64,000 nt of DNA from NCBI GenBank assembly GCA_947184155.2, contig CAMXCT020000314.1, positions 27,986-91,985 on the forward strand, written 5' to 3'. Shown piece by piece: positions 1 to 64,000 of the stretch; positions within the stretch are counted from its first letter, which is position 1; each line of letters starts with the position of its first letter. The DNA comes from Cladocopium goreaui. Lineage: Eukaryota > Sar > Dinophyceae > Suessiales > Symbiodiniaceae. The position numbers and the translations under genes were made by a program. The notes under the pieces are model-generated. The model ran no database searches. It was given only the letters and a program-made list of their open reading frames with translations, and had not been told where the DNA came from.

Positions 1-400
1 TCACCACAGTCTTGAGCCGCGCGACAATGGAAATTTAGTTTGCGATAACAGTGCAGTATTGACATGAAAAAGTTGAAGAACTCGGCTAGGTGGTTCTTGG
101 GTTAGCCATTGCTTGGAAAATGAAATGAACTGGAAACTGAAGGCAGGTACGTGGAGTTGATCAGGCTTCATATCCTTTAGTCAACTGCATGGAGCTTCGT
201 TGGCGACAGCCATGCAGCGACCCCGTCGCACCCTGCAAGTACTGAAAAGTCGTTTGTCGTTTCCACAACTTCGACAAAACAGGTACAGGTTTTACAATGT
301 TTTACATCTATTGAGATGGTTCACACACACGCACACACTCACAACATTGTGACACACAACTCTGTCACACACAGCATGGTCACGCACACACACACACACA
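1..400 (+). repeat. Dispersed 3'-end repeat, copy a (5' truncated by the window edge)
   Basis: This is one of four related repeats, with copies at 33130-33640, 60440-60960 and 62130-62640. Shared landmarks in order are CTTGGGTTAGCC (about 97-108), GCAGGTACGT (143-152), AGCTTCGTTGG (192-203), CCTGC (232-236), and a TTTTACATC...AGATGGTTCACACACA tail near 300-335. A foldable core lies at 90-236 and is listed separately. The tail runs into a CA-rich microsatellite, as in copy c. No coding capacity was seen. In copies b and d this sequence lies directly 3' of minus-strand retroelement genes, so copy a probably marks the end of another element or a solo copy. Confidence 0.75.
90..236. ncRNA. Candidate structured RNA, copy a (hairpin plus pseudoknot)
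   Basis: Plus-strand pairings are: leading hairpin GTGG 90-93 with CCAT 106-109 (one wobble); closing stem GCAGG 143-147 with CCTGC 232-236; small hairpin TGGAG 152-156 with CTTCA 166-170 (one wobble); stem CTGCATGG 185-192 with CCATGCAG 210-217; and loop GCGAC 203-207 with downstream GTCGC 225-229, which makes a pseudoknot. The invariant CTTCGTT sits just before the pseudoknot strand. The other three copies keep every helix with different bases. Function is unknown, and which strand is the active RNA is not settled. Confidence 0.6.
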
Positions 401-420
401 CGCGCACAACGTTGTTGCGT
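300..420. repeat. CA-rich microsatellite (cacaca with gtcacacaca variants)
   Basis: Low-complexity ACACACA runs broken by GTGACACACAAC-type units follow directly on the tail of repeat copy a. The same kind of expansion follows copy c at 60.93-61.14 kb, which suggests the array is part of that repeat subtype. Confidence 0.7.
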
Positions 421-1760
421 GGAAAGTGTGGCACTTGGTGACATTCACAGTGCATTTTCACACCTCCGCGATAGTTTTTGGAAGAAGTTGACATGTGGGG
501 CTTTCCGGTCCTTTACTTTTAGTGCGGTTGCCTATGTTGTTCGTGACATTTCGTGATGCTGCAGCTGTTTCCACCCACGAATTACCCCAAGACCTAGAGC
601 ATGCAGCCTGCTGAGGTTTGCCACAATTTGCAACAAAAGCAGCTTACCGTCACAAGTCTTGAACGTCAGCAAATGTCATGGCAATTACCCTTCAATTTGA
701 ATTCAGGCAGCTTCTGTTTTGATCAAATGTTTGATCCAAGGAATTTTAGAGAAATTCATGAAAATCTAGAGAAGAACGTCGCAGTTTGTAGGGCAGCTCT
801 GCCAGATGGTGCAGTGAGGAGCGCGGCCTCAAGGAGGGGAATTCGGACCAATTCGAATTGCTTAGGTGGCTTAGGTCCCTCAAGGTGGCATCCAATCGTG
901 TCAATATAAAGTTGCTCGGACACGAAGAGAATCAGATTGTTTGGTGACCTAGTGTGGGCTCTGAAGCATCGAGCTGGCAAAAAGATAGGTCAATTTAACT
1001 TCTTTACAAGTTCGAAGTTGGGGTAGGCTCTAAAACACGTGCGCGCACTGGACTGGTTTTGAAAGTTGAAGCTGGTTATAGGTTGGTCTTTTGGAATCGT
1101 GCGCAATTGATTCTGCAAGATTTTTTAACATTGAAGATTTGGCAAATCCTAGATTCTGTATACTTGGTAGATGATACGCTGCTCTTCCTAGAAGACCGAG
1201 TCGAAGCAACCATGCAGCCGAAGCAGGTATTTTATTTGTACGTGTATATTTGTGTGTGTATGAACAAATCTTTATTTTTTATTTATAATCACAGGAGTCT
1301 TTGACCGTATGGACAACACCGAGAAAGTATTATAGTTCCACCCAGAAGACCCAAACCTTTTTTCTAAGGGAAGACTTTTGAAATAGGTACACCCGTTGGA
1401 AAAAATGCTTATTAGAAATTTTGAAAGACAAGTTCTTTAAAGGGTTTGTCTTTAAAAAAAGGAGTTGGAACGTTTGTTTCAAGGGCGTGCCATGTTTTTG
1501 AAAAAAAACTTTTTTTGTTTGTATTTTTACCGCGCTGAAATGCACAGGTTGCAGCTATAACATTTTGGTTTGCACGGAGGGGCGCTTATATTCTTCAAAC
1601 CTTGTTTGCAAAAGTTTGCACATACAATATAATCTTAAAGCCGCCTGTTTGCAAGGATGTTCATTTATATATATTTTTTGGCACACTGCATGTTGGGACG
1701 TAACTCGCCGCGGCAGCTGCTGTCTCTGAATTCGTGAGACGCCAGCAAACAAAGTTCACC
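421..1760. other. No convincing gene; includes the likely 3' UTR and flank of the LINE
   Basis: Short open frames here (for example plus 601-909) have no recognisable domain, biased composition or splice context and are probably chance. The part next to 1761 should contain the 3' untranslated end of the minus-strand retrotransposon. An A/T homopolymer-rich stretch at about 1440-1530 is a possible end region. I could not define a poly-A tail or a target-site duplication. Confidence 0.5.
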
Positions 1761-4700
1761 CTATCCCTTAGCACAATCCGGACCTATGGTGGATGTGAAA
1801 TCTGTGCTCACCATGGCTAGGATTTTCTCCTTTACATCAGCTGGGATGTGGTGCTTGCTGCATGGCATCGGGGCAGATGCTAAAAAGGTGGCAAAACTGG
1901 CAGCCAAAGCGCTGCACAGTGCCGGCGGATACTCCTTGAGTACCGCAGTGCGGAAATGACCCTCTTGGTCAAGTCCAATTGATCGTCCGCGAGGAAGCTC
2001 TGCACTGATTGCGTTAGCTCGAAGATGGAGAGGCAGCGAGGGCAAGTTAAGTGCCAGAAGCGTCGTACTTTTGGCACTGTCAGCACCAAGGAGGCCCTGC
2101 GCAAAGGTCACCTTCTCGAAGCCCGGCAAGGTCAGCAGTAGCTGAATAAGAGGAAGCTTCCAAATACTCGGGCTACTCGGGTCTGAGGGTTCTGCAGGAT
2201 GCTCCATGATTCCGCTACCGTCGACCTCATCAAGTAGGATCATGCAGATGATGCTAAACGCAAGGAGCTTGTGGCCATCCATGATCTGGCGCTTCTCACG
2301 AAGAGAGAGTGACCAGAATCCCCAAAGATCCTCGGCAGATCGAATGGGCCGGGGCCCAGTCTTGCCCTGTCGTTGCATGGCCAGATCCACTTTGCCCCGC
2401 GCTGCAGACCATGTGCAGCAGGGTGGACCCCCAAGCATTCCAAGGACGTATCCACTGCGAATGGCATTCGTCCAGAATTGGTACGACTCCGGTCTGCCAA
2501 TGTCACCCCATTGTTTGTCAATCACCAGATCGAGTGACACCACAAAGAGCATCCCAATGCCGGCTCGCTCCGCAGTGGCGTCGAGGTACCACTGGAAATC
2601 CCCATAGCGCCTGCGACCTGAGTAGGCATGCACCACCACACGTTCTTGAAAATGGACGCGAGGAACCGCCTGCTCGACACAGCGTGGAGGATCATGAGTC
2701 TGTAGCTCTCTGCACCAATCTTCATAATGCGATAGCGTGAGATCTTGGTCCATCGATTCTGCGCAGAAATCAGCAGCAAGGAAACTCCACTGACGGAAGT
2801 CTGCCAGTCGATAGAGCAACTGTCTCCACTCCATGAGGTCGATGTGGGCCAAGTCTGCATCTTCGGTCGTAAGGGACTCTGCAATATGATGTAGCGTCCT
2901 TTTGGTCATCGTCCAGCTCACTGGGTGGGTCTGGATGCGCCCATAGAGTTCTTGGAAGAGATCTCGTTCTGGGTGATCTTGATGATCAAAACATGCCGAA
3001 ACCAGATCTCCATAAAGACTGCCACAAAAATTTTCATCAGCACGTGGTCGCTGACGCGTGTCTTTAGGTCCTTGCGCTTGCAAGGTGGGCACAAGTCCAT
3101 CATGTTCTCGATGGAGTCGCTCATTGGCAAGAGATCCCTTGCCTGGCGCAGGTGCCTCATGTTGGCGTTGTCCTTGAAGTAGATGTCGACATTGCGCAGT
3201 GCATCGCAGATGCTGTTGAAGTTTGGCAAAGGTGTGATACTCCCTCAAACAGGATGGACAAGTCGTTCCATCATAGAGCCGTCGGACTGGCGCCACAATG
3301 CCATGAGCTCGACAGAGATGAGCGCCTTCTCCTCCATGACTCTTGAATCGCTTGTTGCAGTTCATGCATCCAAAGATCTGATGGTCTTGCGCAGGAGCTT
3401 GTTGGTATAGCTGCGGTCGATATGCCAGTGGGCCCTTCTCTGTCAAGAATCCAAAAGCATCTCGGTGTAAACGTAGAAGGAGAAGACGATCTTCCGCATG
3501 CAAAATTTCAAGTCGCACTGCTCGTTGAAGAAGTCTCTTCCAATACGTGCGATGGTAGCGGAGCACATTCTCCCATGGGCCAAAATGATCCCGTGGTGCA
3601 GGGAGCTTCGTGGTAGAGCAAACGAGGTCCCAAAGCCACTGCAGATCGTCGCAGATCAAAGCCATCCACTGCGAGTCCGCTCTCAAGACAGCCCATGGTG
3701 TGACATGCTCACACTTGTAAAGAAGAGCAAGGTATCGAAGCCTGGCTACTCGTAGCACTGTAGTCGGTAGTGGAAGGCCAAGAATGACTGAAACTTCCTC
3801 GTCAGAAATAGGTTTGTCATGTGGAGCTTTCAGCAGTCTGCGATAGAGCCGCATGTAAGCACTGTGGAAATACAGCTTGTTGATCTTGTCCATGAGTGTC
3901 CAAGACTCTGTCCCATATGTGACCTTACTGGCCACCAGGGTCTGGAACAGCTCACTACGCTTCAGCAAAGGCAGATGCCCATTTTGGAAAAGAGTCTTCC
4001 GATGCTGTGTAAAGGTCTGGTGACCGTGAGCAACTTTCTTTCTCATCTCATGGCGCGTCTCTCCACTGTGATGAATGAGTCCACCTAGATGCTGATAGTG
4101 TCCGACAACCACAATCTCTTTGCTGCCTCCTTCAGTCAAAATGATCATCTTGCCTGCAGTGGACGGGCCAAAGTACTTGTTGCGTAGTGGTCTTGATCCT
4201 TTACCTCTAAAAGCAAATAAGATCTCACTTTTCCCTCGCTGAAGGTTTGGTGTGACCCCATGACGTTGACAAGCATCCAAAAGTATTCCACATGCAACAC
4301 CAGTCTTGGTCTCAATGGCATGGGCAGTGGATGCTGAAATTGTTATGCACAAGTCGTCCATCCATGTTGGCCCTAAAAAGGGCATAGGCCTTGTCGGTGT
4401 CCTGGCACTTGGAAAAAGGCCATTGGTCTCGGCATCCTCGAAATGTTCAATCAGGTCGGCTTGTTCCATTTGAGTCTCGACCGATTTGAGGATGCGAGAG
4501 AACATGTACCCAAACACCACATCGGCGAACGGGTCACCGGGTCTGGTACCAACTGCAGTCCGCACGTAGTCAGTCTGACCAGCAACCCAAAAGTGCGTAT
4601 CAGTGTGCAAGGCCCGAAGTGCAACTTGAAGATGTTGGGGTAGACCCGCAAGTTCCGTGGCAGATGGGCTCTGCAAAAGTTCATGGAGATCATGGAGAAC

Positions 4701-5360
4701 TTGATCATCGAGGTTCAAGCGAGCAGCAATCTGGCCCAAAACCGCATCTGAGAGTAGGCCACCTACCGCAAGAGGGCGAATGACGCGGTAGAATGCTTCC
4801 TGCAAATCGAGAAAAATGACTCCTGATGATTCTCGTTGCTGTTTGGCACGTCTAAGCGACGCTCTGACATGATGGACACCTAGTCCAACAGGCACTTGCT
4901 TGCGGCCCCCAATCTGGCTTCTCTGAAGGAAGCGTTCATACAAGCTGGATTGTTGCTCTCGAATCACCCGATGGAGAGTCTTCCCCACATGGGAGCTGAT
5001 CAACAATGAGCGGTATGAGCTACATTCTTGTTGTGCACCTTTGCGCTTCCACGCTGACACGAGAAGACCTCCTTTATGGAGTAGTGCTTCTTGGCCGTGC
5101 GCAAGGAGCTTCAGCATCTGTGTGTATGTGAGTCTCGCCATGGTCATAGGCTGGCAGTGACATAACTCTGGCGGAATGTCATCAGCTCCAATAGCCTTGC
5201 CTGGTCGAACTCGTCGAAAGGCTCGCTCCAGATCAACAAGAGTTGGAATGTCCTCTGGTTGAAGGCAAAGTCCAGCTGGAATGAACTCCTGGAGATTCTG
5301 CTTCCACAGATTTCTCAGTCGCCTTGCATCCATTCTGGTCCCCCCCTTCCATGGCTCCAA
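1761..5360 (-). CDS. LINE reverse transcriptase + C2H2 fingers + cytosine-methyltransferase-like C-terminus
   Basis: About 1190 residues ending in TAG (1763-1761). RT landmarks: PGKAIGADDIP (53-63), SAWKRKG...YRSLLISS (102-123), motif A VIFLDLQEAF (Asp185), motif B GTRPGDPFAD (271-280), motif C WMDD (333-336). A thumb-like region follows, then CxxC...H...H fingers at about 665-686 and a second CxxC...H...C finger at about 701-724. The C-terminal domain (about 905-1180) has VHAYSGRRRYGDFQ (motif I-like), SLDLVID (motif II-like), LGGPPCCTWSAAR (like the PC motif IV of C5-methyltransferases, Cys981) and IMEHPAEP (in place of ENV). RT function is firm. Methyltransferase activity is an inference, since the target-recognition and QxRxR parts were not identified. 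The sequence N-terminal to the first ATG (5333) overlaps the endonuclease frame. Confidence 0.9.
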   Translation of the reverse strand: MEPWKGGTRMDARRLRNLWKQNLQEFIPAGLCLQPEDIPTLVDLERAFRRVRPGKAIGADDIPPELCHCQPMTMARLTYTQMLKLLAHGQEALLHKGGLLVSAWKRKGAQQECSSYRSLLISSHVGKTLHRVIREQQSSLYERFLQRSQIGGRKQVPVGLGVHHVRASLRRAKQQRESSGVIFLDLQEAFYRVIRPLAVGGLLSDAVLGQIAARLNLDDQVLHDLHELLQSPSATELAGLPQHLQVALRALHTDTHFWVAGQTDYVRTAVGTRPGDPFADVVFGYMFSRILKSVETQMEQADLIEHFEDAETNGLFPSARTPTRPMPFLGPTWMDDLCITISASTAHAIETKTGVACGILLDACQRHGVTPNLQRGKSEILFAFRGKGSRPLRNKYFGPSTAGKMIILTEGGSKEIVVVGHYQHLGGLIHHSGETRHEMRKKVAHGHQTFTQHRKTLFQNGHLPLLKRSELFQTLVASKVTYGTESWTLMDKINKLYFHSAYMRLYRRLLKAPHDKPISDEEVSVILGLPLPTTVLRVARLRYLALLYKCEHVTPWAVLRADSQWMALICDDLQWLWDLVCSTTKLPAPRDHFGPWENVLRYHRTYWKRLLQRAVRLEILHAEDRLLLLRLHRDAFGFLTEKGPLAYRPQLYQQAPAQDHQIFGCMNCNKRFKSHGGEGAHLCRAHGIVAPVRRLYDGTTCPSCLREYHTFAKLQQHLRCTAQCRHLLQGQRQHEAPAPGKGSLANERLHREHDGLVPTLQAQGPKDTRQRPRADENFCGSLYGDLVSACFDHQDHPERDLFQELYGRIQTHPVSWTMTKRTLHHIAESLTTEDADLAHIDLMEWRQLLYRLADFRQWSFLAADFCAESMDQDLTLSHYEDWCRELQTHDPPRCVEQAVPRVHFQERVVVHAYSGRRRYGDFQWYLDATAERAGIGMLFVVSLDLVIDKQWGDIGRPESYQFWTNAIRSGYVLGMLGGPPCCTWSAARGKVDLAMQRQGKTGPRPIRSAEDLWGFWSLSLREKRQIMDGHKLLAFSIICMILLDEVDGSGIMEHPAEPSDPSSPSIWKLPLIQLLLTLPGFEKVTFAQGLLGADSAKSTTLLALNLPSLPLHLRANAISAELPRGRSIGLDQEGHFRTAVLKEYPPALCSALAASFATFLASAPMPCSKHHIPADVKEKILAMVSTDFTSTIGPDCAKG

Positions 5361-6807
5361 AGAAGTTGGCCCATCGGTCAGTCAGGTCCTGTGGAGTGCG
5401 ACAGGGACGTCCATCTTCATCATTGACCATTGGAAGTGGCATCTCTCTGCGATGTTTCATATTTGTGGGTCCAACCAAAGGCTTGAGAGCTTGCAGGATA
5501 GCACTTGCAGGGCACTCAGGAGGTAGTGTCAAAACTGCATCTTGAAGGGCTTGTCCTCGCGCTTTGCGCAGCTCCCGTCGAAGAGCAGAATTGGAACGCT
5601 GAAATTGAACTCCATGTTTGAGAAGTGCACATTGTAAAGATGTGGCAAAGGTCTCTCCAGGAACATCTATCTCCGGGTGTCTCCAACAGGCAAAAGCTCT
5701 CACGAGCGATTCTCTGGCCTGCATACAACGGAGTTGACGAAGTCGGCGACCAGCTTGCAGTTTCTGCGCACGGAGTGCCCACATCTCCTCTGTGATGAAA
5801 GGCTTTTTGGGGCCAGTTTTGCGCTGAGGACAGTGACTTTGTAGTGTCTGGACAAGATGTTGATTGCAATGTTCAACCTGTGTTGCAATGTCCGTGGCCC
5901 ATTCTAAAGGCACATAGTCGCGGAGCTGCTTACCAAGCTTTCTGTGGGGTATAGCAGTGCGATCATAGCCTCTGGCGCTGTGTCCATTCGATGGGCTGTG
6001 TGAAGAAAATTGATACCATTGCACTTCCAGTCCAACAGCTGTGTGATCCCCAATGTTGCCCAGGTCCAGCTCCGGTATCGTTCTGGAGGTGGTACACGAA
6101 GGAAACCATGAGATGGGGATAGCCACATAATCAATGCGATGTCCCTGTTGTGTTGCCGGGCATAGCCATGTTTGTTGTTCCCCTTGGTGTCGATCGCTGG
6201 TGGCTGGGAGACAGAGGCAATGTGTTTCAAGGAGGTCTCGCAGGAAACCGGTGCCGCTGGTGCTCTTGTCATCCTGCTGGAAAACGTGTCGAGCATCTTG
6301 TTCACCAGAGGCCGCATTTGCATCAATGAGAAGGACTAGATCTTTGTCTTGCACCGCTTCCTGAATGCTGATCATTGCATCATTCCACCAGTCAGCACGC
6401 TCTGATTGTGAGATACCACTTTGCGGAGCATAGATAACAGCCACCATAAAGTCCAAGTGCTGATTGTGAACGCGAGCGAGCAAAGATCTTGGGTTGGCTG
6501 AGGTGACAACAATGTCTTTCTTTGTGAAATAAGGAGGTCGACCATTTTGCCATCCATATGGTTGGTCAAGGTTCACCCAGAGCTCCACTCCTTGGTGTCC
6601 TTGATGATCTCCACTGGCCAGTCTAAGAACCGATGCTGCGGTCGTAGAACAGGTCGTGGTGCGAGTCTCCTGCAAACCAAGAAAGTGGAGTCGAAGATGT
6701 TTGAATTGCTCTCGCACATAGTGCAACTTGCCAGGTGTGCCATCATCGCCCTTGTAAAAGGTGCGAACATTTGCTGTTGCAAAACTCAAGGCCACATCTG
6801 TGCGCAC
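5233..6807 (-). CDS. LINE APE-type endonuclease (exonuclease/endonuclease/phosphatase fold) and RT N-terminus
   Basis: The frame is open from a TAG at about 6857; there is no early ATG, so the product is probably fused to the upstream RNase H. Counting from the GTG at 6807, the family residues are ANVR (Asn13), LQET (Glu47), IYAP (Tyr126), IDANA (Asp162, Asn164), HRIDYV (Asp226) and GDHTAV (Asp254, His255). The nuclease nicks target DNA to prime reverse transcription. After about residue 300 a basic, helical linker leads to RWANFFGAMEGG, where the frame breaks at a run of seven Gs (5346-5340). The RT frame continues one base on. All catalytic residues are present, so decay is recent or the break is only apparent. 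Confidence 0.88.
   Translation of the reverse strand: MRTDVALSFATANVRTFYKGDDGTPGKLHYVREQFKHLRLHFLGLQETRTTTCSTTAASVLRLASGDHQGHQGVELWVNLDQPYGWQNGRPPYFTKKDIVVTSANPRSLLARVHNQHLDFMVAVIYAPQSGISQSERADWWNDAMISIQEAVQDKDLVLLIDANAASGEQDARHVFQQDDKSTSGTGFLRDLLETHCLCLPATSDRHQGEQQTWLCPATQQGHRIDYVAIPISWFPSCTTSRTIPELDLGNIGDHTAVGLEVQWYQFSSHSPSNGHSARGYDRTAIPHRKLGKQLRDYVPLEWATDIATQVEHCNQHLVQTLQSHCPQRKTGPKKPFITEEMWALRAQKLQAGRRLRQLRCMQARESLVRAFACWRHPEIDVPGETFATSLQCALLKHGVQFQRSNSALRRELRKARGQALQDAVLTLPPECPASAILQALKPLVGPTNMKHRREMPLPMVNDEDGRPCRTPQDLTDRWANFFGAMEGGDQNGCKATEKSVEAESPGVHSSWTLPSTRGHSNSC
5340..5346 (-). other. G7 run at the endonuclease/RT frame junction
   Basis: The minus strand reads GAAGGGGGGGACC. The endonuclease frame reads GAA GGG GGG GAC, and the RT frame reads AAG GGG GGG ACC. 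One G too many (mutation or assembly error) or a +1 frameshift would explain the break. Protein similarity on both sides is seamless at this point. Confidence 0.7.
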
Positions 6808-6814
6808 TGTGCGT

Positions 6815-7690
6815 TCATCTGTAGTGTGGGCGATTTGTAAGCTTTGGCGGTGGGATTGCTAGTCCTCCTGCACAAGATCTAGGCAAGTCTCCATCCTGTG
6901 CCAATATCATCCAGAGTACGCGCAAAATGCGTCCAAAAGTGGGCATGTTGATCTGCTGTCGTGGGAGGTACTGACTGTCTCGTCCTTCAAGCTTGGCAAA
7001 ATGATCTACCAGTTCATTGTATGGCTCTCCTGCATGACTGCGTGTATGGGAGACTCGCAAATGGTCCTCTGGCAAGATGGCTTCTAGCGCCTGAAAGGCA
7101 GCCCGAAGATGACAGAACGGAGTACTCGGTGAACTCGTACCAAGAGTCCCAGAAGCTTGACCACCAACCAAGAGGGAGTCAGTCACAAAAGTTGTCGGGA
7201 GCCGATGGTTCTGCGCAAGCCGCCAAATAGCGCTCCACAACAACGCTTCTGTTTCTGCTGCATCGGAGCCGATGTGGTCTGTACCGACATGGTGGGGACG
7301 GTCTGGCTCATAGAGGATCTGTTGACAAGTCAGGCCGATGAACTCCAGGTTTCGCTCTGAGGTGGCATCTTGGTCCGCGTACTGCTCCGCAAAGACAGCA
7401 AAACACCAGGAGTCACTCGCTTCATGCAGGTCAGTCCATAGAGGCGAACAATGTCTTTTTTTGCTCTGTGAGGATCCATCGGCATAGATGACCAGTCTGT
7501 CATGTCGAGGAAGTGGCCGGCATTGCGCAATGGCCTCTTGTATGAAGTCCGGTACTTCATATGGTGTGATGTCTGTGATCAACTGCAGAGGCGGCGCATT
7601 GAAAAATGCTTGAAGCTCTTGACAGTCAATTTCAATGACATGATCAGTTCGTGGTCGATCAAAACCTTTGTCAATGAATGGCTTGGTCAT
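6815..7690 (-). CDS. LINE RNase H domain
   Basis: From ATG 7690 to TGA 6817-6815, about 291 residues. RNase HI signatures are in order: IYADGSS (first Asp), AAETEALLWSAIW (Glu), TFVTDSLLV (second Asp), and SHAGEPYNELVDHFAK (His and last Asp, like the H-x4-N-x3-D of retroelement RNases H). The enzyme would remove the RNA strand of the RNA/cDNA hybrid during insertion. It lies upstream of the endonuclease, whereas in I, R1 or L1Tc-like elements it follows the RT. Its frame ends within the start of the endonuclease frame, so a fusion protein through a +1 shift at about 6818-6857 is possible. Confidence 0.85.
   Translation of the reverse strand: MTKPFIDKGFDRPRTDHVIEIDCQELQAFFNAPPLQLITDITPYEVPDFIQEAIAQCRPLPRHDRLVIYADGSSQSKKRHCSPLWTDLHEASDSWCFAVFAEQYADQDATSERNLEFIGLTCQQILYEPDRPHHVGTDHIGSDAAETEALLWSAIWRLAQNHRLPTTFVTDSLLVGGQASGTLGTSSPSTPFCHLRAAFQALEAILPEDHLRVSHTRSHAGEPYNELVDHFAKLEGRDSQYLPRQQINMPTFGRILRVLWMILAQDGDLPRSCAGGLAIPPPKLTNRPHYR
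7687..7690 (-). promoter_or_regulatory. ORF2/RNase H stop-start overlap ATGA
   Basis: The ORF2 stop TGA overlaps an ATG in the RNase H frame (7690-7688). This is the second tight stop/start junction in the element and suggests coupled translation. The RNase H frame is also open further upstream to 7777, so ribosomal frameshifting is an alternative. Confidence 0.5.
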
Positions 7691-10600
7691 ATTGACTTGG
7701 ACTGGCTGCGGTGAAGGCCAAGGGGTAGGCAACCTTGGCGGTCGGCAATCATCTTCATGCTTTGCTCCACGTTGCAAAAGTGCAAGATCGTGACATAGGC
7801 ATTGACTTGCTCTCTCTGCGTAATCACAGCTTTGCGGAAGCCCTTCCGATGTAGGATCTTCATATGAGTGATGTCATCATCCGCAGGAGTTCCACGTTGT
7901 ACATGAATGCCATTTTTGGCTGTCGTATCCTGGTTGCAGTAGATGTGCATCATTTCATGATGGAAGATGCATGGATGAAAATAGACGGCATCGTGTTGGC
8001 CACATGAGAATGCTTCACCTTCATATCCCATACTGCGAAACTCTTGTCGAACTTGTTCAGGTGTACCTGGGGCCTCAACCTCCACAAAGTGCGGAATTTG
8101 GGTGGAAGATCCATATGTCGGCGGCCAGTGGACATAGATAATACCTGTGGCAGAGAAAGGTGGCTCCAGATCCTCTTCCAAAATGGACGGTGTGGAGGGT
8201 AGTGTGTCCGATCGTGGCCCATGGGTGTGAGCCACCTGCCCATGTGTTTGGCGCTCACGATGGATAGACTGCATCCTTGTTTGCAAGAGATTGGTACCAT
8301 CTCGCATGTCCTGGTAGGTAGGTCGCCTGTGCATTTGAATCACAAGTCCTTGGCCATTGCGGGCAGGAAAGACCGTGCCTGGTTGAATGAGATACCGATC
8401 ATACCACGTCTGGCATGTCATCGCTGCACCTGTCGCAAGGCATCGTCCAGCAAGTCCCAGTGCCATCAGCAAGTTCTGAACATACATATGTTCATGAGTG
8501 GTGATTGCAAGCTGCATTGTGATAGCACGCCTTGCATGACTAAGACCAACCACTGTAGTCAAAATGGTGACAAAGACTTCATGTGGCCGTTGGATCAGGA
8601 GGACGTGTGCAGCTGTCTCTCTGTTTGTGTTGAGAGGAGTGGGAGTCACAACCTGAATGATTGCTGGCGCTGCTGGATTCAAAAGATCCTGCCACGTCTG
8701 CCGGATTTGGGCTTCCCACTGCGTATAGTCCTCGTAAAGACGGACTGTTCGTGGCCGAGTGCATGTCCAAAAATTTTGGTCGTGTTGATCGACGAACCAT
8801 GTTTGGATCCTAGTTGAGGCCGTTTCGCCCTCCCAACTAAAGGCGGTCCTGATCCAGTGTTGGTGGAGTTCTTGAATCTCTTCTGACATTGTGTTCAGGT
8901 TTGGCATCATCGGGTTGAATACTGGAGCTCCCGGATTGAAGACGAAGCGGGCACATCGTCGAGCATTGGACGACGTAGCCAGTCCTTCCTCAGGAACTGT
9001 CTGACGTCGCCATCTCGTGTTGGGCCTTTGCATGAGCTCCATGTGATCATTCTCCTCCGTTGGCAGGATAAGAGGCCGTATGTGAATGACAAGACTCGCA
9101 GCTCTTGGAATTTCAACCCAATCAGCAAGGCCAAAGGGTAATGCTCCAAGTCGAACTGCACAAAGTCGAGCTTGACAATAAATGAACATTTCGGCCAAAT
9201 GCAGTACATTGCGCTCCGTCATGATGTTGGGTAGGGAATATGCTCCATGTCGGGTGGTGTCACCATGACGATCACGAACATGGATAGTGATGAGTCCAAC
9301 TTCATGTTGTGGTCGTGTGGATTGTTCCAAAATCAAGTGGGCAAGGACACATTCCGTCATAGCACATGGTGGAGGCGGTTGAACAAGATGGATGACCGTG
9401 GCAATACTAGGATCAATGACATCATGCCAGAGGTCCAAAATGTCACTTCGCCATGTGGTAGGATCATTTCCAAGTCGAAGAGGTCGTGCTTCTCGACAAA
9501 TGCTTTGACGTTGATGATGGATGTACCATGTGTCAATGTAAGCGATTGCACCTTCATCACTGCACTCAATGAGAGAATCTCGATCAAACCAGGTTCCCAA
9601 ACGCTGAAAATCCCCTTGATGGAAATCCTGGGTCGGTACAGGTTGTCTCTGTTCTTGATGTGCAGCTCGTCCTGGTAAGTCGAGCCGGCGTCCAGTAGTG
9701 ACATGATCAGGTGCAATCCTACACTTGTGAGGCTCAAGATCACGCAGGGTTTTGGAGCAAGTATGCTCAAATTGTCGCATGGCCTTCTGAAAGAGATAAG
9801 CATCATCGACGTCCTCTGTGATCGTAGCTTCTTCTGCCTCTTCACTGAATCTCAGATCAATGTCAGACAGACAAGTGTCCTGTCCATCAAGATCACCCAC
9901 ATAGAGTCTGATGTAGTCTCCATCTGCAATTTCCAGGCGTGTGATGGAGTGCTCCTCAACAAGAACATTGTTTTTCCATACATGGCATGGTGAGCCTTGT
10001 GAATCACATAGGTCGCCAAGGCCAAGTTCGGTCAAAAGTCTTGTCCTCGTGAGGACATGTGGAATCCAAGTTGGAAATCTACGGAATGGTGATGTCTGAA
10101 CATTCTGTGCAACATGTAGTTCACGATCAACCAAAACCAAACGCACATAGGGTGTAGGGCGAAACTCTGTCAACTTTTGCAGTATCATGCAGTGCAAGTT
10201 CACTGGGTCATAATCAGGCGGTCGATGGGGCACTGCAACCACTCGGAGAATGTCCCTTCTCGCAATGTCTAATGCCGCTGCAATTTGACTGAAAAGAGCA
10301 TCAGAATCACCCCATGGCAATTGTGCGGAGGTTGACAGACCATCCATGGTGAAGATGACTGTCTGTCTCCATCTCAAGCCATTGTCAGGAGACGAAATCG
10401 TCTCAGGTGATGTAGAGGACGATGAGATTTCAATGGGTCGATGTCTGGATGATCTGGCCGGTCTTGGTCTTTTTCCCATAAAAGAAATGGCATCTTCGGG
10501 TTCATGTGGTCCATCCACGGGCAAAGGGTGATCATCTTCAGGTGAGCCTACTTGACTGTCCGGTGGGTCCCAGCTATGTCCCGATTGTTGTCGTCGATTT

Positions 10601-11772
10601 TGTTGAACTCTCCTGCAAAGATTTTGCTCAGCCTCCTCAATGGAAAGAGTAGACGGGATTCGTATGTGAAGACTCAAACCATGAAGTATCGCAATATCAT
10701 GAGCTGGAGGTTGAAGTTGGTGGCCAATGTGGACAGTGCATTGTCCAGCTCCTTGTTCCTCTCGTTGCAAGCAAATGTGATCCACTCCAGCTAACTGACG
10801 TACTCTTGCATGTGGAAGAAGAAGCTCAGTTGAATGGGCGGAATGTCGAAAGGTGGTTGCTGGATCCATGATGTGCACCGCAGTGATGAGGCACGCTGCC
10901 CTGTCTGGTCGTTGATGTTGGTGCACAATGACCGTCGCCACCGTGCCACGAAAAGGGATATGTGGGGGCTCAGGACGAACAATGACAATGTCCAATGGCG
11001 CCTGATTGTCCACCATGTCCTCCCAGATGAAGCGCACATCAGCTTCCCATTCCTCATAATCATGGTCAAAACGCAAGATTCTCGGCTCATCATGAAATCT
11101 GTGCGTCTCATGATCAATATAAAATGAACTGACCATGATGACGGGGCCGTCTTCTTCGTCTTCAACAACCCCTTCCTCTTCCAGAAGATGGAGTATGTTG
11201 CGTCCCCAAGATGGGATCTGGGAACCTGTCCGAGCATTGGCAGGATGGTCATGACCAAAATTGAAGGCAGGCACTGATGTTGGAGACGATGGAGCAGTCT
11301 CAAAGGTATCGCTACTGATCCCAGACGCATGAATCATGGATGAATTGTCATCTGGAACGTGTTGATGTTCTTCATGAGTGTCTTGTATGGGCACTGCAAA
11401 ATCACCTCCTCGGAGTAAACCAGCGCTCCAGGGCATGATTCCATTGCCAAGACAAAATTCGGGAACAGTAACCTTGTACATGGTGATCTCATCAGCTAGT
11501 CCCATCAGAACGTCAACGTCGGAAGCAAAACCCAAGCTCCGACGAGATGATGGGGTCCTGGATGTGATTGTCCAAGGCTTTGTGTCACTGAAAACGCCAT
11601 TGTAAGAGCCCAAATCCAAAGCAAGAGAACGCGCATTCTCAATGGCTGCATACTCATTGAGGAAATTGTGCTCTTCGACAATGCTATGGGACCATTTGAG
11701 TACCGCAACAGGGCCAGAGATGGCACTGCTGTCCTTTGTCAGCGGCTTCAGGTTGGCATACTTTGTAGTCAT
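7687..11772 (-). CDS. LINE ORF2: large protein with a threefold internal module, function unknown
   Basis: 1361 residues from ATG 11772-11770 to TGA ending at 7687. I recognise no catalytic domain. Three diverged copies of a module of roughly 90 residues can be seen, at about 11135-10850, 9550-9260 and 8810-8545. Each has an aromatic-D/H start (FYIDHE, WYIHHQ, WFVDQH), then R-x-[VIL]-R[LF], a W-x-[AS]-[DQ][IV]R/L...W-x-D segment, I-[VIQ]-[VL]-V-x-P-x-P, then H-[VL]-[IL]-x-[QE]. Between them are Pro/Ser-rich linkers and a basic KRPRPARSSRHRP patch. The frame ends in ATGA, overlapping the next start. The reading frame is intact over 4 kb, which argues for a real protein. Possible roles (accessory, capsid-like, RNA-binding) cannot be told apart from sequence. 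Confidence 0.75.
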   Translation of the reverse strand: MTTKYANLKPLTKDSSAISGPVAVLKWSHSIVEEHNFLNEYAAIENARSLALDLGSYNGVFSDTKPWTITSRTPSSRRSLGFASDVDVLMGLADEITMYKVTVPEFCLGNGIMPWSAGLLRGGDFAVPIQDTHEEHQHVPDDNSSMIHASGISSDTFETAPSSPTSVPAFNFGHDHPANARTGSQIPSWGRNILHLLEEEGVVEDEEDGPVIMVSSFYIDHETHRFHDEPRILRFDHDYEEWEADVRFIWEDMVDNQAPLDIVIVRPEPPHIPFRGTVATVIVHQHQRPDRAACLITAVHIMDPATTFRHSAHSTELLLPHARVRQLAGVDHICLQREEQGAGQCTVHIGHQLQPPAHDIAILHGLSLHIRIPSTLSIEEAEQNLCRRVQQNRRQQSGHSWDPPDSQVGSPEDDHPLPVDGPHEPEDAISFMGKRPRPARSSRHRPIEISSSSTSPETISSPDNGLRWRQTVIFTMDGLSTSAQLPWGDSDALFSQIAAALDIARRDILRVVAVPHRPPDYDPVNLHCMILQKLTEFRPTPYVRLVLVDRELHVAQNVQTSPFRRFPTWIPHVLTRTRLLTELGLGDLCDSQGSPCHVWKNNVLVEEHSITRLEIADGDYIRLYVGDLDGQDTCLSDIDLRFSEEAEEATITEDVDDAYLFQKAMRQFEHTCSKTLRDLEPHKCRIAPDHVTTGRRLDLPGRAAHQEQRQPVPTQDFHQGDFQRLGTWFDRDSLIECSDEGAIAYIDTWYIHHQRQSICREARPLRLGNDPTTWRSDILDLWHDVIDPSIATVIHLVQPPPPCAMTECVLAHLILEQSTRPQHEVGLITIHVRDRHGDTTRHGAYSLPNIMTERNVLHLAEMFIYCQARLCAVRLGALPFGLADWVEIPRAASLVIHIRPLILPTEENDHMELMQRPNTRWRRQTVPEEGLATSSNARRCARFVFNPGAPVFNPMMPNLNTMSEEIQELHQHWIRTAFSWEGETASTRIQTWFVDQHDQNFWTCTRPRTVRLYEDYTQWEAQIRQTWQDLLNPAAPAIIQVVTPTPLNTNRETAAHVLLIQRPHEVFVTILTTVVGLSHARRAITMQLAITTHEHMYVQNLLMALGLAGRCLATGAAMTCQTWYDRYLIQPGTVFPARNGQGLVIQMHRRPTYQDMRDGTNLLQTRMQSIHRERQTHGQVAHTHGPRSDTLPSTPSILEEDLEPPFSATGIIYVHWPPTYGSSTQIPHFVEVEAPGTPEQVRQEFRSMGYEGEAFSCGQHDAVYFHPCIFHHEMMHIYCNQDTTAKNGIHVQRGTPADDDITHMKILHRKGFRKAVITQREQVNAYVTILHFCNVEQSMKMIADRQGCLPLGLHRSQSKSI

Positions 11773-11777
11773 GCTCA
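11770..11777 (-). promoter_or_regulatory. ORF1/ORF2 stop-start junction TGAGCATG
   Basis: On the minus strand the ORF1 stop TGA (11777-11775) is separated by two bases from the ORF2 ATG (11772-11770). Near-overlapping stop/start pairs in non-LTR elements such as SART1 support termination-reinitiation. Here that mechanism is inferred from spacing alone. Confidence 0.55.
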
Positions 11778-13004
11778 ACCAGCCTTGCCAAAATGCTGCA
11801 TGGACCCGTCGCCAGCCTCCATAGCTTGGTCTTCTTCTTTGGGCTGCATGGTGCGTTGCCGTTTGGCGGCATGAGTCTCTTCCGCAATCAATGCTTCTGC
11901 TTCTTGATGTAGAGATTGGAGGGAGGTTGCCAGACCTTCCATCGTCTCCGTGATCTTGGCAGAGGCTTGAATGGCTGCTGTTGTCTCTGGATCCTCGGTC
12001 TCGTCGTCGGACGTAATGTGATGTACGTCCCCCGCTCCGAGTTTGGCTTGCTTGCAAGTCTCCAGGTCCTTCTTGGCAGTCAAAAGTGATTCCTTGTGTG
12101 TGGACACTTGTTCCTGCAATTGCTTTTCTTGATCCATGAATTGCGCAGCGTATGTTTTCCACATTTGGACAGCATCTGACAAGAACTTTTTCCACATTGC
12201 ATGATGCTGGCTTCGAGCAAGAACTGCATCGTCGTAGTTCTGTCTGGCTGTGTCCAAAGCTGTCACCGCCGCATGGAGGTCGGTCGAAGTCTGCTGCCCA
12301 TACTTGGTGAAAACCTTCTGGATCTTGTGCTGCATGTCCTCCGGCAGTTCCGCTTGCCGTCCACGCATCATCGTCATCAAACCTCGTACCTCGGCATCCG
12401 CTGCACTGCTGGATGGTGCTGAAATCACATTCAGCTTCGGGATCGGCGGAGCTGGCATGGTTGGCATAGATGGTACAAAATTCCCACTCATGTTGGATGT
12501 GGGTACTGGCATGGGCGCAGGCATCTTCGCCATGTTCGGCGGTGGCGGCGGCGGCAACGGAGCCATGTTCCCTGGCATCTGTTGCATTGGGAAAGGCATG
12601 GTTTGCTGAGGATACATAGCAGGCATTTGGGGCACTGAGCCTATGTAGCCCTGTGGAGGCATTGTCGGCATCATCATTTGCGGTGCCTGATGCATCAGCG
12701 GAACCTGTTCCTGTTTCGGCGTCTTGTTGCCCTTGGCACTCTTGGGTCTCTGTCTCTGTCTCGGAGAAGGTGTTCGCCCTCTGGAGTTGGAAGAGGTCCA
12801 ATGAGCTTGCCAATCTTGCTGCTGCCATGGTGAATTGTAATATTGACCTTGGTCCGTCTGCGATGTCTGCTTCGAGCCATGCACGTACGTCGGATCTATC
12901 ACATTTTGCCATGGCTGCTGGCAAGTAACGCAGTACATTGCGTTGCTCTTGCGCAGCTGTTTGCACATCCTGCATTTCCAAGGAGCTCGGCTGGGTGTCG
13001 TCAT
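11775..13004 (-). CDS. LINE ORF1: zinc-finger, Pro/Met-rich, coiled-coil protein
   Basis: 409 residues from the first in-frame ATG (13004-13002) to TGA at 11777-11775. Near the N-terminus is W-x-C-x2-C-x10-C-x2-C (WKCRMCKQL...YCVTCQQPW), which resembles a RanBP2-type zinc ribbon with the usual Asn shifted. An SR/basic stretch (SRGRTPSPRQRQRPKS) follows, then a long Met/Pro/Gln-rich segment with PPPPPP, then a helical charged C-terminal half rich in Gln, Lys and Glu, and a basic AAKRQR patch near the end. This layout fits an ORF1 RNA-binding/chaperone protein that packages element RNA. The stop is followed by GC and the ORF2 ATG. A longer overlapping frame through the same DNA is judged a shadow. 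The role is inferred from position and composition. Confidence 0.8.
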   Translation of the reverse strand: MTTPSRAPWKCRMCKQLRKSNAMYCVTCQQPWQNVIDPTYVHGSKQTSQTDQGQYYNSPWQQQDWQAHWTSSNSRGRTPSPRQRQRPKSAKGNKTPKQEQVPLMHQAPQMMMPTMPPQGYIGSVPQMPAMYPQQTMPFPMQQMPGNMAPLPPPPPPNMAKMPAPMPVPTSNMSGNFVPSMPTMPAPPIPKLNVISAPSSSAADAEVRGLMTMMRGRQAELPEDMQHKIQKVFTKYGQQTSTDLHAAVTALDTARQNYDDAVLARSQHHAMWKKFLSDAVQMWKTYAAQFMDQEKQLQEQVSTHKESLLTAKKDLETCKQAKLGAGDVHHITSDDETEDPETTAAIQASAKITETMEGLATSLQSLHQEAEALIAEETHAAKRQRTMQPKEEDQAMEAGDGSMQHFGKAG

Positions 13005-13740
13005 TGCTGATGCAATAAGGCGCAAAAAGCGCGAGTCTTTGGAATGATGACCGCCAAGGGTTTGCAAGATCTGTTTCAATCTCGTAGGTCCGAGGGGTAG
13101 AATGCCTCTGCGATGCAGGAACCAGGCACGTCTGGCAGCAGCCCTTTTCCTCCGAGAGTGCCTCCTCTGTGTGCCAGTCGCCGTACTGGTAGGCAGGGAG
13201 GTGAATCAAGTCAAACACCAAAGCGTCCTTGAACGAGAGAGCGTAGAAGAAGGCCAGGACAAAAACGCCCACAAACATGTATTGCAGCAAATAAATCGGA
13301 GATCAGTGTGTAAGCCCCGCTTACAGAGATCGATCCAAAGAATTGCCGAATTGCCGAAAAATACCCGGTTTAAGGCAGAGAACCAGGAAGAAACCCGTCC
13401 CAAGACCTACAGTCTCAGGGTGATGACAAAGTCCCCAAGGATGAAGGCGAAGTCCTCGAGGAAGTCAAACTGAGTGAGCAAAGGCGTTGCCTTCCTGCAC
13501 TGGAAAGGCAGAGCGCAAGAAAGAAGGCGCTGCCAACAGCGCCCGCGATCGAAGGCTCACAGCAGCGATCGCTAAGGTCAAAACGGTCAAGCAGAGAGCG
13601 TGGGGCAACCCTGCTAAAGCCGAGACCTTATTTATATATATATATATGTTTAAACCTCCTGCCGAAAAGGAGGTGTACTTATAATCTCCTAAAAAAGAAA
13701 ACACACATCCAGGAACTGCTTTGCTCACAGCTTTGGCACA
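13005..13740. other. LINE 5' leader and flank, no convincing gene
   Basis: The minus-strand DNA upstream of ORF1 should include the element's 5' UTR and promoter. Open frames here start without ATG or have repetitive shadow composition. A TATATATATATATG run lies at 13631-13650, followed by a small hairpin (CCTCC...GGAGG) near 13656-13673. The 5' end of the element could not be placed. Confidence 0.4.
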
Positions 13741-14075
13741 TCGTGGCTGGCTGCAAATTTGTGAAGCAAAGCTTGGCCTACAGCCAAACGTGTTCTGCCA
13801 TTTTCCCTCCTAAACCTTCATCTCTGTATGCCCATCCTGTGGATGGTGGAGCAACGGGGCCGAATGTCATCCCTGAAAAACAGGAGGGGCCGGACAACCC
13901 AAAAGCAAAGCCACAGCAAGCAAATCGGCAAGATTTGCAGCGTTTTTTCTCATCTGCGGACACAGTCTACGCTGGTGGCCCAACTCTCTATGAAACTAGA
14001 CGACAGGGTACGACAGGGTGGCCCGAAAGAAAGCAGGAGGGAGGAGACGATGAGATAAGAAACACGAACATATGA
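13741..14075. other. Unassigned stretch, no supported gene
   Basis: Open on both strands for 60-110 codons but with no recognisable domain, repeats or splice context. The minus-strand frame from 13963 starts MSADEKKRCKSC, which could be an exon but cannot be supported. Confidence 0.3.
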
Positions 14076-14085
14076 TGATAAATTA

Positions 14086-14118
14086 ATGTTGATGATGATG
14101 ATGATGATGATGATGATG
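14086..14118 (+). repeat. (GAT)n microsatellite
   Basis: About ten uninterrupted GAT units. Confidence 0.9.
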
Positions 14119-14254
14119 AGTGGTCATGGTAAGTGATCGCTGACGCCGGTAAACTGTCACAAATGCATACTTTGATGTCTTTCTTGTCCGCACAGGAAGT
14201 TTGCTCCAGGGCTGCCGCCTGAGTGAAAGCCAGAATCACAAAATAAACGCGGGG

Positions 14255-14870
14255 GTTTTACACAGAGAAACTTTTACACACAGAGGCCTCTACGCAGAGA
14301 AGCCTTTACACAGAACAGCCTTTACACAAAGCTTTTCTAAACAGAAGCCTTTGCACGCAGGAGCTTTTAGACACAGCAGTTTTTACACACAGACGCTTTT
14401 GCACGCAAATGCTTGTAGACACAGAAGCATTTTCAAACAGAAGTTTTTCACAGAGAGAAATTGCAAACATAGGAGCCTTTACACAGAGCAGTTTTACACA
14501 AACACACGCTTCTACACACAGATGCTTTTACACACAGTGGCTTTTACACACAGGAGTTTTTACCTACAGAAGCTTTTACACAGACGCTTTGATACGCAGA
14601 AGCTTGTACACGCATAGGCTTTTGCACGCAAAGCCTTTATAAAAGAAGCTTTTGTTGACAGAGAAGCTAAGCCTTTACAGATAGAAGATTTTACACACAA
14701 GCTTTTACGCACAGAGGCTTTTACGCAGAAGCTTTTACACAGAGAGGCATTTACACACAGAACACTTGTCACAGAGAAGCCTTTACCCAGAGCAACTTTC
14801 ACACGCAGAAGCATTTACACACAGAAGTTTTTTACACACACAATGCTTTTTCACAGAGTAGCCTTTAAAA
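14255..14870 (+). repeat. Degenerate 16 bp tandem array (TTTTACACACAGAAGC type), forward
   Basis: Units of about 16 bp based on CTTTTACACACAGAAG run for roughly 600 bp with many substitutions. The same unit occurs as its reverse complement in a cleaner array at 20.07-21.13 kb, so the two arrays form an inverted pair around 14.9-20.1 kb. Open frames in the array are by-products of the period. Confidence 0.85.
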
Positions 14871-14951
14871 TCTTTTACCGAAGGAGAAGGTTCAGCAGCC
14901 TGCCTCAGCTTCCGCTTGAAGGCTCCCAAGTGAGCTTCACAAATTTCAACT

Positions 14952-15232
14952 AGCTTCTCCAGTTCTCTTGGTCTGGTTTCTTTGGATATTCCATCTTCTC
15001 CCCCTTGTGAGCGCCGATGCGAAAGGATTCAATGGTGCCACCTAAGGTGGTGATAGCAGTTTCCAACTCCTTCTCTTGGAGGATGGGGAGCAGGTCTTCT
15101 GCCTTCTGCAGCTCTCTTTCTAGCCTTGCCTTTCCACTCCTTTGAACCAAGGCTGCTTGGACTTGACCAAAGCCGGGTTTTCCACTTTCTTTGTCGGTTG
15201 AGAGGAGCTCCTAGGCAGAGGAACGTCTCCAT
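14952..15232 (-). pseudogene. Gene fragment with frameshift, helical charged protein
   Basis: Two overlapping minus-strand frames read as one protein interrupted by a one-base shift near 15150-15130. The upstream frame begins METFLCLGAPL at 15232; the downstream frame reads RELQKAEDLLPILQEKELE and ends YPKKPDQENWRS at the stop. It may be the 3' part of the same broken gene as 15681-15980, separated by trinucleotide repeats that could be intronic. The family is not known to me. Confidence 0.4.
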
Positions 15233-15313
15233 GGCAGGTTTCTTGACCCACCACTCACTGCGACTTTGTCACTTTCTTTCACATTTTGACCTGTCACAGT
15301 CAGATTCTTCTTC

Positions 15314-15402
15314 TGGTAGTAGTAGCAGTAGTAGTAGTAGTAGAAGAAGTAGAAGTAGTAGTAGTAGAATTAGAAGTAGTAGTAGTAGTAGTAGTAGTAG
15401 CT
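15314..15402 (+). repeat. (GTA/GAA)n trinucleotide repeat
   Basis: GTAGTAGTA with GAA interruptions, over about 90 bp. Confidence 0.9.
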
Positions 15403-15680
15403 GCTTTCTCCTGCTTTCTTCAGGGCCATCTCTCTTGGGACATGTTCATCCCACCTGTCATCGCGGGGTAAGGCACACAGGATATACGCGAGGAGGTACT
15501 TGTCCTTCTGATATCTAGTTTGTCTTCTTTTGTAACTTCGACGCCTTGGTAGTTGGAAAGCAGAACCTAATCATCTCATAGCATGAAAAAAACCAAGGGG
15601 AGTCAATCAAAAACATAGGCGCAGACTCGAAGCGACTGATCCAACCTTTGGATCCAAAGTTTTGCTCAAATCTAGCGTCC

Positions 15681-15980
15681 TCAAGCTCCATTCTTGCCAT
15701 CCACCTGGAACAAGTCTTGTCCCTGGGGAACAATTCCAACGTGACATCCTTCCTTTGATCCTTGTTGCTCCAAGGATGTATATTCCTTCCATAAGTCATG
15801 TTTGGCCCGGAGTTCAACCTTCTCCTCGTCTGAAACCTGTATTTGCCCAGCTTGGACCTTGGCAAGCTTGGCACTTGCATTCTTCAGCTGCCCGATCATG
15901 TTGGCCTGCTTCCTCTTCTTTAGCAGCATTAGCCTTGGCCTCAGGATGGCCAACCTTGGGAGCCATCGACCTTGTAGTCT
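15681..15980 (-). pseudogene. Gene fragment with frameshift, Lys/Ala-rich coiled-coil protein
   Basis: On the minus strand an ATG-led frame (MAPKVGHPEAKANAAK, about 15966) passes by a frame change near 15915 into KKRKQANMIGQLKNASAKL and then VSDEEKVELRAKHDLWKEY. The sequence is helix-rich and polar, consistent with a real protein or exon rather than noise, but the frame break and following stops suggest a decayed copy or an unseen intron. The layout of a basic N-terminus followed by a W-containing helical segment is familiar from abundant dinoflagellate hypothetical proteins. No function can be given. Confidence 0.4.
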
Positions 15981-16099
15981 TGTTTACATTCTGCATGAAT
16001 AAAAAATATCCTAAGTTTAAATTCGATTCCGATCACAACCCCAGCCAAAAAAGGCAGCAACTTTTCCCTAAACAGTTTACTGTTGGAGTTCTCAATTCT

Positions 16100-17250
16100 A
16101 TCTTAACAGGTGTCTGCCTCTTTCCAGGTGCGCGGAGGCGTCCGGCTCTCCGGACGTGTCCGAATTCATTTGTCTCCCGGTCTGGCTGGCGGTGTCCGGC
16201 GCTTTGGACGTCTTCACTTGTCTCCATTGATTTGTTTCCCGGTGGTGTCCGGCTCGCCGGATGTCTCTCTTACCCTCATGTGTCTCCCAGTCTGGCTGGC
16301 GGTGTCTGGCTGGCGCTGTCCGGCTCTTTGGACGTCTTCACTTGTGTCCCTTGAATCGTCTGCGACTCTGGCTGGTGGTGTCCAGTTGTCCAGATATCTT
16401 CCAATTCATTGGTTTCCCAGTCAGCCTGCATTTTGCCCCTGTCTCCGCGGCGTCGTGCTCTCCGGATGTCTCTCTTCACTTGTCTCCTGCATTTGTCTCC
16501 CTGTCCGGCTCTTTGGGTGTCTGTCTTTATTTGTCTTCCGATTCGGTTGCCTCCCATGTCTGACTGGTGGTGTCCCCGAATGTCTGTCTTCACTTGTCTC
16601 CTTCATTTGTCTCCCTGTCCGGCTCTTTGGGTGTCTGTCTTTATTTGTCTTCCGATTCGGTTGCCTCCCATGTCTGACTGGTGGTGTCCCCGAATGTCTG
16701 TCTTCACTTGTCTCCTTCATTTGTCTCCCTGTCCGGCTCTTTGGGTGTCTGTCTTTATTTGTCTTCCGATTCGGTTGCCTCCCATGTCTGACTGGTGGTG
16801 TCCCCGAATGTCTGTCTTCACTTGTCTCCTTCATTTGTCTCCCTGTCCGGCTCTTTGGGTGTCTGTCTTTATTTGTCTTCCGATTCGGTTGCCTCCCATG
16901 TCTGACTGGTGGTGTCCCCGAATGTCTGTCTTCACTTGTCTCCTTCATTTGTCTCCCTGTCCGGCTCTTTGGGTGTCTGTCTTTATTTGTCTTCCGATTC
17001 GGTTGCCTCCCATGTCTGACTGGTGGTGTCCCCGAATGTCTGTCTTCACTTGTTTCCTTTCATTTGTCTGCCAGCCTGGCTGATGGTGTCCGGCTCTCCG
17101 GATGTTTGTCTTCGTCTGTTTCCCTTCAGGTGCCTCCCAGTCAGGCTGGTGGTGTCCTGACTTGTCTTCCGTCATTTGTCTCGCGGTCTGGCTAGTGGTG
17201 TCCGGCTCTCCGGATGTCTGTGTTGACCTGTCGGGGTCTGTTGCGAGAGC
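16100..17250. repeat. 114 bp tandem repeat block, about five near-identical units at 16465-17050, with degenerate flanks
   Basis: The segment from GAATGTCTGTCTTCACTTG recurs exactly 114 bp apart (for example 16578 and 16692), with units essentially identical. Related but diverged shorter units flank it (GTCCGGCTCTCCGGATGTC). Because 114 is a multiple of three, long frames open on both strands. They are not taken as genes: composition is that of the repeat and there is no start context. Confidence 0.9.
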
Positions 17251-17299
17251 CTGGGGAGCCCGGTTTCTTGAGGAGCCTACCAACCTAAGCCGCTAAGAC

Positions 17300-18780
17300 G
17301 CAAACATGAAAGGAAACGATTTCTTAAACGGGACCCCAAACCCAGAAACTATTTACAAAACCATGTTTTTTTGCCAATCCCAACCATTGGACAAGGATGG
17401 CAGTCAAGCACTTGAAGTCCAGAAAATCATCCGTCCCATGAAAAAAGAATTGGGCCTGGAACCGTTTGGGGATCTGAAACCATACACAAGTGAACCGTGT
17501 TCTTTTGGCTGTGGGTTAAGTCTATTTACTGCGAGACTGCCAGGCTGTTGGTGCAGGTGTTTTTCATTTTCTTTTGTTCTATGTTTTTCCGCCTTCATCT
17601 CAGAATCAGGCACTGTTTTTGCTTACTTATACAAATCTGTAAACTTTTCTTATTTATATATATATATATATATTGTATCTACTTATTTATTCATTAATTT
17701 TATTTATTTATTTGTTATTATCTGTGCCGATATTTGTCAACTTGAGCTATATTCGTATTCAGTAGAAAAAATATATTCTGGATGATTTAAACACAAGCAG
17801 GCTTCGGGTATCCTAGAAACCGTTTCAAATCGTTTCCCGCTACTTCCTAGGCAATAGTCCGAAACCGTTTCAAACCTTTCCTACCATTTCCTATTTCAGT
17901 CCGGCAAAAAGCCCGAATAGTTTCAAATACTTTCAAACAGTTTTTGCAGATTGGCTAAATAGCAAATAGTCCGAACCGTTTCAACCCGTTTCATACTACT
18001 TGCTGGGTAATAGTCCGAAACGGTTTCAAACCATGTCAGTCCAACCCTAGAAGGCCTAAGTTACATTACGTTTTATTTTTTTTAATGAATGTATAATTTA
18101 TTGGCTATTGTTTCAAAAAGCTCCTCAAACTTGGGCTTATTTAGGGAACAGTTTTTGTAAGCTACGGTGTGTTTAAGAAATAGCTTCAGGCCACCACAGA
18201 CAAAGAGGCCAAGGCATTCCCCAAAACATAACTGTCAAAACATTCTTTACCTATCAAATTTATCAGCATATGAAGTAAAGATTCTCACTGAAGAAGTTGG
18301 TCAAATTTCCTGTCTGCCATCCTGCATCTTATCTTGTAGGGCCCTGCTGGCAGATTCAGTACAAGAAAAATGCTGTACTCATTATTGAATTGGCTTTTGA
18401 CATCCAAACATGTACGATCTAGCCTGCAGTCACGAGGCAGCTGCGATTGGAATTCCTCAAGCCAATATGAGCAATAGATGAAGTAACAGCAACAGAAGGT
18501 TTGATGAAATTTTAGCTTTGTTTCTTGATTGTTTTTGCTGCCTGTCAGTACAATGTTGTGTGACGTCAGAGTCACCAAACCTGCACAGGCACCAAAAAAA
18601 CACCTGATAGAAGCCACGAACCTGAATGCGTATTTAATATGTCGCGAAGAAAGATAGACACCGACAGAAGCGACAAAACATATAACAGACTTCTGACCCC
18701 TACGCCCCATATCCCATCGGAATGCCAAACCCGTTTTTCCCGAGAGCGTCTGAGCGCAGGGTTCTTCCAATAGTGGGGGT
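17300..18780. other. No convincing gene; short repeats
   Basis: A TA microsatellite lies near 17655-17672. At 17810-18040 there are about four diverged units centred on AGTCCGAAACCGTTTCAAA. A CCAAACCTGCACAGGCACCAAA motif at about 18577 recurs at 22948 and inverted at about 23037. Short plus and minus frames show no domain. Confidence 0.5.
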
Positions 18781-18787
18781 CTGTATC

Positions 18788-19132
18788 TCATCTTCTCATC
18801 TTCACACCTTCTCATCTTCACACCTTCTCTCACATCTGCTCATCTTCACACCTTCTCATCTTCACACCTTCTCTCACACCTTCTCATCTTCACATCTGCT
18901 CATCTTCACACCTTCTGATCTTCACATCTTCTCATCTTCTCATTTTCACACCTTCTCATCTTCACATCTGCTCATCTTCACATCTGCTCATCTTCACATC
19001 TGCTCATCTTCACATCTGCTCATCTTCACATCTGCTCATCTTCACATCTTATCTTCACATCTTCTCACCTTCACATCTGCTCATCTTCACATCTGCTCAT
19101 CTTCACATCTTCACATACTCACATACTCACAT
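18788..19132 (+). repeat. 16 bp tandem array TCATCTTCACATCTGC / TCATCTTCACACCTTC
   Basis: Two alternating 16 bp unit types are repeated about 20 times, then the array passes into a CT-rich tract. Confidence 0.9.
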
Positions 19133-19280
19133 CTTCTCTTTCTCTCTCTCTCTCGCACTCACATCTTCACATACTCACATCTTCTCTCTCTCTCTCTCTC
19201 CTCTTTCCTCTCTCCTTTCTCTCTCTCTCTCTCTCCTTTCTCTCTCCCTTTTCTCTCTCTCGCCTTCTTTATCTTTCCCT
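19133..19280 (+). repeat. CT-rich low-complexity tract
   Basis: (TC)n with TTTC interruptions, about 150 bp of nearly pure pyrimidine on the plus strand. Confidence 0.9.
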
Positions 19281-19315
19281 CTTTAGGCCGAGGGCGCTGC
19301 CGACGGGGAGTCACG

Positions 19316-20060
19316 AAACGTCAACCCTTTCGCACGAAACGAGGGCCGATCGTCAAAAACTGAGGTAAAATTGCGATTTTACTTGTGCTGGAGCAACCCT
19401 TTCGCACGAAATGAGGGTCGATGCGCAAAAACTGAGGAAAAATTGCGATTTTACTTGTGCTGGAGCAACCCTTTCGCACGAAATGAGGGCCGATCATCAA
19501 AAACTGAGGAAAATTGCGATTTTACTTGTCCTGGAGCAACCCTTTCGCACGAAATGAGGGTCGATGCGCAAAAACTGAGGTAAAATTGCGATTTTACTTG
19601 TGCTGGAGCAACCGTTTCGCACGAAATGAGGGTCGATGCGCAAAAACTGAGGTAAAATTGCGATTTTACTTGTGCTGGAGCAACCCTTTCGAGGGCCGAT
19701 CGTCAAAAACTGAGGTAAAATTGCGATTTTACTTGTGCTGGAGCAACCCTTTCGCACGAAATGAGGGTCGATGCGCAAAAACTGAGGAAAAATTGCGATT
19801 TTACTTGTGCTGGAGCAACCGTTTCGCACGAAATGAGGGCCGATCGTCAAAAACTGAGGAAAAATTGCGATTTTACTTGTGCTGGAGCAACCCTTTCGCA
19901 CGAAATGAGGGCCGATCGTCAAAAACTGAGGTAAAATTGCGATCTTTACTTGTGCTGGAGCAACCAAAAACTGAGGAAAAATTGCGATCTTACTTGTGCT
20001 GGAGCAACCCTTTCGCACGAAATGATGCTCGATCGTCAAAAACTGAGGTAAAATAGCGAT
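19316..20060. repeat. 72 bp tandem array, about ten units
   Basis: The unit begins CAACCCTTTCGCACGAAATG and ends CTTGTGCTGGAG. Variants alternate GATCGTC and GATGCGC in the middle, and two units are internally deleted (near 19690 and 19968). The length is 24 codons, so both strands stay open. No splice or start context supports translation. Confidence 0.9.
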
Positions 20061-20069
20061 TTAACTGGT

Positions 20070-21125
20070 GTTGGATGTAAAAGGGTGTGAGTGTAAGAGT
20101 GTAAGCGTTTGTGTGTAAGAGGGTCTGTGTGTAAATGGGGTCCGTGTGTCGCAGCTTCTGTGTGTCAAAGGGTTTCTGTGTCAAAGTGTTTGTGTGTAAA
20201 AGGGTTTGTGTGTAAAAGTTTCTGTCTGTGTGTAAGAGGGTCTGTGTGTAAAAGTGTTTGTGTGCAAAAGGGTGTGTGTGTGTGTGTCTGTGTGTGTGTG
20301 TAAAAGTGTCTGAGTGTAAAAGCTTCTGTGTGTAAAAGTGTTTGTGTGTAGAAGTGTTTCTGTGTAAAGATGTTTGTGTGTAAAAGTGTTTGTGTGTAAA
20401 AGTGAATCTGTGTAAAAGGGTTTGTGTGTAAAAGCTTCTGTGTGTAAAAGTGATTGTGTGTAAAAGTGCTTGTGTGTAAAACCATCTGTGTGTAAAAGCG
20501 TCTGTGTGTAAAAGTGTTTCTGCGTAAAAGTGTTTGTATGTAAAACCGTCTGTGTGTAAAAGCGTCTTTGTGTAAAAGCTTCTGCGTGTAAAAGCGTCTG
20601 TGTGTAAAAGTGTTTGTGTGTAAAAGTGTAAAAGTGCCTGTGTGTAAAAGCGTCTATGTGTAAAAGCTTCTGTGTGTAAAAGCTTTTGTGTGTAAAAGCG
20701 TCTGCGTGTAAACGCTTCTGTGTGTAAAAGCTCCTGTGTGTAAAAGCTCCTGTGTGTAAAAGGGTCTTTGTTAAAAGGGTCTGCGTGTAAAAGGGTCTGT
20801 GTGTAAAAGCGTCTGTGTGTAAAAATGTCTGTGTGTAAAAGCGTCTGTGTAAAAGCGTATGTGTGTAAAAGCTTCTGTATGTAAAAGCTTCTGTGGGTAA
20901 AAGCTTTGTGTGTAAAAGCGTCTGTGTAAAAGCGTCTGTGTGTAAAAGCTTTTGTGTGTACAAGCGTCTGTGTGTAAAAGGGTCTGTGTGTGAAAGTGCC
21001 TGTATGTAAAAGCTTCTGTGTGTGAAAGCTTTGGTGTGTAAAAGCTTCTGTGTGTAAAAGCTTCTGTGTGTAAAAGCTTTTGTGTGTAAAAGCGTCTGTG
21101 TGTAAAAGCTTCTGTGTGTAAAATT
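20070..21125 (-). repeat. 16 bp tandem array (reverse complement of the 14.3 kb array)
   Basis: About 60 units of GCTTCTGTGTGTAAAA and close variants. Seen from the minus strand this is TTTTACACACAGAAGC, the same unit as at 14.26-14.87 kb. The long minus-strand frame repeats a 16-residue pattern every 48 bases and is treated as an artefact. Confidence 0.9.
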
Positions 21126-21129
21126 GTTT

Positions 21130-21918
21130 GCGATGCAAACTATTGTCTTGCACTTCTGCTATTTTGTCTTGATACTCCTCTTCTCGACTGCCTATAACAC
21201 ATCTTTAATATATTGTTTTGTAATATGGTGTCTCCATACTAAAGAGAAGACCCTGCTCCTCTACGCTCTCGGGCCATCCGTCGTCTAGTTTAACTTGCAG
21301 CGCATCGCGTTCACAGCGCGGCCGTAGCAGAGCGGCCAAGACGGCAGGAGCGGCGAAAATGCAACATGCTTCCCAGCGCAACGGGCGTCGGCAGCGAAGT
21401 CGTCGAACACGAAGTACCTGACAGGTAGGGATGTCACGATACAGAGGACAGGTCGCAGATGAAAGCATGACACTTGCACATGCGACAGCAACTTGTCTCC
21501 ACACAGCATGTTTTTTTCTTAGATGGCAGCAACCCAGAACACATTCCAAGCGAACAGCAATGATGCGTGATAGCTCAGCGGCAGCAAAGCCCAGGGGCGC
21601 GCGCAGCAGCAAGGCACGCCTTCGGCAACAGGCAGCAAGGTCGTCGAAGTCAAAGAGGTACCTGCCATACCAAGAGTCACAACAAAAGCATACAAAAGTT
21701 TTTCGAGCCGACACCGCCAAGCAGGTGTTCCTCGGGAACACTGCGGATCACCACCTCAGGATCTTTTCAAACGCAGCCAGGCGGTATTTCGCAAGCAAGC
21801 ACCAACGACACAGAGGCCAAGTGTGAGACAAAGCACAAAAACGTCGCAATCGCACGCGACACGGGGCCAAGCCGCCGGATGTGCGTGGGGCTCCATCTGT
21901 CTGACCGACATCAACTGG
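21130..21918. other. No firm gene; two-copy repeat
   Basis: Two similar blocks of about 100 bp, around 21310-21430 and 21560-21665, share CAGC..AAG/GTCGTCGAA..C..A..AGTACCTG. Frames open on both strands through this GC-rich stretch, but none has a recognisable domain. Confidence 0.35.
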
Positions 21919-22437
21919 TCACGTCACACAAACGCCGCATAACATGGCCGGCAACTCTCCCAGCTCAACTTCATCCAGTTCACCCGGCTCGCAAGTGAAC
22001 ACAAGTTCTCGAAGAGCAAACATTGGCATGGCGCACGGTAGCTCATTTCGCTTCGCTCCCGCGGTAATCAAGATCCGTGGAGAAGCAGAACCGGCTTTCG
22101 TGTGCACAAGCAACAAAACGAGTTTGGTCTCTTTTCTCTCTGGCGCAACACAAGAAAGGGCGGTATCTGGAAATACTTTCTCCTTGCCGTGAAACACCTC
22201 AAAGCGGTGACCCAACAGCTGCTCCAACTTGTTCAACGCTGGATGTCTCCACAGTTGCATACTCCAAGACACACCAGATTTCAGGCGCATGGCGCCGAGT
22301 TGATTTCCTGACATGGCAAGGATGTCGCACTCCACGTCCGCTTCGGCATGATGCATGGCTTCTTGATTCTGCAGCTTCACATCCGCCAAAACTTTCACGG
22401 GCAGACATGTCAGCGCCATTTGACAGTAGATGCCCAT
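21919..22437 (-). CDS. Small protein with a possible ubiquitin-like N-terminal half
   Basis: 172 residues from ATG 22437-22435 to TGA 21921-21919. Residues about 35-110 read DILAMSGNQLGAMRL, a short helix-like stretch, LGHRFEVFHGKEKVFPDTAL and KLVLLLV. This is the strand-helix-strand pattern of a ubiquitin-like fold, which often opens dinoflagellate proteins. The C-terminal third is acidic (CEPGELDEVELGEL). Amino-acid usage is protein-like, unlike surrounding repeats. An intron inside the frame is possible. Upstream DNA holds a two-copy repeat (near 22540-22620 and 22690-22770) and a CACTCTCCA array. The fold is an inference from pattern only. Confidence 0.45.
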   Translation of the reverse strand: MGIYCQMALTCLPVKVLADVKLQNQEAMHHAEADVECDILAMSGNQLGAMRLKSGVSWSMQLWRHPALNKLEQLLGHRFEVFHGKEKVFPDTALSCVAPERKETKLVLLLVHTKAGSASPRILITAGAKRNELPCAMPMFALRELVFTCEPGELDEVELGELPAMLCGVCVT

Positions 22438-22454
22438 AATCCTATCTTCACACT

Positions 22455-22530
22455 TCACGTTCCACACTCCACTCTCCACTCTCCACACTCTCCACTCCAC
22501 ACTCTCCACTCTACACTGCACACTCCACAC
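22455..22530 (+). repeat. CACTCTCCA-type short tandem repeat
   Basis: Repeated (CTCCACACTCTCCA) units over about 75 bp. Confidence 0.8.
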
Positions 22531-22944
22531 TCTCGCATAAAACTTCCCATAGGCACAGTGTTGCGACGACAGCGCGACGAAATTTTGACGACAAGCCCTC
22601 GTGCCACAAAGCCTCACGCTTGCCACGCCGAAATGGACTCTCACAACGTCAAAACATCCAAAAAAAACAACAATTTTGTGCCAATTCCAATAGGCACAGC
22701 GTCGCGACGAAAATTTCGCTAAATGTTGACGGCGAGCCTGAATGCCACAAAGTCTCACGCCTGCCGCGCGAACTGCGCTTTCACAACTTCACAAACAGCA
22801 TCTTCTGTGACATTTCCCATAGACAGTGTGATCGCCGAAAAGAAGAAAACAGGCTGCAAACAGTCCTCAACCCCCAGACCCCCTACCAAGAAAACAAGAA
22901 CCCTTCGCTACGCATTCGGGAAAACAAAAACAAACCACTAGATG

Positions 22945-23065
22945 CACCAAACCTGCACAGGCACCAAAAAAGCAAAAAACAAAACAAATCCAGGAACTAT
23001 GGATCCACTTCTGAGTAGTTGCTAGATTTTTTGTTTTGTTTGGTGCCTGTGCATGTTTGGTGCCT
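22945..23065. repeat. Inverted pair of the CCAAACCTGCACAGGCACC motif
   Basis: CCAAACCTGCACAGGCACCA at about 22948 is followed some 90 bp on by its near reverse complement TTTGGTGCCTGTGCATGTTTGG at about 23039-23060. The AC-rich and T-rich inner flanks also pair, so the DNA could fold into a hairpin. A third copy lies at about 18577. Confidence 0.7.
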
Positions 23066-23439
23066 CTAGCGATTTTTTTTTATTTTTTTTTAGTGGTGTC
23101 TGTCAATGCTTTTGTATACTTCATTTCAAGATCATGATGAAAAATTGCATTTTACCAGGGTTTCAGTCCCTCCGATTGCATAAATTATCGGTATTTATAG
23201 TTCGGTATGATTATTTTTAATGAATTCATTCCTCCACGGGGTGCCGCTCTACAGATTGTATATATATATATATGGGAGCCGTCCAAAAACCCCAGAAAGG
23301 TTTTTAGTAAAGGACCTATTCTCGCATTTTTCCCATGGTCTAAAACCTGCATCGCGCAAGTTTCGCGCAAGGGCGGCCCAAGGTACGCGCAAGTACTATT
23401 GTTATCATTATTACAAGTACTATTTTTAGTTAACATTTT

Positions 23440-23522
23440 GATTACTACTACTACTACGACGACTACTACTACTACTACCACTACTACCACTACTACCACT
23501 ACCACTACCACTACCACTACCA

Positions 23523-23560
<38 letters not shown>

Positions 23561-23638
23561 GCTACTGCTACTACTACTACATTACCACTACTATTACTAC
23601 TACTACTACTACTAATAACTACTAACTACTAACTACTA

Positions 23639-23710
<72 letters not shown>

Positions 23711-23751
23711 ACGACTACGACTACGATTATACGACTACGACTACGACTACG

Positions 23752-23795
<44 letters not shown>

Positions 23796-23805
23796 CGTAT
23801 CTGAT
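23440..23805. repeat. (TAC/CTA)n trinucleotide tract with (CTACGA)n core
   Basis: Over 350 bp of TAC repeats with ACC variants, a short AACTACT section and a central CGACTA hexamer run at about 23689-23755. Frames reading poly-Thr or poly-Val here are artefacts. Confidence 0.95.
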
Positions 23806-24070
23806 TTAGATCTTAAATATTAATATCTCGAGTTGATAAACATAGATAACCAGGGTGGTAAATAGGCCATCCAAAGAAAAAGGAGCAGATAGATAGATAA
23901 ATAGATAGATAGATAGATAGAGATAAAGCAGCCAACGCGGTCCGGAAGACATGCAGCAGCAGTCCGGAGATGGTAAGCAGGAAGGTGTTTCAGAGTGGTT
24001 TCAGACCTCTTTTGGGCTTGTTTTTTGGGTACCCCCAGCTTTGGGAGATGAAAAAAGAAAGAGAAAAGGT

Positions 24071-24111
<41 letters not shown>

Positions 24112-24486
24112 GGAAGAGGGAAAGAGAGAGAGAGAGGAAGATGGAAGATGGAGACAAACAGAAGGCGAGAGGGAGAGAGAGAGAGAGACAGAGAGAGGAA
24201 GAGGGAGAGGAGAGAGAGAGCGTTGTAAATGGTGAGCAGCGGGGTGTTTCAGAGTGGTTTCAGACCTCTTTTTGTCCGTAGGCTACCTCAGCTTTGGAGA
24301 AAAAACAGGAAAAAACGGGAAAAGAAAGAAGAGAAGGGAGAAAGAGACAGAGAGAAAGAAGAAGTCTTGAGACGGTGAGCAGGAAGATGTGTCGAACTGG
24401 TTTCAGACCTCTTTTGGGGCCGGTTATGGGGCTACCTAGTTCTTAAGACATCCAAAAGAAGGGACTCAAAACAGATTGTACTTGAA

Positions 24487-25075
24487 ACACTGCGGTCCGG
24501 AAAGACGTGCAACGGTCCGGAAAAGCAAGCACCCAAAACGTACTCTAATCGTAGCGATTGCGGTCCGGAAAGGCATGCAGCGGTCCGGAAAAGCGAGCAC
24601 CCAAAACGCACTCTAATTGTAGACATTGCGGTCCGGAAAGATGAGCAGCGGTCCGGAAAAGCAAGCACCCAAAACGTACTCTAATTGTAGCCATTGTGGT
24701 CCGGAAAGACCTGCAGCGGTCCGGAAAAGCAAGCACCCAAAACGTACTCTAATTGTAGCCATTGTGGTCCGGAAAGACATGCAGCGGTCCGGAAAAGCAA
24801 GCACCCAAAAGCCATTGTGGTACCTCTAATTAATTGTAGCCATTGTGGTCCGGAAAGACCTGCAGCGGTCCGGAAAAGCAAGCACCCAAAAAGTACTCTA
24901 ATTGTAGATATCGCGGTCCGGAAAGACCTGCAGCGGTCCGGAAAAGCAAGCACCCAAAACGTACTCTAATTGTAGATATCGCGGTCCGGAAAGACGTGCA
25001 GCGGTCCGGTAAAGCAAGCACCCAAAACGTACTCTTATTGTAGACATTACGGTCCGAAAGACATGCAGCGGTCGG
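24487..25075 (+). repeat. 68 bp tandem array, left arm
   Basis: About eight and a half units containing two GGTCCGGAAA boxes, AAGCAAGCACCCAAAACGTA and CTCTAATTGTAG. One unit near 24810-24840 is rearranged. Open frames are due to low stop content. Confidence 0.9.
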
Positions 25076-25397
25076 GAAAAGAGGATAGCACGAGACAGAG
25101 ATGGAGACAAACAGAAGGCGAGAGAGAGAGAGAGAGAGACAGAGAGACAGAGAGACAGAGAGACAGAGAGACAAAGAGAGGAAGAGGGAGAGGAGAGAGA
25201 GAGCGTTGTAAATGGTGAGCAGCGGGTGTTTCAGAGTGGTTTCAGACCTCTTTTTGTCCTTAGGCTACCTCAGCTTTGGAGAAAAAACAGGAAAGAACGG
25301 GAAAAGAAAGAAGAGAAGGGAGAAAGAGAGGAGAGACAAAGCAAGCACCCAAAACGTACTCTAATTGTAGCCATTGTGGTCCGGAAAGACCTGCAGC

Positions 25398-26040
25398 AGT
25401 CCTAATGTCTACAATTAGAATACTTTTTTTTGGGTGCTTGCTTTTCAAGACCGCTGCAGGTCTTTCCGGACCACAATGGCTACAATTAGAGTACGTTTTG
25501 GGTGCTTGCTTTTCCGGACCGCTGCATGTCTTTCTGGACCGCGATATCTACAATTAGAGTACGTTTTAAGTGCTTGCTTTTCCGGACCGCTGCGCGTCTT
25601 TCCGGACCGTAGTGTCTACAATAAGAGTACGTTTTGGGTGCTTGCTTTTCCGGACCGCTGCAGGTCTTTCTGGACCACAATGGCTACAATTAGAGTACGT
25701 TTTGGGTGCTTGCTTTTCCGGACCGCTGCAGGTCTTTCCGGACCGCGATATCTATAATTAGAGTACGTTTTGGGTGCTTGCTTTTCCGGACCGCTGCATG
25801 TCTTTCCGGGCCGCAATGGCTACAATTAGAATACGTTTTGGGTGCTTGCTTTTCCGGACCGCTGCGTGTCTTTCCGGACCGCAATGTCTACAATTAGAGT
25901 GCGTTTTGGGTGCTCGCTTTTCCGGACCGCTGCATGCCTTTCCGGACCGCAATCGCTACGATTAGAGTACGTTTTGGGTGCTTGCTTTTCCGGACCGTTG
26001 CACATCTTTCCGGACCGCATGTGTTTCAAGTACAATCTGT
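25398..26040 (-). repeat. 68 bp tandem array, right arm (inverted)
   Basis: About nine units of the left-arm repeat in reverse complement, with similar divergence between units. Arms and units therefore differ by point changes and are not a perfect recent palindrome. Confidence 0.9.
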
Positions 26041-26829
26041 TTTGAGCCCCTTCTTTTGGATGTCTTAAGAACTAGGTAGCCCCATAACCGGCCCCAAAAG
26101 AGGTCTGAAACCAGTTCGACACATCTTCCTGCTCACCGTCTCAAGACTTCTTCTTTCTCTCTGTCTCTTTCTCCCTTCTCTTCTTTCTTTTCCTGTTCTT
26201 TCCTGTTTTTTCTCCAAAGCTGAGGTAGCCTACGGACAAAAAGAGGTCTGAAACCACTCTGAAACACCCCGCTGCTCACCATTTACAACGCTCTCTCTCT
26301 TTCCTCTCCCTCTTCCTCTCTCTGTCTCTCTCTCTCTCTCTCTCGCCTTCTGTTTGTCTCCGTCTTCCATCTTCCATCTTCCTCTCTCTCTCTCTCTCTC
26401 TTTCCCTCTTCCTCTCTCTGTCTCTCTCTCTCTCTCTCTCTTTCTCCACCTTTTCTCTTTCTTTTTTCATCTCCCAAAGCTGGGGGTACCCAAAAAACAA
26501 GCCCAAAAGAGGTCTGAAACCACTCTGAAACACCTTCCTGCTCACCATCTCCGGGCTGCTGCTGCATGTCTTCCGGACCGCGTTGGCTGCTTTATCTCTA
26601 TCTATCTATCTATCTATTCTAATCTATTCTAATCTAATCTAATCTAATCTAATCTAATCTATCTATCTATCTATCTGCTCTTTAAATGTATTTCCTTGTA
26701 TGTTGTGTTCAAGTCTTTTCTGTCTGTAAATTGTTCTTTTCATCAAGGTCAGCTAGACCCCCCGAAGGGGTCTGAAACCACTCTGAAACCGCTCTGAAAC
26801 CACAGAAGTTCAACACGTGCAGAGCTACT

Positions 26830-27750
26830 TCCCAGTACTACTTCCCAGTACTACTGTGTACTAGAAAGCTTGCACAAACCACTTCCCAGTACTACTGTGT
26901 ACTACAAAGCTTGCACAAACTACTTCCCAGTACTACTTTGTACTACAAAGCTTGCACAAACTTCCCAGTACGACTGTGTACTACAAAGCTTGCACACACC
27001 ACTTCCCAGTACTACTTTGTACTACAAAGCTTGCACAAACTACTTCCCAGTACTACTGTGTACTACAAAGCTTGCACACACCACTTCCCAGTACTACTTT
27101 GTACTACAAAGCTTGCACAAACTACTTCCCAGTACTACTTTGTTACTACAAAGCTTGCACAAAACACTTCCCAGTACTACTTTGTACTACAAAGCTTGCA
27201 CAAAGCACTTCCCAGTACTACTTTGTACTACAAAGCTTGCACAAAGCACTTCCCAGTACTACTTTGTACTACAAAGCTTGCACAAAGCACTTCCCAGTAC
27301 TACTGTGTACTACAAGCTTGCACAAAGCACTTCCCAGTACTACTGTGTACTACAAAGCTTGCACAAAGCACTTCCCAGTACTACTTTGTACTACAAAGCT
27401 TGCACAAACTACTTCCCAGTACTACTTTGTACTGCAAAGCTTGCACAAAGCACTTCCCAGTACTACTTTGTACTACAGAGCTTGCACAAAGCACTTCCCA
27501 GTACTACTGTGTACTACAAAGCTTGCACAAAGCACTTCCCAGTACTACTTTGTACTACAAAGCTTGCACAAAGCACTTCCCAGTACTACTGTGTACTACA
27601 AAGCTTGCACAAACTACTTCCCAGTACTACTTTGCACTACAAAGCTTGCACAAACTACTTCCCAATACTACTTTGTACTACAAAGCTTGCACAAACTACT
27701 TCCCAGTACTACTGTGCACTACAAAGCTTGCACAAACTACTTCCCAGTAC
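26830..27750 (+). repeat. 41 bp tandem array, about 22 units
   Basis: The unit is ACTTCCCAGTACTACTTTGT followed by ACTACAAAGCTTGCACAAACT, with small variation (TTTGT/TGTGT, AAACT/AAGCA). One unit near 26960 has lost bases and a few differ by a single base. 41 is not a multiple of three, yet all three plus frames stay open for most of the array. Confidence 0.95.
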
Positions 27751-27759
27751 GAAATACTA

Positions 27760-30460
27760 AGTGAATACTAAATATTTAACATTCGAAAACAAGTACGAGA
27801 ATAATGATGAAAAACAACTGAAATGATGAAAGTGATCCGGGAGTGTGGTCGCGCAAGAAACGCGCAAGGTTGGCGCAAGCTCGGCCCAAGAGGCCTTTGT
27901 GGGAACAGTAATTTAGGACAACCCCCATATATATGTAATTTGTGTGCAATCAAATTTTTACACGTCTATAAAATCACAGGGGTCTTTGAGGAAGCTGCGC
28001 ACGACGGCGCCCACGGACTACCCCAGGTACGTTTGCACAGGAACGACGCAGCATCTTCGCTGGCCGCTGACTGCAAAGTTCCTCAGCGCCCCCTGCAAAT
28101 CTAAGCGTGTAACACATCAGTCCGTGCAAGTCAACGTGCTGCGTGCCACTTGAGACACCATGCCCTGTGTAAGAAGGGGGCCCACGCGCATATTACACCG
28201 GCGCACGAGCAACGCCGAAAACAAGAGGCGTTTAGGGGCTAAGGTTAACGGATTCCAACCAAAACCACGCAAAGAGCCGCGGCAGCACCTGAAGGGCTCT
28301 CAGTGTTCAACACCACCCGTACATCCTCAAATTAAGTTCGATTCACACTTGAACCTCACCAAAACAATCAAGAGAAGGTGGGCCACACCTACTACAAGAT
28401 GAACCTGCCTGACAAGAATTTGCTGCAATTTGTCACTGGCTCAAACGGCCAGGTGCTTCCAATGGCTCGACGTTTGGCAAGGGGGGTGGTGGTGAAAAGG
28501 CCGGCAGACACAAAGCACCACCTTCGGCAGTTCTGATTGCTCAGCGCGTCCAAGACTTCGAGCGACAAAAATGGCAAACAACACAGCGGCGATGGAGTTT
28601 CCCTTTGCGACAAAGTATTCACTATAAAAGCGTAACCTCAGAAATCAAACTATGGAGTTGATTACTACCCTGGACATGATATTGGCCCATAGCACTGTGA
28701 CGAGCGTCCCACATGAGTGACACACTTAGATTGAAAGAAGCCCCCAAAAGTTTTTCATTGGGTTGCAACAGGGCAAAACAACAACGACAGCAGCAACAGC
28801 GGCAACAACAACACCACCCCCCTGCATATACATGAGACATCATGAGACCGTGAGAAAACTGGCAGAATGTGTTTTTTTCCGATGGTACACATGCACATGC
28901 GCCGGGGCACACATTCACACACTTGAGCAACAGCGCGTGCGCGCGCAGCTCCGCCCGAACCTTGTGAACGGTGGCAGCTTGCAACTGTTCCATTTGTTGC
29001 GAAGGCATGGCATGCATCCGACACCTTTGATGAGGAGGAGATGTGCTGCAGCAGTTTGTGGCTATAGCGTATCGCCTGTCCGTGTGTACATGATGTTTTT
29101 CATCGGCGGGGGGTTACCAGGATGTACCACTCATGTTTCATTGCTTTACAGTCAGTTTTCCCCACTTGGCAGCACATATTTTCCCAAATCAAACATAGTA
29201 ATATGGTGGAACAGAAACCTTGCAAAAACATGTGCCAGCGTTGCGATTGCAAAAAAAAAATAGGTTCAAGAGAATCCTTTCCGCAAGGACCAAATCTGAA
29301 CCCAAGGGCGAAGGTGACCGCCAGCGTGCTGCAATGAGATTTTGGGATATTTTGGTTGGTGAATAAGTTCATGTAAACGATCATAAACATTTCCGTTTAA
29401 TGTCCGCTGAAGAGGCGGATGAGCTGTCAGAGTTTTTTGAGGCACAGAATATCGGCATGAGTTTTCTGAGCGTTGTCATTATTTCCAGGTCCAAAGATCA
29501 CTTCAGCCGACATTTTGGATCACTTAAGCCAACCATCTTGGATACTGGATTCACACCTTTAGGGCTCATGTTTAGGGGTGGGGACTGGGGACCACCGGGG
29601 GTACAGGAGGCTTTGGGGGTGAACCACCATCTGAGGGGTTTATCATTAGGGGCGTGGACTGGGACAGGCACGTAAGATAACTGAATCATGCCTGAATGTC
29701 GTGAATGTCCCGATAATAGTCCACCTGTGAAGGTCTGCCAAAATCATGTTTGATCTGATATGTCGATATATCCTGACATATGTGGATCCATGCATGCACC
29801 ACGTTTAAGCTCTTCATCTTTCATGTACGAGTAAGCGAGCCAAAGAAATGCAAGGGAGGGCCTGACCTTGTCCTTCATTCTCAGAATTCTGAGTATTTTC
29901 TGGATATGTTCATGTTTTCTTCTATTTTCTATTCATTTTCTCTTCTGTTCCTTGATCAAGGCCAGGAGGTCCTGAAGCCGAAGAAGGTTATTGTGGAACC
30001 TCGGCGCAGCGCCATGGCATCGGACAATCAACGGAGAAAAAGCCTTCAAGAACCTAATCTTAGGAAATTCATTGAATATTGTGGCAGGGAAATCGCTGGG
30101 GCAGGGGGCGATTCATTCAATAAATTATCTGAAATTGTTTCTTTTTCTTCAAGGGCTTGACATTTGGGCCCCCGTTGTTCCCTTGTGACCCATTAGCAGC
30201 CATGCTGGGCGCACATTGGCGAAGGAAGTTTAGAATGTTTAGAAGTCAAACTTCCAACTTATGGACAGATGCAGCAACAGTTGTGCGAACAGTCAGAGAA
30301 GAGAGAGATGGTCAGCAGAAAGAAGATCAAAGTGTTTGACAAGGTAGAAAAGCCGCGAAACACTGTCTGCGTTTCCCATGTTTCGTGCCTCAGGAGGGTC
30401 GAAGAGTAGGCTCGCTAAAGCGGCGGGTGCGGGGGGTATGTGGTCGGATGAGAGATAAAG
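27760..30460. other. Mostly unassigned; possible isolated exons on plus strand
   Basis: Nothing firm. Possible exons are 29400-29465 (ATG, MSAEEADELSEFFEAQNIGM) and a segment starting at about 29961 after CAAG (GQEVLKPKKVIVEPRR). Both are Glu/Lys-rich and protein-like but short, and they are not joined in a verified frame. A CACAGGGGTCTTTGAGG segment at 27975 ending CCCCAGGTACG could be another exon. The remainder shows no domain. Confidence 0.25.
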
Positions 30461-30464
30461 AAAC

Positions 30465-31345
30465 TGCATGCAGCTGTGGCGTGAAGCGCATGTCGAACTC
30501 AAAATGTTAAAAGCATCACGGGTTCAGAGCAGCATTGAAAAAGCGCGCGCGGCTATCGCGCGAAGAACATTTCTAAGTCAAAATGTTGAAAACACCTCAG
30601 CTCCGGAGCGCTCTTGGAAGTTGAAGTATTCAAGAAGTTCACGCGGCTGTGGCGCGAAGCACATCTGCAAACCAAATTTTAAGAACGCTTCAGCTCCGGA
30701 GCACTTTTGGAAGTTAAGCTATTCAAAAAGTGCACGCGGCTGGCGAAGCACATTTCGAAATGAAAATTGTAAAAGCACTTCAGGTTCGAGCTGTTGAAAA
30801 AGTGCACGCCGCTGTTGCGGGGCTGTTGCGGGAAGCACATTTCGAAGTGAAAATGGTCAAAACACATCAGGTTCGGACACTTCTGGAAGTTGAGCTGTTG
30901 AAAAGTTCATGCGCCTGTGGCGCGAAGCACGTTTCGAAGTGAAAATGGTAAAAACACCTCAGTTCGGAGCACTTCTGGAAGTTGAAATGTTCAAAACGTG
31001 CATGGCGTTGTGGTGCGGAGCACACTTCGAAGTCAACATGTTCGAAGGAAGTTTAGACGTCGAATTTCTGACAACATGGACAGGTGGACAAGCAGAGGCG
31101 AGAAGAGGCAGAGAAGGGACAGAGTCAGAAGACAGAAGATGGCTCCGGAGGGTGAAAAAGTAGAATTGCTAAAGCGGCCCGCGCGGCACACCGTTGTGGC
31201 GCGAAGCACACGGGAAAATGCCAAGAACACCACAAAATGCCAAAACCACACCATGCTCGAACCACTTTTGGAAGTTGAGCTGATCAAAAATTGCATGCCG
31301 TTGTGCACGAAGCACCTTTCGAAGTCAAAATGCTCAAACACCACG
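30465..31345 (+). repeat. Degenerate tandem repeat, unit about 105 bp
   Basis: The series GGCGCGAAGCACATTTCGAA, GTGAAAATGGTAAAAACACC, TCAGGTTCGGAGCACTTCTG, GAAGTTGAGCTGTTGAAAA recurs about seven to eight times with heavy divergence. There is a gap of other sequence at about 31065-31180. Confidence 0.75.
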
Positions 31346-31494
31346 TGTTTGGATCAGTTTTCGATGTCCAATCGTCATTTTTCGTGGCAGGCGCAGGGGA
31401 TTCAGCACCCTGCCAAAAAGTGAGCAATTCGTGGGGGTTTTGCGGCAGTCTCGAAAACGATGGCAGGCGGGAAATTTGAAGAGGATCTGCAAAG

Positions 31495-31830
31495 ATGCAT
31501 TTCGCCTGGCAGGCGCAGTACAAGAGACACCTTGGGAGGGTCAGGGCGCTGATTTGCTGAGAGAGCTTGCATTTTGGAGCATCAGATCTTCAGGTTTGCT
31601 CAGATGATGTTGCAAGACAGGTGCAGCGCCTGGCTTCACTTTTTCGTGGCGGGTGCAGTACTTCAGACAGGTGGAATGGAAAATCACAAAACGCAGTGGC
31701 ACGAGGCCGTCAGCTCTGCACTCAACTGTCCATGTTTGAAATAAGTCGCGTGTGCCAACTTCAACAACTGAGGAAGTCTTGCAGAATTGCTGCGTTTTTG
31801 ATGTTGTCGACTTCCAAGTCACGAAAGGTA
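31495..31830 (+). repeat. Direct repeat R, copy 1
   Basis: Contains GGTCAGGGCGCTGATTTGCTG, GCATTTTGGAGCATCAGATC and TTCAGGTTTGCT. The block recurs at 32755-33030 in the same orientation with scattered substitutions. Both copies contain TGGCAGGCGCA boxes similar to the array at 61.15-62.1 kb. Confidence 0.8.
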
Positions 31831-31949
31831 GCGTCAGCTACCTGAGTTCTCCGTGCTTCAGCACAAGCATAGGGGGTATTGGGGGGCCAGCCCGTGGAAA
31901 ACGTGGAATTCTAGCCGTTATGTATTAGATATCAATTATAACCCCCCCC

Positions 31950-31985
31950 CTCTAAAATGGTCATGGGTTCAATTCCCACGGGTGA
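31950..31985 (+). other. tRNA-like T-arm / Pol III B box relic
   Basis: GGTTCAATTCC (about 31967-31977) matches the B-box consensus GGTTCRANNCC and is flanked by CATG/CACG, giving a T stem with one mismatch. No matching acceptor stem or clear A box was found upstream, so this is not a complete tRNA. It may be the head of a tRNA-derived SINE or a decayed tRNA. Confidence 0.45.
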
Positions 31986-32091
31986 CGCGGTCACGGTCCG
32001 CCACAGTAGAGGCACACTCTCCATGAGGGAGATGTCCCTGTAGTCCAGCATAATTGGTTTGCTTCAGCCTCAATAACAGTTGCTGCAAGGG

Positions 32092-32126
32092 GTCTTAAAA
32101 AGGGGTTTTAAATAAACCCCTTTTCG
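32092..32126. terminator. Hairpin AAAAGGGGTTTT..AAACCCCTTTT
   Basis: An AAGGGGTTT arm pairs with AAACCCCTT over a short ATAA loop, followed by TTTT. It could end a Pol III transcript that starts at the B-box relic about 120 bp upstream, but this is only positional. Confidence 0.3.
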
Positions 32127-32384
32127 TGCATCATTTTTTCACGCTGCACAAGACACCGTATCATGCAGTCATGCTCTGGATAAAATCATCTTAGACTGCG
32201 CAAAAACGTTTTTGGTGTATCATCTTAGGGGCGCAGCATTTTGACACCACTCCTCTCCCACTACACTACCTTTCGTCCGCCTCCGCTTGCTCTCAAGTTT
32301 GAAGGAAGTCTCGCAGAAGCTTCGTTTTTCAGCTTTCAACTTCCAAATTTCAAGGACGTCTCGCAGAATAGCTTCGGTCTCAAG

Positions 32385-32600
32385 CTCGCAGATAGACAGA
32401 TAGACAGATAGAGGGATAGATAGACAGTTAGACAGATAGACAGATAGTCTGATAGATACGTAGATAGACAGATAGATAGGTAGATACATAGATGGATGCA
32501 TAGACAGGTAGACAGGTAAACAGGTAGACAGATAGACAGACAGATAGATAGATAACTAGACAGATAGATAGAAAGACAGACAGATAGATAGATAGAAACC
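32385..32600. repeat. (GATA/GACA)n tetranucleotide tract
   Basis: AGATAGACAGATAG-type units over about 215 bp. Confidence 0.95.
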
Positions 32601-32754
32601 TTTCCATCCATCAGTGGATTCGCCCTGCCATCCATGCATCAGAACAACTCACCTCTCCTATAGTTTCCTATTTTCGAAACTTCCGCCACCGCCTTGCGCG
32701 GTACTACTGGTAAAAACACTCCACGCTCGGACCACTTTGGCTGTTCAATCGTCA

Positions 32755-33030
32755 TTTTGCGTGGCAGGCGCAAAGGAATCTTGGGAGAGTCAGGGCGCGG
32801 ATTTGCTGAGAGAGGTTGCATTTTGGAGCATCAGATCTTCAGGTTTGCTAAGATGGTTTTGCGAGACATGTGCAGCACTTCGTGCGACTTGGCTTCACTT
32901 TGTTGTGGCAGGCGCAATACTTTAGAAGCATGGGATGGAAAAATTGAAAAACGCGTTGGTACGAGGCCATCAGGTTTGCATTCAACTTTCGAAGGAAGTC
33001 TCGCAGAATTGCTTCCTTTTTGACGATTTT
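32755..33030 (+). repeat. Direct repeat R, copy 2
   Basis: Homologous to 31495-31830 (shared GGAGCATCAGATCTTCAGGT). It is followed within about 100 bp by repeat copy b. Confidence 0.8.
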
Positions 33031-33129
33031 GACGTTGCCAATGTAAAAAACAAGAATAAGTCTCGCAGGGTTCTTGTTTTGTTTTTGGTTCTGTATCCCG
33101 TCCGCTCCTCCTCCTCCTCCTCCACCCGT

Positions 33130-33640
33130 GCTGTCACACACACTTGCTCAGAAATATCTTATCGAATTACTGATGTGGAATGCATCACACGTGCAAAAAA
33201 CACCTCAGTTATACTTGACAGGAACGGTTTGATGATTAGAAGTGAGAAACTGTGCGAAGGAAAACTTTCTACGTCCTTGATGCAGCTCAGTCAGATTGCG
33301 AAAACCGTACAGGTGAAGACATGAAACTGAAAGGTTTGGTATTGGTTTGAAGCGTGATGAAAAAAGAAATTCGACTGGGAGGTTCTTGGGTTGAGCCTCT
33401 TCCCATCACTGAAAAATGGCAGGTACGTCACGGTGATCAGCCGTGATATCCGCATGTACTGTGGCCGCTTCGTTGGACCATCGCACACGGTACATGGATG
33501 GTCCCCCTGCTGTTGTTTGAAAATCAAATGAAAAACCCAAAAAACGACGTCAAATTGGAAGACCATTGAAGCAAATCATCAAGTTAGAAGTTTTACATCT
33601 TTTCAGATGTTCCACACACACGCCTCGCTGCCGCGAGGCT
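33130..33640 (-). repeat. Retroelement 3'-end repeat, copy b, with terminal hairpin
   Basis: Shares with copies c and d the segment from CACTTGCTCAGAAATATCTT through TTACTGATGTGGAATGCATC, a GCGAAAACCGTACAG box, the structured core (33379-33510) and TTTTACATCTTTTCAGATG before CACACACA. It ends in hairpin GCCTCG/CGAGGC (33622-33639), also in copy d. About 150 bp of further shared sequence leads to the stop of ORF-b, so on the minus strand this is the 3' untranslated end of the second retroelement. Confidence 0.85.
33379..33510. ncRNA. Candidate structured RNA, copy b
   Basis: GAGG 33379-33382 pairs with CCTC 33396-33399. GCAGG 33419-33423 pairs with CCTGC 33506-33510. CACGG 33429-33433 pairs with CCGTG 33441-33445. 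CATGTAC 33453-33459 pairs with GTACATG 33490-33496. The pseudoknot is GGACCATC 33475-33482 with GATGGTCC 33497-33504. The CTTCGTT loop lies at 33468-33474. Every helix except the closing one differs in sequence from the other copies. Confidence 0.65.
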
Positions 33641-33792
33641 TTTTTTTGACGATGTCGAGAAAGTTATCGAAGCTCTTATCTAGGCCCTGACGCAGGAAAT
33701 AGCGATTAACGCAACATCAAAACACAGGGAGGAAATCTGCATTTGAATTATCCGGAAGCTCAGTACGACATCGGCAGGAAGTTCGGGTGTTT

Positions 33793-34728
33793 TCAATCAT
33801 CATCAATGTCCGACAACGCTTCCATGGCCGCCGTCTGCTGAGAAAGAATTTGAGTCGTCACAGCCAAGTGGCTAGCAAGGTGAGCCAAGTCTGCTGCCGA
33901 GAAGACCTGGACCGGATTTGTGCTCAAGTCATCTCCCGGGCTTTCAAGCTTCTCAAGGATCGCAGCATTGGATTCCCTGTCATTGTTGAGAATGTCCCAG
34001 AGGACCGAAGCCAGTTGGTGGATCTGACTTGGTACCGATGCCACGCCAACATTGGCGATGATGGAATCAGTATCGTCCATCTCTGAGCCCGGCATAGACT
34101 CCTGGTTTTGTTCAGGCTGATCAGCATTGTCAGGCGATTGTGGATGTTGATGCCATGAGTATGGCTCATATTCCACCTCAGGAATATTGAAATGCCGACG
34201 CCAGTAATTGGCGAGATAAGTGGATTGCTCCCATGAGTCAATCCATCCATATCGGTCAGCACGAATGTGACCAACAATCCCGTTGAAGAAGAACTCCGGT
34301 TGACGGTGGTGATGTACCCCGTAACGGTCCACTTCCGTTACCATGAGGCTCCTGACTCCCGTTTGAGGAGATCGAACCTCCGTAAAAATGTGAGAATGGA
34401 GTGTTCGATTCTGTCGTTGGATTTCCGTCTGGAGTGGGTAAGCTTCTTCAACTGCCGGCTGTAGCTGAGCCTGATGGGAAGGGTCATCAGGTAGAGGCAC
34501 AGATGAAGATGGTGCGGTATATCCGTACGGTGACGAAATGCCGCTATGAGTATTCTCGGAGAGGGATGGTAGAGACAGATCGTCGGTGATACTGCTGGGA
34601 TGAGGTCTTTGACCGGAGGATGTAGCACCACTACTGGACTGATCTTGAAATCGAGAATGGCGACGTGGCATGCTCATCGGTGCTCGAGGTGAGGTGAAAC
34701 CGGCGAGACAGGAATCACGCTTTGCCAT
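33793..34728 (-). CDS. Retroelement ORF-b, intact 311-residue protein
   Basis: ATG 34728-34726 to a stop at 33793. The N-terminus is MAKRDSCLAGFTSPRAPMSM, matching MTKRDSLLAGF of the second copy at 63690. A Ser/Pro-rich linker is followed by conserved blocks also present in the other copy: LMVTEVDR, EFFFNGIVGHIRADRYGWID, YLANYWRRHFNIPE, LWDILNNDRE and QVFSAADLAHLASHLA. The retained frame and blockwise identity with the diverged copy suggest past selection on the protein. No known domain was recognised. TTGGCTTCAG lies seven bases 5' of the ATG, close to the dinoflagellate spliced-leader end. A pyrimidine-rich linker separates it from ORF-a. Confidence 0.75.
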   Translation of the reverse strand: MAKRDSCLAGFTSPRAPMSMPRRHSRFQDQSSSGATSSGQRPHPSSITDDLSLPSLSENTHSGISSPYGYTAPSSSVPLPDDPSHQAQLQPAVEEAYPLQTEIQRQNRTLHSHIFTEVRSPQTGVRSLMVTEVDRYGVHHHRQPEFFFNGIVGHIRADRYGWIDSWEQSTYLANYWRRHFNIPEVEYEPYSWHQHPQSPDNADQPEQNQESMPGSEMDDTDSIIANVGVASVPSQIHQLASVLWDILNNDRESNAAILEKLESPGDDLSTNPVQVFSAADLAHLASHLAVTTQILSQQTAAMEALSDIDDD

Positions 34729-34853
34729 GATAAAGCTGAAGCCAAAGGCTGAGGGAGATTACATGTGAAGGTAAAAGGAAGATGGTCATCATGGGGTGGA
34801 AGCAAAGAAGATTAAGAGGAGACGCAAAAGGCACAAGGACTTTTTTATCCGCC

Positions 34854-35275
34854 TTATGGAAGCATGTTGCGGTTTGGGAAGGCCTCATGGCAGCCCATGT
34901 GCATGATATAGGGCTGATAGTGAGACGTGAAATATCGAATATTGTTCGGAAGTAAGATGCCGAATTCTTGGCCCTCAGTCCAATGAAGGCGATATTCACG
35001 AAGAAGTTCAATAAGGCGATCTTCGTTGCGGAGAGCGAAAGTGTCTCCAGTCTCGTCTTGCCACCGGATGTCCATTGAAGACGGGGGAAGATAGCGATCC
35101 CACGTGTACCAGATGTGTTGGCTGATGCAATATAGAATATAGCAGGTTGTACACCGTGAATGATTCAAGACGGTGGGTGTTGAGCAAGACGTTGTAGGTG
35201 AACAGAGCACGGTCTTCAGTCCTTCTAAGGGTGGGCAGCACATCACAGGTAGTGGCGTCCATGACATCATCATGG
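34854..35275 (-). CDS. Retroelement ORF-a, C-terminal part (5' truncated)
   Basis: The minus-strand frame ends in TAA (34856-34854). Conserved with the copy at the right window edge are LIELLREYRLHWTEGQEFGI, LLPNNIRYFTSHYQPYIM and HEAFPNRNMLP. Upstream, the frame runs into AT-rich CATTTGGCCGTGAAAAA repeats at 35320-35405 that translate as a nonsense FFTAKWFF pattern, so the true N-terminus is missing or interrupted here. Function is unknown. Confidence 0.65.
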
Positions 35276-35302
35276 ATTTTACCTGGGGATGCATTTGATC
35301 GC

Positions 35303-35318
35303 AAAAAAGGTGATCGAA
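35303..35318 (+). repeat. Left copy of a 15 bp direct repeat flanking a 17 kb segment
   Basis: AAAAAGGTGATCGAA occurs here (with one extra A) and at 52527-52541, exactly where the retroelement reading frames break off on each side. It could be a target duplication or microhomology. A further partial match at 52498-52510 weakens the case. Confidence 0.4.
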
Positions 35319-35319
35319 G

Positions 35320-35405
35320 GCCATTTGGCCATTTGGCCGTGAAAAAACCATTTGGCCGTGAAAAAACCATTTGGCCGTGAAAAACCATTTGGCCGTGAAA
35401 AATGA
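35320..35405 (+). repeat. CATTTGGCCGTGAAAAA short repeats
   Basis: Four to five units of about 19 bp. Related units occur at 43930-43985 and 52420-52490. Confidence 0.85.
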
Positions 35406-35409
35406 CATC

Positions 35410-36300
35410 TCAAGCTCTTAAATTGAAACCTCGGAGCATTTTTAACTTGCAAGGCCAAAACCTTGGCTTCCTTAAGCTGTCGTTGTAGCAAACAGCTTTC
35501 AACAAGCATTGTTCATCTGCCCTGCAACCTCATGGGCTACAGATGGGCATGGAAGACTGTTCGCGCAAAATATGTGTGGCAAAAAGGTTATATATATATA
35601 TGTATAATTTCTATTTGTATATGTACAATTTAAATCTATTTGTTTAACTATTCATCTTATATATATATATGTATCTTTCCAATATCTATACATGTGTAGG
35701 GTTTTACACACACACATATATATATATAAACGAATATACCGTACATATGACAATATGGTGTGCATGGTCCTCACCAAAAAACATGAAGCCAGCGAAACAG
35801 TTTGTTTTGGGAAACATGCGTTTGGGTTTCCGGTGTCCATTGCATACCTTCCGTGGACATCTTCATTGGTACCGTTTTTGTCGCCAATGCAGAATCAACA
35901 TTTTTTTCGCAACAAATTGTTCATACGTTTGCGTTCGAAACATTGGATCGGTGAAAGTACAATCACGGACAATTGTTTTAAAATCGCTGATCTCGATTTT
36001 TCACGGACAACTGCGTTCACGCCTGCAAAGCACAGCAGAGTTGTTGTTTTCACAACCGCACGACCATGGTTGATGTCACATGGCTGGTCTCAAATTGGGA
36101 GATGGTATGAGATAGTCTTTTATGTTTTTTGATGTGTTTGAAACATTTCTTTGATGGTTCGATATAGACAAACCAAAAATTAGAATGAAACACCATGAAA
36201 TGACCTTAAAAAAAGTCGAGTTTTCAAATGGATTGTGAAGCACAAACGTCCACGATGTTCAGGATGTTCAGCGTTTGTGTGAACTTCTACACGCCTGTAC
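35410..36300. other. AT-rich stretch, no supported gene
   Basis: Contains TATATATA microsatellites near 35590-35610, 35658-35670 and 35715-35728. No splice-supported exon was found. Sequence from 36120 on may be intronic to the exons at 36312-36535. Confidence 0.4.
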
Positions 36301-36311
36301 GTGTTTCTCAG

Positions 36312-36535
36312 CCATGGTCGAAAATCTTTCGACTTGATGCAGGCCACCCTGGGCCAGCTGCTGCAATGGTGAAACAAAGGTTTTTAAAGTGATCCCTAAA
36401 CCCATATGGAGTCGTAAAATCTTAAAAGTGTATCCAACACAACTACCCGTTGATTTTTTGTTTCTCAGCCATATCGGACAGGTGGACCCTATCCTACTGC
36501 AGATGCGCGCTGAAATTGGGAGGCTGGGCAAATGA
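36312..36535 (+). CDS. Last two exons of a spliced gene
   Basis: Exon 36312-36368 follows TTTCTCAG and reads HGRKSFDLMQATLGQLLQ. A GT...AG intron of 100 bp (36369-36468) ends in the same TTTCTCAG. The next exon, 36469-36535, reads in phase as HIGQVDPILLQMRAEIGRLG K and ends in TGA. Phase agreement across the intron and the helical protein pattern support a real gene. Upstream exons were not located. The family is unknown to me. It has the same direction as the genes downstream. Confidence 0.5.
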
Positions 36536-36903
36536 ACTGATGGAACAACTATTTGCCAATAAATTTGTAGAACAGTGGAAAGAACATCACAAACAGTCCT
36601 GGAGTTTGAAGTAGCAACTGCATACCTTGCAGTATCTTGCAGTGGAAAACCATGTCCCTATCCAAAACGGTTGCAATCAAGATGGGTTTGTCGGATCACC
36701 CGCGCAGGTCGCCCTATACATGGCCAGCGGTCAATCAGCAGGCACGCTCTCAACCTGCCGTGCAGGGATGCTGGCATAGAGTGATGTTGGAGCAACATGT
36801 GAAACTAATTCGCATGAAATCCAAGTACACTTTTAGCGATTGATATATGTTCATTCAAGCACATTTGTGAAACAAATCCACGCTCGTCACTGTGGTAGCT
36901 GCA

Positions 36904-39900
36904 ATGGCTTCATCGGAAGATGATGATGATGATCGCTTAGATGTATCCCCTGGTGCCCACCAGCGCTTTGTGACTGCTTTTGCGGCTAGCAAAGCCTTGA
37001 AAATTGTAACTTGGTTGTAATTCCTTGGACACCCCATGAATATCAAAGGTGTTGAATCTATATAAAGATATTTGACTGCAGTATTGAAATCATTTTTTCA
37101 CTTAGGTCCCATTGTGTGTTGGGTCTACATCAGATTTGGGATCATAAGCCCAAAACCCAAAACCTGGCCTCTTCACGAATCTTCACGATCCTTCCTGCCA
37201 TCTCCGTCGCCTAGGTTGGGATGACACTGGTCGTCGATCATAGTGGAAGGATTCACGATTCCCGTTCAAAGCCGTCGATCAAAGATATCGTTTGCAACAA
37301 AGAGGACACTGGGTGAACCCAAATAGAGTTTGTTGAAAGCAAACTGAAATTGATATAATCGACATGTTAACGATCCCTCAAGGTTTTGCTGGCTACCATT
37401 CGAGGTTCTGGGGGAAGCCCTCATCTTAGCAAAAAGGTTCTTCAACATGCGATTCTTGAATTCTATTCGCAACACCGATTGCTTCCAGAGGGATGTGTCG
37501 CGGAGATGGCATCTGTCCAAAAATGGGCTTTGAAGTGTGGCACTGCTATCAGACGGTTGGTTCCTTGCACTCAACGGTGCAAACAACTGTATGATGATAT
37601 GTATTTATTTGTAAAACTATTACCAACATAATTACATACATATAACAATATATATATATCATATTATATATAATATATAGTATATATATTGTATTATATT
37701 TGTAAATATTATATATATATTGTTTTGTAAATATGATATTATATTTTATATACATACCATATAATATATATATAGTATGTATTAAATATTTTTAAATATT
37801 CGATATTAAATCTGTAAATAATATATACATATATTATATTATATTTGTTATATATATATATATTACCTGGGTGGCGTTGCGTTCGAAGGGACCTGTAAAA
37901 CCATCAAATTGTTATACATGATGGATCGTTATTTACACAAGATAATCGGTGTAATACCACACACACACACATATGATCCCTGTACGAGTTCACCGGGTTA
38001 GGTTGGGGCCTATGAATTTCTAATAGAAAATGTAAATTGTATAAATTAGGGACCCACGAAAATCTAGCAACAGACATCAAACCAATTTGAGGCATCCTAG
38101 AAAAATGGCATTGTACAATAAGTGTTTTTTCGAAGCTATGTTTAGCATTTTCCTTAGAAAAAAACACCGCCCTACTTGAATTGCATAGTTTTGAAATTAC
38201 GAAATCAAATATGTTAGAAACCACTTCAAGTTACTGCTCCCCTTTTTCTAGAGCCCAACATCCAACCCATCGAATTTCCATCCCATTTCGGTAAAATGTC
38301 ATGGTTTCGAATCTCGTTATCCCCATATGCAAGTTGCCATAAATTGGGTATCCTTGTTTTCAGACGCACCCAAATACATCCAAATATTTTATTGTTGGTT
38401 GCAATGTGTTGTAATTCATCCCAGTTATTCCACAACATGGTTGATTTCCCACAAAAATTACCCTTAAATTATGATTAAACCCATTGCCTCTCTAGAGAAT
38501 CAAGGACCACTAGAAAATCTATGCATGTACTCCCAGAGATGCTAACGTTATGCTTCTGCATTTGGGGCACCTAAACTACCCAGAAAATCAGGATTTACGA
38601 CTCGAGTTGTTCGGTAGAATTGGGGGAACTTCGACAGCATCATTTCAGCAAATTCGAGCTTTTCGAAGGACAGAAAATTAATCAACCCTCCTTAGCGGGG
38701 TTAACCCCCCTGAAATCCTAGAGGAAACTCATACCGGTATCACGTATGTATATATAAATGTATATTTATAGACAGAGAACCCGGTTTGTGAAATCATATT
38801 TGTCTTGGGGCCATTTCCCGCATGACGCAAGGCTTCCAGGCTTCGTCGATTGCTGAAGCGGTCAAAGACTGCCAAGTCAAAACGCCTGACGGAGCTGAAG
38901 GAGGCGGCGCGGAAGGCTGGCTGGAATGTCATTCCAGGTTCCAAGGGAGACTCCAATGCTTCTAGGACACATTATTTTTGTTTGGTGTTCAGGTGCTTCA
39001 ACTTCCAAAACGTTGAATCGCAAATTCCATGAAAACTCAATCCATGAAAGCTCAACTACATGTCATGAAGCCTCCAGCTTGACTTGTATCATCGACGTAT
39101 CCATGATGTTACATTTCATGCAGGGGTCATTGCCATCGCTCAGGTTAAAACCGGGCTTGGTGACGCAGAGGGCCTGAGTGAACTCAGCGCTGCATCGTCC
39201 ATGGGGCCTTCCAGCGATTTGTCGGTGGCATCACTGGGATCCAAGGATGAAAAGTTGGTGAGGGTTGCAAAGCAATTGCAGGCTTTGAAAGTAGCTCTGG
39301 AGACTACCAATCCCATGAAACCTCATGAAAATCCATTGCCAAAAGGTGATGTGGGCAAGGCCGATCGATCTCATGTGAGTGTCATTCCAACCCCGCAACA
39401 GAAGCCAATGTCGAAACTACCAACTGGGGAAAAGGTTTCAGACATCGTTCGCTTGTTGAAGAGCAAACCCACTGCAGCTGATTCGAACAGTGGAGATCCA
39501 GAACAGACTTCCAGGGATGTTTGGAAAACCCACGAATCGGAACAGGAGAACAAGTATGTACTGCCTTCTTATGTTTCTTGGATTATATATTTGTACACTG
39601 GTATAATGCAAGTTTTGATCGATCCACCAGCTAAAGAAAAACATAGCCTATGGTTATGTCATGTCTTCTCTGTTTGGGGTACCAAATCTTACATACAACA
39701 TATTTGGGGAACCAAATCTTGCTTAGCATCCGTTCATTTATGATTCATGATCTTGGTATATCGAATTAAGTATATGAGTTCATCATGCCCAGGTTTTGGA
39801 CTCTTTGGACAAGGTGAAGGGCAACTCTGCGCAACCATTCCCACTTCATGCGAAGTATGTCCCGGCGATCTTGGCTGCGAAAGCTGTGGATGGAAATTGT

Positions 39901-40215
39901 GAAAAGGATGACGACGATGGCGATGACAAAAAACCAACTAAGTCCAAACCCAAACCACGGAAAAAAAAGGCTTCTAAGTCATCGAAGCCTCATGGGGAAT
40001 CCGATTGGCAATATGGTAAAATTCGAACTTTGTTCATACAGACCAAGAAAAAATCTGGGCTCCCCTACAAAAAGGCAGCCGAACTCTGGGATGAGAGCGA
40101 TGAGAAAACCCAGCTCCTGTCGTTGGTTTCCCTAGGTGAACTGAAAAAACGGAGGTTTTTGGAGCGTGGTGCTACGGAAAACCCGTGGCTTAAAAAGCTG
40201 AAAGGCTCAGCCTGA
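36904..40215 (+). CDS. Spliced gene with Lys-rich C-terminus, at least five exons
   Basis: Exon 1 is 36904-37005 (ATG; MASSEDDDDDRLDVSPGAHQ, GT donor). Exon 2 is 37383-37559 (begins VLLATIRGSGGSPHLSKK, in phase). A possible exon lies from 38840 after CCAG with two plausible frames. An exon at about 39125-39553 contains LVRVAKQLQALKVALE and VSDIVRLLKSK. The last exon, 39793-40215, contains KPKPRKKKASKS, DWQYGKIRTLFIQTKKKSGL and LGELKKRRFLERGA before TGA. The acidic start, Ser/Pro linkers and basic end suggest a nuclear or nucleic-acid-associated protein. The W-x-R-T-L-x-Q...LKKRRF module resembles abundant dinoflagellate hypotheticals. A large repeat (37870-38745) sits in an intron. Confidence 0.55.
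37620..37868. repeat. AT-rich microsatellite region
   Basis: Almost pure A/T with many TATATATA runs, directly before dispersed repeat D copy 1. Confidence 0.9.
37869..38745 (+). repeat. Dispersed repeat D, copy 1 (intronic)
   Basis: About 870 bp starting GGGTGGCGTTGCGTTCGAA and ending GGAAACTCATACCGGTATCA. It is closely similar to 48705-49560. It contains TGATCCCTGTACGAGTTCAC and CTGCTCCCCTTTTTCTAGAG. Both copies follow a TATATA tract and lie between exons of plus-strand genes. No protein domain and no clear terminal inverted repeat were seen. Confidence 0.9.
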
Positions 40216-40689
40216 ATGGGCTAGGTAGCCATATTTCGTGTATGCCAATTTGAGATCACCTTGGCAAGGGGGATGCCGGCGCGATAGTGTGAAAAAAAAA
40301 ACATTGGCCACTGTTTATACTCACCTCCATATCAACTGGTAGATGTAGTTACAGGATTTCTGGGTTTTCTTCAAGTATGACTTCACCATATTTCACCAAC
40401 ATTGGAGCTAGAAGCTGTGATTGAAATCAGTACTACATAGAACATTTTGGCTCAGAAACATCTAGTCTCTTTTTTTGGTTTTCACGTTACGTGTGGGTGA
40501 TCCAATGGTTGTGAAAGACCTTCTGTCTTTCCGGGCTCCTCCAATCCTCATTTTGGTGTGCCTGCTAACGATCTGGAACACGAAGCTTCACCATGAGCCG
40601 GTTCTTTGGTGGCATGGTCAACTAAGGATCTAACAGAATTGAAGGATCTCATTTCTTCATGTGTTCAAATACTCTACAGTTGTGAATCA

Positions 40690-42314
40690 AGAATGATGGT
40701 TCACCCCAAACTTCTCACCCGCACTAAGGTTAGAGACTTTTGTGAGGTGTTCTCCGGCAAAGGTGAGATTACTCGAGCACTCCGGGCTGAGACTCGATCG
40801 AACTGGATTCCAGTAGTCGTGTTACTGGTCAAGAATATCTATAATATAGATATGGCTTATGTTTTGTGTGGAACCTATATAAGTATATATAATATATATA
40901 TATATGTTATAAACAGACTATACCCGGTTCTTCCCATCAGTAGCTGGCCTGCGTGGTGCCTGCACCCAGTGATGAGGCCAACCTTAAGGGCTGTGCCATA
41001 GACATCGACGACAACCCCCGGGCTTTCGACTTAACGACCCCAAGCGGGTTCGCGCCCCTTGGCTTATTGAATTACCTGTGGATCAACGTATCTCAAAATT
41101 AATCAAAAATAATGGGTGTCCACATGGGTGTTCACAGAACCAGAACAGTTGATATGATTATGAAAGTGAATTCTTTATGGACATGACCCTGGATTCATAG
41201 TTACTTTTCGCAGTCCCCCAAACCCTGGATCGACATGTGCCGGCTAGGCTGACCCTGAACGAAGTCTTACGATGCAAACCCGGGAGTCTTCTGGTCTTAG
41301 CTCCGGTGTGCACTTCAATGTCTGCTATGTGGTTTGGCCTAACATTGCATCACATCTTTTTGTTTTTTCCACCAAAAAATAATTCTCCCAAGAATTGAAC
41401 CGAAATGTCCACTATTGTTTTTCAGTTGTGAGTTTACTTTTAGGCCAACAACTTTTATCTATCTACTATCCATCTATCGTTTCCCGGAAAACTATTTCCG
41501 TATCAGCACAACGTTTTGGTGACAGCGGGTGTGAAACTGAACCCTTTTGTTCTTGGTACACTTAAATGTCTGCAGGAGCCGGCACACTTCGGGGAGATCC
41601 TATTTGAAGCCCTATGGCAACACCAACTACGAGTTTGTGGAGCTAGGCAACACGCTGGCTTGCAGGTGCATTCTCCTGATCCTGGTGGCGCACTGGCGTG
41701 GACTACGTTGGTTGCTGGAGCAGCCGGATGGCTCATTTTTGCAGTACTTGCCAAGGTTCCAATGGTTACTTCAAGTGATCAAGGCCACTATGATGTTCAT
41801 TGCTATGGGAACTACTATACCATCATATTCTGTACACGGGTATGATATAAATGATATAATTAAATATCTATGTCTATATGCAGTATTGTGTGAATAAGTA
41901 CACATTTTCTCGTGGAAAACATGCCATGGTCAATCCTATCAGAATTTCCCAGGGATAAAGTAACAACTCTGTGGGTGCGCATTACTCCGTGCAAAACTGA
42001 TTTGTATAAATATGTATTGATACTCAGCCTCCATCAGGCAACCATCCAATCTTAATGGCCCGTAGCAGTATATATTTGCCTTGCAGGTCTATGTGGCCTA
42101 CTTTTACATGGGAAAGTTCAAGGGCGAAACGCCAAAGCGCCACCGTGTGTGGAGCAATGACCACATGTTCTTGTCCGAGATTGTCAACCGGGCTGGATAC
42201 ATGAGCAGGCAAGAACAGCAGGCTTGCCATGTGAAAACAACCCGTAAGTACATCGACAAGAAAGGCGTTTCAAGATGTGTGGGCATCAAGGATGTCTTGA
42301 AGAAGAGCCAGTAA
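40690..42314 (+). CDS. Spliced gene with a DNA-methyltransferase-like fold
   Basis: The first visible exon (about 40690-40795) reads TKVRDFCEVFSGKGEITRAL, like motif I (FSG..G) of C5-methyltransferases and of a dinoflagellate family. The next (about 40926-41080) contains GLRGAC and, in another frame, AIDIDDNPRAFDLTTPSGF, like motif II; the frame change there is unexplained. Exon 41576-41774 reads YGNTNYEFVELGNTLACR and RWLLEQPDGSFLQYLPRF, with EQP in the ENV position. Exon 42087-42314, in phase (GT donor, TTGCAG acceptor), reads TPKRHRVWSN, and TTRKYIDKKGVSRCVGIKD before TAA. A PC motif exon was not found, so catalytic activity is doubtful. Exon borders are my reading of splice signals. Confidence 0.55.
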
Positions 42315-42671
42315 CTCGACCCACATTGTTTGGGGTGCATCGTTCCCCTGGTTTCAATTTATCCTCTTTATTCGATAGTTAGATACCCTGCAGGACCCTA
42401 TGTTTGAAAGACACTTCAATCTGATTTAATGTTTGGGCTTGGTGTGATGCGACATATACTGAGTTGCAGTAGAGCCCCATGCGCTTAAGTAACACGATCA
42501 TTTCCAATAGGTGTTGATTTCATGAGCTGGCTTCGATCCATGAAATCAAGAGCCCCATATTTTCCGATGAAACAAAGTTATATAAAAAGCATGAACCGTA
42601 TATATCTGGATCTTATATATGCTTGCAAACGGAACCACTTCCCGGATCAACCAGGGGGCGCCTTGGCATAG

Positions 42672-43541
42672 ACAGATCATAGAATTGCATCCTCGGCGTA
42701 CCTGAGGCATTACACCCGCGAATTTGGGGAGTTCATTGCTGAGAAGGTACAAGCTCACACTAATGTGCCCTGTCAAACAAGGGGGGACGGTATATGGGAT
42801 AATCCTATTCATATTCGATTCCATGTGTATGTCTCCAATACGAAATATTTTTGAACTTATTTCTCACAACAAGTAAGGAACCAATGGGTGTGTACATATA
42901 TATATATACATACGTACATACATACATGCATACATGTATAGTTTGACTTTATTTAGTGTTTCTTTATAGCGGTTGCAGAGGTGTGAATCATTGTGGGGCT
43001 GGATGGTTCCCTATTTGGATTCAAGATTCTTCAGAATTTCACGGGATAGCTGCCAGCCATTTCCCCCGTATGTACAAACAGAGAAACTAAAAATGTGAAA
43101 ATAACAATCATCAGAACTCCCCGGCAAGCAGGGGTTGCAATTGTGCAACTAACAAGGGTAATAAAGATGTTGATATGATGTGAGGTGCCTCTCCCAGAAG
43201 CCCCTCTTCAAGATCTTCCAAATGGCCTTTCTGATTTGGAGCTCTTCAAGAAATACTGCTTACCGCTTCACAAGACCGACCGGTGGGATGAGGCGAGCCC
43301 AACAAAAAGTGTGCATTCATCTTAAGATGGGGATACCTTCAATGGTCTTCAGATAGATTTGTATCATGGGTATTTCGATTTGAGTACGCTGATCCAATGA
43401 ATTCACATCATTATTTGGGGGTTTCGTGTTGTCCACATCCAACATCAAACCCTTCGGCCCATCTTGGCGGTCCAGGCCAAGATGACAGAAGTCCTGGCAT
43501 ACTTGGGCTCCTGCAAGCACGTCAACGTGCCAGGGAACTGG
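42672..43541 (+). CDS. Three exons of a spliced gene, possibly part of the methyltransferase-like gene
   Basis: Exon to 42746 ends SAYLRHYTREFGEFIAEK at GTACAA. Exon 43185-about 43318 continues in phase as VPLPEAPLQDLPNGLSDLEL with FKKYCLPLHKTDRWDE. Exon 43476-about 43540 reads AKMTEVLAYLGSCKHVNVPG N followed by W and GTACCC. The phase fits across the first junction. The content resembles segments of dinoflagellate proteins that also carry the methyltransferase-like module, so this may be a second, tandem member or a continuation. Upstream and downstream exons are not found. Confidence 0.45.
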
Positions 43542-44260
43542 GTACCCTGGCTTTATATATACTTAGTCGGTCTTCATGACATGCATCAAGCATCATACGT
43601 TTATCTATCTGACTAGTTGCACTTAACCTGGGACCTTTTAATATTCGAAACCCATACATAAGTACAGTGGGGAAAAATGAGGAACATAACACTGGGGCCC
43701 TCATCTAAGGAACAAGTTCTCGTGGACCTCGGTTTGCATTAGATGGCCGAATCTTTACCGACCTATGCCAGGTCGGCCAAATTCAGAGGGCACAACGCCA
43801 TTTCACGGCAAATCTGATGATTTCTCATCAGGATATCGAAAAAGAGCAGCTGGTTTTTGTCGTATGTGAAAATCTCATGAAAAAACAAAGGTAGCAAATT
43901 GGTTCAGGAGACATGAAAAAATAAACCGTGAAAAAGCGTGCATTTGGCCGTGAAAAACCGTTGATTGGCCATGAAAAACGTGAAATTCACACTTTGATTT
44001 TTTGATCATTTTTTGGCATCTTTTGGAAGTTTTTTCATGTTTTGCTCAGATGTTGATCTTTCGAGTTTGAATTTCACAATATTTCACACATGTTTGAACC
44101 CTCTGAATTTCACAATGAATTTCCACTTGGCGTTTCGTGATTTCATTGCCTCTGAACCTATACCTTTGGTTTCCAGCTGCCTGGATAGCTGTTAACGTTT
44201 GAAATCCCCTCGCCTGAACCTGTGCGTGTCCATGGGGAAGAGGGGTGCCAGTGGTGATGC
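43542..44260. other. Intergenic or intronic sequence with short repeats
   Basis: Contains CATTTGGCCGTGAAAAA-type units at 43930-43985 and no supported exon. Confidence 0.4.
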
Positions 44261-44261
44261 C

Positions 44262-47200
44262 CAGAAGCTGAAGCAGCGACTGTTACCAGTCCTGCTGGTG
44301 TCGGGGCTGCTGCTTCTACGGAGGCAACCGAAGTCGAGATGCCACCTCCAAAGGTACCTCGAAAAGACAAAAAGCAAAAGAAGGAAAAGAAGGAGAAGAA
44401 GGAACAGTCAGGTTCGAAAGAGCCAGCGACTGAAAAGAATGATGAGCCAGAGCTCACTGAGGAGGATCTCGAAGCTGCTGTGGAAGCGGCCATGGACGCT
44501 GCCGTTGCAGCTGGTGATGTTGCTGCTACGGAGGAGCCGAAGAAACTCAAGAGGCTTCGACATGTTGAGTGTGAGCCAGAAGTTCGCCCGAAGGCTAAGG
44601 CGAAGGCCATGGCCAAGGAGAAGAAACCGGATCCTCAAGAGCCACCCTTTGACATTACCTGGGAGAACCACAGCCTTTTGATGAAACACTTTCAGATCAG
44701 TGAGGACGAGGCCACTTCTTGCCTTCTTCAGGTGATCGGCCCGGATGACAGGTACAAGAAATTCTGGGGGAAGTTCAGCGTCGATGCCAAGGATTCCAAG
44801 GACAAGGGCAAGGAGACTTCAGAGCCTACGGCCAAGACCAAGGACGCTGTTGCTGCTCAATCTGATGATGATGGGACGGAGTTCTATGGAGGGGGTCCAA
44901 TGATCGACAATGGTGACGATCATGATGATGATGTCGATGGGGACACAGCTTCGACTTCTTCGGGTGGCACACCACCTCGCCCACCACCACCTCCAGCTGC
45001 AGCTCCAGTTGAGACTGTCAGCTCCGAGCCAGTGATTGACCAGATGGAGACTCAGCCCATGGAAGTTCCTGAGCCTGTCATCCAACACATTCCTTCGAAG
45101 CCGGATGATGCTGAAGTCGCACGACGTGCCTTTTGCCGAGAAGGTGAAATCTGCACCCACGCCGGCCAAAGCTTTGGAGAAACAGGCGCTGGTGTGAGAG
45201 CACTTTTTGTGATAGGTCCGTAACACGGAAGTGTTTCATCTAAACTGAAACCACGGGAACTTTTGTTTTTGGGATGTGTCCATAACAGGGAAGTTTCCTT
45301 CATGAGTTCTATTAGTTGGATGACACTTTGAGGAAATATTGATAAGAGTTTAAAAATCGTGTTTATGTCCTAATGATTTTTTGAAGACATTAATTGACTC
45401 TCCCTTATATATTTTGTGTAGTGAGAATCTTCAAGAAATACATGTGGGGATGGTACTTCTATTTTCCACTGCTCACATTTCATGAGCCCTGACTAGGCTG
45501 ACTGCCCTAGCAAGGTCCCGGTGAACAGTGGGCCTCCACGGCGACTGCTGTCGCTTGTTTCGAAAGGAAAGAGTTAAACTTTTGATGACCAAAACCTCAC
45601 AAAAATTGGTATACGTGCTATGTGGTTGTCCCTTTCTAAAACAAACATGTCATATATATATATATACAAATATAATATCGAACTGTCAGGTCTTGCACAA
45701 CACTGTCGCTGGGCCAGCACGATCTCTCCCGTCAAGCTTCCGTCATGAATCACGATGCTGAGAAAGCTGAGACGCTTTCCACGTGTCCTGACTAACATGT
45801 TTACGTTTTCTCCTGATGTTTAATCATGTTTAAACTAGTTTTTGAAGTTTTGTTTTTGTACTTTTTCTTGGAAATATATTTTTGGTTTCACAGGTTGGGC
45901 CCTTCAGCTTCGCAGACAGCGGGGGATGATGACAAAGTCGCTGAGATTGTGAAAGCATTGAGCTTGCTTTCTGTGACGATGAAGCAACCGTGGTGCAGGG
46001 ATTTGATGACTGAGCTTGGCTTCTGCCTCCCTGGACAAGTACCTGAAGATCAAGAGTTGAATGATGCCAAGGATGGCAAACCTTCTGGATCGAGACCTTC
46101 TGGATCCACACCTGTCTCTCCTGCACATGTACCTGCACCCAAGCCTGCGCCCACGCCCACTCCGCCCACACCGCCTGAAGAGACACCTTCGGCACCTCCT
46201 GCAGCCACATCCCCTGAAGTTCCGGAGCCAACGACTGGAGCTGAGAAGCCTGAAGATCCTGGAGCTGGGGCTGTTGTCATCAACAGCTCTACTCACAGAG
46301 CAGCCCATGCTCGCTTGCAGAGAAGGATGCACTCTCTTGGTGAAGCTGAGTGCCCAAACATGGCGAAGCTTTGGGCTGGCAGCAGAAAGGACTTTCGATG
46401 TTTTTGGTTTGAAAAAATATGTTAAAACAGATTTCCATTCATTGTGATTCACACACTTTTTCATGATTTCCACTTCCAGGACAAGCAAGAGCTTCTGGCG
46501 AAGTGGGTTCAAAATGGAGAAAACCTGGCTGCAGTGGAGTGTGCTTTGCAGCTGCAGCGTAAGAAGGAGGGAGAGTTGGAACATGGCCGAGAGTTGCTCA
46601 CTGTGAGTGAGATGAAAGCCAAAGGATTCAGTACGAGCATTGGAACACATTCGGAAATGATCAGGATTTTTTCTTTCCCCAATGTGTGCCGTACCTTGTT
46701 GTTGAAACAATGTTTTTGTTTTTGGGGGATTTAGTCAATGTTTTTAACGTCATCATTTTCACAAATTTTCGATTCAGGGCGAAGATCGAAGCGATCGTCA
46801 AGAAACCTGGTCATCCTGACCCAGACGCCCCACATGATGTTGCCAGCACTCGCTGGTGGTGCAATGTTGGAGGGAAATACACAGGGCGCGAAGTTGCATC
46901 TGTGACCATGAGGGCATCCACCACTGTGGCGGCCACTGCGGATGCTCTCACTTCTATGTTGGGTGGATCAGAAGGCTGTGCATCTGGAAGTGAGATGCTG
47001 TCCTTGACCAATGGGAATAGTGGCTCGGAAGCCACCTCGGGTGCAACACCTGCGCCATCGATGGAGGCATTGGTGGGATTGATTTCCGCCAAGGCCAAAG
47101 CCAAGTCGAAGGCCAAAGCCAAGGCCAAGGCGAAAGCCAATCCCAGTCATGCAGCTGCAACGACGCCAGCAGAAGCCCGAGAGCAATTTCGCACTTGGGC

Positions 47201-48037
47201 AATTTAGATTTCACTGTTTTTTTTTAGGGGGTTACAAAATTAATCTTGAAATTTCATGTTTCAAAGACATGAAGACCAAAAGCATTTTTTGAAATCGGAA
47301 ACACAACCCAATGACAGTTTTTTGTGAGGCAAGGACATCAAGAAGGAGCACGCTTCGTGCACCAACGTTGCCATGGACCTTCCACCAGGACATGCGCTGA
47401 GGACTGATCTTGCGAACGCAAAGGCCAAGCTGGAGGAGATGCTGGAAGAGTTTCTTTTCAGCATCAAATCAAACACCTTAAGGTTTGAAAAACTTAAACG
47501 AACTTTGTACCATAAATATAAATACATATTTATATATGTATATATATTTACATATATATATTTACATATATACAAATATGTATTTACATATATATATATA
47601 CATATACAATATATATGTATATATATATACATTTATATAAACATATATATATATTTTTACATATATATATACACATATTTCTATATATATATATATAGCC
47701 CCTGTGAATTATAAACACCAAAACCTATAACTACCTTTTAGGTTTGGAGCTTGCTACATTCATCAGCCAAATCCAAGGCTGCGTACCATGCCCGATGAGG
47801 AGATCGCAGACTATGCCGAGACTTGTGCCCAGAAGGTAGGAGACCCATCGTAAACCCCGATATCGATATGTTGAAATCTTTAATGGTTCATTCCCATCAG
47901 TGTTTTTCAAAACGAACTATTCCCAAACAAAAAATCATGTCATCGCTTCCCTGCTTCAGGTGCTGGATTCCCGCATGTTGCGGGCGCAGGCCTCTGCAGT
48001 GGCCAAAGAATTTCGAAAGGCTGAAGCGGCAGAGTAG
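44262..48037 (+). CDS. Spliced gene for a Lys-rich, Pro-rich multi-exon protein
   Basis: Exons: about 44262-45190 ([50 protein letters not shown]); 45894-46389 ([38 protein letters not shown], a Pro/Thr linker, [12 protein letters not shown]); 46480-about 46630 ([33 protein letters not shown]); about 46778-47205 ([30 protein letters not shown], a KAKAK tail); about 47334-47482 ([20 protein letters not shown]); 47742-47835 ([20 protein letters not shown]); 47960-48037 ([23 protein letters not shown]). Several junctions are in phase, including a GA-AG intron at 46390-46479. Two introns have 7 bp direct repeats at their borders. Near 45110-45190 the most protein-like frame changes, so one indel or tiny intron is likely. 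I associate the family with dinoflagellates; its role is unknown. Confidence 0.6.
47515..47697. repeat. AT microsatellite inside an intron
   Basis: TATATATACATATA-type runs between exons ending 47482 and starting 47742. Confidence 0.95.
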
Positions 48038-48039
48038 AT

Positions 48040-48700
48040 AGCCTCGATCACATGCGGCTGACAGGCTCCGATTTTGAGATACCTGACCCTTCGTGACATC
48101 TGGGTCGCTCCCATTAGGTTGCCAGGGGAGACATTGTCAATAGGATATGGGTGAAATGAAAATAGGTATCCAATATCCATCAAAAAAATATTCAAATATC
48201 ATTCCATAAAATGTTCAATCTTTGTCTTGGAATACCCTATTAGTATTTCATAGTGTTTCAAGTCCTGCAGGCAATGTGCTGGCATTTTCTTGGATAATGA
48301 AAGATGGATGGCTGCTGATAGCCTACCATGCGATGGCGCAATTGGGATTCCAAAACCATAGACCATGGCTTCAACAGCCGTGAATGGTGATGTCGCTGGC
48401 CCGCTGGGAAGAAAAAAATCAGGTTCTTGGAGCTCCCATGGAAACGGAATCCACCACCCATATTGTATTCCCCTTGGATTGGTTGTGAATCTTCGCAACT
48501 TTGACCAATCGACCACTGCATTGACATGATTTCGAGGAAACAAACTTTCATGGGATACATCCATGCCCGCGCAGGTGAGCTATTTCCTCAAGCACAGTCG
48601 CTGCTGCGAGACCAGCTCGATGTAGCGTTTCTTGGTAAGGATCCTGATGGGCACAACAACCATCCAATCTTTGTATATTATATATATATATATATTTATT
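48040..48700. other. Unassigned; possible exon or minus-strand frame
   Basis: The minus strand is open for 121 codons at 48564-48199 with protein-like stretches (WWIPFPWELQEPDFFLPSG), and the plus strand has a possible exon around 48538-48633 (YIHARAGELFPQAQSLL). Neither has enough support to choose. Confidence 0.25.
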
Positions 48701-48704
48701 TATC

Positions 48705-49560
48705 TGAGTGGCGTTGCATTCGAAAGGATCTGTAAAAACATCAAATTGCTATACATGATGGATCGTTATTTACACAAGATAATCGGTGTAAAACCACACA
48801 CCACATATGATCCCTGTACGAGTTCACCGGGTTAGGTTGGGGCCTATGAATTTCTAATAGAAAATGTAGATTGTATAAATTAGGGACCCACGAAAATCTA
48901 GCAACAGGCATCAAACCAATTTGAGGTATCCTAGAAAAATGGCAACGTACAATAAGTGCATTTTCGAAGCTATGTCTAGAATTTCCTTAGAAAAACACCG
49001 CCCTACTTGAATTGCATAGTTTTGAAATTACGAAATCAAATATGTGAGAAAGTTACTGCTCCCCTTTTTCTAGAGCCCAACATCCAACCCATCGAATTTC
49101 CATCCCATTTCGACAAAAATTGGGTACCCCCGAATATGTCATGGTTTCGAATCTCGTTATCCCCATTCAAATTGCCATAAATTGGGTAATTATCCCTGTT
49201 TTCAGACGCACCCAAATACATCCAAACATCATATTGTTGGTTGTAATATGTTGTAATTCATTCATGCATGTACTAGAAAACAAAATGACCTGCCAGTGCC
49301 TCGAGAAAATCAAGGACCACGAGAAAATCTATGCACGTATTCCCAGAGATGCTAAAATTATGCTTGTGGATTTGGGGCACCTAAACTACCCAGAGATCAA
49401 GATCTTACGACTCAGAGGTTTCCAAAATTGTTCTGTAGAAAATTGGGGGTACTTCGGAAGCATCATTTCAGCAAATTCGAGCTTTTCGAGTGACAGAAAA
49501 TCAACCCTCCTTAGGGGGTTAGCCCCCCTGAAATCCTAGAGGAAACTCATACCGGTGTCA
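48705..49560 (+). repeat. Dispersed repeat D, copy 2 (intronic)
   Basis: Homologous to 37869-38745 in the same orientation, also preceded by a TATATA tract. It starts GAGTGGCGTTGCATTCGAA and ends CTCATACCGGTGTCA. Small indels distinguish the copies. Confidence 0.9.
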
Positions 49561-49639
49561 ACAAACCATCTAGATCGAGTTCAAGTGTTCCAACATGTTA
49601 CAACTCAAATGTCATTTTAAACCTCGGCTTACCGCACAG

Positions 49640-51786
49640 GATTGCTCGCAGCATCGGGGCTGGCTACACCACTGTGCGCCACGCCAGAGAGATTGCGGAG
49701 GTATATGGTTCTGATTTGTTTTCGTGTCTTGACCATTTGATCCACCAACCCCAGGACGTGTTGAAGTTGATCTAAAATATCACCAAATATGATGGGTGAG
49801 TTAACCTTAAGATCAAGGGGGGGCCATCTCTTGCCCAACATCATCAAGATGCCATCTCTTGGCCAACATCATTACTTTAAGGTCTACAGCCGAACGAGGT
49901 CTTCATGAACGTGCGTTGAAGGCTGGTCAATCACTACCATGTGAGGTATCTTTTCGCTCTATCCCTGTGAAAAAGAGTGTGGATGACAACGACCTGGAAA
50001 TGGTTGACTGGCCGTTCCTTTTGCCTCACAATTTCGTGGCTTGGATAACATGGTACAAATCATGTTTGAGATAAGTACTCTTGGGTGTGTTTGAAGTTGT
50101 TAGTACCCCGAAAGATCCCTTAATCCAGTCGCCCGGGTTGTGCTTTCCTAGGCCAAAGCGCTTGTGAGTGAGGGTCATCTCGATTGCCTGATCAACGATT
50201 TCACTGCTCTGACTGCTTATTGGCAAGGGATGGCTTCGGATTTCCCTAGCCACCCTGTGGCAAGTGATAGGAGATGCTGGAACACATCGCTTGGGTGCAC
50301 ATTGTATTGCCACCCAAATGAATTGATATAGATTGTATTTTGTCATTTTGGTTCTACAGCCAAGATTTTCTTCAACCAAAATGTAAACAATCTTAGGTGA
50401 TGAAATTGAGGTTCTCAATGACAGCTGGCTTTTCATCATATGGACAAGCGACCATTGCCCCTATAGAACGAACAGTGTTTGCAGTCGGTGGCCCATAGCG
50501 GTGTTTCCCAAGTCTCTCTACTACATGAACCCCGATGGCATTAATCTAACTGTTCAAGCGGCCACAGCTGAAATCGTGGAGTCTTTTAACAAGCTGAGCA
50601 CCGATGGCATCAAACTTCGCACATTTCCATCCATGGGAAATGAACTCGTACTTTGGAAAGAATTCAGCAATGCTTTCAAAAAAGGTTTGTTATATTTACC
50701 CTCGAAAAAAAAGATATCAACCATTTTCACCAAATCAGGTAGGTCGACTCAAGCTATTCGTCATGGGATTTCGTGGAGATTGGAAAAGTTATGTCCAGGT
50801 GTTCAACTTGGTCAGGCATCCTGGTACAGATGAGGTTCGGTGAACAATGAGAAAAATGTTCAAACCCCCAAGTTTCCAATATGTTACAACTTTATTGGGA
50901 GTAACACGATCCCCTGAAGGTTTGCTACTTATGCAAAGCCACCAAAGGTGCCTCTGACATGAGCATGTGTTTCACTGACATTTCCCCTGGAGCTGCATGG
51001 ATGGGGACATTTCTCCAAGAAAACCCTTGGGAGACAGTACCCCATTACACCCGACTGATCGGGTTCGACCTGCAAATGGTTGTACCGGACCTGCTGCATA
51101 CTTTCAACCTCGGGATCGGACGAGACCTTGCTGGCTCCATACTCAAAGTCATTTTACAGGATGATCGGGTGTTTGCTGGGGACACTATCCAATCGAGATT
51201 TGAAAATGCAACAGAATCCTTGAGAAGATTCGCAAAGGCTGGAAAACATATTCTCAAGCTCAAGAAGCTATCCAAATCGAAAATATGGTGGGAAACAAAA
51301 AAGTATCCCGAGCTGAAGAGTAGTGGCTCAGACTGCCATATCGTATGCACATGGCTAGAAGATATTCTTCAACCGCACCAAAATGTTTATGGCGACTTCA
51401 TGACACTACTTTGGACTTCCAATCGGTGCTTGAAGCTGCTATACAGCGCAGATTGGTTCTTGAAACCGAATGAAAAGCGCACTGTTGAAACCTTGAGTAG
51501 GATTTTCACATCAACCTACTTGATGCTTGCTCACAATTCTCTTCAAAACAACGAACTTCTTTGGAGAGTGCGACCCAAATTGCACATGTACTGGCACCTG
51601 AGCTTGTGGCGTAGACATGTGAACCCATCGAAGTACAGCTGTTGGATGGATGAGGACTGGCTTCGTAAGATCAGCAAGGTGATGCAGTTGACTTCAGTCA
51701 AAACTTCACAAAAAAGGGTGCTTCAGCGATGGTTGATGGCCGTGCCAATGAATTTGGCAAAAATCAGAAACAGCTTGAATTCGTGA
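49640..51786 (+). CDS. Spliced gene for a large protein with a DLLH...LG motif (transposase-derived?)
   Basis: Exons: 49640-about 49701 (IARSIGAGYTTVRHAREIAE); about 49882-50052 (GLHERALKAGQ, DWPFLLPHNFVAWIT); from 50152 (AKALVSEGHLDCLINDFTAL, YWQGMASDFPSHPV); 50485-50683 (RWPIAVFPKSLYYMNPDGI, NELVLWKEFSNAFKK); 50739-50828 (KLFVMGFRGDWKSYVQVFNL, RHPGTDE); 50920-51786 (VCYLCKATKGASD; VPDLLHTFNLGIGRDLAG; KYPELKSSGSDCHIVCTWLE; RPKLHMYWHLSLW; TGA stop). The long last exon resembles an expanded dinoflagellate family. D-L-L-H-x3-L-G recalls the D-x-x-H-x3-L-G box of KDZ/Plavaka/tnp2-type transposases, so descent from a DNA transposase is possible but unproven. The first two exon joins are not in phase as read, so an exon may be missed. 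Confidence 0.6.
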
Positions 51787-52530
51787 CAAATTCTAGCCTG
51801 GCAAAAAAACTGATTGTCCCCATGCACCATGGGGTCAGGCCGCAGTGCGGGATACGGTGAATTTCGGGTCATTTTGGGATCTATTGGTCGACTTTGTATT
51901 TCTATGATTTTCTATGTATCAACAATTGATATCTTTTCAACCCACCAGTGTTGTATGCTCAACTGTTCCTGGCAACTTTGTTTTTTTGAATGTATCAAAC
52001 ATGCGGAGATTCAACGGTCGAGCCATGATTGAGGTACGGCGTGGTAATATCAGGCATCAACCATATATCGATATTTGCATGTTACCTGTAGGCCAGGTAA
52101 CATGTATAGAAATATCAGATAGTAAATGCTATAGACTTTCAATACATATTGGCCCAAGTCTCCAGTTTGTGATGAACATCACACCGTGAAAACGTGCTTT
52201 TGTGACAAAAAACATTTCCTTGAGAAACTGTTTTGGCATGAGGATGGCAGCAGTGAAAAACATAAATTGTTGATGCTTGGGCATTATGGAATGTCTATAC
52301 GGCATACATCCACCTCTGACACCAGAAGCGCTTACCATTTTCTGGATCGTGTGGTCAATATGGTTTTTGACCTATGGTAATCAAAAACGTGAAAACGTGA
52401 AAACGGTGAAAATTCACACACACCCGCCCGTGAAAACCCATTTGGCCGTGAAAAACGCATTTGGCCGTGAAAATATCATTTGGATACCTTGTCACCCAAA
52501 AGGTGATCGATGGCGGTTTGGCTTCCAAAA
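51787..52530. other. Gene-free stretch with repeats at the right border of the 17 kb segment
   Basis: No supported exon. CATTTGGCCGTGAAAAA units lie at 52420-52490 and AAAAGGTGATCGA at 52498-52510, ending in the 15 bp repeat at 52527-52541. Confidence 0.5.
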
Positions 52531-52851
52531 AGGTGATCGAATGAACCTCCAGGTATTCATAAGTGGACGTACAGGTTCGAGGTCCACAATGACTAGGACT
52601 TTCCGAAGACGAGGAGCAGGAGGTGTCGCAGGCCATGGATCATATTGTTGACTGCGTTGTTGTGGGTGGCGGCTTTGCCACATGGGATCGTCTCGTGAAC
52701 GAGAACGTTCAGGAGCAAAACGTACGGAATTAGATGAGTGAGCCCTATTTGCTGAGGAACAACTAAAAGTGGCAGCACGAGACGGCAGCCAGGCAATGGA
52801 GACAGAAAAGGAGAAAAGAAAAGAAACCAAAAGGGAAAAGGAAAAGGACAT
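52530..52851 (-). CDS. Retroelement ORF-h, Arg/Ser-rich, 3' truncated
   Basis: After a pyrimidine-rich leader (plus-strand purines 52785-52850) the frame reads SSANRAHSSNSVRFAPERSR, then DDPMWQSRHPQQRSQQYDPW and RLRKVLVIVDLEPVRPLMNT before entering repeat sequence. Basic and Pro/Ser-rich composition resembles the other element proteins. A second frame is also open, so the choice rests on composition. Confidence 0.35.
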
Positions 52852-52917
52852 AACCCTATCCCACTGGACAACAGGCAGTTGCCCACTTTTTCCGCATTGA
52901 TGGGACTGTAATATTGG

Positions 52918-53605
52918 TTAGTCTTCCGCCTCTGGTTCGTGAGGTGGGTTAACGCGACCGTGTTGGTCCGTTTGTTTCAAGATTCCCCATCTCAGTTTAC
53001 ACACTTGAGGATCGCGGTGAAGTCTGGCTCCGATCGTCTTCCACGAAGGACGGGACTTTGTGTCCTGTTTCATGCTTATCAGCTCTTGATCATCTGCGTT
53101 GGTCCATGGGCGAAATGGTGGGTCACGAGGTGGGTCAGCTGGATTTGGTTGCATGAGACGAAAGGTTGGAGATGGTGGTGCTTTTGGATTTGGTGTCAAT
53201 GTAAGCGTGGAGGTGCCTGGTGCTGGTGCTGGTGCTGGTGGTGGTGGTGGTGGTGGTGGTATGAAGGGCTGCACCGCCTCGATAGCTGACATCATTGTCC
53301 AAGTGATCATGAGCAGAAGCAGCTCCTGATGCTGCGTCGCAGTCGGAGTCATCTGAGTTGAGGCCTCCAGAAGGTGCTTCTGATGTGATGGGAAGTGGGC
53401 CAGGGCGGCCACATCTTTCTGACATCGGGACTCGGGTAACTGGAACTGTCTCCGATTTTTGTTTCTTCTTCGGTTGCGGGTCTTCGGTTGATGAGGCCCC
53501 TTGTTTCGACCGAACCGGAACTGGGATTGTGGATCGAGTGGTGACTCGAGGAGGTTCACTGCTTGCTGAAATGCCCGGAGTTGGATCAATGGCTGGATCG
53601 GTCAT
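52918..53605 (-). CDS. Retroelement ORF-g, Myb/SANT-like DNA-binding protein, one frameshift
   Basis: ATG 53605-53603 overlaps the previous stop as ATGA. The first part reads MTDPAIDPTPGISASSEPP, a basic PQPKKKQKSE patch and an acidic LNSDDSDCD stretch. A one-base frame change near 53290 leads to FIPPPPPPPPAPAPAP and a C-terminal domain: FRPWTNADDQELISMKQD, SRPSWKTIGARLHRD, QVCKLRWGILKQTD. This is a Myb/SANT or trihelix pattern, with W...DD.L...SW..I...L.R....C..RW. A DNA-binding or target-choice role for the element is inferred. The shift lies next to a GTG/CCA repeat that encodes the proline run, a plausible indel site. Confidence 0.65.
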
Positions 53606-54078
53606 GAGAACTGGATTTCCCTGTAATGTGGAGGATGCGTAGTAGTGGGACGCAGGTTGGGTTCAGGATTCACCACCATGTGGGACGGAAGACCTCCATG
53701 TGACACCATGGTTGGTGAAAGCGAAGACGGGGGCAAAGGGACGAAAGTGCGGAGGCCTCTTGAAGATGGACGTTCCAGGCGGAAATGTGATGAGGGCATG
53801 GAATCGTCCCATTCAATGGATGGTTCGAAGAAAGGAAGAAGACCAGCCAAGTGGTTTGGCCCGAGCCAGGTGGTGATGAAATGCACGACCCTGAGCGTGG
53901 TCCATGATGTTGGAACCAAAGAGCAAGAGAAAGCCGGAATGGGGCGAGATTTGAGCCAAGATGCTGCACGAAGAAACCTAAGACAGCATGAGAATGAAGG
54001 GACAAGGAAAAGGCAAAAAGCAAAACCAACGAAAAAGAAAGGAAAAGGGAAGGGAAAACAAGAGAAGTAGAAGCTCAA
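53602..54078 (-). CDS. Retroelement ORF-f, uncertain
   Basis: The frame overlaps the RT stop at its 5' end and the ORF-g start at its 3' end (ATGA). Its first 40 codons are a pyrimidine tract and probably untranslated. Later text is more protein-like (VVHFITTWLGPNHLAGLLPF, FEPSIEWDDSMPSSHFRLER), but there is no early ATG. TTGGCTCAA, like the spliced-leader end, occurs at 53951-53959 on this strand, and an ATG downstream of it is in another frame. The opposite strand is also open. Treated as a weak candidate. Confidence 0.35.
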   Translation of the reverse strand: MSFYFSCFPFPFPFFFVGFAFCLFLVPSFSCCLRFLRAASWLKSRPIPAFSCSLVPTSWTTLRVVHFITTWLGPNHLAGLLPFFEPSIEWDDSMPSSHFRLERPSSRGLRTFVPLPPSSLSPTMVSHGGLPSHMVVNPEPNLRPTTTHPPHYREIQFS

Positions 54079-56135
54079 CGAAGCAAACAGGCAGCGCTGG
54101 TTTGACTTGGCGGCTGACGGTTCTGATGCTGAATCAAAAGTTGATCCGAGATTGTCTGGAGTTCCTCCTTGGGAAAACCAGCACGTGCATACAAATGAAT
54201 TAATTGGGCAAGACCTTGTTGGACACGAAAATCAGGGAAGGCACCCTGAATGACGATGTGGCAGCGCGAGCGAAAGCCACTGAGAAGAACTTTCGGAGGT
54301 GAAGCGGAGAATGGCGACAGGACTTGAGATACATTGGTCGGTCCCTGATAGATCAGCTCAAGTGGTTTGGTTTCAAGCATGAAGCCAAGGAATTCTTGAT
54401 CTGGTTCGGTTTCGAGGATGATGGGTTTTCCATAGAATCCGTCGTCAAGGAGGACTTCATATGGTGCCAATGCAGTGAGGCGTTTGTATCCAAATATGAG
54501 ACGATTGTCAACGTAACGGATGTGTCGAATGAACAAATGATGGTTGGAGAGAAGTTGATGGAAGGTAATGGACTAAATTTGTTCACTGATGGAGACTACC
54601 ATAAGGCATAGGGCAGGTGAGAGAGGACTGCCCATGGGACTTCCTCTGCTTTGACGGACACATCTCTGGCCCAGTGCGAAAGTTTGCATGTTCAGTGCTG
54701 ATTTAATCAGGTCTGGGACATCTTTGATGACAATCTTCCGAGTGACATTGAGGCGGCGGAAAGTGCGTCCTTTGATGATGTCGCCTGGGTTGTTGGATTT
54801 TCCTGGATACACCGAAAAGGCTTCATCATCAGAGACATTCATTTTTGGACGGAGGAAGTCCAAAAGCATGAACCAGGATCTGACGAATCTGTCTTGGTCG
54901 ATGCTGGTGAAGAAGCCCGCTAAGTCCTGATTGACCAGGATTAGGTCGGCATCGACAGGCGCCGATCGCAGAATGGAGAGGAGTGTGTAGACATCCCCTG
55001 TGGCAAAGTGGTTGGGACAGGCGGCTGGAATGAGCTGAAAAATGAGCCTGGCTAGGATGTTGAGCATGGGTCTAAAAGGCGAGTCCACAAAGGAGATGAT
55101 GGGTCGGCCACTGCGGAATTCTTTCTTCCGTTTTGCCAGAATGTAGCCGGATGGGAGTTGACGGCCAGAACCCACTGCCCAAGGATAGGCTTTGCCATGT
55201 TGGCGTTGGAGGGATTCGACAAGTGAGGTCACAATGGAGGATGGTTCATCTGGTAGTTGCTCAAATATTGACGGGTCCTGAAAGGTTTTTTCAATGGATT
55301 GATAGTAAAGACAAGGACAGTAGATGCGAAGGGACGAGGCATGTTTGTCCTCACAGTGGAAGATGGCTCCTTCGAACATGGACTGAAGTTTATTGATGGA
55401 GGACTTCGTGATGTGATTGGTGATCTGTTGGGTGTGTTCGGACCAAAGGTGGTGGCAGAGGTCAGAGATGGGTGCCTGTGGCATGGAAGGTAAGCCATTG
55501 CGTTTCGTCCAGGTCTTGAGACCCAGTCGCATCTGATTATGATATTCCTTCTTGGATGGGAAGACTTTGTTGGACAAGGAACCTTCTGCGATCACTGCCA
55601 GTTCTGGTGGAAGTAAGGAGTGGAGGAGGGAGCCTGATAGGACCCAATGTGGAGCTGAAGGATTGAGAGCTGCAGGTTTGTACGATGACCAAGATTTGCA
55701 ACAGCAAATCGCTGGATTGGAAGTGGACCAATCTTCGATGGCTTGTTTGTGATTGCAGAGTATGTCAAGGACGGCAGCGTGCTTGATGAAAACCATCTTG
55801 AAGGATGGAGTGTGGCACAAATAAAATTTTGGTTGCAGGTTGACAATGTGGGTGAAACGAATATAGACGCTCTGAGGCTGGAAAAATGGTCTGGAGAAGA
55901 GGTTGTGGGAGTGTAGGGTATTACCCCACAGATGGGTGAGATCCGTACATCCTTCCAAAATTGACTTCAGCTTTGGATTGGGTCGAAGACCATGGAGGAT
56001 TGCCAGCAGCATCATGCGTGTCTGGATGATGCGAAAGCCCTGAAAAAGGTGGACGCTGTGAGTCATGGTGAAGGGAGTCAAAATGTAGATGACGAGAGTC
56101 ATCGCGTGGAGGATATGCAAATGGGATTGGAGCAC
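54075..56135 (-). CDS. Retroelement ORF-e: reverse transcriptase with YVDN box and an in-frame TAG
   Basis: Residue numbers count from 56135. The frame covers KRKKEFRSGRPIISFVDSPF (about 335-354), motif A LILVNQDLAGFFTSID (Asp404), motif B QSRGSPMGSPLSPALC (495-510), then TAG at 54575-54573. The same frame continues through SITFHQLLSNHHLFIRHIR to YVDN (541-544) and ends at TGA 54077-54075. GxPMGSPLSP with a following R-Y-V-D box is seen in Penelope-like and related RTs, but the usual second catalytic Asp is Asn here. The N-terminal part probably starts in another frame at about 56175 (SKAQAQGAPIPFAYPPRDD) with a shift near 55990. The TAG sits where Trp would fit. This is RT by motif; current activity is doubtful. 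Confidence 0.8.
54573..54575 (-). other. In-frame TAG between RT motifs B and C
   Basis: The frame is open for hundreds of codons before and over 160 codons after. A single G-to-A change from TGG would give this stop. Readthrough or editing are alternatives. Confidence 0.75.
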
Positions 56136-56171
56136 CTTGTGCTTGAGCTTTCGACGAAGCTGAGGTGCTAG

Positions 56172-57602
56172 TCAATTGGTAAGGCTGATGGCCGCTGTCA
56201 TGGCCTTGAGGAGATTGAGTGCATCATAGTTCTTGCCCAGAAGGGTAACTGGGATGCCCATCATCACGGCAACGCGTGTCACCGTCTCAATTGCCTCTGA
56301 TGGTTGATTCGTCCACCATTCTTCTGTTTTGGCGATGTTGTCCATGAGGACCTTTCTCTTCGGTTCCGACAGTGGAAGATCTTTGAGCCATTTGCTGAAA
56401 GCTCGACCTGCAAGAGTTGTCGGCATATGCTGGGCTAGCCACGGATTGAGTGCAGTCGTCGCAACCAGCAAGGAAGATGGATCGAAGTTGGGTGGCGCAG
56501 GAGGTGCTGGACTGCTGGAGTTCCTCATGAAAGCAGCCTGGATGGGCGTGGCCGGAGGACTGGAAGCAGAGGGTCCTGTGGGACCTGGAGCGGGTGGTGT
56601 GACTGAATCATCACCAAGCTGCTGGCGTAGCTGGGCCAGTTGGCTGCGGAGCTGAGTTAGCTCATGTTGGGTATCAGGATCAGCTGAACGAGTTGGAACC
56701 CAACTATGGATAAGATCAGCAATCTGTTGTGCAGCGTACTTGGTGTTTTGGGTCTTGTCCAGGAACTTCCCATCTTGTCTGGCCTTGGAGGAAGAGACTT
56801 TGTCCAGGTCAACTCCTTTGTTTCGGAGTTGAGTCAATAGTTCCGTCATAAACACCACAGCCGCGATGTCCCCAGTCGGGATTCAGTATAGTTCACGTCC
56901 ATGAGCCAGCTTGCGAAGCCAAAAGTTGTTTGCCTGTTGATACAACAAGGCGGCCACCGGTAATGTCAAAGGATCACACCCTTCGATGTCCAGCTTCTGT
57001 GTGAAGGTAGATTGACGAATGGTCCGGGGAAACGTCAAGCCGTTGATCTTCTGGTTGTCAAAGTGATCTTTGTCCTCTTGCCAGTGAGGATTGAGATCGA
57101 AGCCATATGTCCGGATTTCGTCAGTGGTGGTGTGACCTCCTGGTGAGGTCATGTGTGGAGTTCCCGCATAGCGAGGTTGGGTCGACGGAATGGATGGAGT
57201 GCTCGGTGAAGCAGCTTGAGTTGGTGGACATGGCAAGGTCGGTGAGCAAGGTGGAGAGGCCAAGCGAGGTGGAATTGGATATGGTAGTGTAGGTGGAGGA
57301 GATGCTGGAGGAGCAGGTGGAAATCGTGGAGTGGGTTGGAAGCCCGATGGAGTGGATGGAATCTGACCCGTGGATGGACTCATAAGATAGGCTCCCGACT
57401 GTTGCAAGTTAAACTGAGGTCGAAACTGAGGTCGAGACTGAGGTCGTGACATAATATGTTGTGAGTGCCAGACTGCTGCTTGCATAGGTCCACACCATCG
57501 AGGGAAGAAAGGTAGTTCTTGTCGGACAGGAGGATCTGGAGCTCGAGGTTCAGCACGATTGCGGCCAGGAATGGGAGAGCGCGAACGATCAGAGTCCGCC
57601 AT
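56172..57602 (-). CDS. Retroelement ORF-d, gag-like Pro-rich protein with an in-frame TGA
   Basis: ATG 57602-57600 (MADSDRSRSPIPGRNRAEPR). A Pro/Ser/Thr-rich region follows, then DEIRTYGFDLNPHWQEDKDH, LTFPRTIRQSTFTQKLDIEG and NNFWLRKLAHGRELY, then TGA (56885-56883). The same frame continues IPTGDIAAVVFMTELLTQLR, a QQIADLIHSW segment, HELTQLRSQLAQLRQQLGD (coiled coil), a second Pro/Ala linker and a C-terminal helical region ending in TGA 56174-56172. The composition (Pro-rich, then helical with a coiled coil) suggests a structural or nucleic-acid-packaging protein. The internal TGA also falls where Trp (TGG) would fit. Confidence 0.65.
56883..56885 (-). other. In-frame TGA in ORF-d
   Basis: Flanked by long open stretches in the same frame (239 codons before, 236 after). 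One of three such lone stops in this element. Confidence 0.75.
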
Positions 57603-57941
57603 GGGTGCAAACAGCGAGTTGGATGCTGAGAGGGACAACAAAACTGCAAGATCAAATCAACTCACTCACATTCAAAAAAGAAAGGTCAAAATCGAAATCA
57701 AAAAACAAAAACCAGGAAGATGCAACCTAAGTACGACCTACCAAGATCAGCCATAGAAATGCAGATCAGAATGCCAAACATCCGTAATAACTTTCCAAAA
57801 CAGGAAAAGTGGAACCCAGATTGTGGCAGCCGTGCAATTTTGGTCAAACGCTTGTCCAGGGTGTACCTAGAAAAGTTTCGGAATCCTGTTTAGGCCGAAG
57901 GTAACTAGTAATAAAGAAATCTGCTCAGTGCTGAGGGCCGG
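57603..57941 (-). other. Spacer between ORF-c and ORF-d with pyrimidine-rich tract
   Basis: The minus strand has GGTTTTTGTTTTTTGATTTC and CCTTTCTTTTTTG, then TTGATCTTGCAG about 65 bases before the ORF-d ATG. This is a good 3' splice-acceptor pattern, cis or trans. No coding content was seen. Confidence 0.5.
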
Positions 57942-59978
57942 TCAGCGACGTCGACGTCGAGATTGGCGTTCTTCATTCCCGCGATAAGTGCGGTCGTCTG
58001 AAGTAGACTCACCAATGTCAATCTTCATGGTGAGATTTGGCCACTTCAGAGCGATGAACTTCAATCCCACATGGTGACTGTTGGCAATCGTGTACTTCTC
58101 GGAGGTGGTGACGATGCCTTAGTCAGCCACACCAAGCTGAGCCATTTCATTGCCTCCAGCTTTGTACGCAGTGTGCTCAAAAGAGCCATGGTACATCGCC
58201 CCAACGATGATTTCCTGCTGGCCTTTGCCCTTTTTGCCAGCAGAATCGAGGAGTTCACGTGCTGCCCATGGTGGAATTGTGCTGTCGCTGTTGGACACGT
58301 GTCTTCCAAGGAAGAAGGCTCCAAAGGTAGGCAGTTCGCACCGTTGATGGTTTTTGTGGTACGTCCAGTTTGCCGGTCTGATCTTGCCCTCAAGGAGAAT
58401 CTGTTGTGAAGTGGTGAGTGAGGTGCCGTGAATCAGTGCCCAGGTGTAGTTTTTGTGTTTGCCGAAGGGAGGTGGCATCTGAAAGTGACTGGTATCTGGT
58501 AAGGGCATGATGAGGGTAATCATGTTGGTGGAGTGAAGTTCAATGGTGTAGCAGGTGGAGAGATCGTAATCAGGTAAGAGGTTGGTGCTGAAAAAGAGTT
58601 TCACTGCCCTCTGAACCACTTCCTGAGGGATCCGTTGATCCACTCTGTGAAGTTCCTCACATGCCTTTTCATAATCTTCTTGGTCCATTGTTGTGGACGC
58701 CTGAGGACACTCGGAGGATGGGATCTCGTTGGCCGCGCGCATCCTGTCAGGATGGTCCAAGGCAAATTTTACGGCACGAGCCCAGTCTTGTCTGGATCCT
58801 GGATGGAGATCGATGGCAACATGTCCCGGAGGAACGTGGGTGGATGCACGAGATTGGATAGAACCTGATCGATGTGGAGGTCGACGGGATTGATGATGGG
58901 GAGCGTTGTGGCCTGAAGAGTATGCAGTGAGGGGTTTTGTGGATGGGTTGTGAGAGGTGCGGTCAGTGGCTGATGGCTGGGAGTAGTCGATCCAACCCGA
59001 AGCATTGGATGTACCGGAGGACTTGGTGTAGTCCTTCCATTGGCCCCAGGATTTCCACTTATTGGTGGTGTGCTGGTCATAGTGGAAGGGTTGTGACTGG
59101 GTGTCTGGAAAGTGACTTGGTGGTTGTGGGTGATGGTCCCACTTGGCTGGTTGGAGGTTGGTTGTTGGGTAGGTTGGTTGATGAAGTTCATGATCATCAC
59201 GTCGTCGTTGTTGTCGCTCTCGATGTCGTGGAGATGCTGACCGAAGAGTGATGGAAGTAGCTCTGCTGCGAGGTCTCGATGTGGAACGTCTCCTTCTTGA
59301 TGATGAACGTGGTCGGGACGAGCGGTGCGCTCGTCTTGTGGATCTCTGTCGACGAGGACTGCGATGGATGGAGAGTGGACGTTTGTCCGGTCGACGGGAA
59401 CCAGAGCGGTGGCGAGGAGATCTGGAGCGACGATGTGAGGGTGGATATGAAGGTGGAAATTCAACTGGTGGGAGAGGATGGCTTGGAGCTGGTGGAGAAG
59501 TTGGAAGTGGTGGGGTGTCCGGTGGTGGAGGGTGATTGGTGGGGCGCTCTTGGTTCTTCTCCGCAAAGGCCTTCATAGTGGATTCGACCGTATGTTTCAT
59601 TTGTTGCATCATCTCTTCTGGATTGAAGGATACACTGGAACCAGGTTGAGTGGATGTAGGTGCCACTGGAGTTGGTGGTTCTGACGCTTGGGATGTGGAA
59701 TGAGGTGGAGGTGGAGTGGACGTAGATTGATGGAATGGGAGGAGCTGTTGAAGATGCTGGATGTGGGATTGAGCCTGAGACGCCAGTTGTTGATTAAGGA
59801 TGGAATTTTGCTCCCTTAGAGCTGCAAGTTGTGCCTGAGTCTGAGCTTGGGACTGAGCTTGAGACTGTTGGTTCAGTACATCACTTCCGCAAAATTGACC
59901 TTGAAGTCCCATCATTTGCGGATTCCATCCAAAGTTCCACATTGACTCAGGGACGTTTGGAAAACGTCCAGGGAACAT
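57942..59978 (-). CDS. Retroelement ORF-c: SR-rich protein with conserved C-terminal domain and an in-frame TAA
   Basis: ATG 59978-59976 (MFPGRFPNVPESMWNFGWNP). Gln/Ala repeats (QSQAQSQAQTQAQ) and a helical LAALREQNSILNQQL are followed by a long Pro-rich linker and an RS domain (RSRSPRHRSGSRRPDKR; SSRPRSSSRRRRSTSRP), typical of RNA-associated proteins. From about residue 400 a structured domain includes GHVAIDLHPGSRQDWARAVK, EVVQRAVKLFFSTNLLPDYD, YTWALIHGTSLTTSQQILLE, TFGAFFLGRH and EIIVGAMYHGSFEHTAYKAG. HGT...ILLEGKIRPA...FG is faintly like ADP-ribosyltransferase folds; I do not rely on this. TAA at 58121-58119 interrupts, after which the same frame gives GIVTTSEKYTIANSHHVGLK and a basic tail before TGA 57944-57942. 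Confidence 0.65.
58119..58121 (-). other. In-frame TAA in ORF-c
   Basis: About 58 more codons of protein-like sequence, ending in an Arg-rich tail, follow in the same frame. Confidence 0.65.
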
Positions 59979-60439
59979 GGCAGCACTGTCAGGCGATTGA
60001 AATGACAACCAAAACTAGTTTAAAACGGATGCATCCACACTTCATGCAAGATTCATGATAAGGCTCAAAGGCCCTCGGCTTTCACGTCCCAACCCTGTAA
60101 ACGGCTTAAGTTGTCAACCCCTGAATTACGTGCACAATTTCAACCTCACCGAGAAACCAAAAAAGGAAGTGACCACACCTGAAAAGCATGTCCTGTTGCC
60201 TGTTCATATGAAAATGGCTGCGAGCAGTCTCTTGAGCTTCACTGGAAAAAAGGGTTGTTGTCACGGCTGAGAGCTACCAGTGACAATTGGGCTGATCTTC
60301 AGAAAAAAAGAAGCCACACGGCGGCCAGAAGTTCAACACTTAATCGACCGACTTGAAAGTGTAAATTCAGACATCGTTTTACTGTCCACAGTTAGCCTAG
60401 GAAGGCTTTCCCCGAAGGGCTCATACCACCTTGACGGAT
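59979..60439. other. Leader region between repeat copy c and ORF-c
   Basis: No supported gene. On the minus strand this would be the 5' untranslated region of the element. Short plus frames show no domain. Confidence 0.4.
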
Positions 60440-60960
60440 CCGGCATGAGTCACACACTTGCTCAGAAATATCTTATCGAATTACTGATGTGGAATGCATC
60501 GAACGTGCAAAAAACACTCCAGTTAAACCTGACAGGAATGGTTGAATGATTAGAAGTGAGAAACTGTGCGAAGGAAATCTTTCTACGTCCTTGCTCGAAG
60601 GATTTTCTGGTTCTGATGCAGCTCAGTCAGATTGCGAAAACCGTACAGTTGTTTGGTTTGAAAAAAGGTTGAAAAACGACACGCCGGTACTTGGCTTAGC
60701 CGGTCGCCATTGACGGGAAAATGAAATGGTGTTGCAGGTACGTCACCAGGTGTCCCTGGTGATATCCTAGGATCATATGAGGAGCTTCGTTGGATGGAGC
60801 CTCATATGTCCTCTCCATCCCCCTGCTTTTCAATGGACTTGACGACACCGCAAAACGTACAAAACCCGATACCTAGTTAGAAGCAAATTAACATCATGAG
60901 GTAGAAGTTTTTCATCTTTTCAGATGGTCCACACACACACAACTCTTAGTCACACACAAT
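60440..60960 (-). repeat. Retroelement 3'-end repeat, copy c
   Basis: Shares CACTTGCTCAGAAATATCTT, ACTGATGTGGAATGCATCGA, CAGTCAGATTGCGAAAACCG and the structured core with the other copies. It lies on the 5' side of ORF-c, so the same sequence may stand at both ends of the element, like an LTR or the pseudo-LTR of tandem Penelope-like copies. Alternatively it may simply be the end of an upstream neighbour. It lacks the GCCTCG hairpin and instead runs into CACACAA repeats, like copy a. Confidence 0.8.
60684..60826. ncRNA. Candidate structured RNA, copy c
   Basis: CCGG 60684-60687 pairs with CCGG 60700-60703. GCAGG 60734-60738 pairs with CCTGC 60822-60826. CACCAGG 60744-60750 pairs with CCTGGTG 60755-60761. 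CATATGAGG 60774-60782 pairs with CCTCATATG 60800-60808. The pseudoknot is GGATGGAG 60792-60799 with CTCCATCC 60813-60820. This is the best-paired copy, with every listed helix fully Watson-Crick. Confidence 0.7.
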
Positions 60961-61145
60961 TTTTCACACACAACTTTGTCACACACAATCTTTCACAGAC
61001 AATCTTTCACACACAACTTTGCCACACACAATCTTTCACAGACACTCTTTCACACACAACTTTGTCACACACAATCTCTCACACACAATCTTTCACACAC
61101 ACAGTCTCTGTCACACACAATCTTTCACACACACCTTTGTAGCAC
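60930..61145 (+). repeat. CACACAA(C/T)TTT tandem repeat
   Basis: Units of about 15-20 bp such as CTTTCACACACAA and CTTTGTCACACACAA extend the tail of copy c. Confidence 0.9.
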
Positions 61146-62115
61146 TGGGCTGGCTCTGGTGCTTTCGTTTTGCATGGCAGGCGGGCACTTGCTCACATCA
61201 ACCTTCGTTTTGCGTGGCAGGCAAGGCACTTATGACACTGGGTTGGATCTGGTGGCGCGCTTGGGCGCCGTTAGTCGCCCGTAGCGCCGCGGCGCTTTGC
61301 GTGGCGTGGCACTTGGCAACACCGATGTTACGTTTGCATGGCAGGCGTGGCGCTTGCTCACATCCACCTTCGTTTTGCGTGGCAAGCGCGGCACTTGTGG
61401 CCGGGCTGGCTCTGGTGGCGCGCTTGGGCGCGGTTAGTCGGCGGTACTTTGCGTGGCAGGCGTGGCACTTGGCGACATCAAATTGAGTTTGCGTGCCGGG
61501 CGTGGCACTTGCTCGCATCAACTTTTGTTTTGCATGGCAGGCGTGGCACTTGCTCACATTAACTTTCGTTTTGCGTGGCAGGCGTGGCCTTTATGACACT
61601 GGGTTGGATCTGGTGGCGTGCTTGGGCGCCGTTAGTCACTAGTCGCCCCTGACGCCGCGGAACTTTGCATGGCAGGCGTGGCACTTGGCGACATCGACCT
61701 TCGTTCTGCGTGGCAGGCATGGCACTTGCTCACATCGACCTTCGTTTTGCGTGGCTGGCGTGCAACTTATGACAGTGGGTTGGCTCTGGTGGCACGCTTG
61801 GCATCGCGGCACTTTGCGTGGCATGGCGTTGCACTTGGCAACATCGACGTTGCGTTTGCGTGGCAGGCGTGGCGATCCACGCTCCAGTTGCGTGGCAGGC
61901 CTGGGTTGACGCTCTCTTTGCGCGGCCGGCGTGACATATGGCACTGTGCAGGGTCCGGTGGTGCGCTTGGGGCCCGCTGGTCGCCGGTGACGCCGTGGCA
62001 CTTTGCGTGACAGGCGTGGCACTTCGTGACATCCACACTCCAGTTGCGTGGCAGGCGTGGGACTTGGTGATCGTGGCACTTATGGCCGGTGGTGCAGGAT
62101 GACGCGGCTTGTGTG
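61146..62115 (+). repeat. GTGGCAGGCGTGGCACTTG tandem array, irregular
   Basis: Roughly 20 units of 40-60 bp share GCGTGGCAGGCGTGGCACTT with CACATC(A/G)ACCTTCGTTTTGC or GGTTGG(A/C)TCTGGTGGC insertions. Frames on both strands are repeat artefacts. Confidence 0.85.
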
Positions 62116-62129
62116 CTTTGGGCCAGGAC

Positions 62130-62640
62130 GTTCACACACTTGCTCAGAAACATCTTATCGAATTACTGATGTGGAATGCATCGAACGTGCACAAACACTT
62201 CATTTAAACCTGACAGGCGAAAATGGATGACTAGGCGTGAGAAACAGTGAAGAAGGATTCTTTCTACGTCCTTGCTAGATGCAACTGTTCCATCTGACGA
62301 AGTCAGCAGTAAATCAGATTGCGAAAACCGTGCAAACAAGAAAGTAAACAGATTGTTGGAAACCGGCTTGGTGGTTCTTGGGTTAGCCACATCCCATGTC
62401 CGAGAATGAAGCAGGTACGTGACAAAGGCGTCCCTTCGTCATATCACCATGGAAAGGCAGTGTCTTCGTTGGTGGATGACTGCCAGACCATGCATCCACC
62501 CCCTGCGCGAAATTGAAACCAGAAAATCATGAACCTTTACAAAAACAAAAGTGCACCGAAGTACCGGATAGAAGTTTTACATCTGTTCAGATGGTCCACA
62601 CACACACGCCTCGCTGCCGCGAGGCTACTTTTTGCCATTT
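62130..62640 (-). repeat. Retroelement 3'-end repeat, copy d, with terminal hairpin
   Basis: Same organisation as copy b: TTGCTCAGAAACATCTTATC at its outer end, the structured core at 62371-62506, TTTTACATCTGTTCAGATGG, then hairpin GCCTCG/CGAGGC (62608-62625). About 110 bp of shared sequence (GCGATTAACGCAA) leads to the ORF-b stop at 62747. Confidence 0.85.
62371..62506. ncRNA. Candidate structured RNA, copy d
   Basis: GTGG 62371-62374 pairs with CCAC 62387-62390. GCAGG 62411-62415 pairs with CCTGC 62502-62506. GACAAAGG 62421-62428 pairs with CCTTCGTC 62433-62440 (one A-C on plus, which is G-T on minus). GGCAGT 62456-62461 pairs with ACTGCC 62479-62484, extended by CATGG/CCATG outside. The pseudoknot is GGTGGATG 62471-62478 with CATCCACC 62493-62500. 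Confidence 0.7.
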
Positions 62641-62746
62641 GCGGAATGGTTCGGAAAGCTCTTATTGGGGCCCTGAAGCTGGATGTAGCGATTAACGCAA
62701 AATCAAAATACAGGGAAGAAATCAGCTGCTGAATTATTCCTACAGC

Positions 62747-63690
62747 TCAGAACGCCTCGTCGGAAAGTGCCTCCATTCGAAGGGCTTGATCTGACAATGT
62801 GCGGGTAGATTCTGCCAGGTGACTGGCAAGATGAGCCAAGTCTGCTGCCGAGAAGATCTGGACCGGATGTCTTGTCAGGTCATCATCTGGATCCTCGAGT
62901 CGTTCGAGTATTGCCATGTTGGCATCCCTGTCATTGTTGAGAATGTTCCAGAAGAAGGTTGCCAGTTGTTGAATCTGGACAGGTGGTGGAGTAATGTCCA
63001 CATTGGCGGTGATGGAGTCGGTGTCATCCATGCCGGATCCTTGTACGGATACTGGGCTTTCTGGAGCTTCATGGTGATAGGGATGCCAATTTCCATCCGG
63101 GGAAATTTCTGGAATTTGGAAATAGCGACGCCAGTAGTTGGCAAGTTGGGAGGATTGATCCCAAGAGTCAATCCAACCGTTTCGACCAGCACGAATGTGG
63201 CCGATGATCCCATTGAAGAAGAACTCCGGCTGCCTGTTTCGATGGCACGTCGATCCACTTCCGTCACCATAAGTCGGCGAAGTGCCGGTTGGGAATTGTC
63301 AGCTTGAGGTGTTTGAACCTCGACAAAGTAGTATGCGTGAAGCTGACGGCGAGTTTCTGCCAATTCCATCTGGAGTGGATAAGCTTCGTCTGCAAGTCTT
63401 GGAAGAATTGGAGTCTGGTGATCGGCAGGAGCTGGGATGGGTGTGGCCGTGTCTGCCGTTGAGTACCCATAATGGGATGTATGGTCACCTGATCCTGCAG
63501 GTAGGATGGAAGGCCCAGCATCAGGAGCTGTGGGATCAGTGTCACTGCGAGAAGGAGTAAATGGGTCCGAAGGAGCAGCAGTGCTACTGGGATGTCCATG
63601 ACTACGAGATCTCCATGAGTAACGACGTGGCATGCTCATGGAAGATGACGGGTACGTGAAGCCAGCAAGCAGGGAATCACGTTTGGTCAT
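62747..63690 (-). pseudogene. Retroelement ORF-b, second copy, one frameshift
   Basis: ATG 63690-63688 (MTKRDSLLAGFTYPSSSMSM). The N-terminal half is open to about 63240 (LMVTEVDRRA), where a one-base shift moves the conserved blocks (EFFFNGIIGHIRAGRNGWID, QLANYWRRYFQIPE) to another frame. A third change is possible before MDDTDSITANVD, which runs through FFWNILNNDRDANMAIL and QIFSAADLAHLASHLAE to a stop at 62747. It is homologous throughout to 33793-34728. TTGGCTCCAG lies eight bases before the ATG. Confidence 0.75.
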
Positions 63691-63822
63691 GGTACAGCTG
63701 GAGCCAAGTGCTGAAAAGGAGCCAAGAAGGTTTAAACAAAACCAAAAAAGAGACCAAGGACAAGAACACGAACAAGAAAACCAAAAACAAGCCGGCAATG
63801 CAAAGGAACTTTTTTGACCATC

Positions 63823-64000: not shown

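Follow-up and report, generated by a model that had tools for sequence, protein, structure and literature searches.

A pseudoknotted RNA module near the 3′ ends of putative LINE-like mobile units in the dinoflagellate Cladocopium goreaui

A 64,000-nucleotide stretch of the Cladocopium goreaui genome (hereafter the window) contains four copies of a structured RNA module whose stems differ in sequence between copies and still pair. We propose that the copies belong to LINE-like mobile units, in which they form a structured 3′ module, and that the minus strand of the window is the sense strand. Copies 2 and 4 sit 3′ of two conserved open reading frames (ORF1 and ORF2) on the minus strand. By analogy with known retroelement tails, and at about even confidence, we favour the reading that a reverse transcriptase (RT) supplied in trans recognises the module, which would act as a structured 3′ tail.

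A pseudoknotted core in four copies

The core (GCAGG...CCTGC) is 94, 92, 93 and 96 nt long in copies 1–4, respectively, and the exact strings GCAGGTACGT and CTTCGTTGG each occur four times in the 64-kb window (both strands searched), invariably together. The four copies that an earlier note on this DNA had described, with their shared strings, loop and CCTGC end, are all present at the places it gave. The parts of each copy lie as follows:

143–236, minus strand: copy 1 structured core, with a 5-bp pseudoknot and an imperfect side hairpin
90–109, minus strand: copy 1 H3, with three Watson–Crick pairs and A·C (G·U on the plus strand)
305–318, minus strand: copy 1 H0 hairpin, adjoining a GT-rich run
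33419–33510, minus strand: copy 2 structured core, which also has translated relatives in the protein database
33379–33399, minus strand: copy 2 H3 (GAGG/CCTC)
33137–33316, minus strand: copy 2 3′ tail with the shared boundary
33596–33609, minus strand: copy 2 H0 hairpin
60734–60826, minus strand: copy 3 structured core (P1, pseudoknot, inner stem, side hairpin, loop AACGAAG, junctions GATA and CGTA)
60684–60703, minus strand: copy 3 H3 (CCGG/CCGG)
60451–60650, minus strand: conserved 3′ tail of copy 3, whose end at the shared boundary reads GTGTGTGA
60913–60926, minus strand: copy 3 H0 (CATCT/AGATG)
62411–62506, minus strand: copy 4 structured core
62371–62390, minus strand: copy 4 H3 (GTGG/CCAC)
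62133–62334, minus strand: copy 4 3′ tail with the shared boundary
62580–62593, minus strand: copy 4 H0 hairpin

Read on the minus strand, the core runs GCAGG, PK1, P3a, PK2, AACGAAG, P3b, GATA, side hairpin H2, CGTA and CCTGC, and its pseudoknot is of the H type, with S1 of 5–8 bp, S2 of 6–9 bp and L3 of 9–15 nt including AACGAAG. The pseudoknot strands PK1/PK2 are GCGAC/GTCGC in copy 1, GGACCATC/GATGGTCC in copy 2, GGATGGAG/CTCCATCC in copy 3 and GGTGGATG/CATCCACC in copy 4; those of the inner stem P3 are, in the same order, CTGCATGG/CCATGCAG, CATGTAC/GTACATG, CATATGAGG/CCTCATATG and GGCAGT/ACTGCC. The strands of H2 in copy 3 are TCACCAGG/CCTGGTGA. Because P1 (GCAGG/CCTGC) is identical in all four copies, it is uninformative on covariation. 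The leading hairpin H3, with a conserved loop of 12–13 nt, lies between the core and the 3′ tail, and the H0 hairpin (stem CATCT/AGATG identical in the four copies, loop changing) lies at a variable distance upstream of the core. The order in the RNA would thus be H0, a variable spacer, the core, H3 and a conserved tail ending in GTGTGTGA.

The linker between PK1 and P3a measures 0 nt in copy 2 and 4 nt in copy 3. Because copy 2 has no linker, its full inner stem and its pseudoknot would be poorly compatible, such that one helix would have to fray; pairing seen by eye just below P3 in copies 1, 3 and 4 may represent an alternative state.

The longest Watson–Crick helix at each anchored place was compared with those of shuffled segments, with the anchors kept fixed. 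In copies 1–4, this helix measures 5, 8, 8 and 8 bp for the pseudoknot, 8, 7, 9 and 6 bp for the inner stem and 2, 6, 8 and 4 bp for the side hairpin. The Fisher-combined P values for pseudoknot, inner stem and side hairpin are 6.9e-9, 2.1e-7 and 2.4e-6 under base shuffles and 8.9e-8, 7.1e-6 and 2.5e-4 under dinucleotide shuffles (for which the 3′ segment of the inner stem was base-shuffled instead); they are optimistic because anchors and helices were picked post hoc, and they come from four copies, too few for R-scape. Strands swapped between copies give off-diagonal helices of 2–5 bp in the pseudoknot, 3–5 bp in the inner stem and 1–4 bp in the side hairpin. Because most strands pair better with their own partners than with swapped ones, the copies share anchors and differ in stems, and those stems still pair. 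The assertion in the earlier note that the helices differ yet pair is thus borne out for these three helices, which exceed shuffles and mostly fail when strands are swapped.

Copy 1 is the weakest copy. Its side hairpin alone is not significant (P = 0.22 and 0.51), the 5′ strand of this hairpin forms 3 bp with the 3′ strand of copy 4 versus 2 bp with its own, and the minimum free energy (MFE) folds of copy 1 disagree with the model on both strands. Single-strand folding z-scores are modest, from −0.8 to −3.9. Identity among copies 2–4 is 57–62% in the core, compared with 80–93% in the last 180 nt, and pairing is nonetheless kept. A MAFFT alignment of the four cores leaves the helices out of register, and anchored counts were used instead. 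A descriptor scan of the window for looser copies returned 23 places, the four known copies among them, and was too loose to inform.

Element boundary and adjoining open reading frames

Copies 2, 3 and 4 share one sharp end, at positions 33137, 60451 and 62133 (within one base in a second comparison), and the flanks beyond it are unrelated. The terminal letters were checked for short terminal tandem repeats: copy 2 reads GTGTGTGTGA, and copies 3 and 4 both read GTGTGTGA. From core to shared end there are 278–283 nt in copies 2–4, and from H3 to the same end 233–242 nt; these three copies have a conserved structure near a retroelement 3′ end, as do the tails of stringent-type LINEs and SINEs. 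The 3′ end of copy 1 falls outside the window. Homology between copies 2 and 4 runs in pieces from this boundary through ORF2 and part of ORF1, as far as 35031 and the window end, respectively. The reading frames are:

33793–34728, minus strand: copy 2 ORF2, 311 amino acids (MAKRDS...), no assigned family
34854–35270 (right end approximate), minus strand: copy 2 ORF1 remnant, N terminus missing, apparently with one frame break
62750–63690, minus strand: copy 4 ORF2, frameshifted over two frames (62750–63298 and 62878–63822)
63823–64000, minus strand: C-terminal end of ORF1 in copy 4, incomplete because the window stops there

In copy 2, the N terminus of ORF1 is absent and replaced by other sequence at about 35270, a loss that looks like the 5′ truncation of retrocopies; this is a single truncation point in a window without an intact unit, and the 5′ ends of the other copies lie outside the window or were not placed. 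No target-site duplication was recognised by eye at copy 2, and no direct repeats flanking a unit were noticed in the repeat comparison of the window. The shared boundary and the loss of the ORF1 N terminus together support the placement of the structure at a retroelement end, as the earlier note had it.

The module is common to units with ORFs (copies 2 and 4) and to GT-rich or minisatellite neighbours (copies 1 and 3), and copies 1 and 3 may be truncated units. Both border GT-rich runs and share a minisatellite unit, found once at 415–457 and several times within 61371–62070. By eye, the TTGCGTGGCAGGCGTGGCACTTG-type minisatellite extends over 61150–62100; the one similar unit at 415–457 lies beside copy 1.

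ORF2 has 251 database relatives at E ≤ 1e-3 (best 120 of 251 examined), and ORF1, for which the query was a joined sequence, has 130 at the same threshold (best 120 of 130 examined). The ORF2 sequences of copies 2 and 4 differ at codon positions 1, 2 and 3 in 42, 25 and 85 cases over 159 codons; because these differences fall mostly at the third position, the minus strand is the coding one. Many of 21 aligned ORF1 relatives begin with MAHSS and finish with PNRNMLP. Neither ORF1 nor ORF2 shows a convincingly recognised domain. Pfam has no family for the ORF2 of the window at E 1e-3, the sole match being DUF5810 at E 0.093, under its cut-off. Among six ORF2 relatives compared with Pfam, P0067 narrowly passes DUF6643 (28.2 versus 27 bits) and P0019 falls below, and 21 ORF1 relatives match two families weakly, once each (E 0.037 and 0.063). 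A sequence search of the PDB gave no match. The AlphaFold model of ORF2 is poor (pLDDT 46), and a fold search from it, with no match at E ≤ 0.001, is not counted as evidence.

Ahead of the ORF2 start in copy 4 lies a T-rich tract with AG and CTTGGCTCCAG (63691–63800, minus strand), possibly a trans-splice acceptor or a spliced-leader relic. With its CTTGGCTC(C/A)AG, the tract resembles the dinoflagellate spliced-leader relic CCATTTTGGCTCAAG (PMC12014239), in keeping with a dinoflagellate host. Of 30 N-extended relatives, many read ALGSS or similar before ORF2. Between ORF2 and the module, copies 2 and 4 also have a GC hairpin, GCCTCG..CGAGGC (33621–33647 and 62607–62630), which adjoins a T run on the plus strand (an A run on the minus strand) and is absent at copies 1 and 3; we considered hairpin and T run as a candidate plus-strand terminator.

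Further loci read through protein databases

A chance open frame across the core of copy 2 (window 33294–33575, minus strand) served, as protein, as the query of a protein search, which returned 19 database proteins (E 4e-14 to 1.5e-3) that share all or part of the translated core and little else. P0246 and P0254 share flanks, as do P0247, P0248 and P0256, so the 19 proteins represent about 16 contexts. These further copies are known as translations, and by search design they belong to a subfamily close to copy 2. By eye, H0 is found upstream, beside a GT run, in about 8 of the 19 loci (as VCVxHLxRCKTS and in other frames). A structured RNA can therefore be found in protein databases via chance open frames.

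At each pair, the bases that the protein sequence dictates were set against those of copy 2. P0241–P0256 yield 17 forced cases, of which 9 must pair, 5 can and 3 cannot; the misses are one each in P0251 (possibly a one-base indel), P0254 (in the pseudoknot) and P0256 (in the inner stem). P0257–P0259 yield 11 (2 must pair, 3 can, 6 cannot), with two misses in P0257, part of whose core is gone by internal deletion, and four in P0259, which is unlike the inner stem of copy 2 next to its own start codon; P0258 is cut short. Over all 19 proteins, 11 of 28 forced cases must pair, 8 can and 9 cannot. The further loci add two pair-preserving double changes, both in the inner stem: pair 18–51 goes from A-U to G-C in P0248, with G·U in P0247 as a visible intermediate, and pair 15–54 goes from U-A to G with C or U in P0252. 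No forced double change in the pseudoknot comes from the database loci, and its covariation rests on the four window copies.

H3 is readable in 12 of the 19 loci, where 24 variable pairs comprise 13 certain, 11 possible and no broken ones, with the pair types GT/AC, CC/GG, GA/TC and GG/CC. The window copies keep 7 of 8 such pairs, copy 1 having A·C. Pooling the database loci and the four window copies gives a shuffle P of 1e-5, as low as this test can go, and an 11-sequence subset gives 2e-5 or less; frames were chosen by eye from loop words, and these P values ignore relatedness of the loci. Selection on RNA structure, as the earlier note had argued from paired changes, is thus supported by window copies and by database loci (inner stem and H3), although some pairs are broken.

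Pattern scans of viral contigs for the module returned 1 and 11 matches, all unlike it, and two more scans returned none. Protein scans of viral and genome contigs gave 29 and 68 pattern matches, none confirmed as the module, and a pattern scan of genome contigs gave zero.

Proposed function, alternatives and known systems

We hypothesize that the module is bound by the RT of an autonomous element, acting in trans, which would start target-primed reverse transcription at the GU-rich 3′ end. One enzyme in trans would account for a module that follows ORF units in copies 2 and 4 and repeat-rich stretches in copies 1 and 3, and recognition by it would let stems drift while pairing and loop letters stay. 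Of the three functions that the earlier note had offered (self-cleaving ribozyme, RT-recognition structure and translation element), the one that agrees best with position and context is RT recognition. None of the units was found to contain a reverse transcriptase, and the trans-acting enzyme is hypothetical; RT-like ORFs occur elsewhere in the window, with no link to the module shown.

Because the constant distance to the end, the two contexts and the conserved loops on drifting stems resemble the signals of LINEs and R2 SIDEs, we read the module as an RT-recognition structure. In stringent LINEs, the LINE protein binds a 3′ stem-loop, whose loop is decisive for ZfL2-2 binding, and the tail is shared with SINEs (PMC4176376). 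The module is like UnaL2 and ZfL2 tails in being a conserved structure near the 3′ end of a retroelement (PMC4176376). Whereas those tails have one stem-loop, the module has a pseudoknotted core of several helices that lies about 280 nt upstream of the end. The UnaL2-type tail stem-loop lies nearer the end than the module core does.

R2 SIDEs are described as mobilised via a structured 3′ UTR with compensatory changes, and the fold of the R2 3′ UTR as needed for binding by the R2 protein; as with the module, compensatory changes keep the fold in autonomous and non-autonomous units (PMC3414825). Unlike R2 and its SIDEs, the module has no Rfam match; neither an RT in the unit nor an rDNA target was seen, and two ORFs of no assigned family are present. 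The R2 HDV-like ribozyme resembles the module as a pseudoknotted RNA in a non-LTR element. HDV-like topology differs from that of the module, in which a closed helix holds an H-type pseudoknot and a side hairpin. The R2 ribozyme is reported to sit at the 5′ junction (PMC3774820). Retrozymes and hammerhead retroelements are similarly non-autonomous and multi-copy, with a small structured RNA (PMC4918200), whereas the module has no hammerhead match in Rfam and no noticed flanking direct repeats, and copies 2 and 4 are protein-coding. On the RT-recognition reading the module would work like LINE and SINE 3′ signals; it is not filed as a member, as the partner RT was not found.

Compact pseudoknots, a closed outer helix and short conserved single strands are usual in small ribozymes, and the core, at 92–96 nt, is pseudoknotted and has a closed outer helix and the short conserved single-stranded AACGAAG, GATA and CGTA. 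Retroelements also often carry ribozymes. It is nevertheless improbable that the core is a new class of self-cleaving ribozyme processing the transcript of the element, as HDV-like and hammerhead ribozymes of other retroelements do: no Rfam model, ribozymes included, matches; the core lies off the element boundary, 278–283 nt before the 3′ end in copies 2–4; no cleavage site suggests itself; and there is no positive evidence for self-cleavage. Very unlikely, by our estimate, is a new self-cleaving or otherwise catalytic RNA in the 3′ UTR of a two-gene non-autonomous dinoflagellate retroelement, whose cleavage would set the 3′ end for the RT. A control element of the 3′ UTR (for translation, stability, 3′-end formation or nuclear export) with no role in reverse transcription would suit the distance of about 240–280 nt from the ORF2 stop to the module in copies 4 and 2, and the seemingly polycistronic unit, in which ORF2 is preceded by a T-rich tract containing AG. 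We consider it unlikely: copies 1 and 3 and at least P0250 follow GT-rich repeats, no such ORF being seen beside the module, and a role in mRNA alone leaves these loci unexplained.

The minus strand is, with high probability, the functional one. It is favoured by the coding ORFs, the 3′-end boundary and the truncation, and because this strand carries the conserved ORFs next to copies 2 and 4, the plus-strand reading of the earlier note is probably antisense. If the plus strand were functional instead, the module would form a SINE-like element, about 490 nt long, with TCACACACTTGCTCAG at its start and the H0 stem-loop plus a (CA)n tail at its end, the ORFs being neighbours. In keeping with this, copies 1 and 3 and several database loci have, on the plus strand, a CA-rich run of variable length after H0, wobble-type pairs in the window copies favour plus by eye (three, versus one for minus), and the MFE folds of copies 2–4 are more mutually concordant on plus than on minus. 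Against it, the homology of copies 2 and 4, which takes in the ORFs and stops at the far end of the element, would be a coincidence; on minus, the unpaired positions that are conserved are rich in A (13 of 27 listed letters); and linkers of 0 and 4 nt in copies 2 and 3 would be worse for a plus-strand pseudoknot. Moreover, forced single changes at inner-stem pair 18–51 in 6 of the 16 proteins P0241–P0256 (about four contexts) give G·U on minus and A·C on plus, and the certain wobble pairs of the database loci favour minus. G·U pairs alone do not settle the strand. We regard the SINE-like reading as improbable. A still lower probability attaches to an origin without RNA function, by inverted-repeat drift or a DNA structure (a cruciform or recombination hot spot): DNA-level copies are few and the window is rich in repeats and palindromes, but the helices cross, are anchored and covary, loop letters are conserved and further loci exist.

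The Rfam scan of the whole window at E ≤ 5 gave nothing over any of the four modules, and for copies 1 and 4 it is the Rfam coverage. The copy 3 module alone gave no match at E ≤ 10, and the copy 2 module alone gave four (E 0.23–9), none over the core and all far below cut-off. Hammerhead, HDV-like and other Rfam RNAs were rejected as there was no covariance-model match to the modules, in agreement with the earlier note, which had seen no hammerhead core by eye. No paper among those listed in the literature searches describes the element or the RNA in its title or abstract. The fold is new to the sources used; structured tails of retroelements are a known kind. Detailed knowledge of the RNA signals through which a retroelement enzyme chooses its own RNA exists for few LINEs. 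A compact, pseudoknotted, covarying module found behind protein-coding units and in repeat-rich sequence would offer a non-animal case open to testing, in a lineage whose genomes are very rich in repeats, and it points to two protein families without assigned function that travel with it.

Elsewhere in the window, a LINE-like run of ORFs (1761–13302, minus strand) has endonuclease-like (PF03372, E 0.022) and RT-like (PF00078, E 0.025) matches, both under Pfam cut-offs. Copy 1 lies 1.5 kb downstream of this run; we considered copy 1 as the 3′ end of this neighbouring LINE, with 1.3 kb between them unexplained. A chain of minus-strand ORFs at 52918–57656 includes a divergent RT-like piece, RGSPMGSPLSP (RVT_1, E 0.14). 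A large imperfect inverted repeat at 23900–26618 has arms of up to 355 nt at 95% and consists partly of 68-bp tandem units, and a direct repeat of about 0.9 kb (37835–38742 and 48674–49560), 83% identical, is unrelated to the module.
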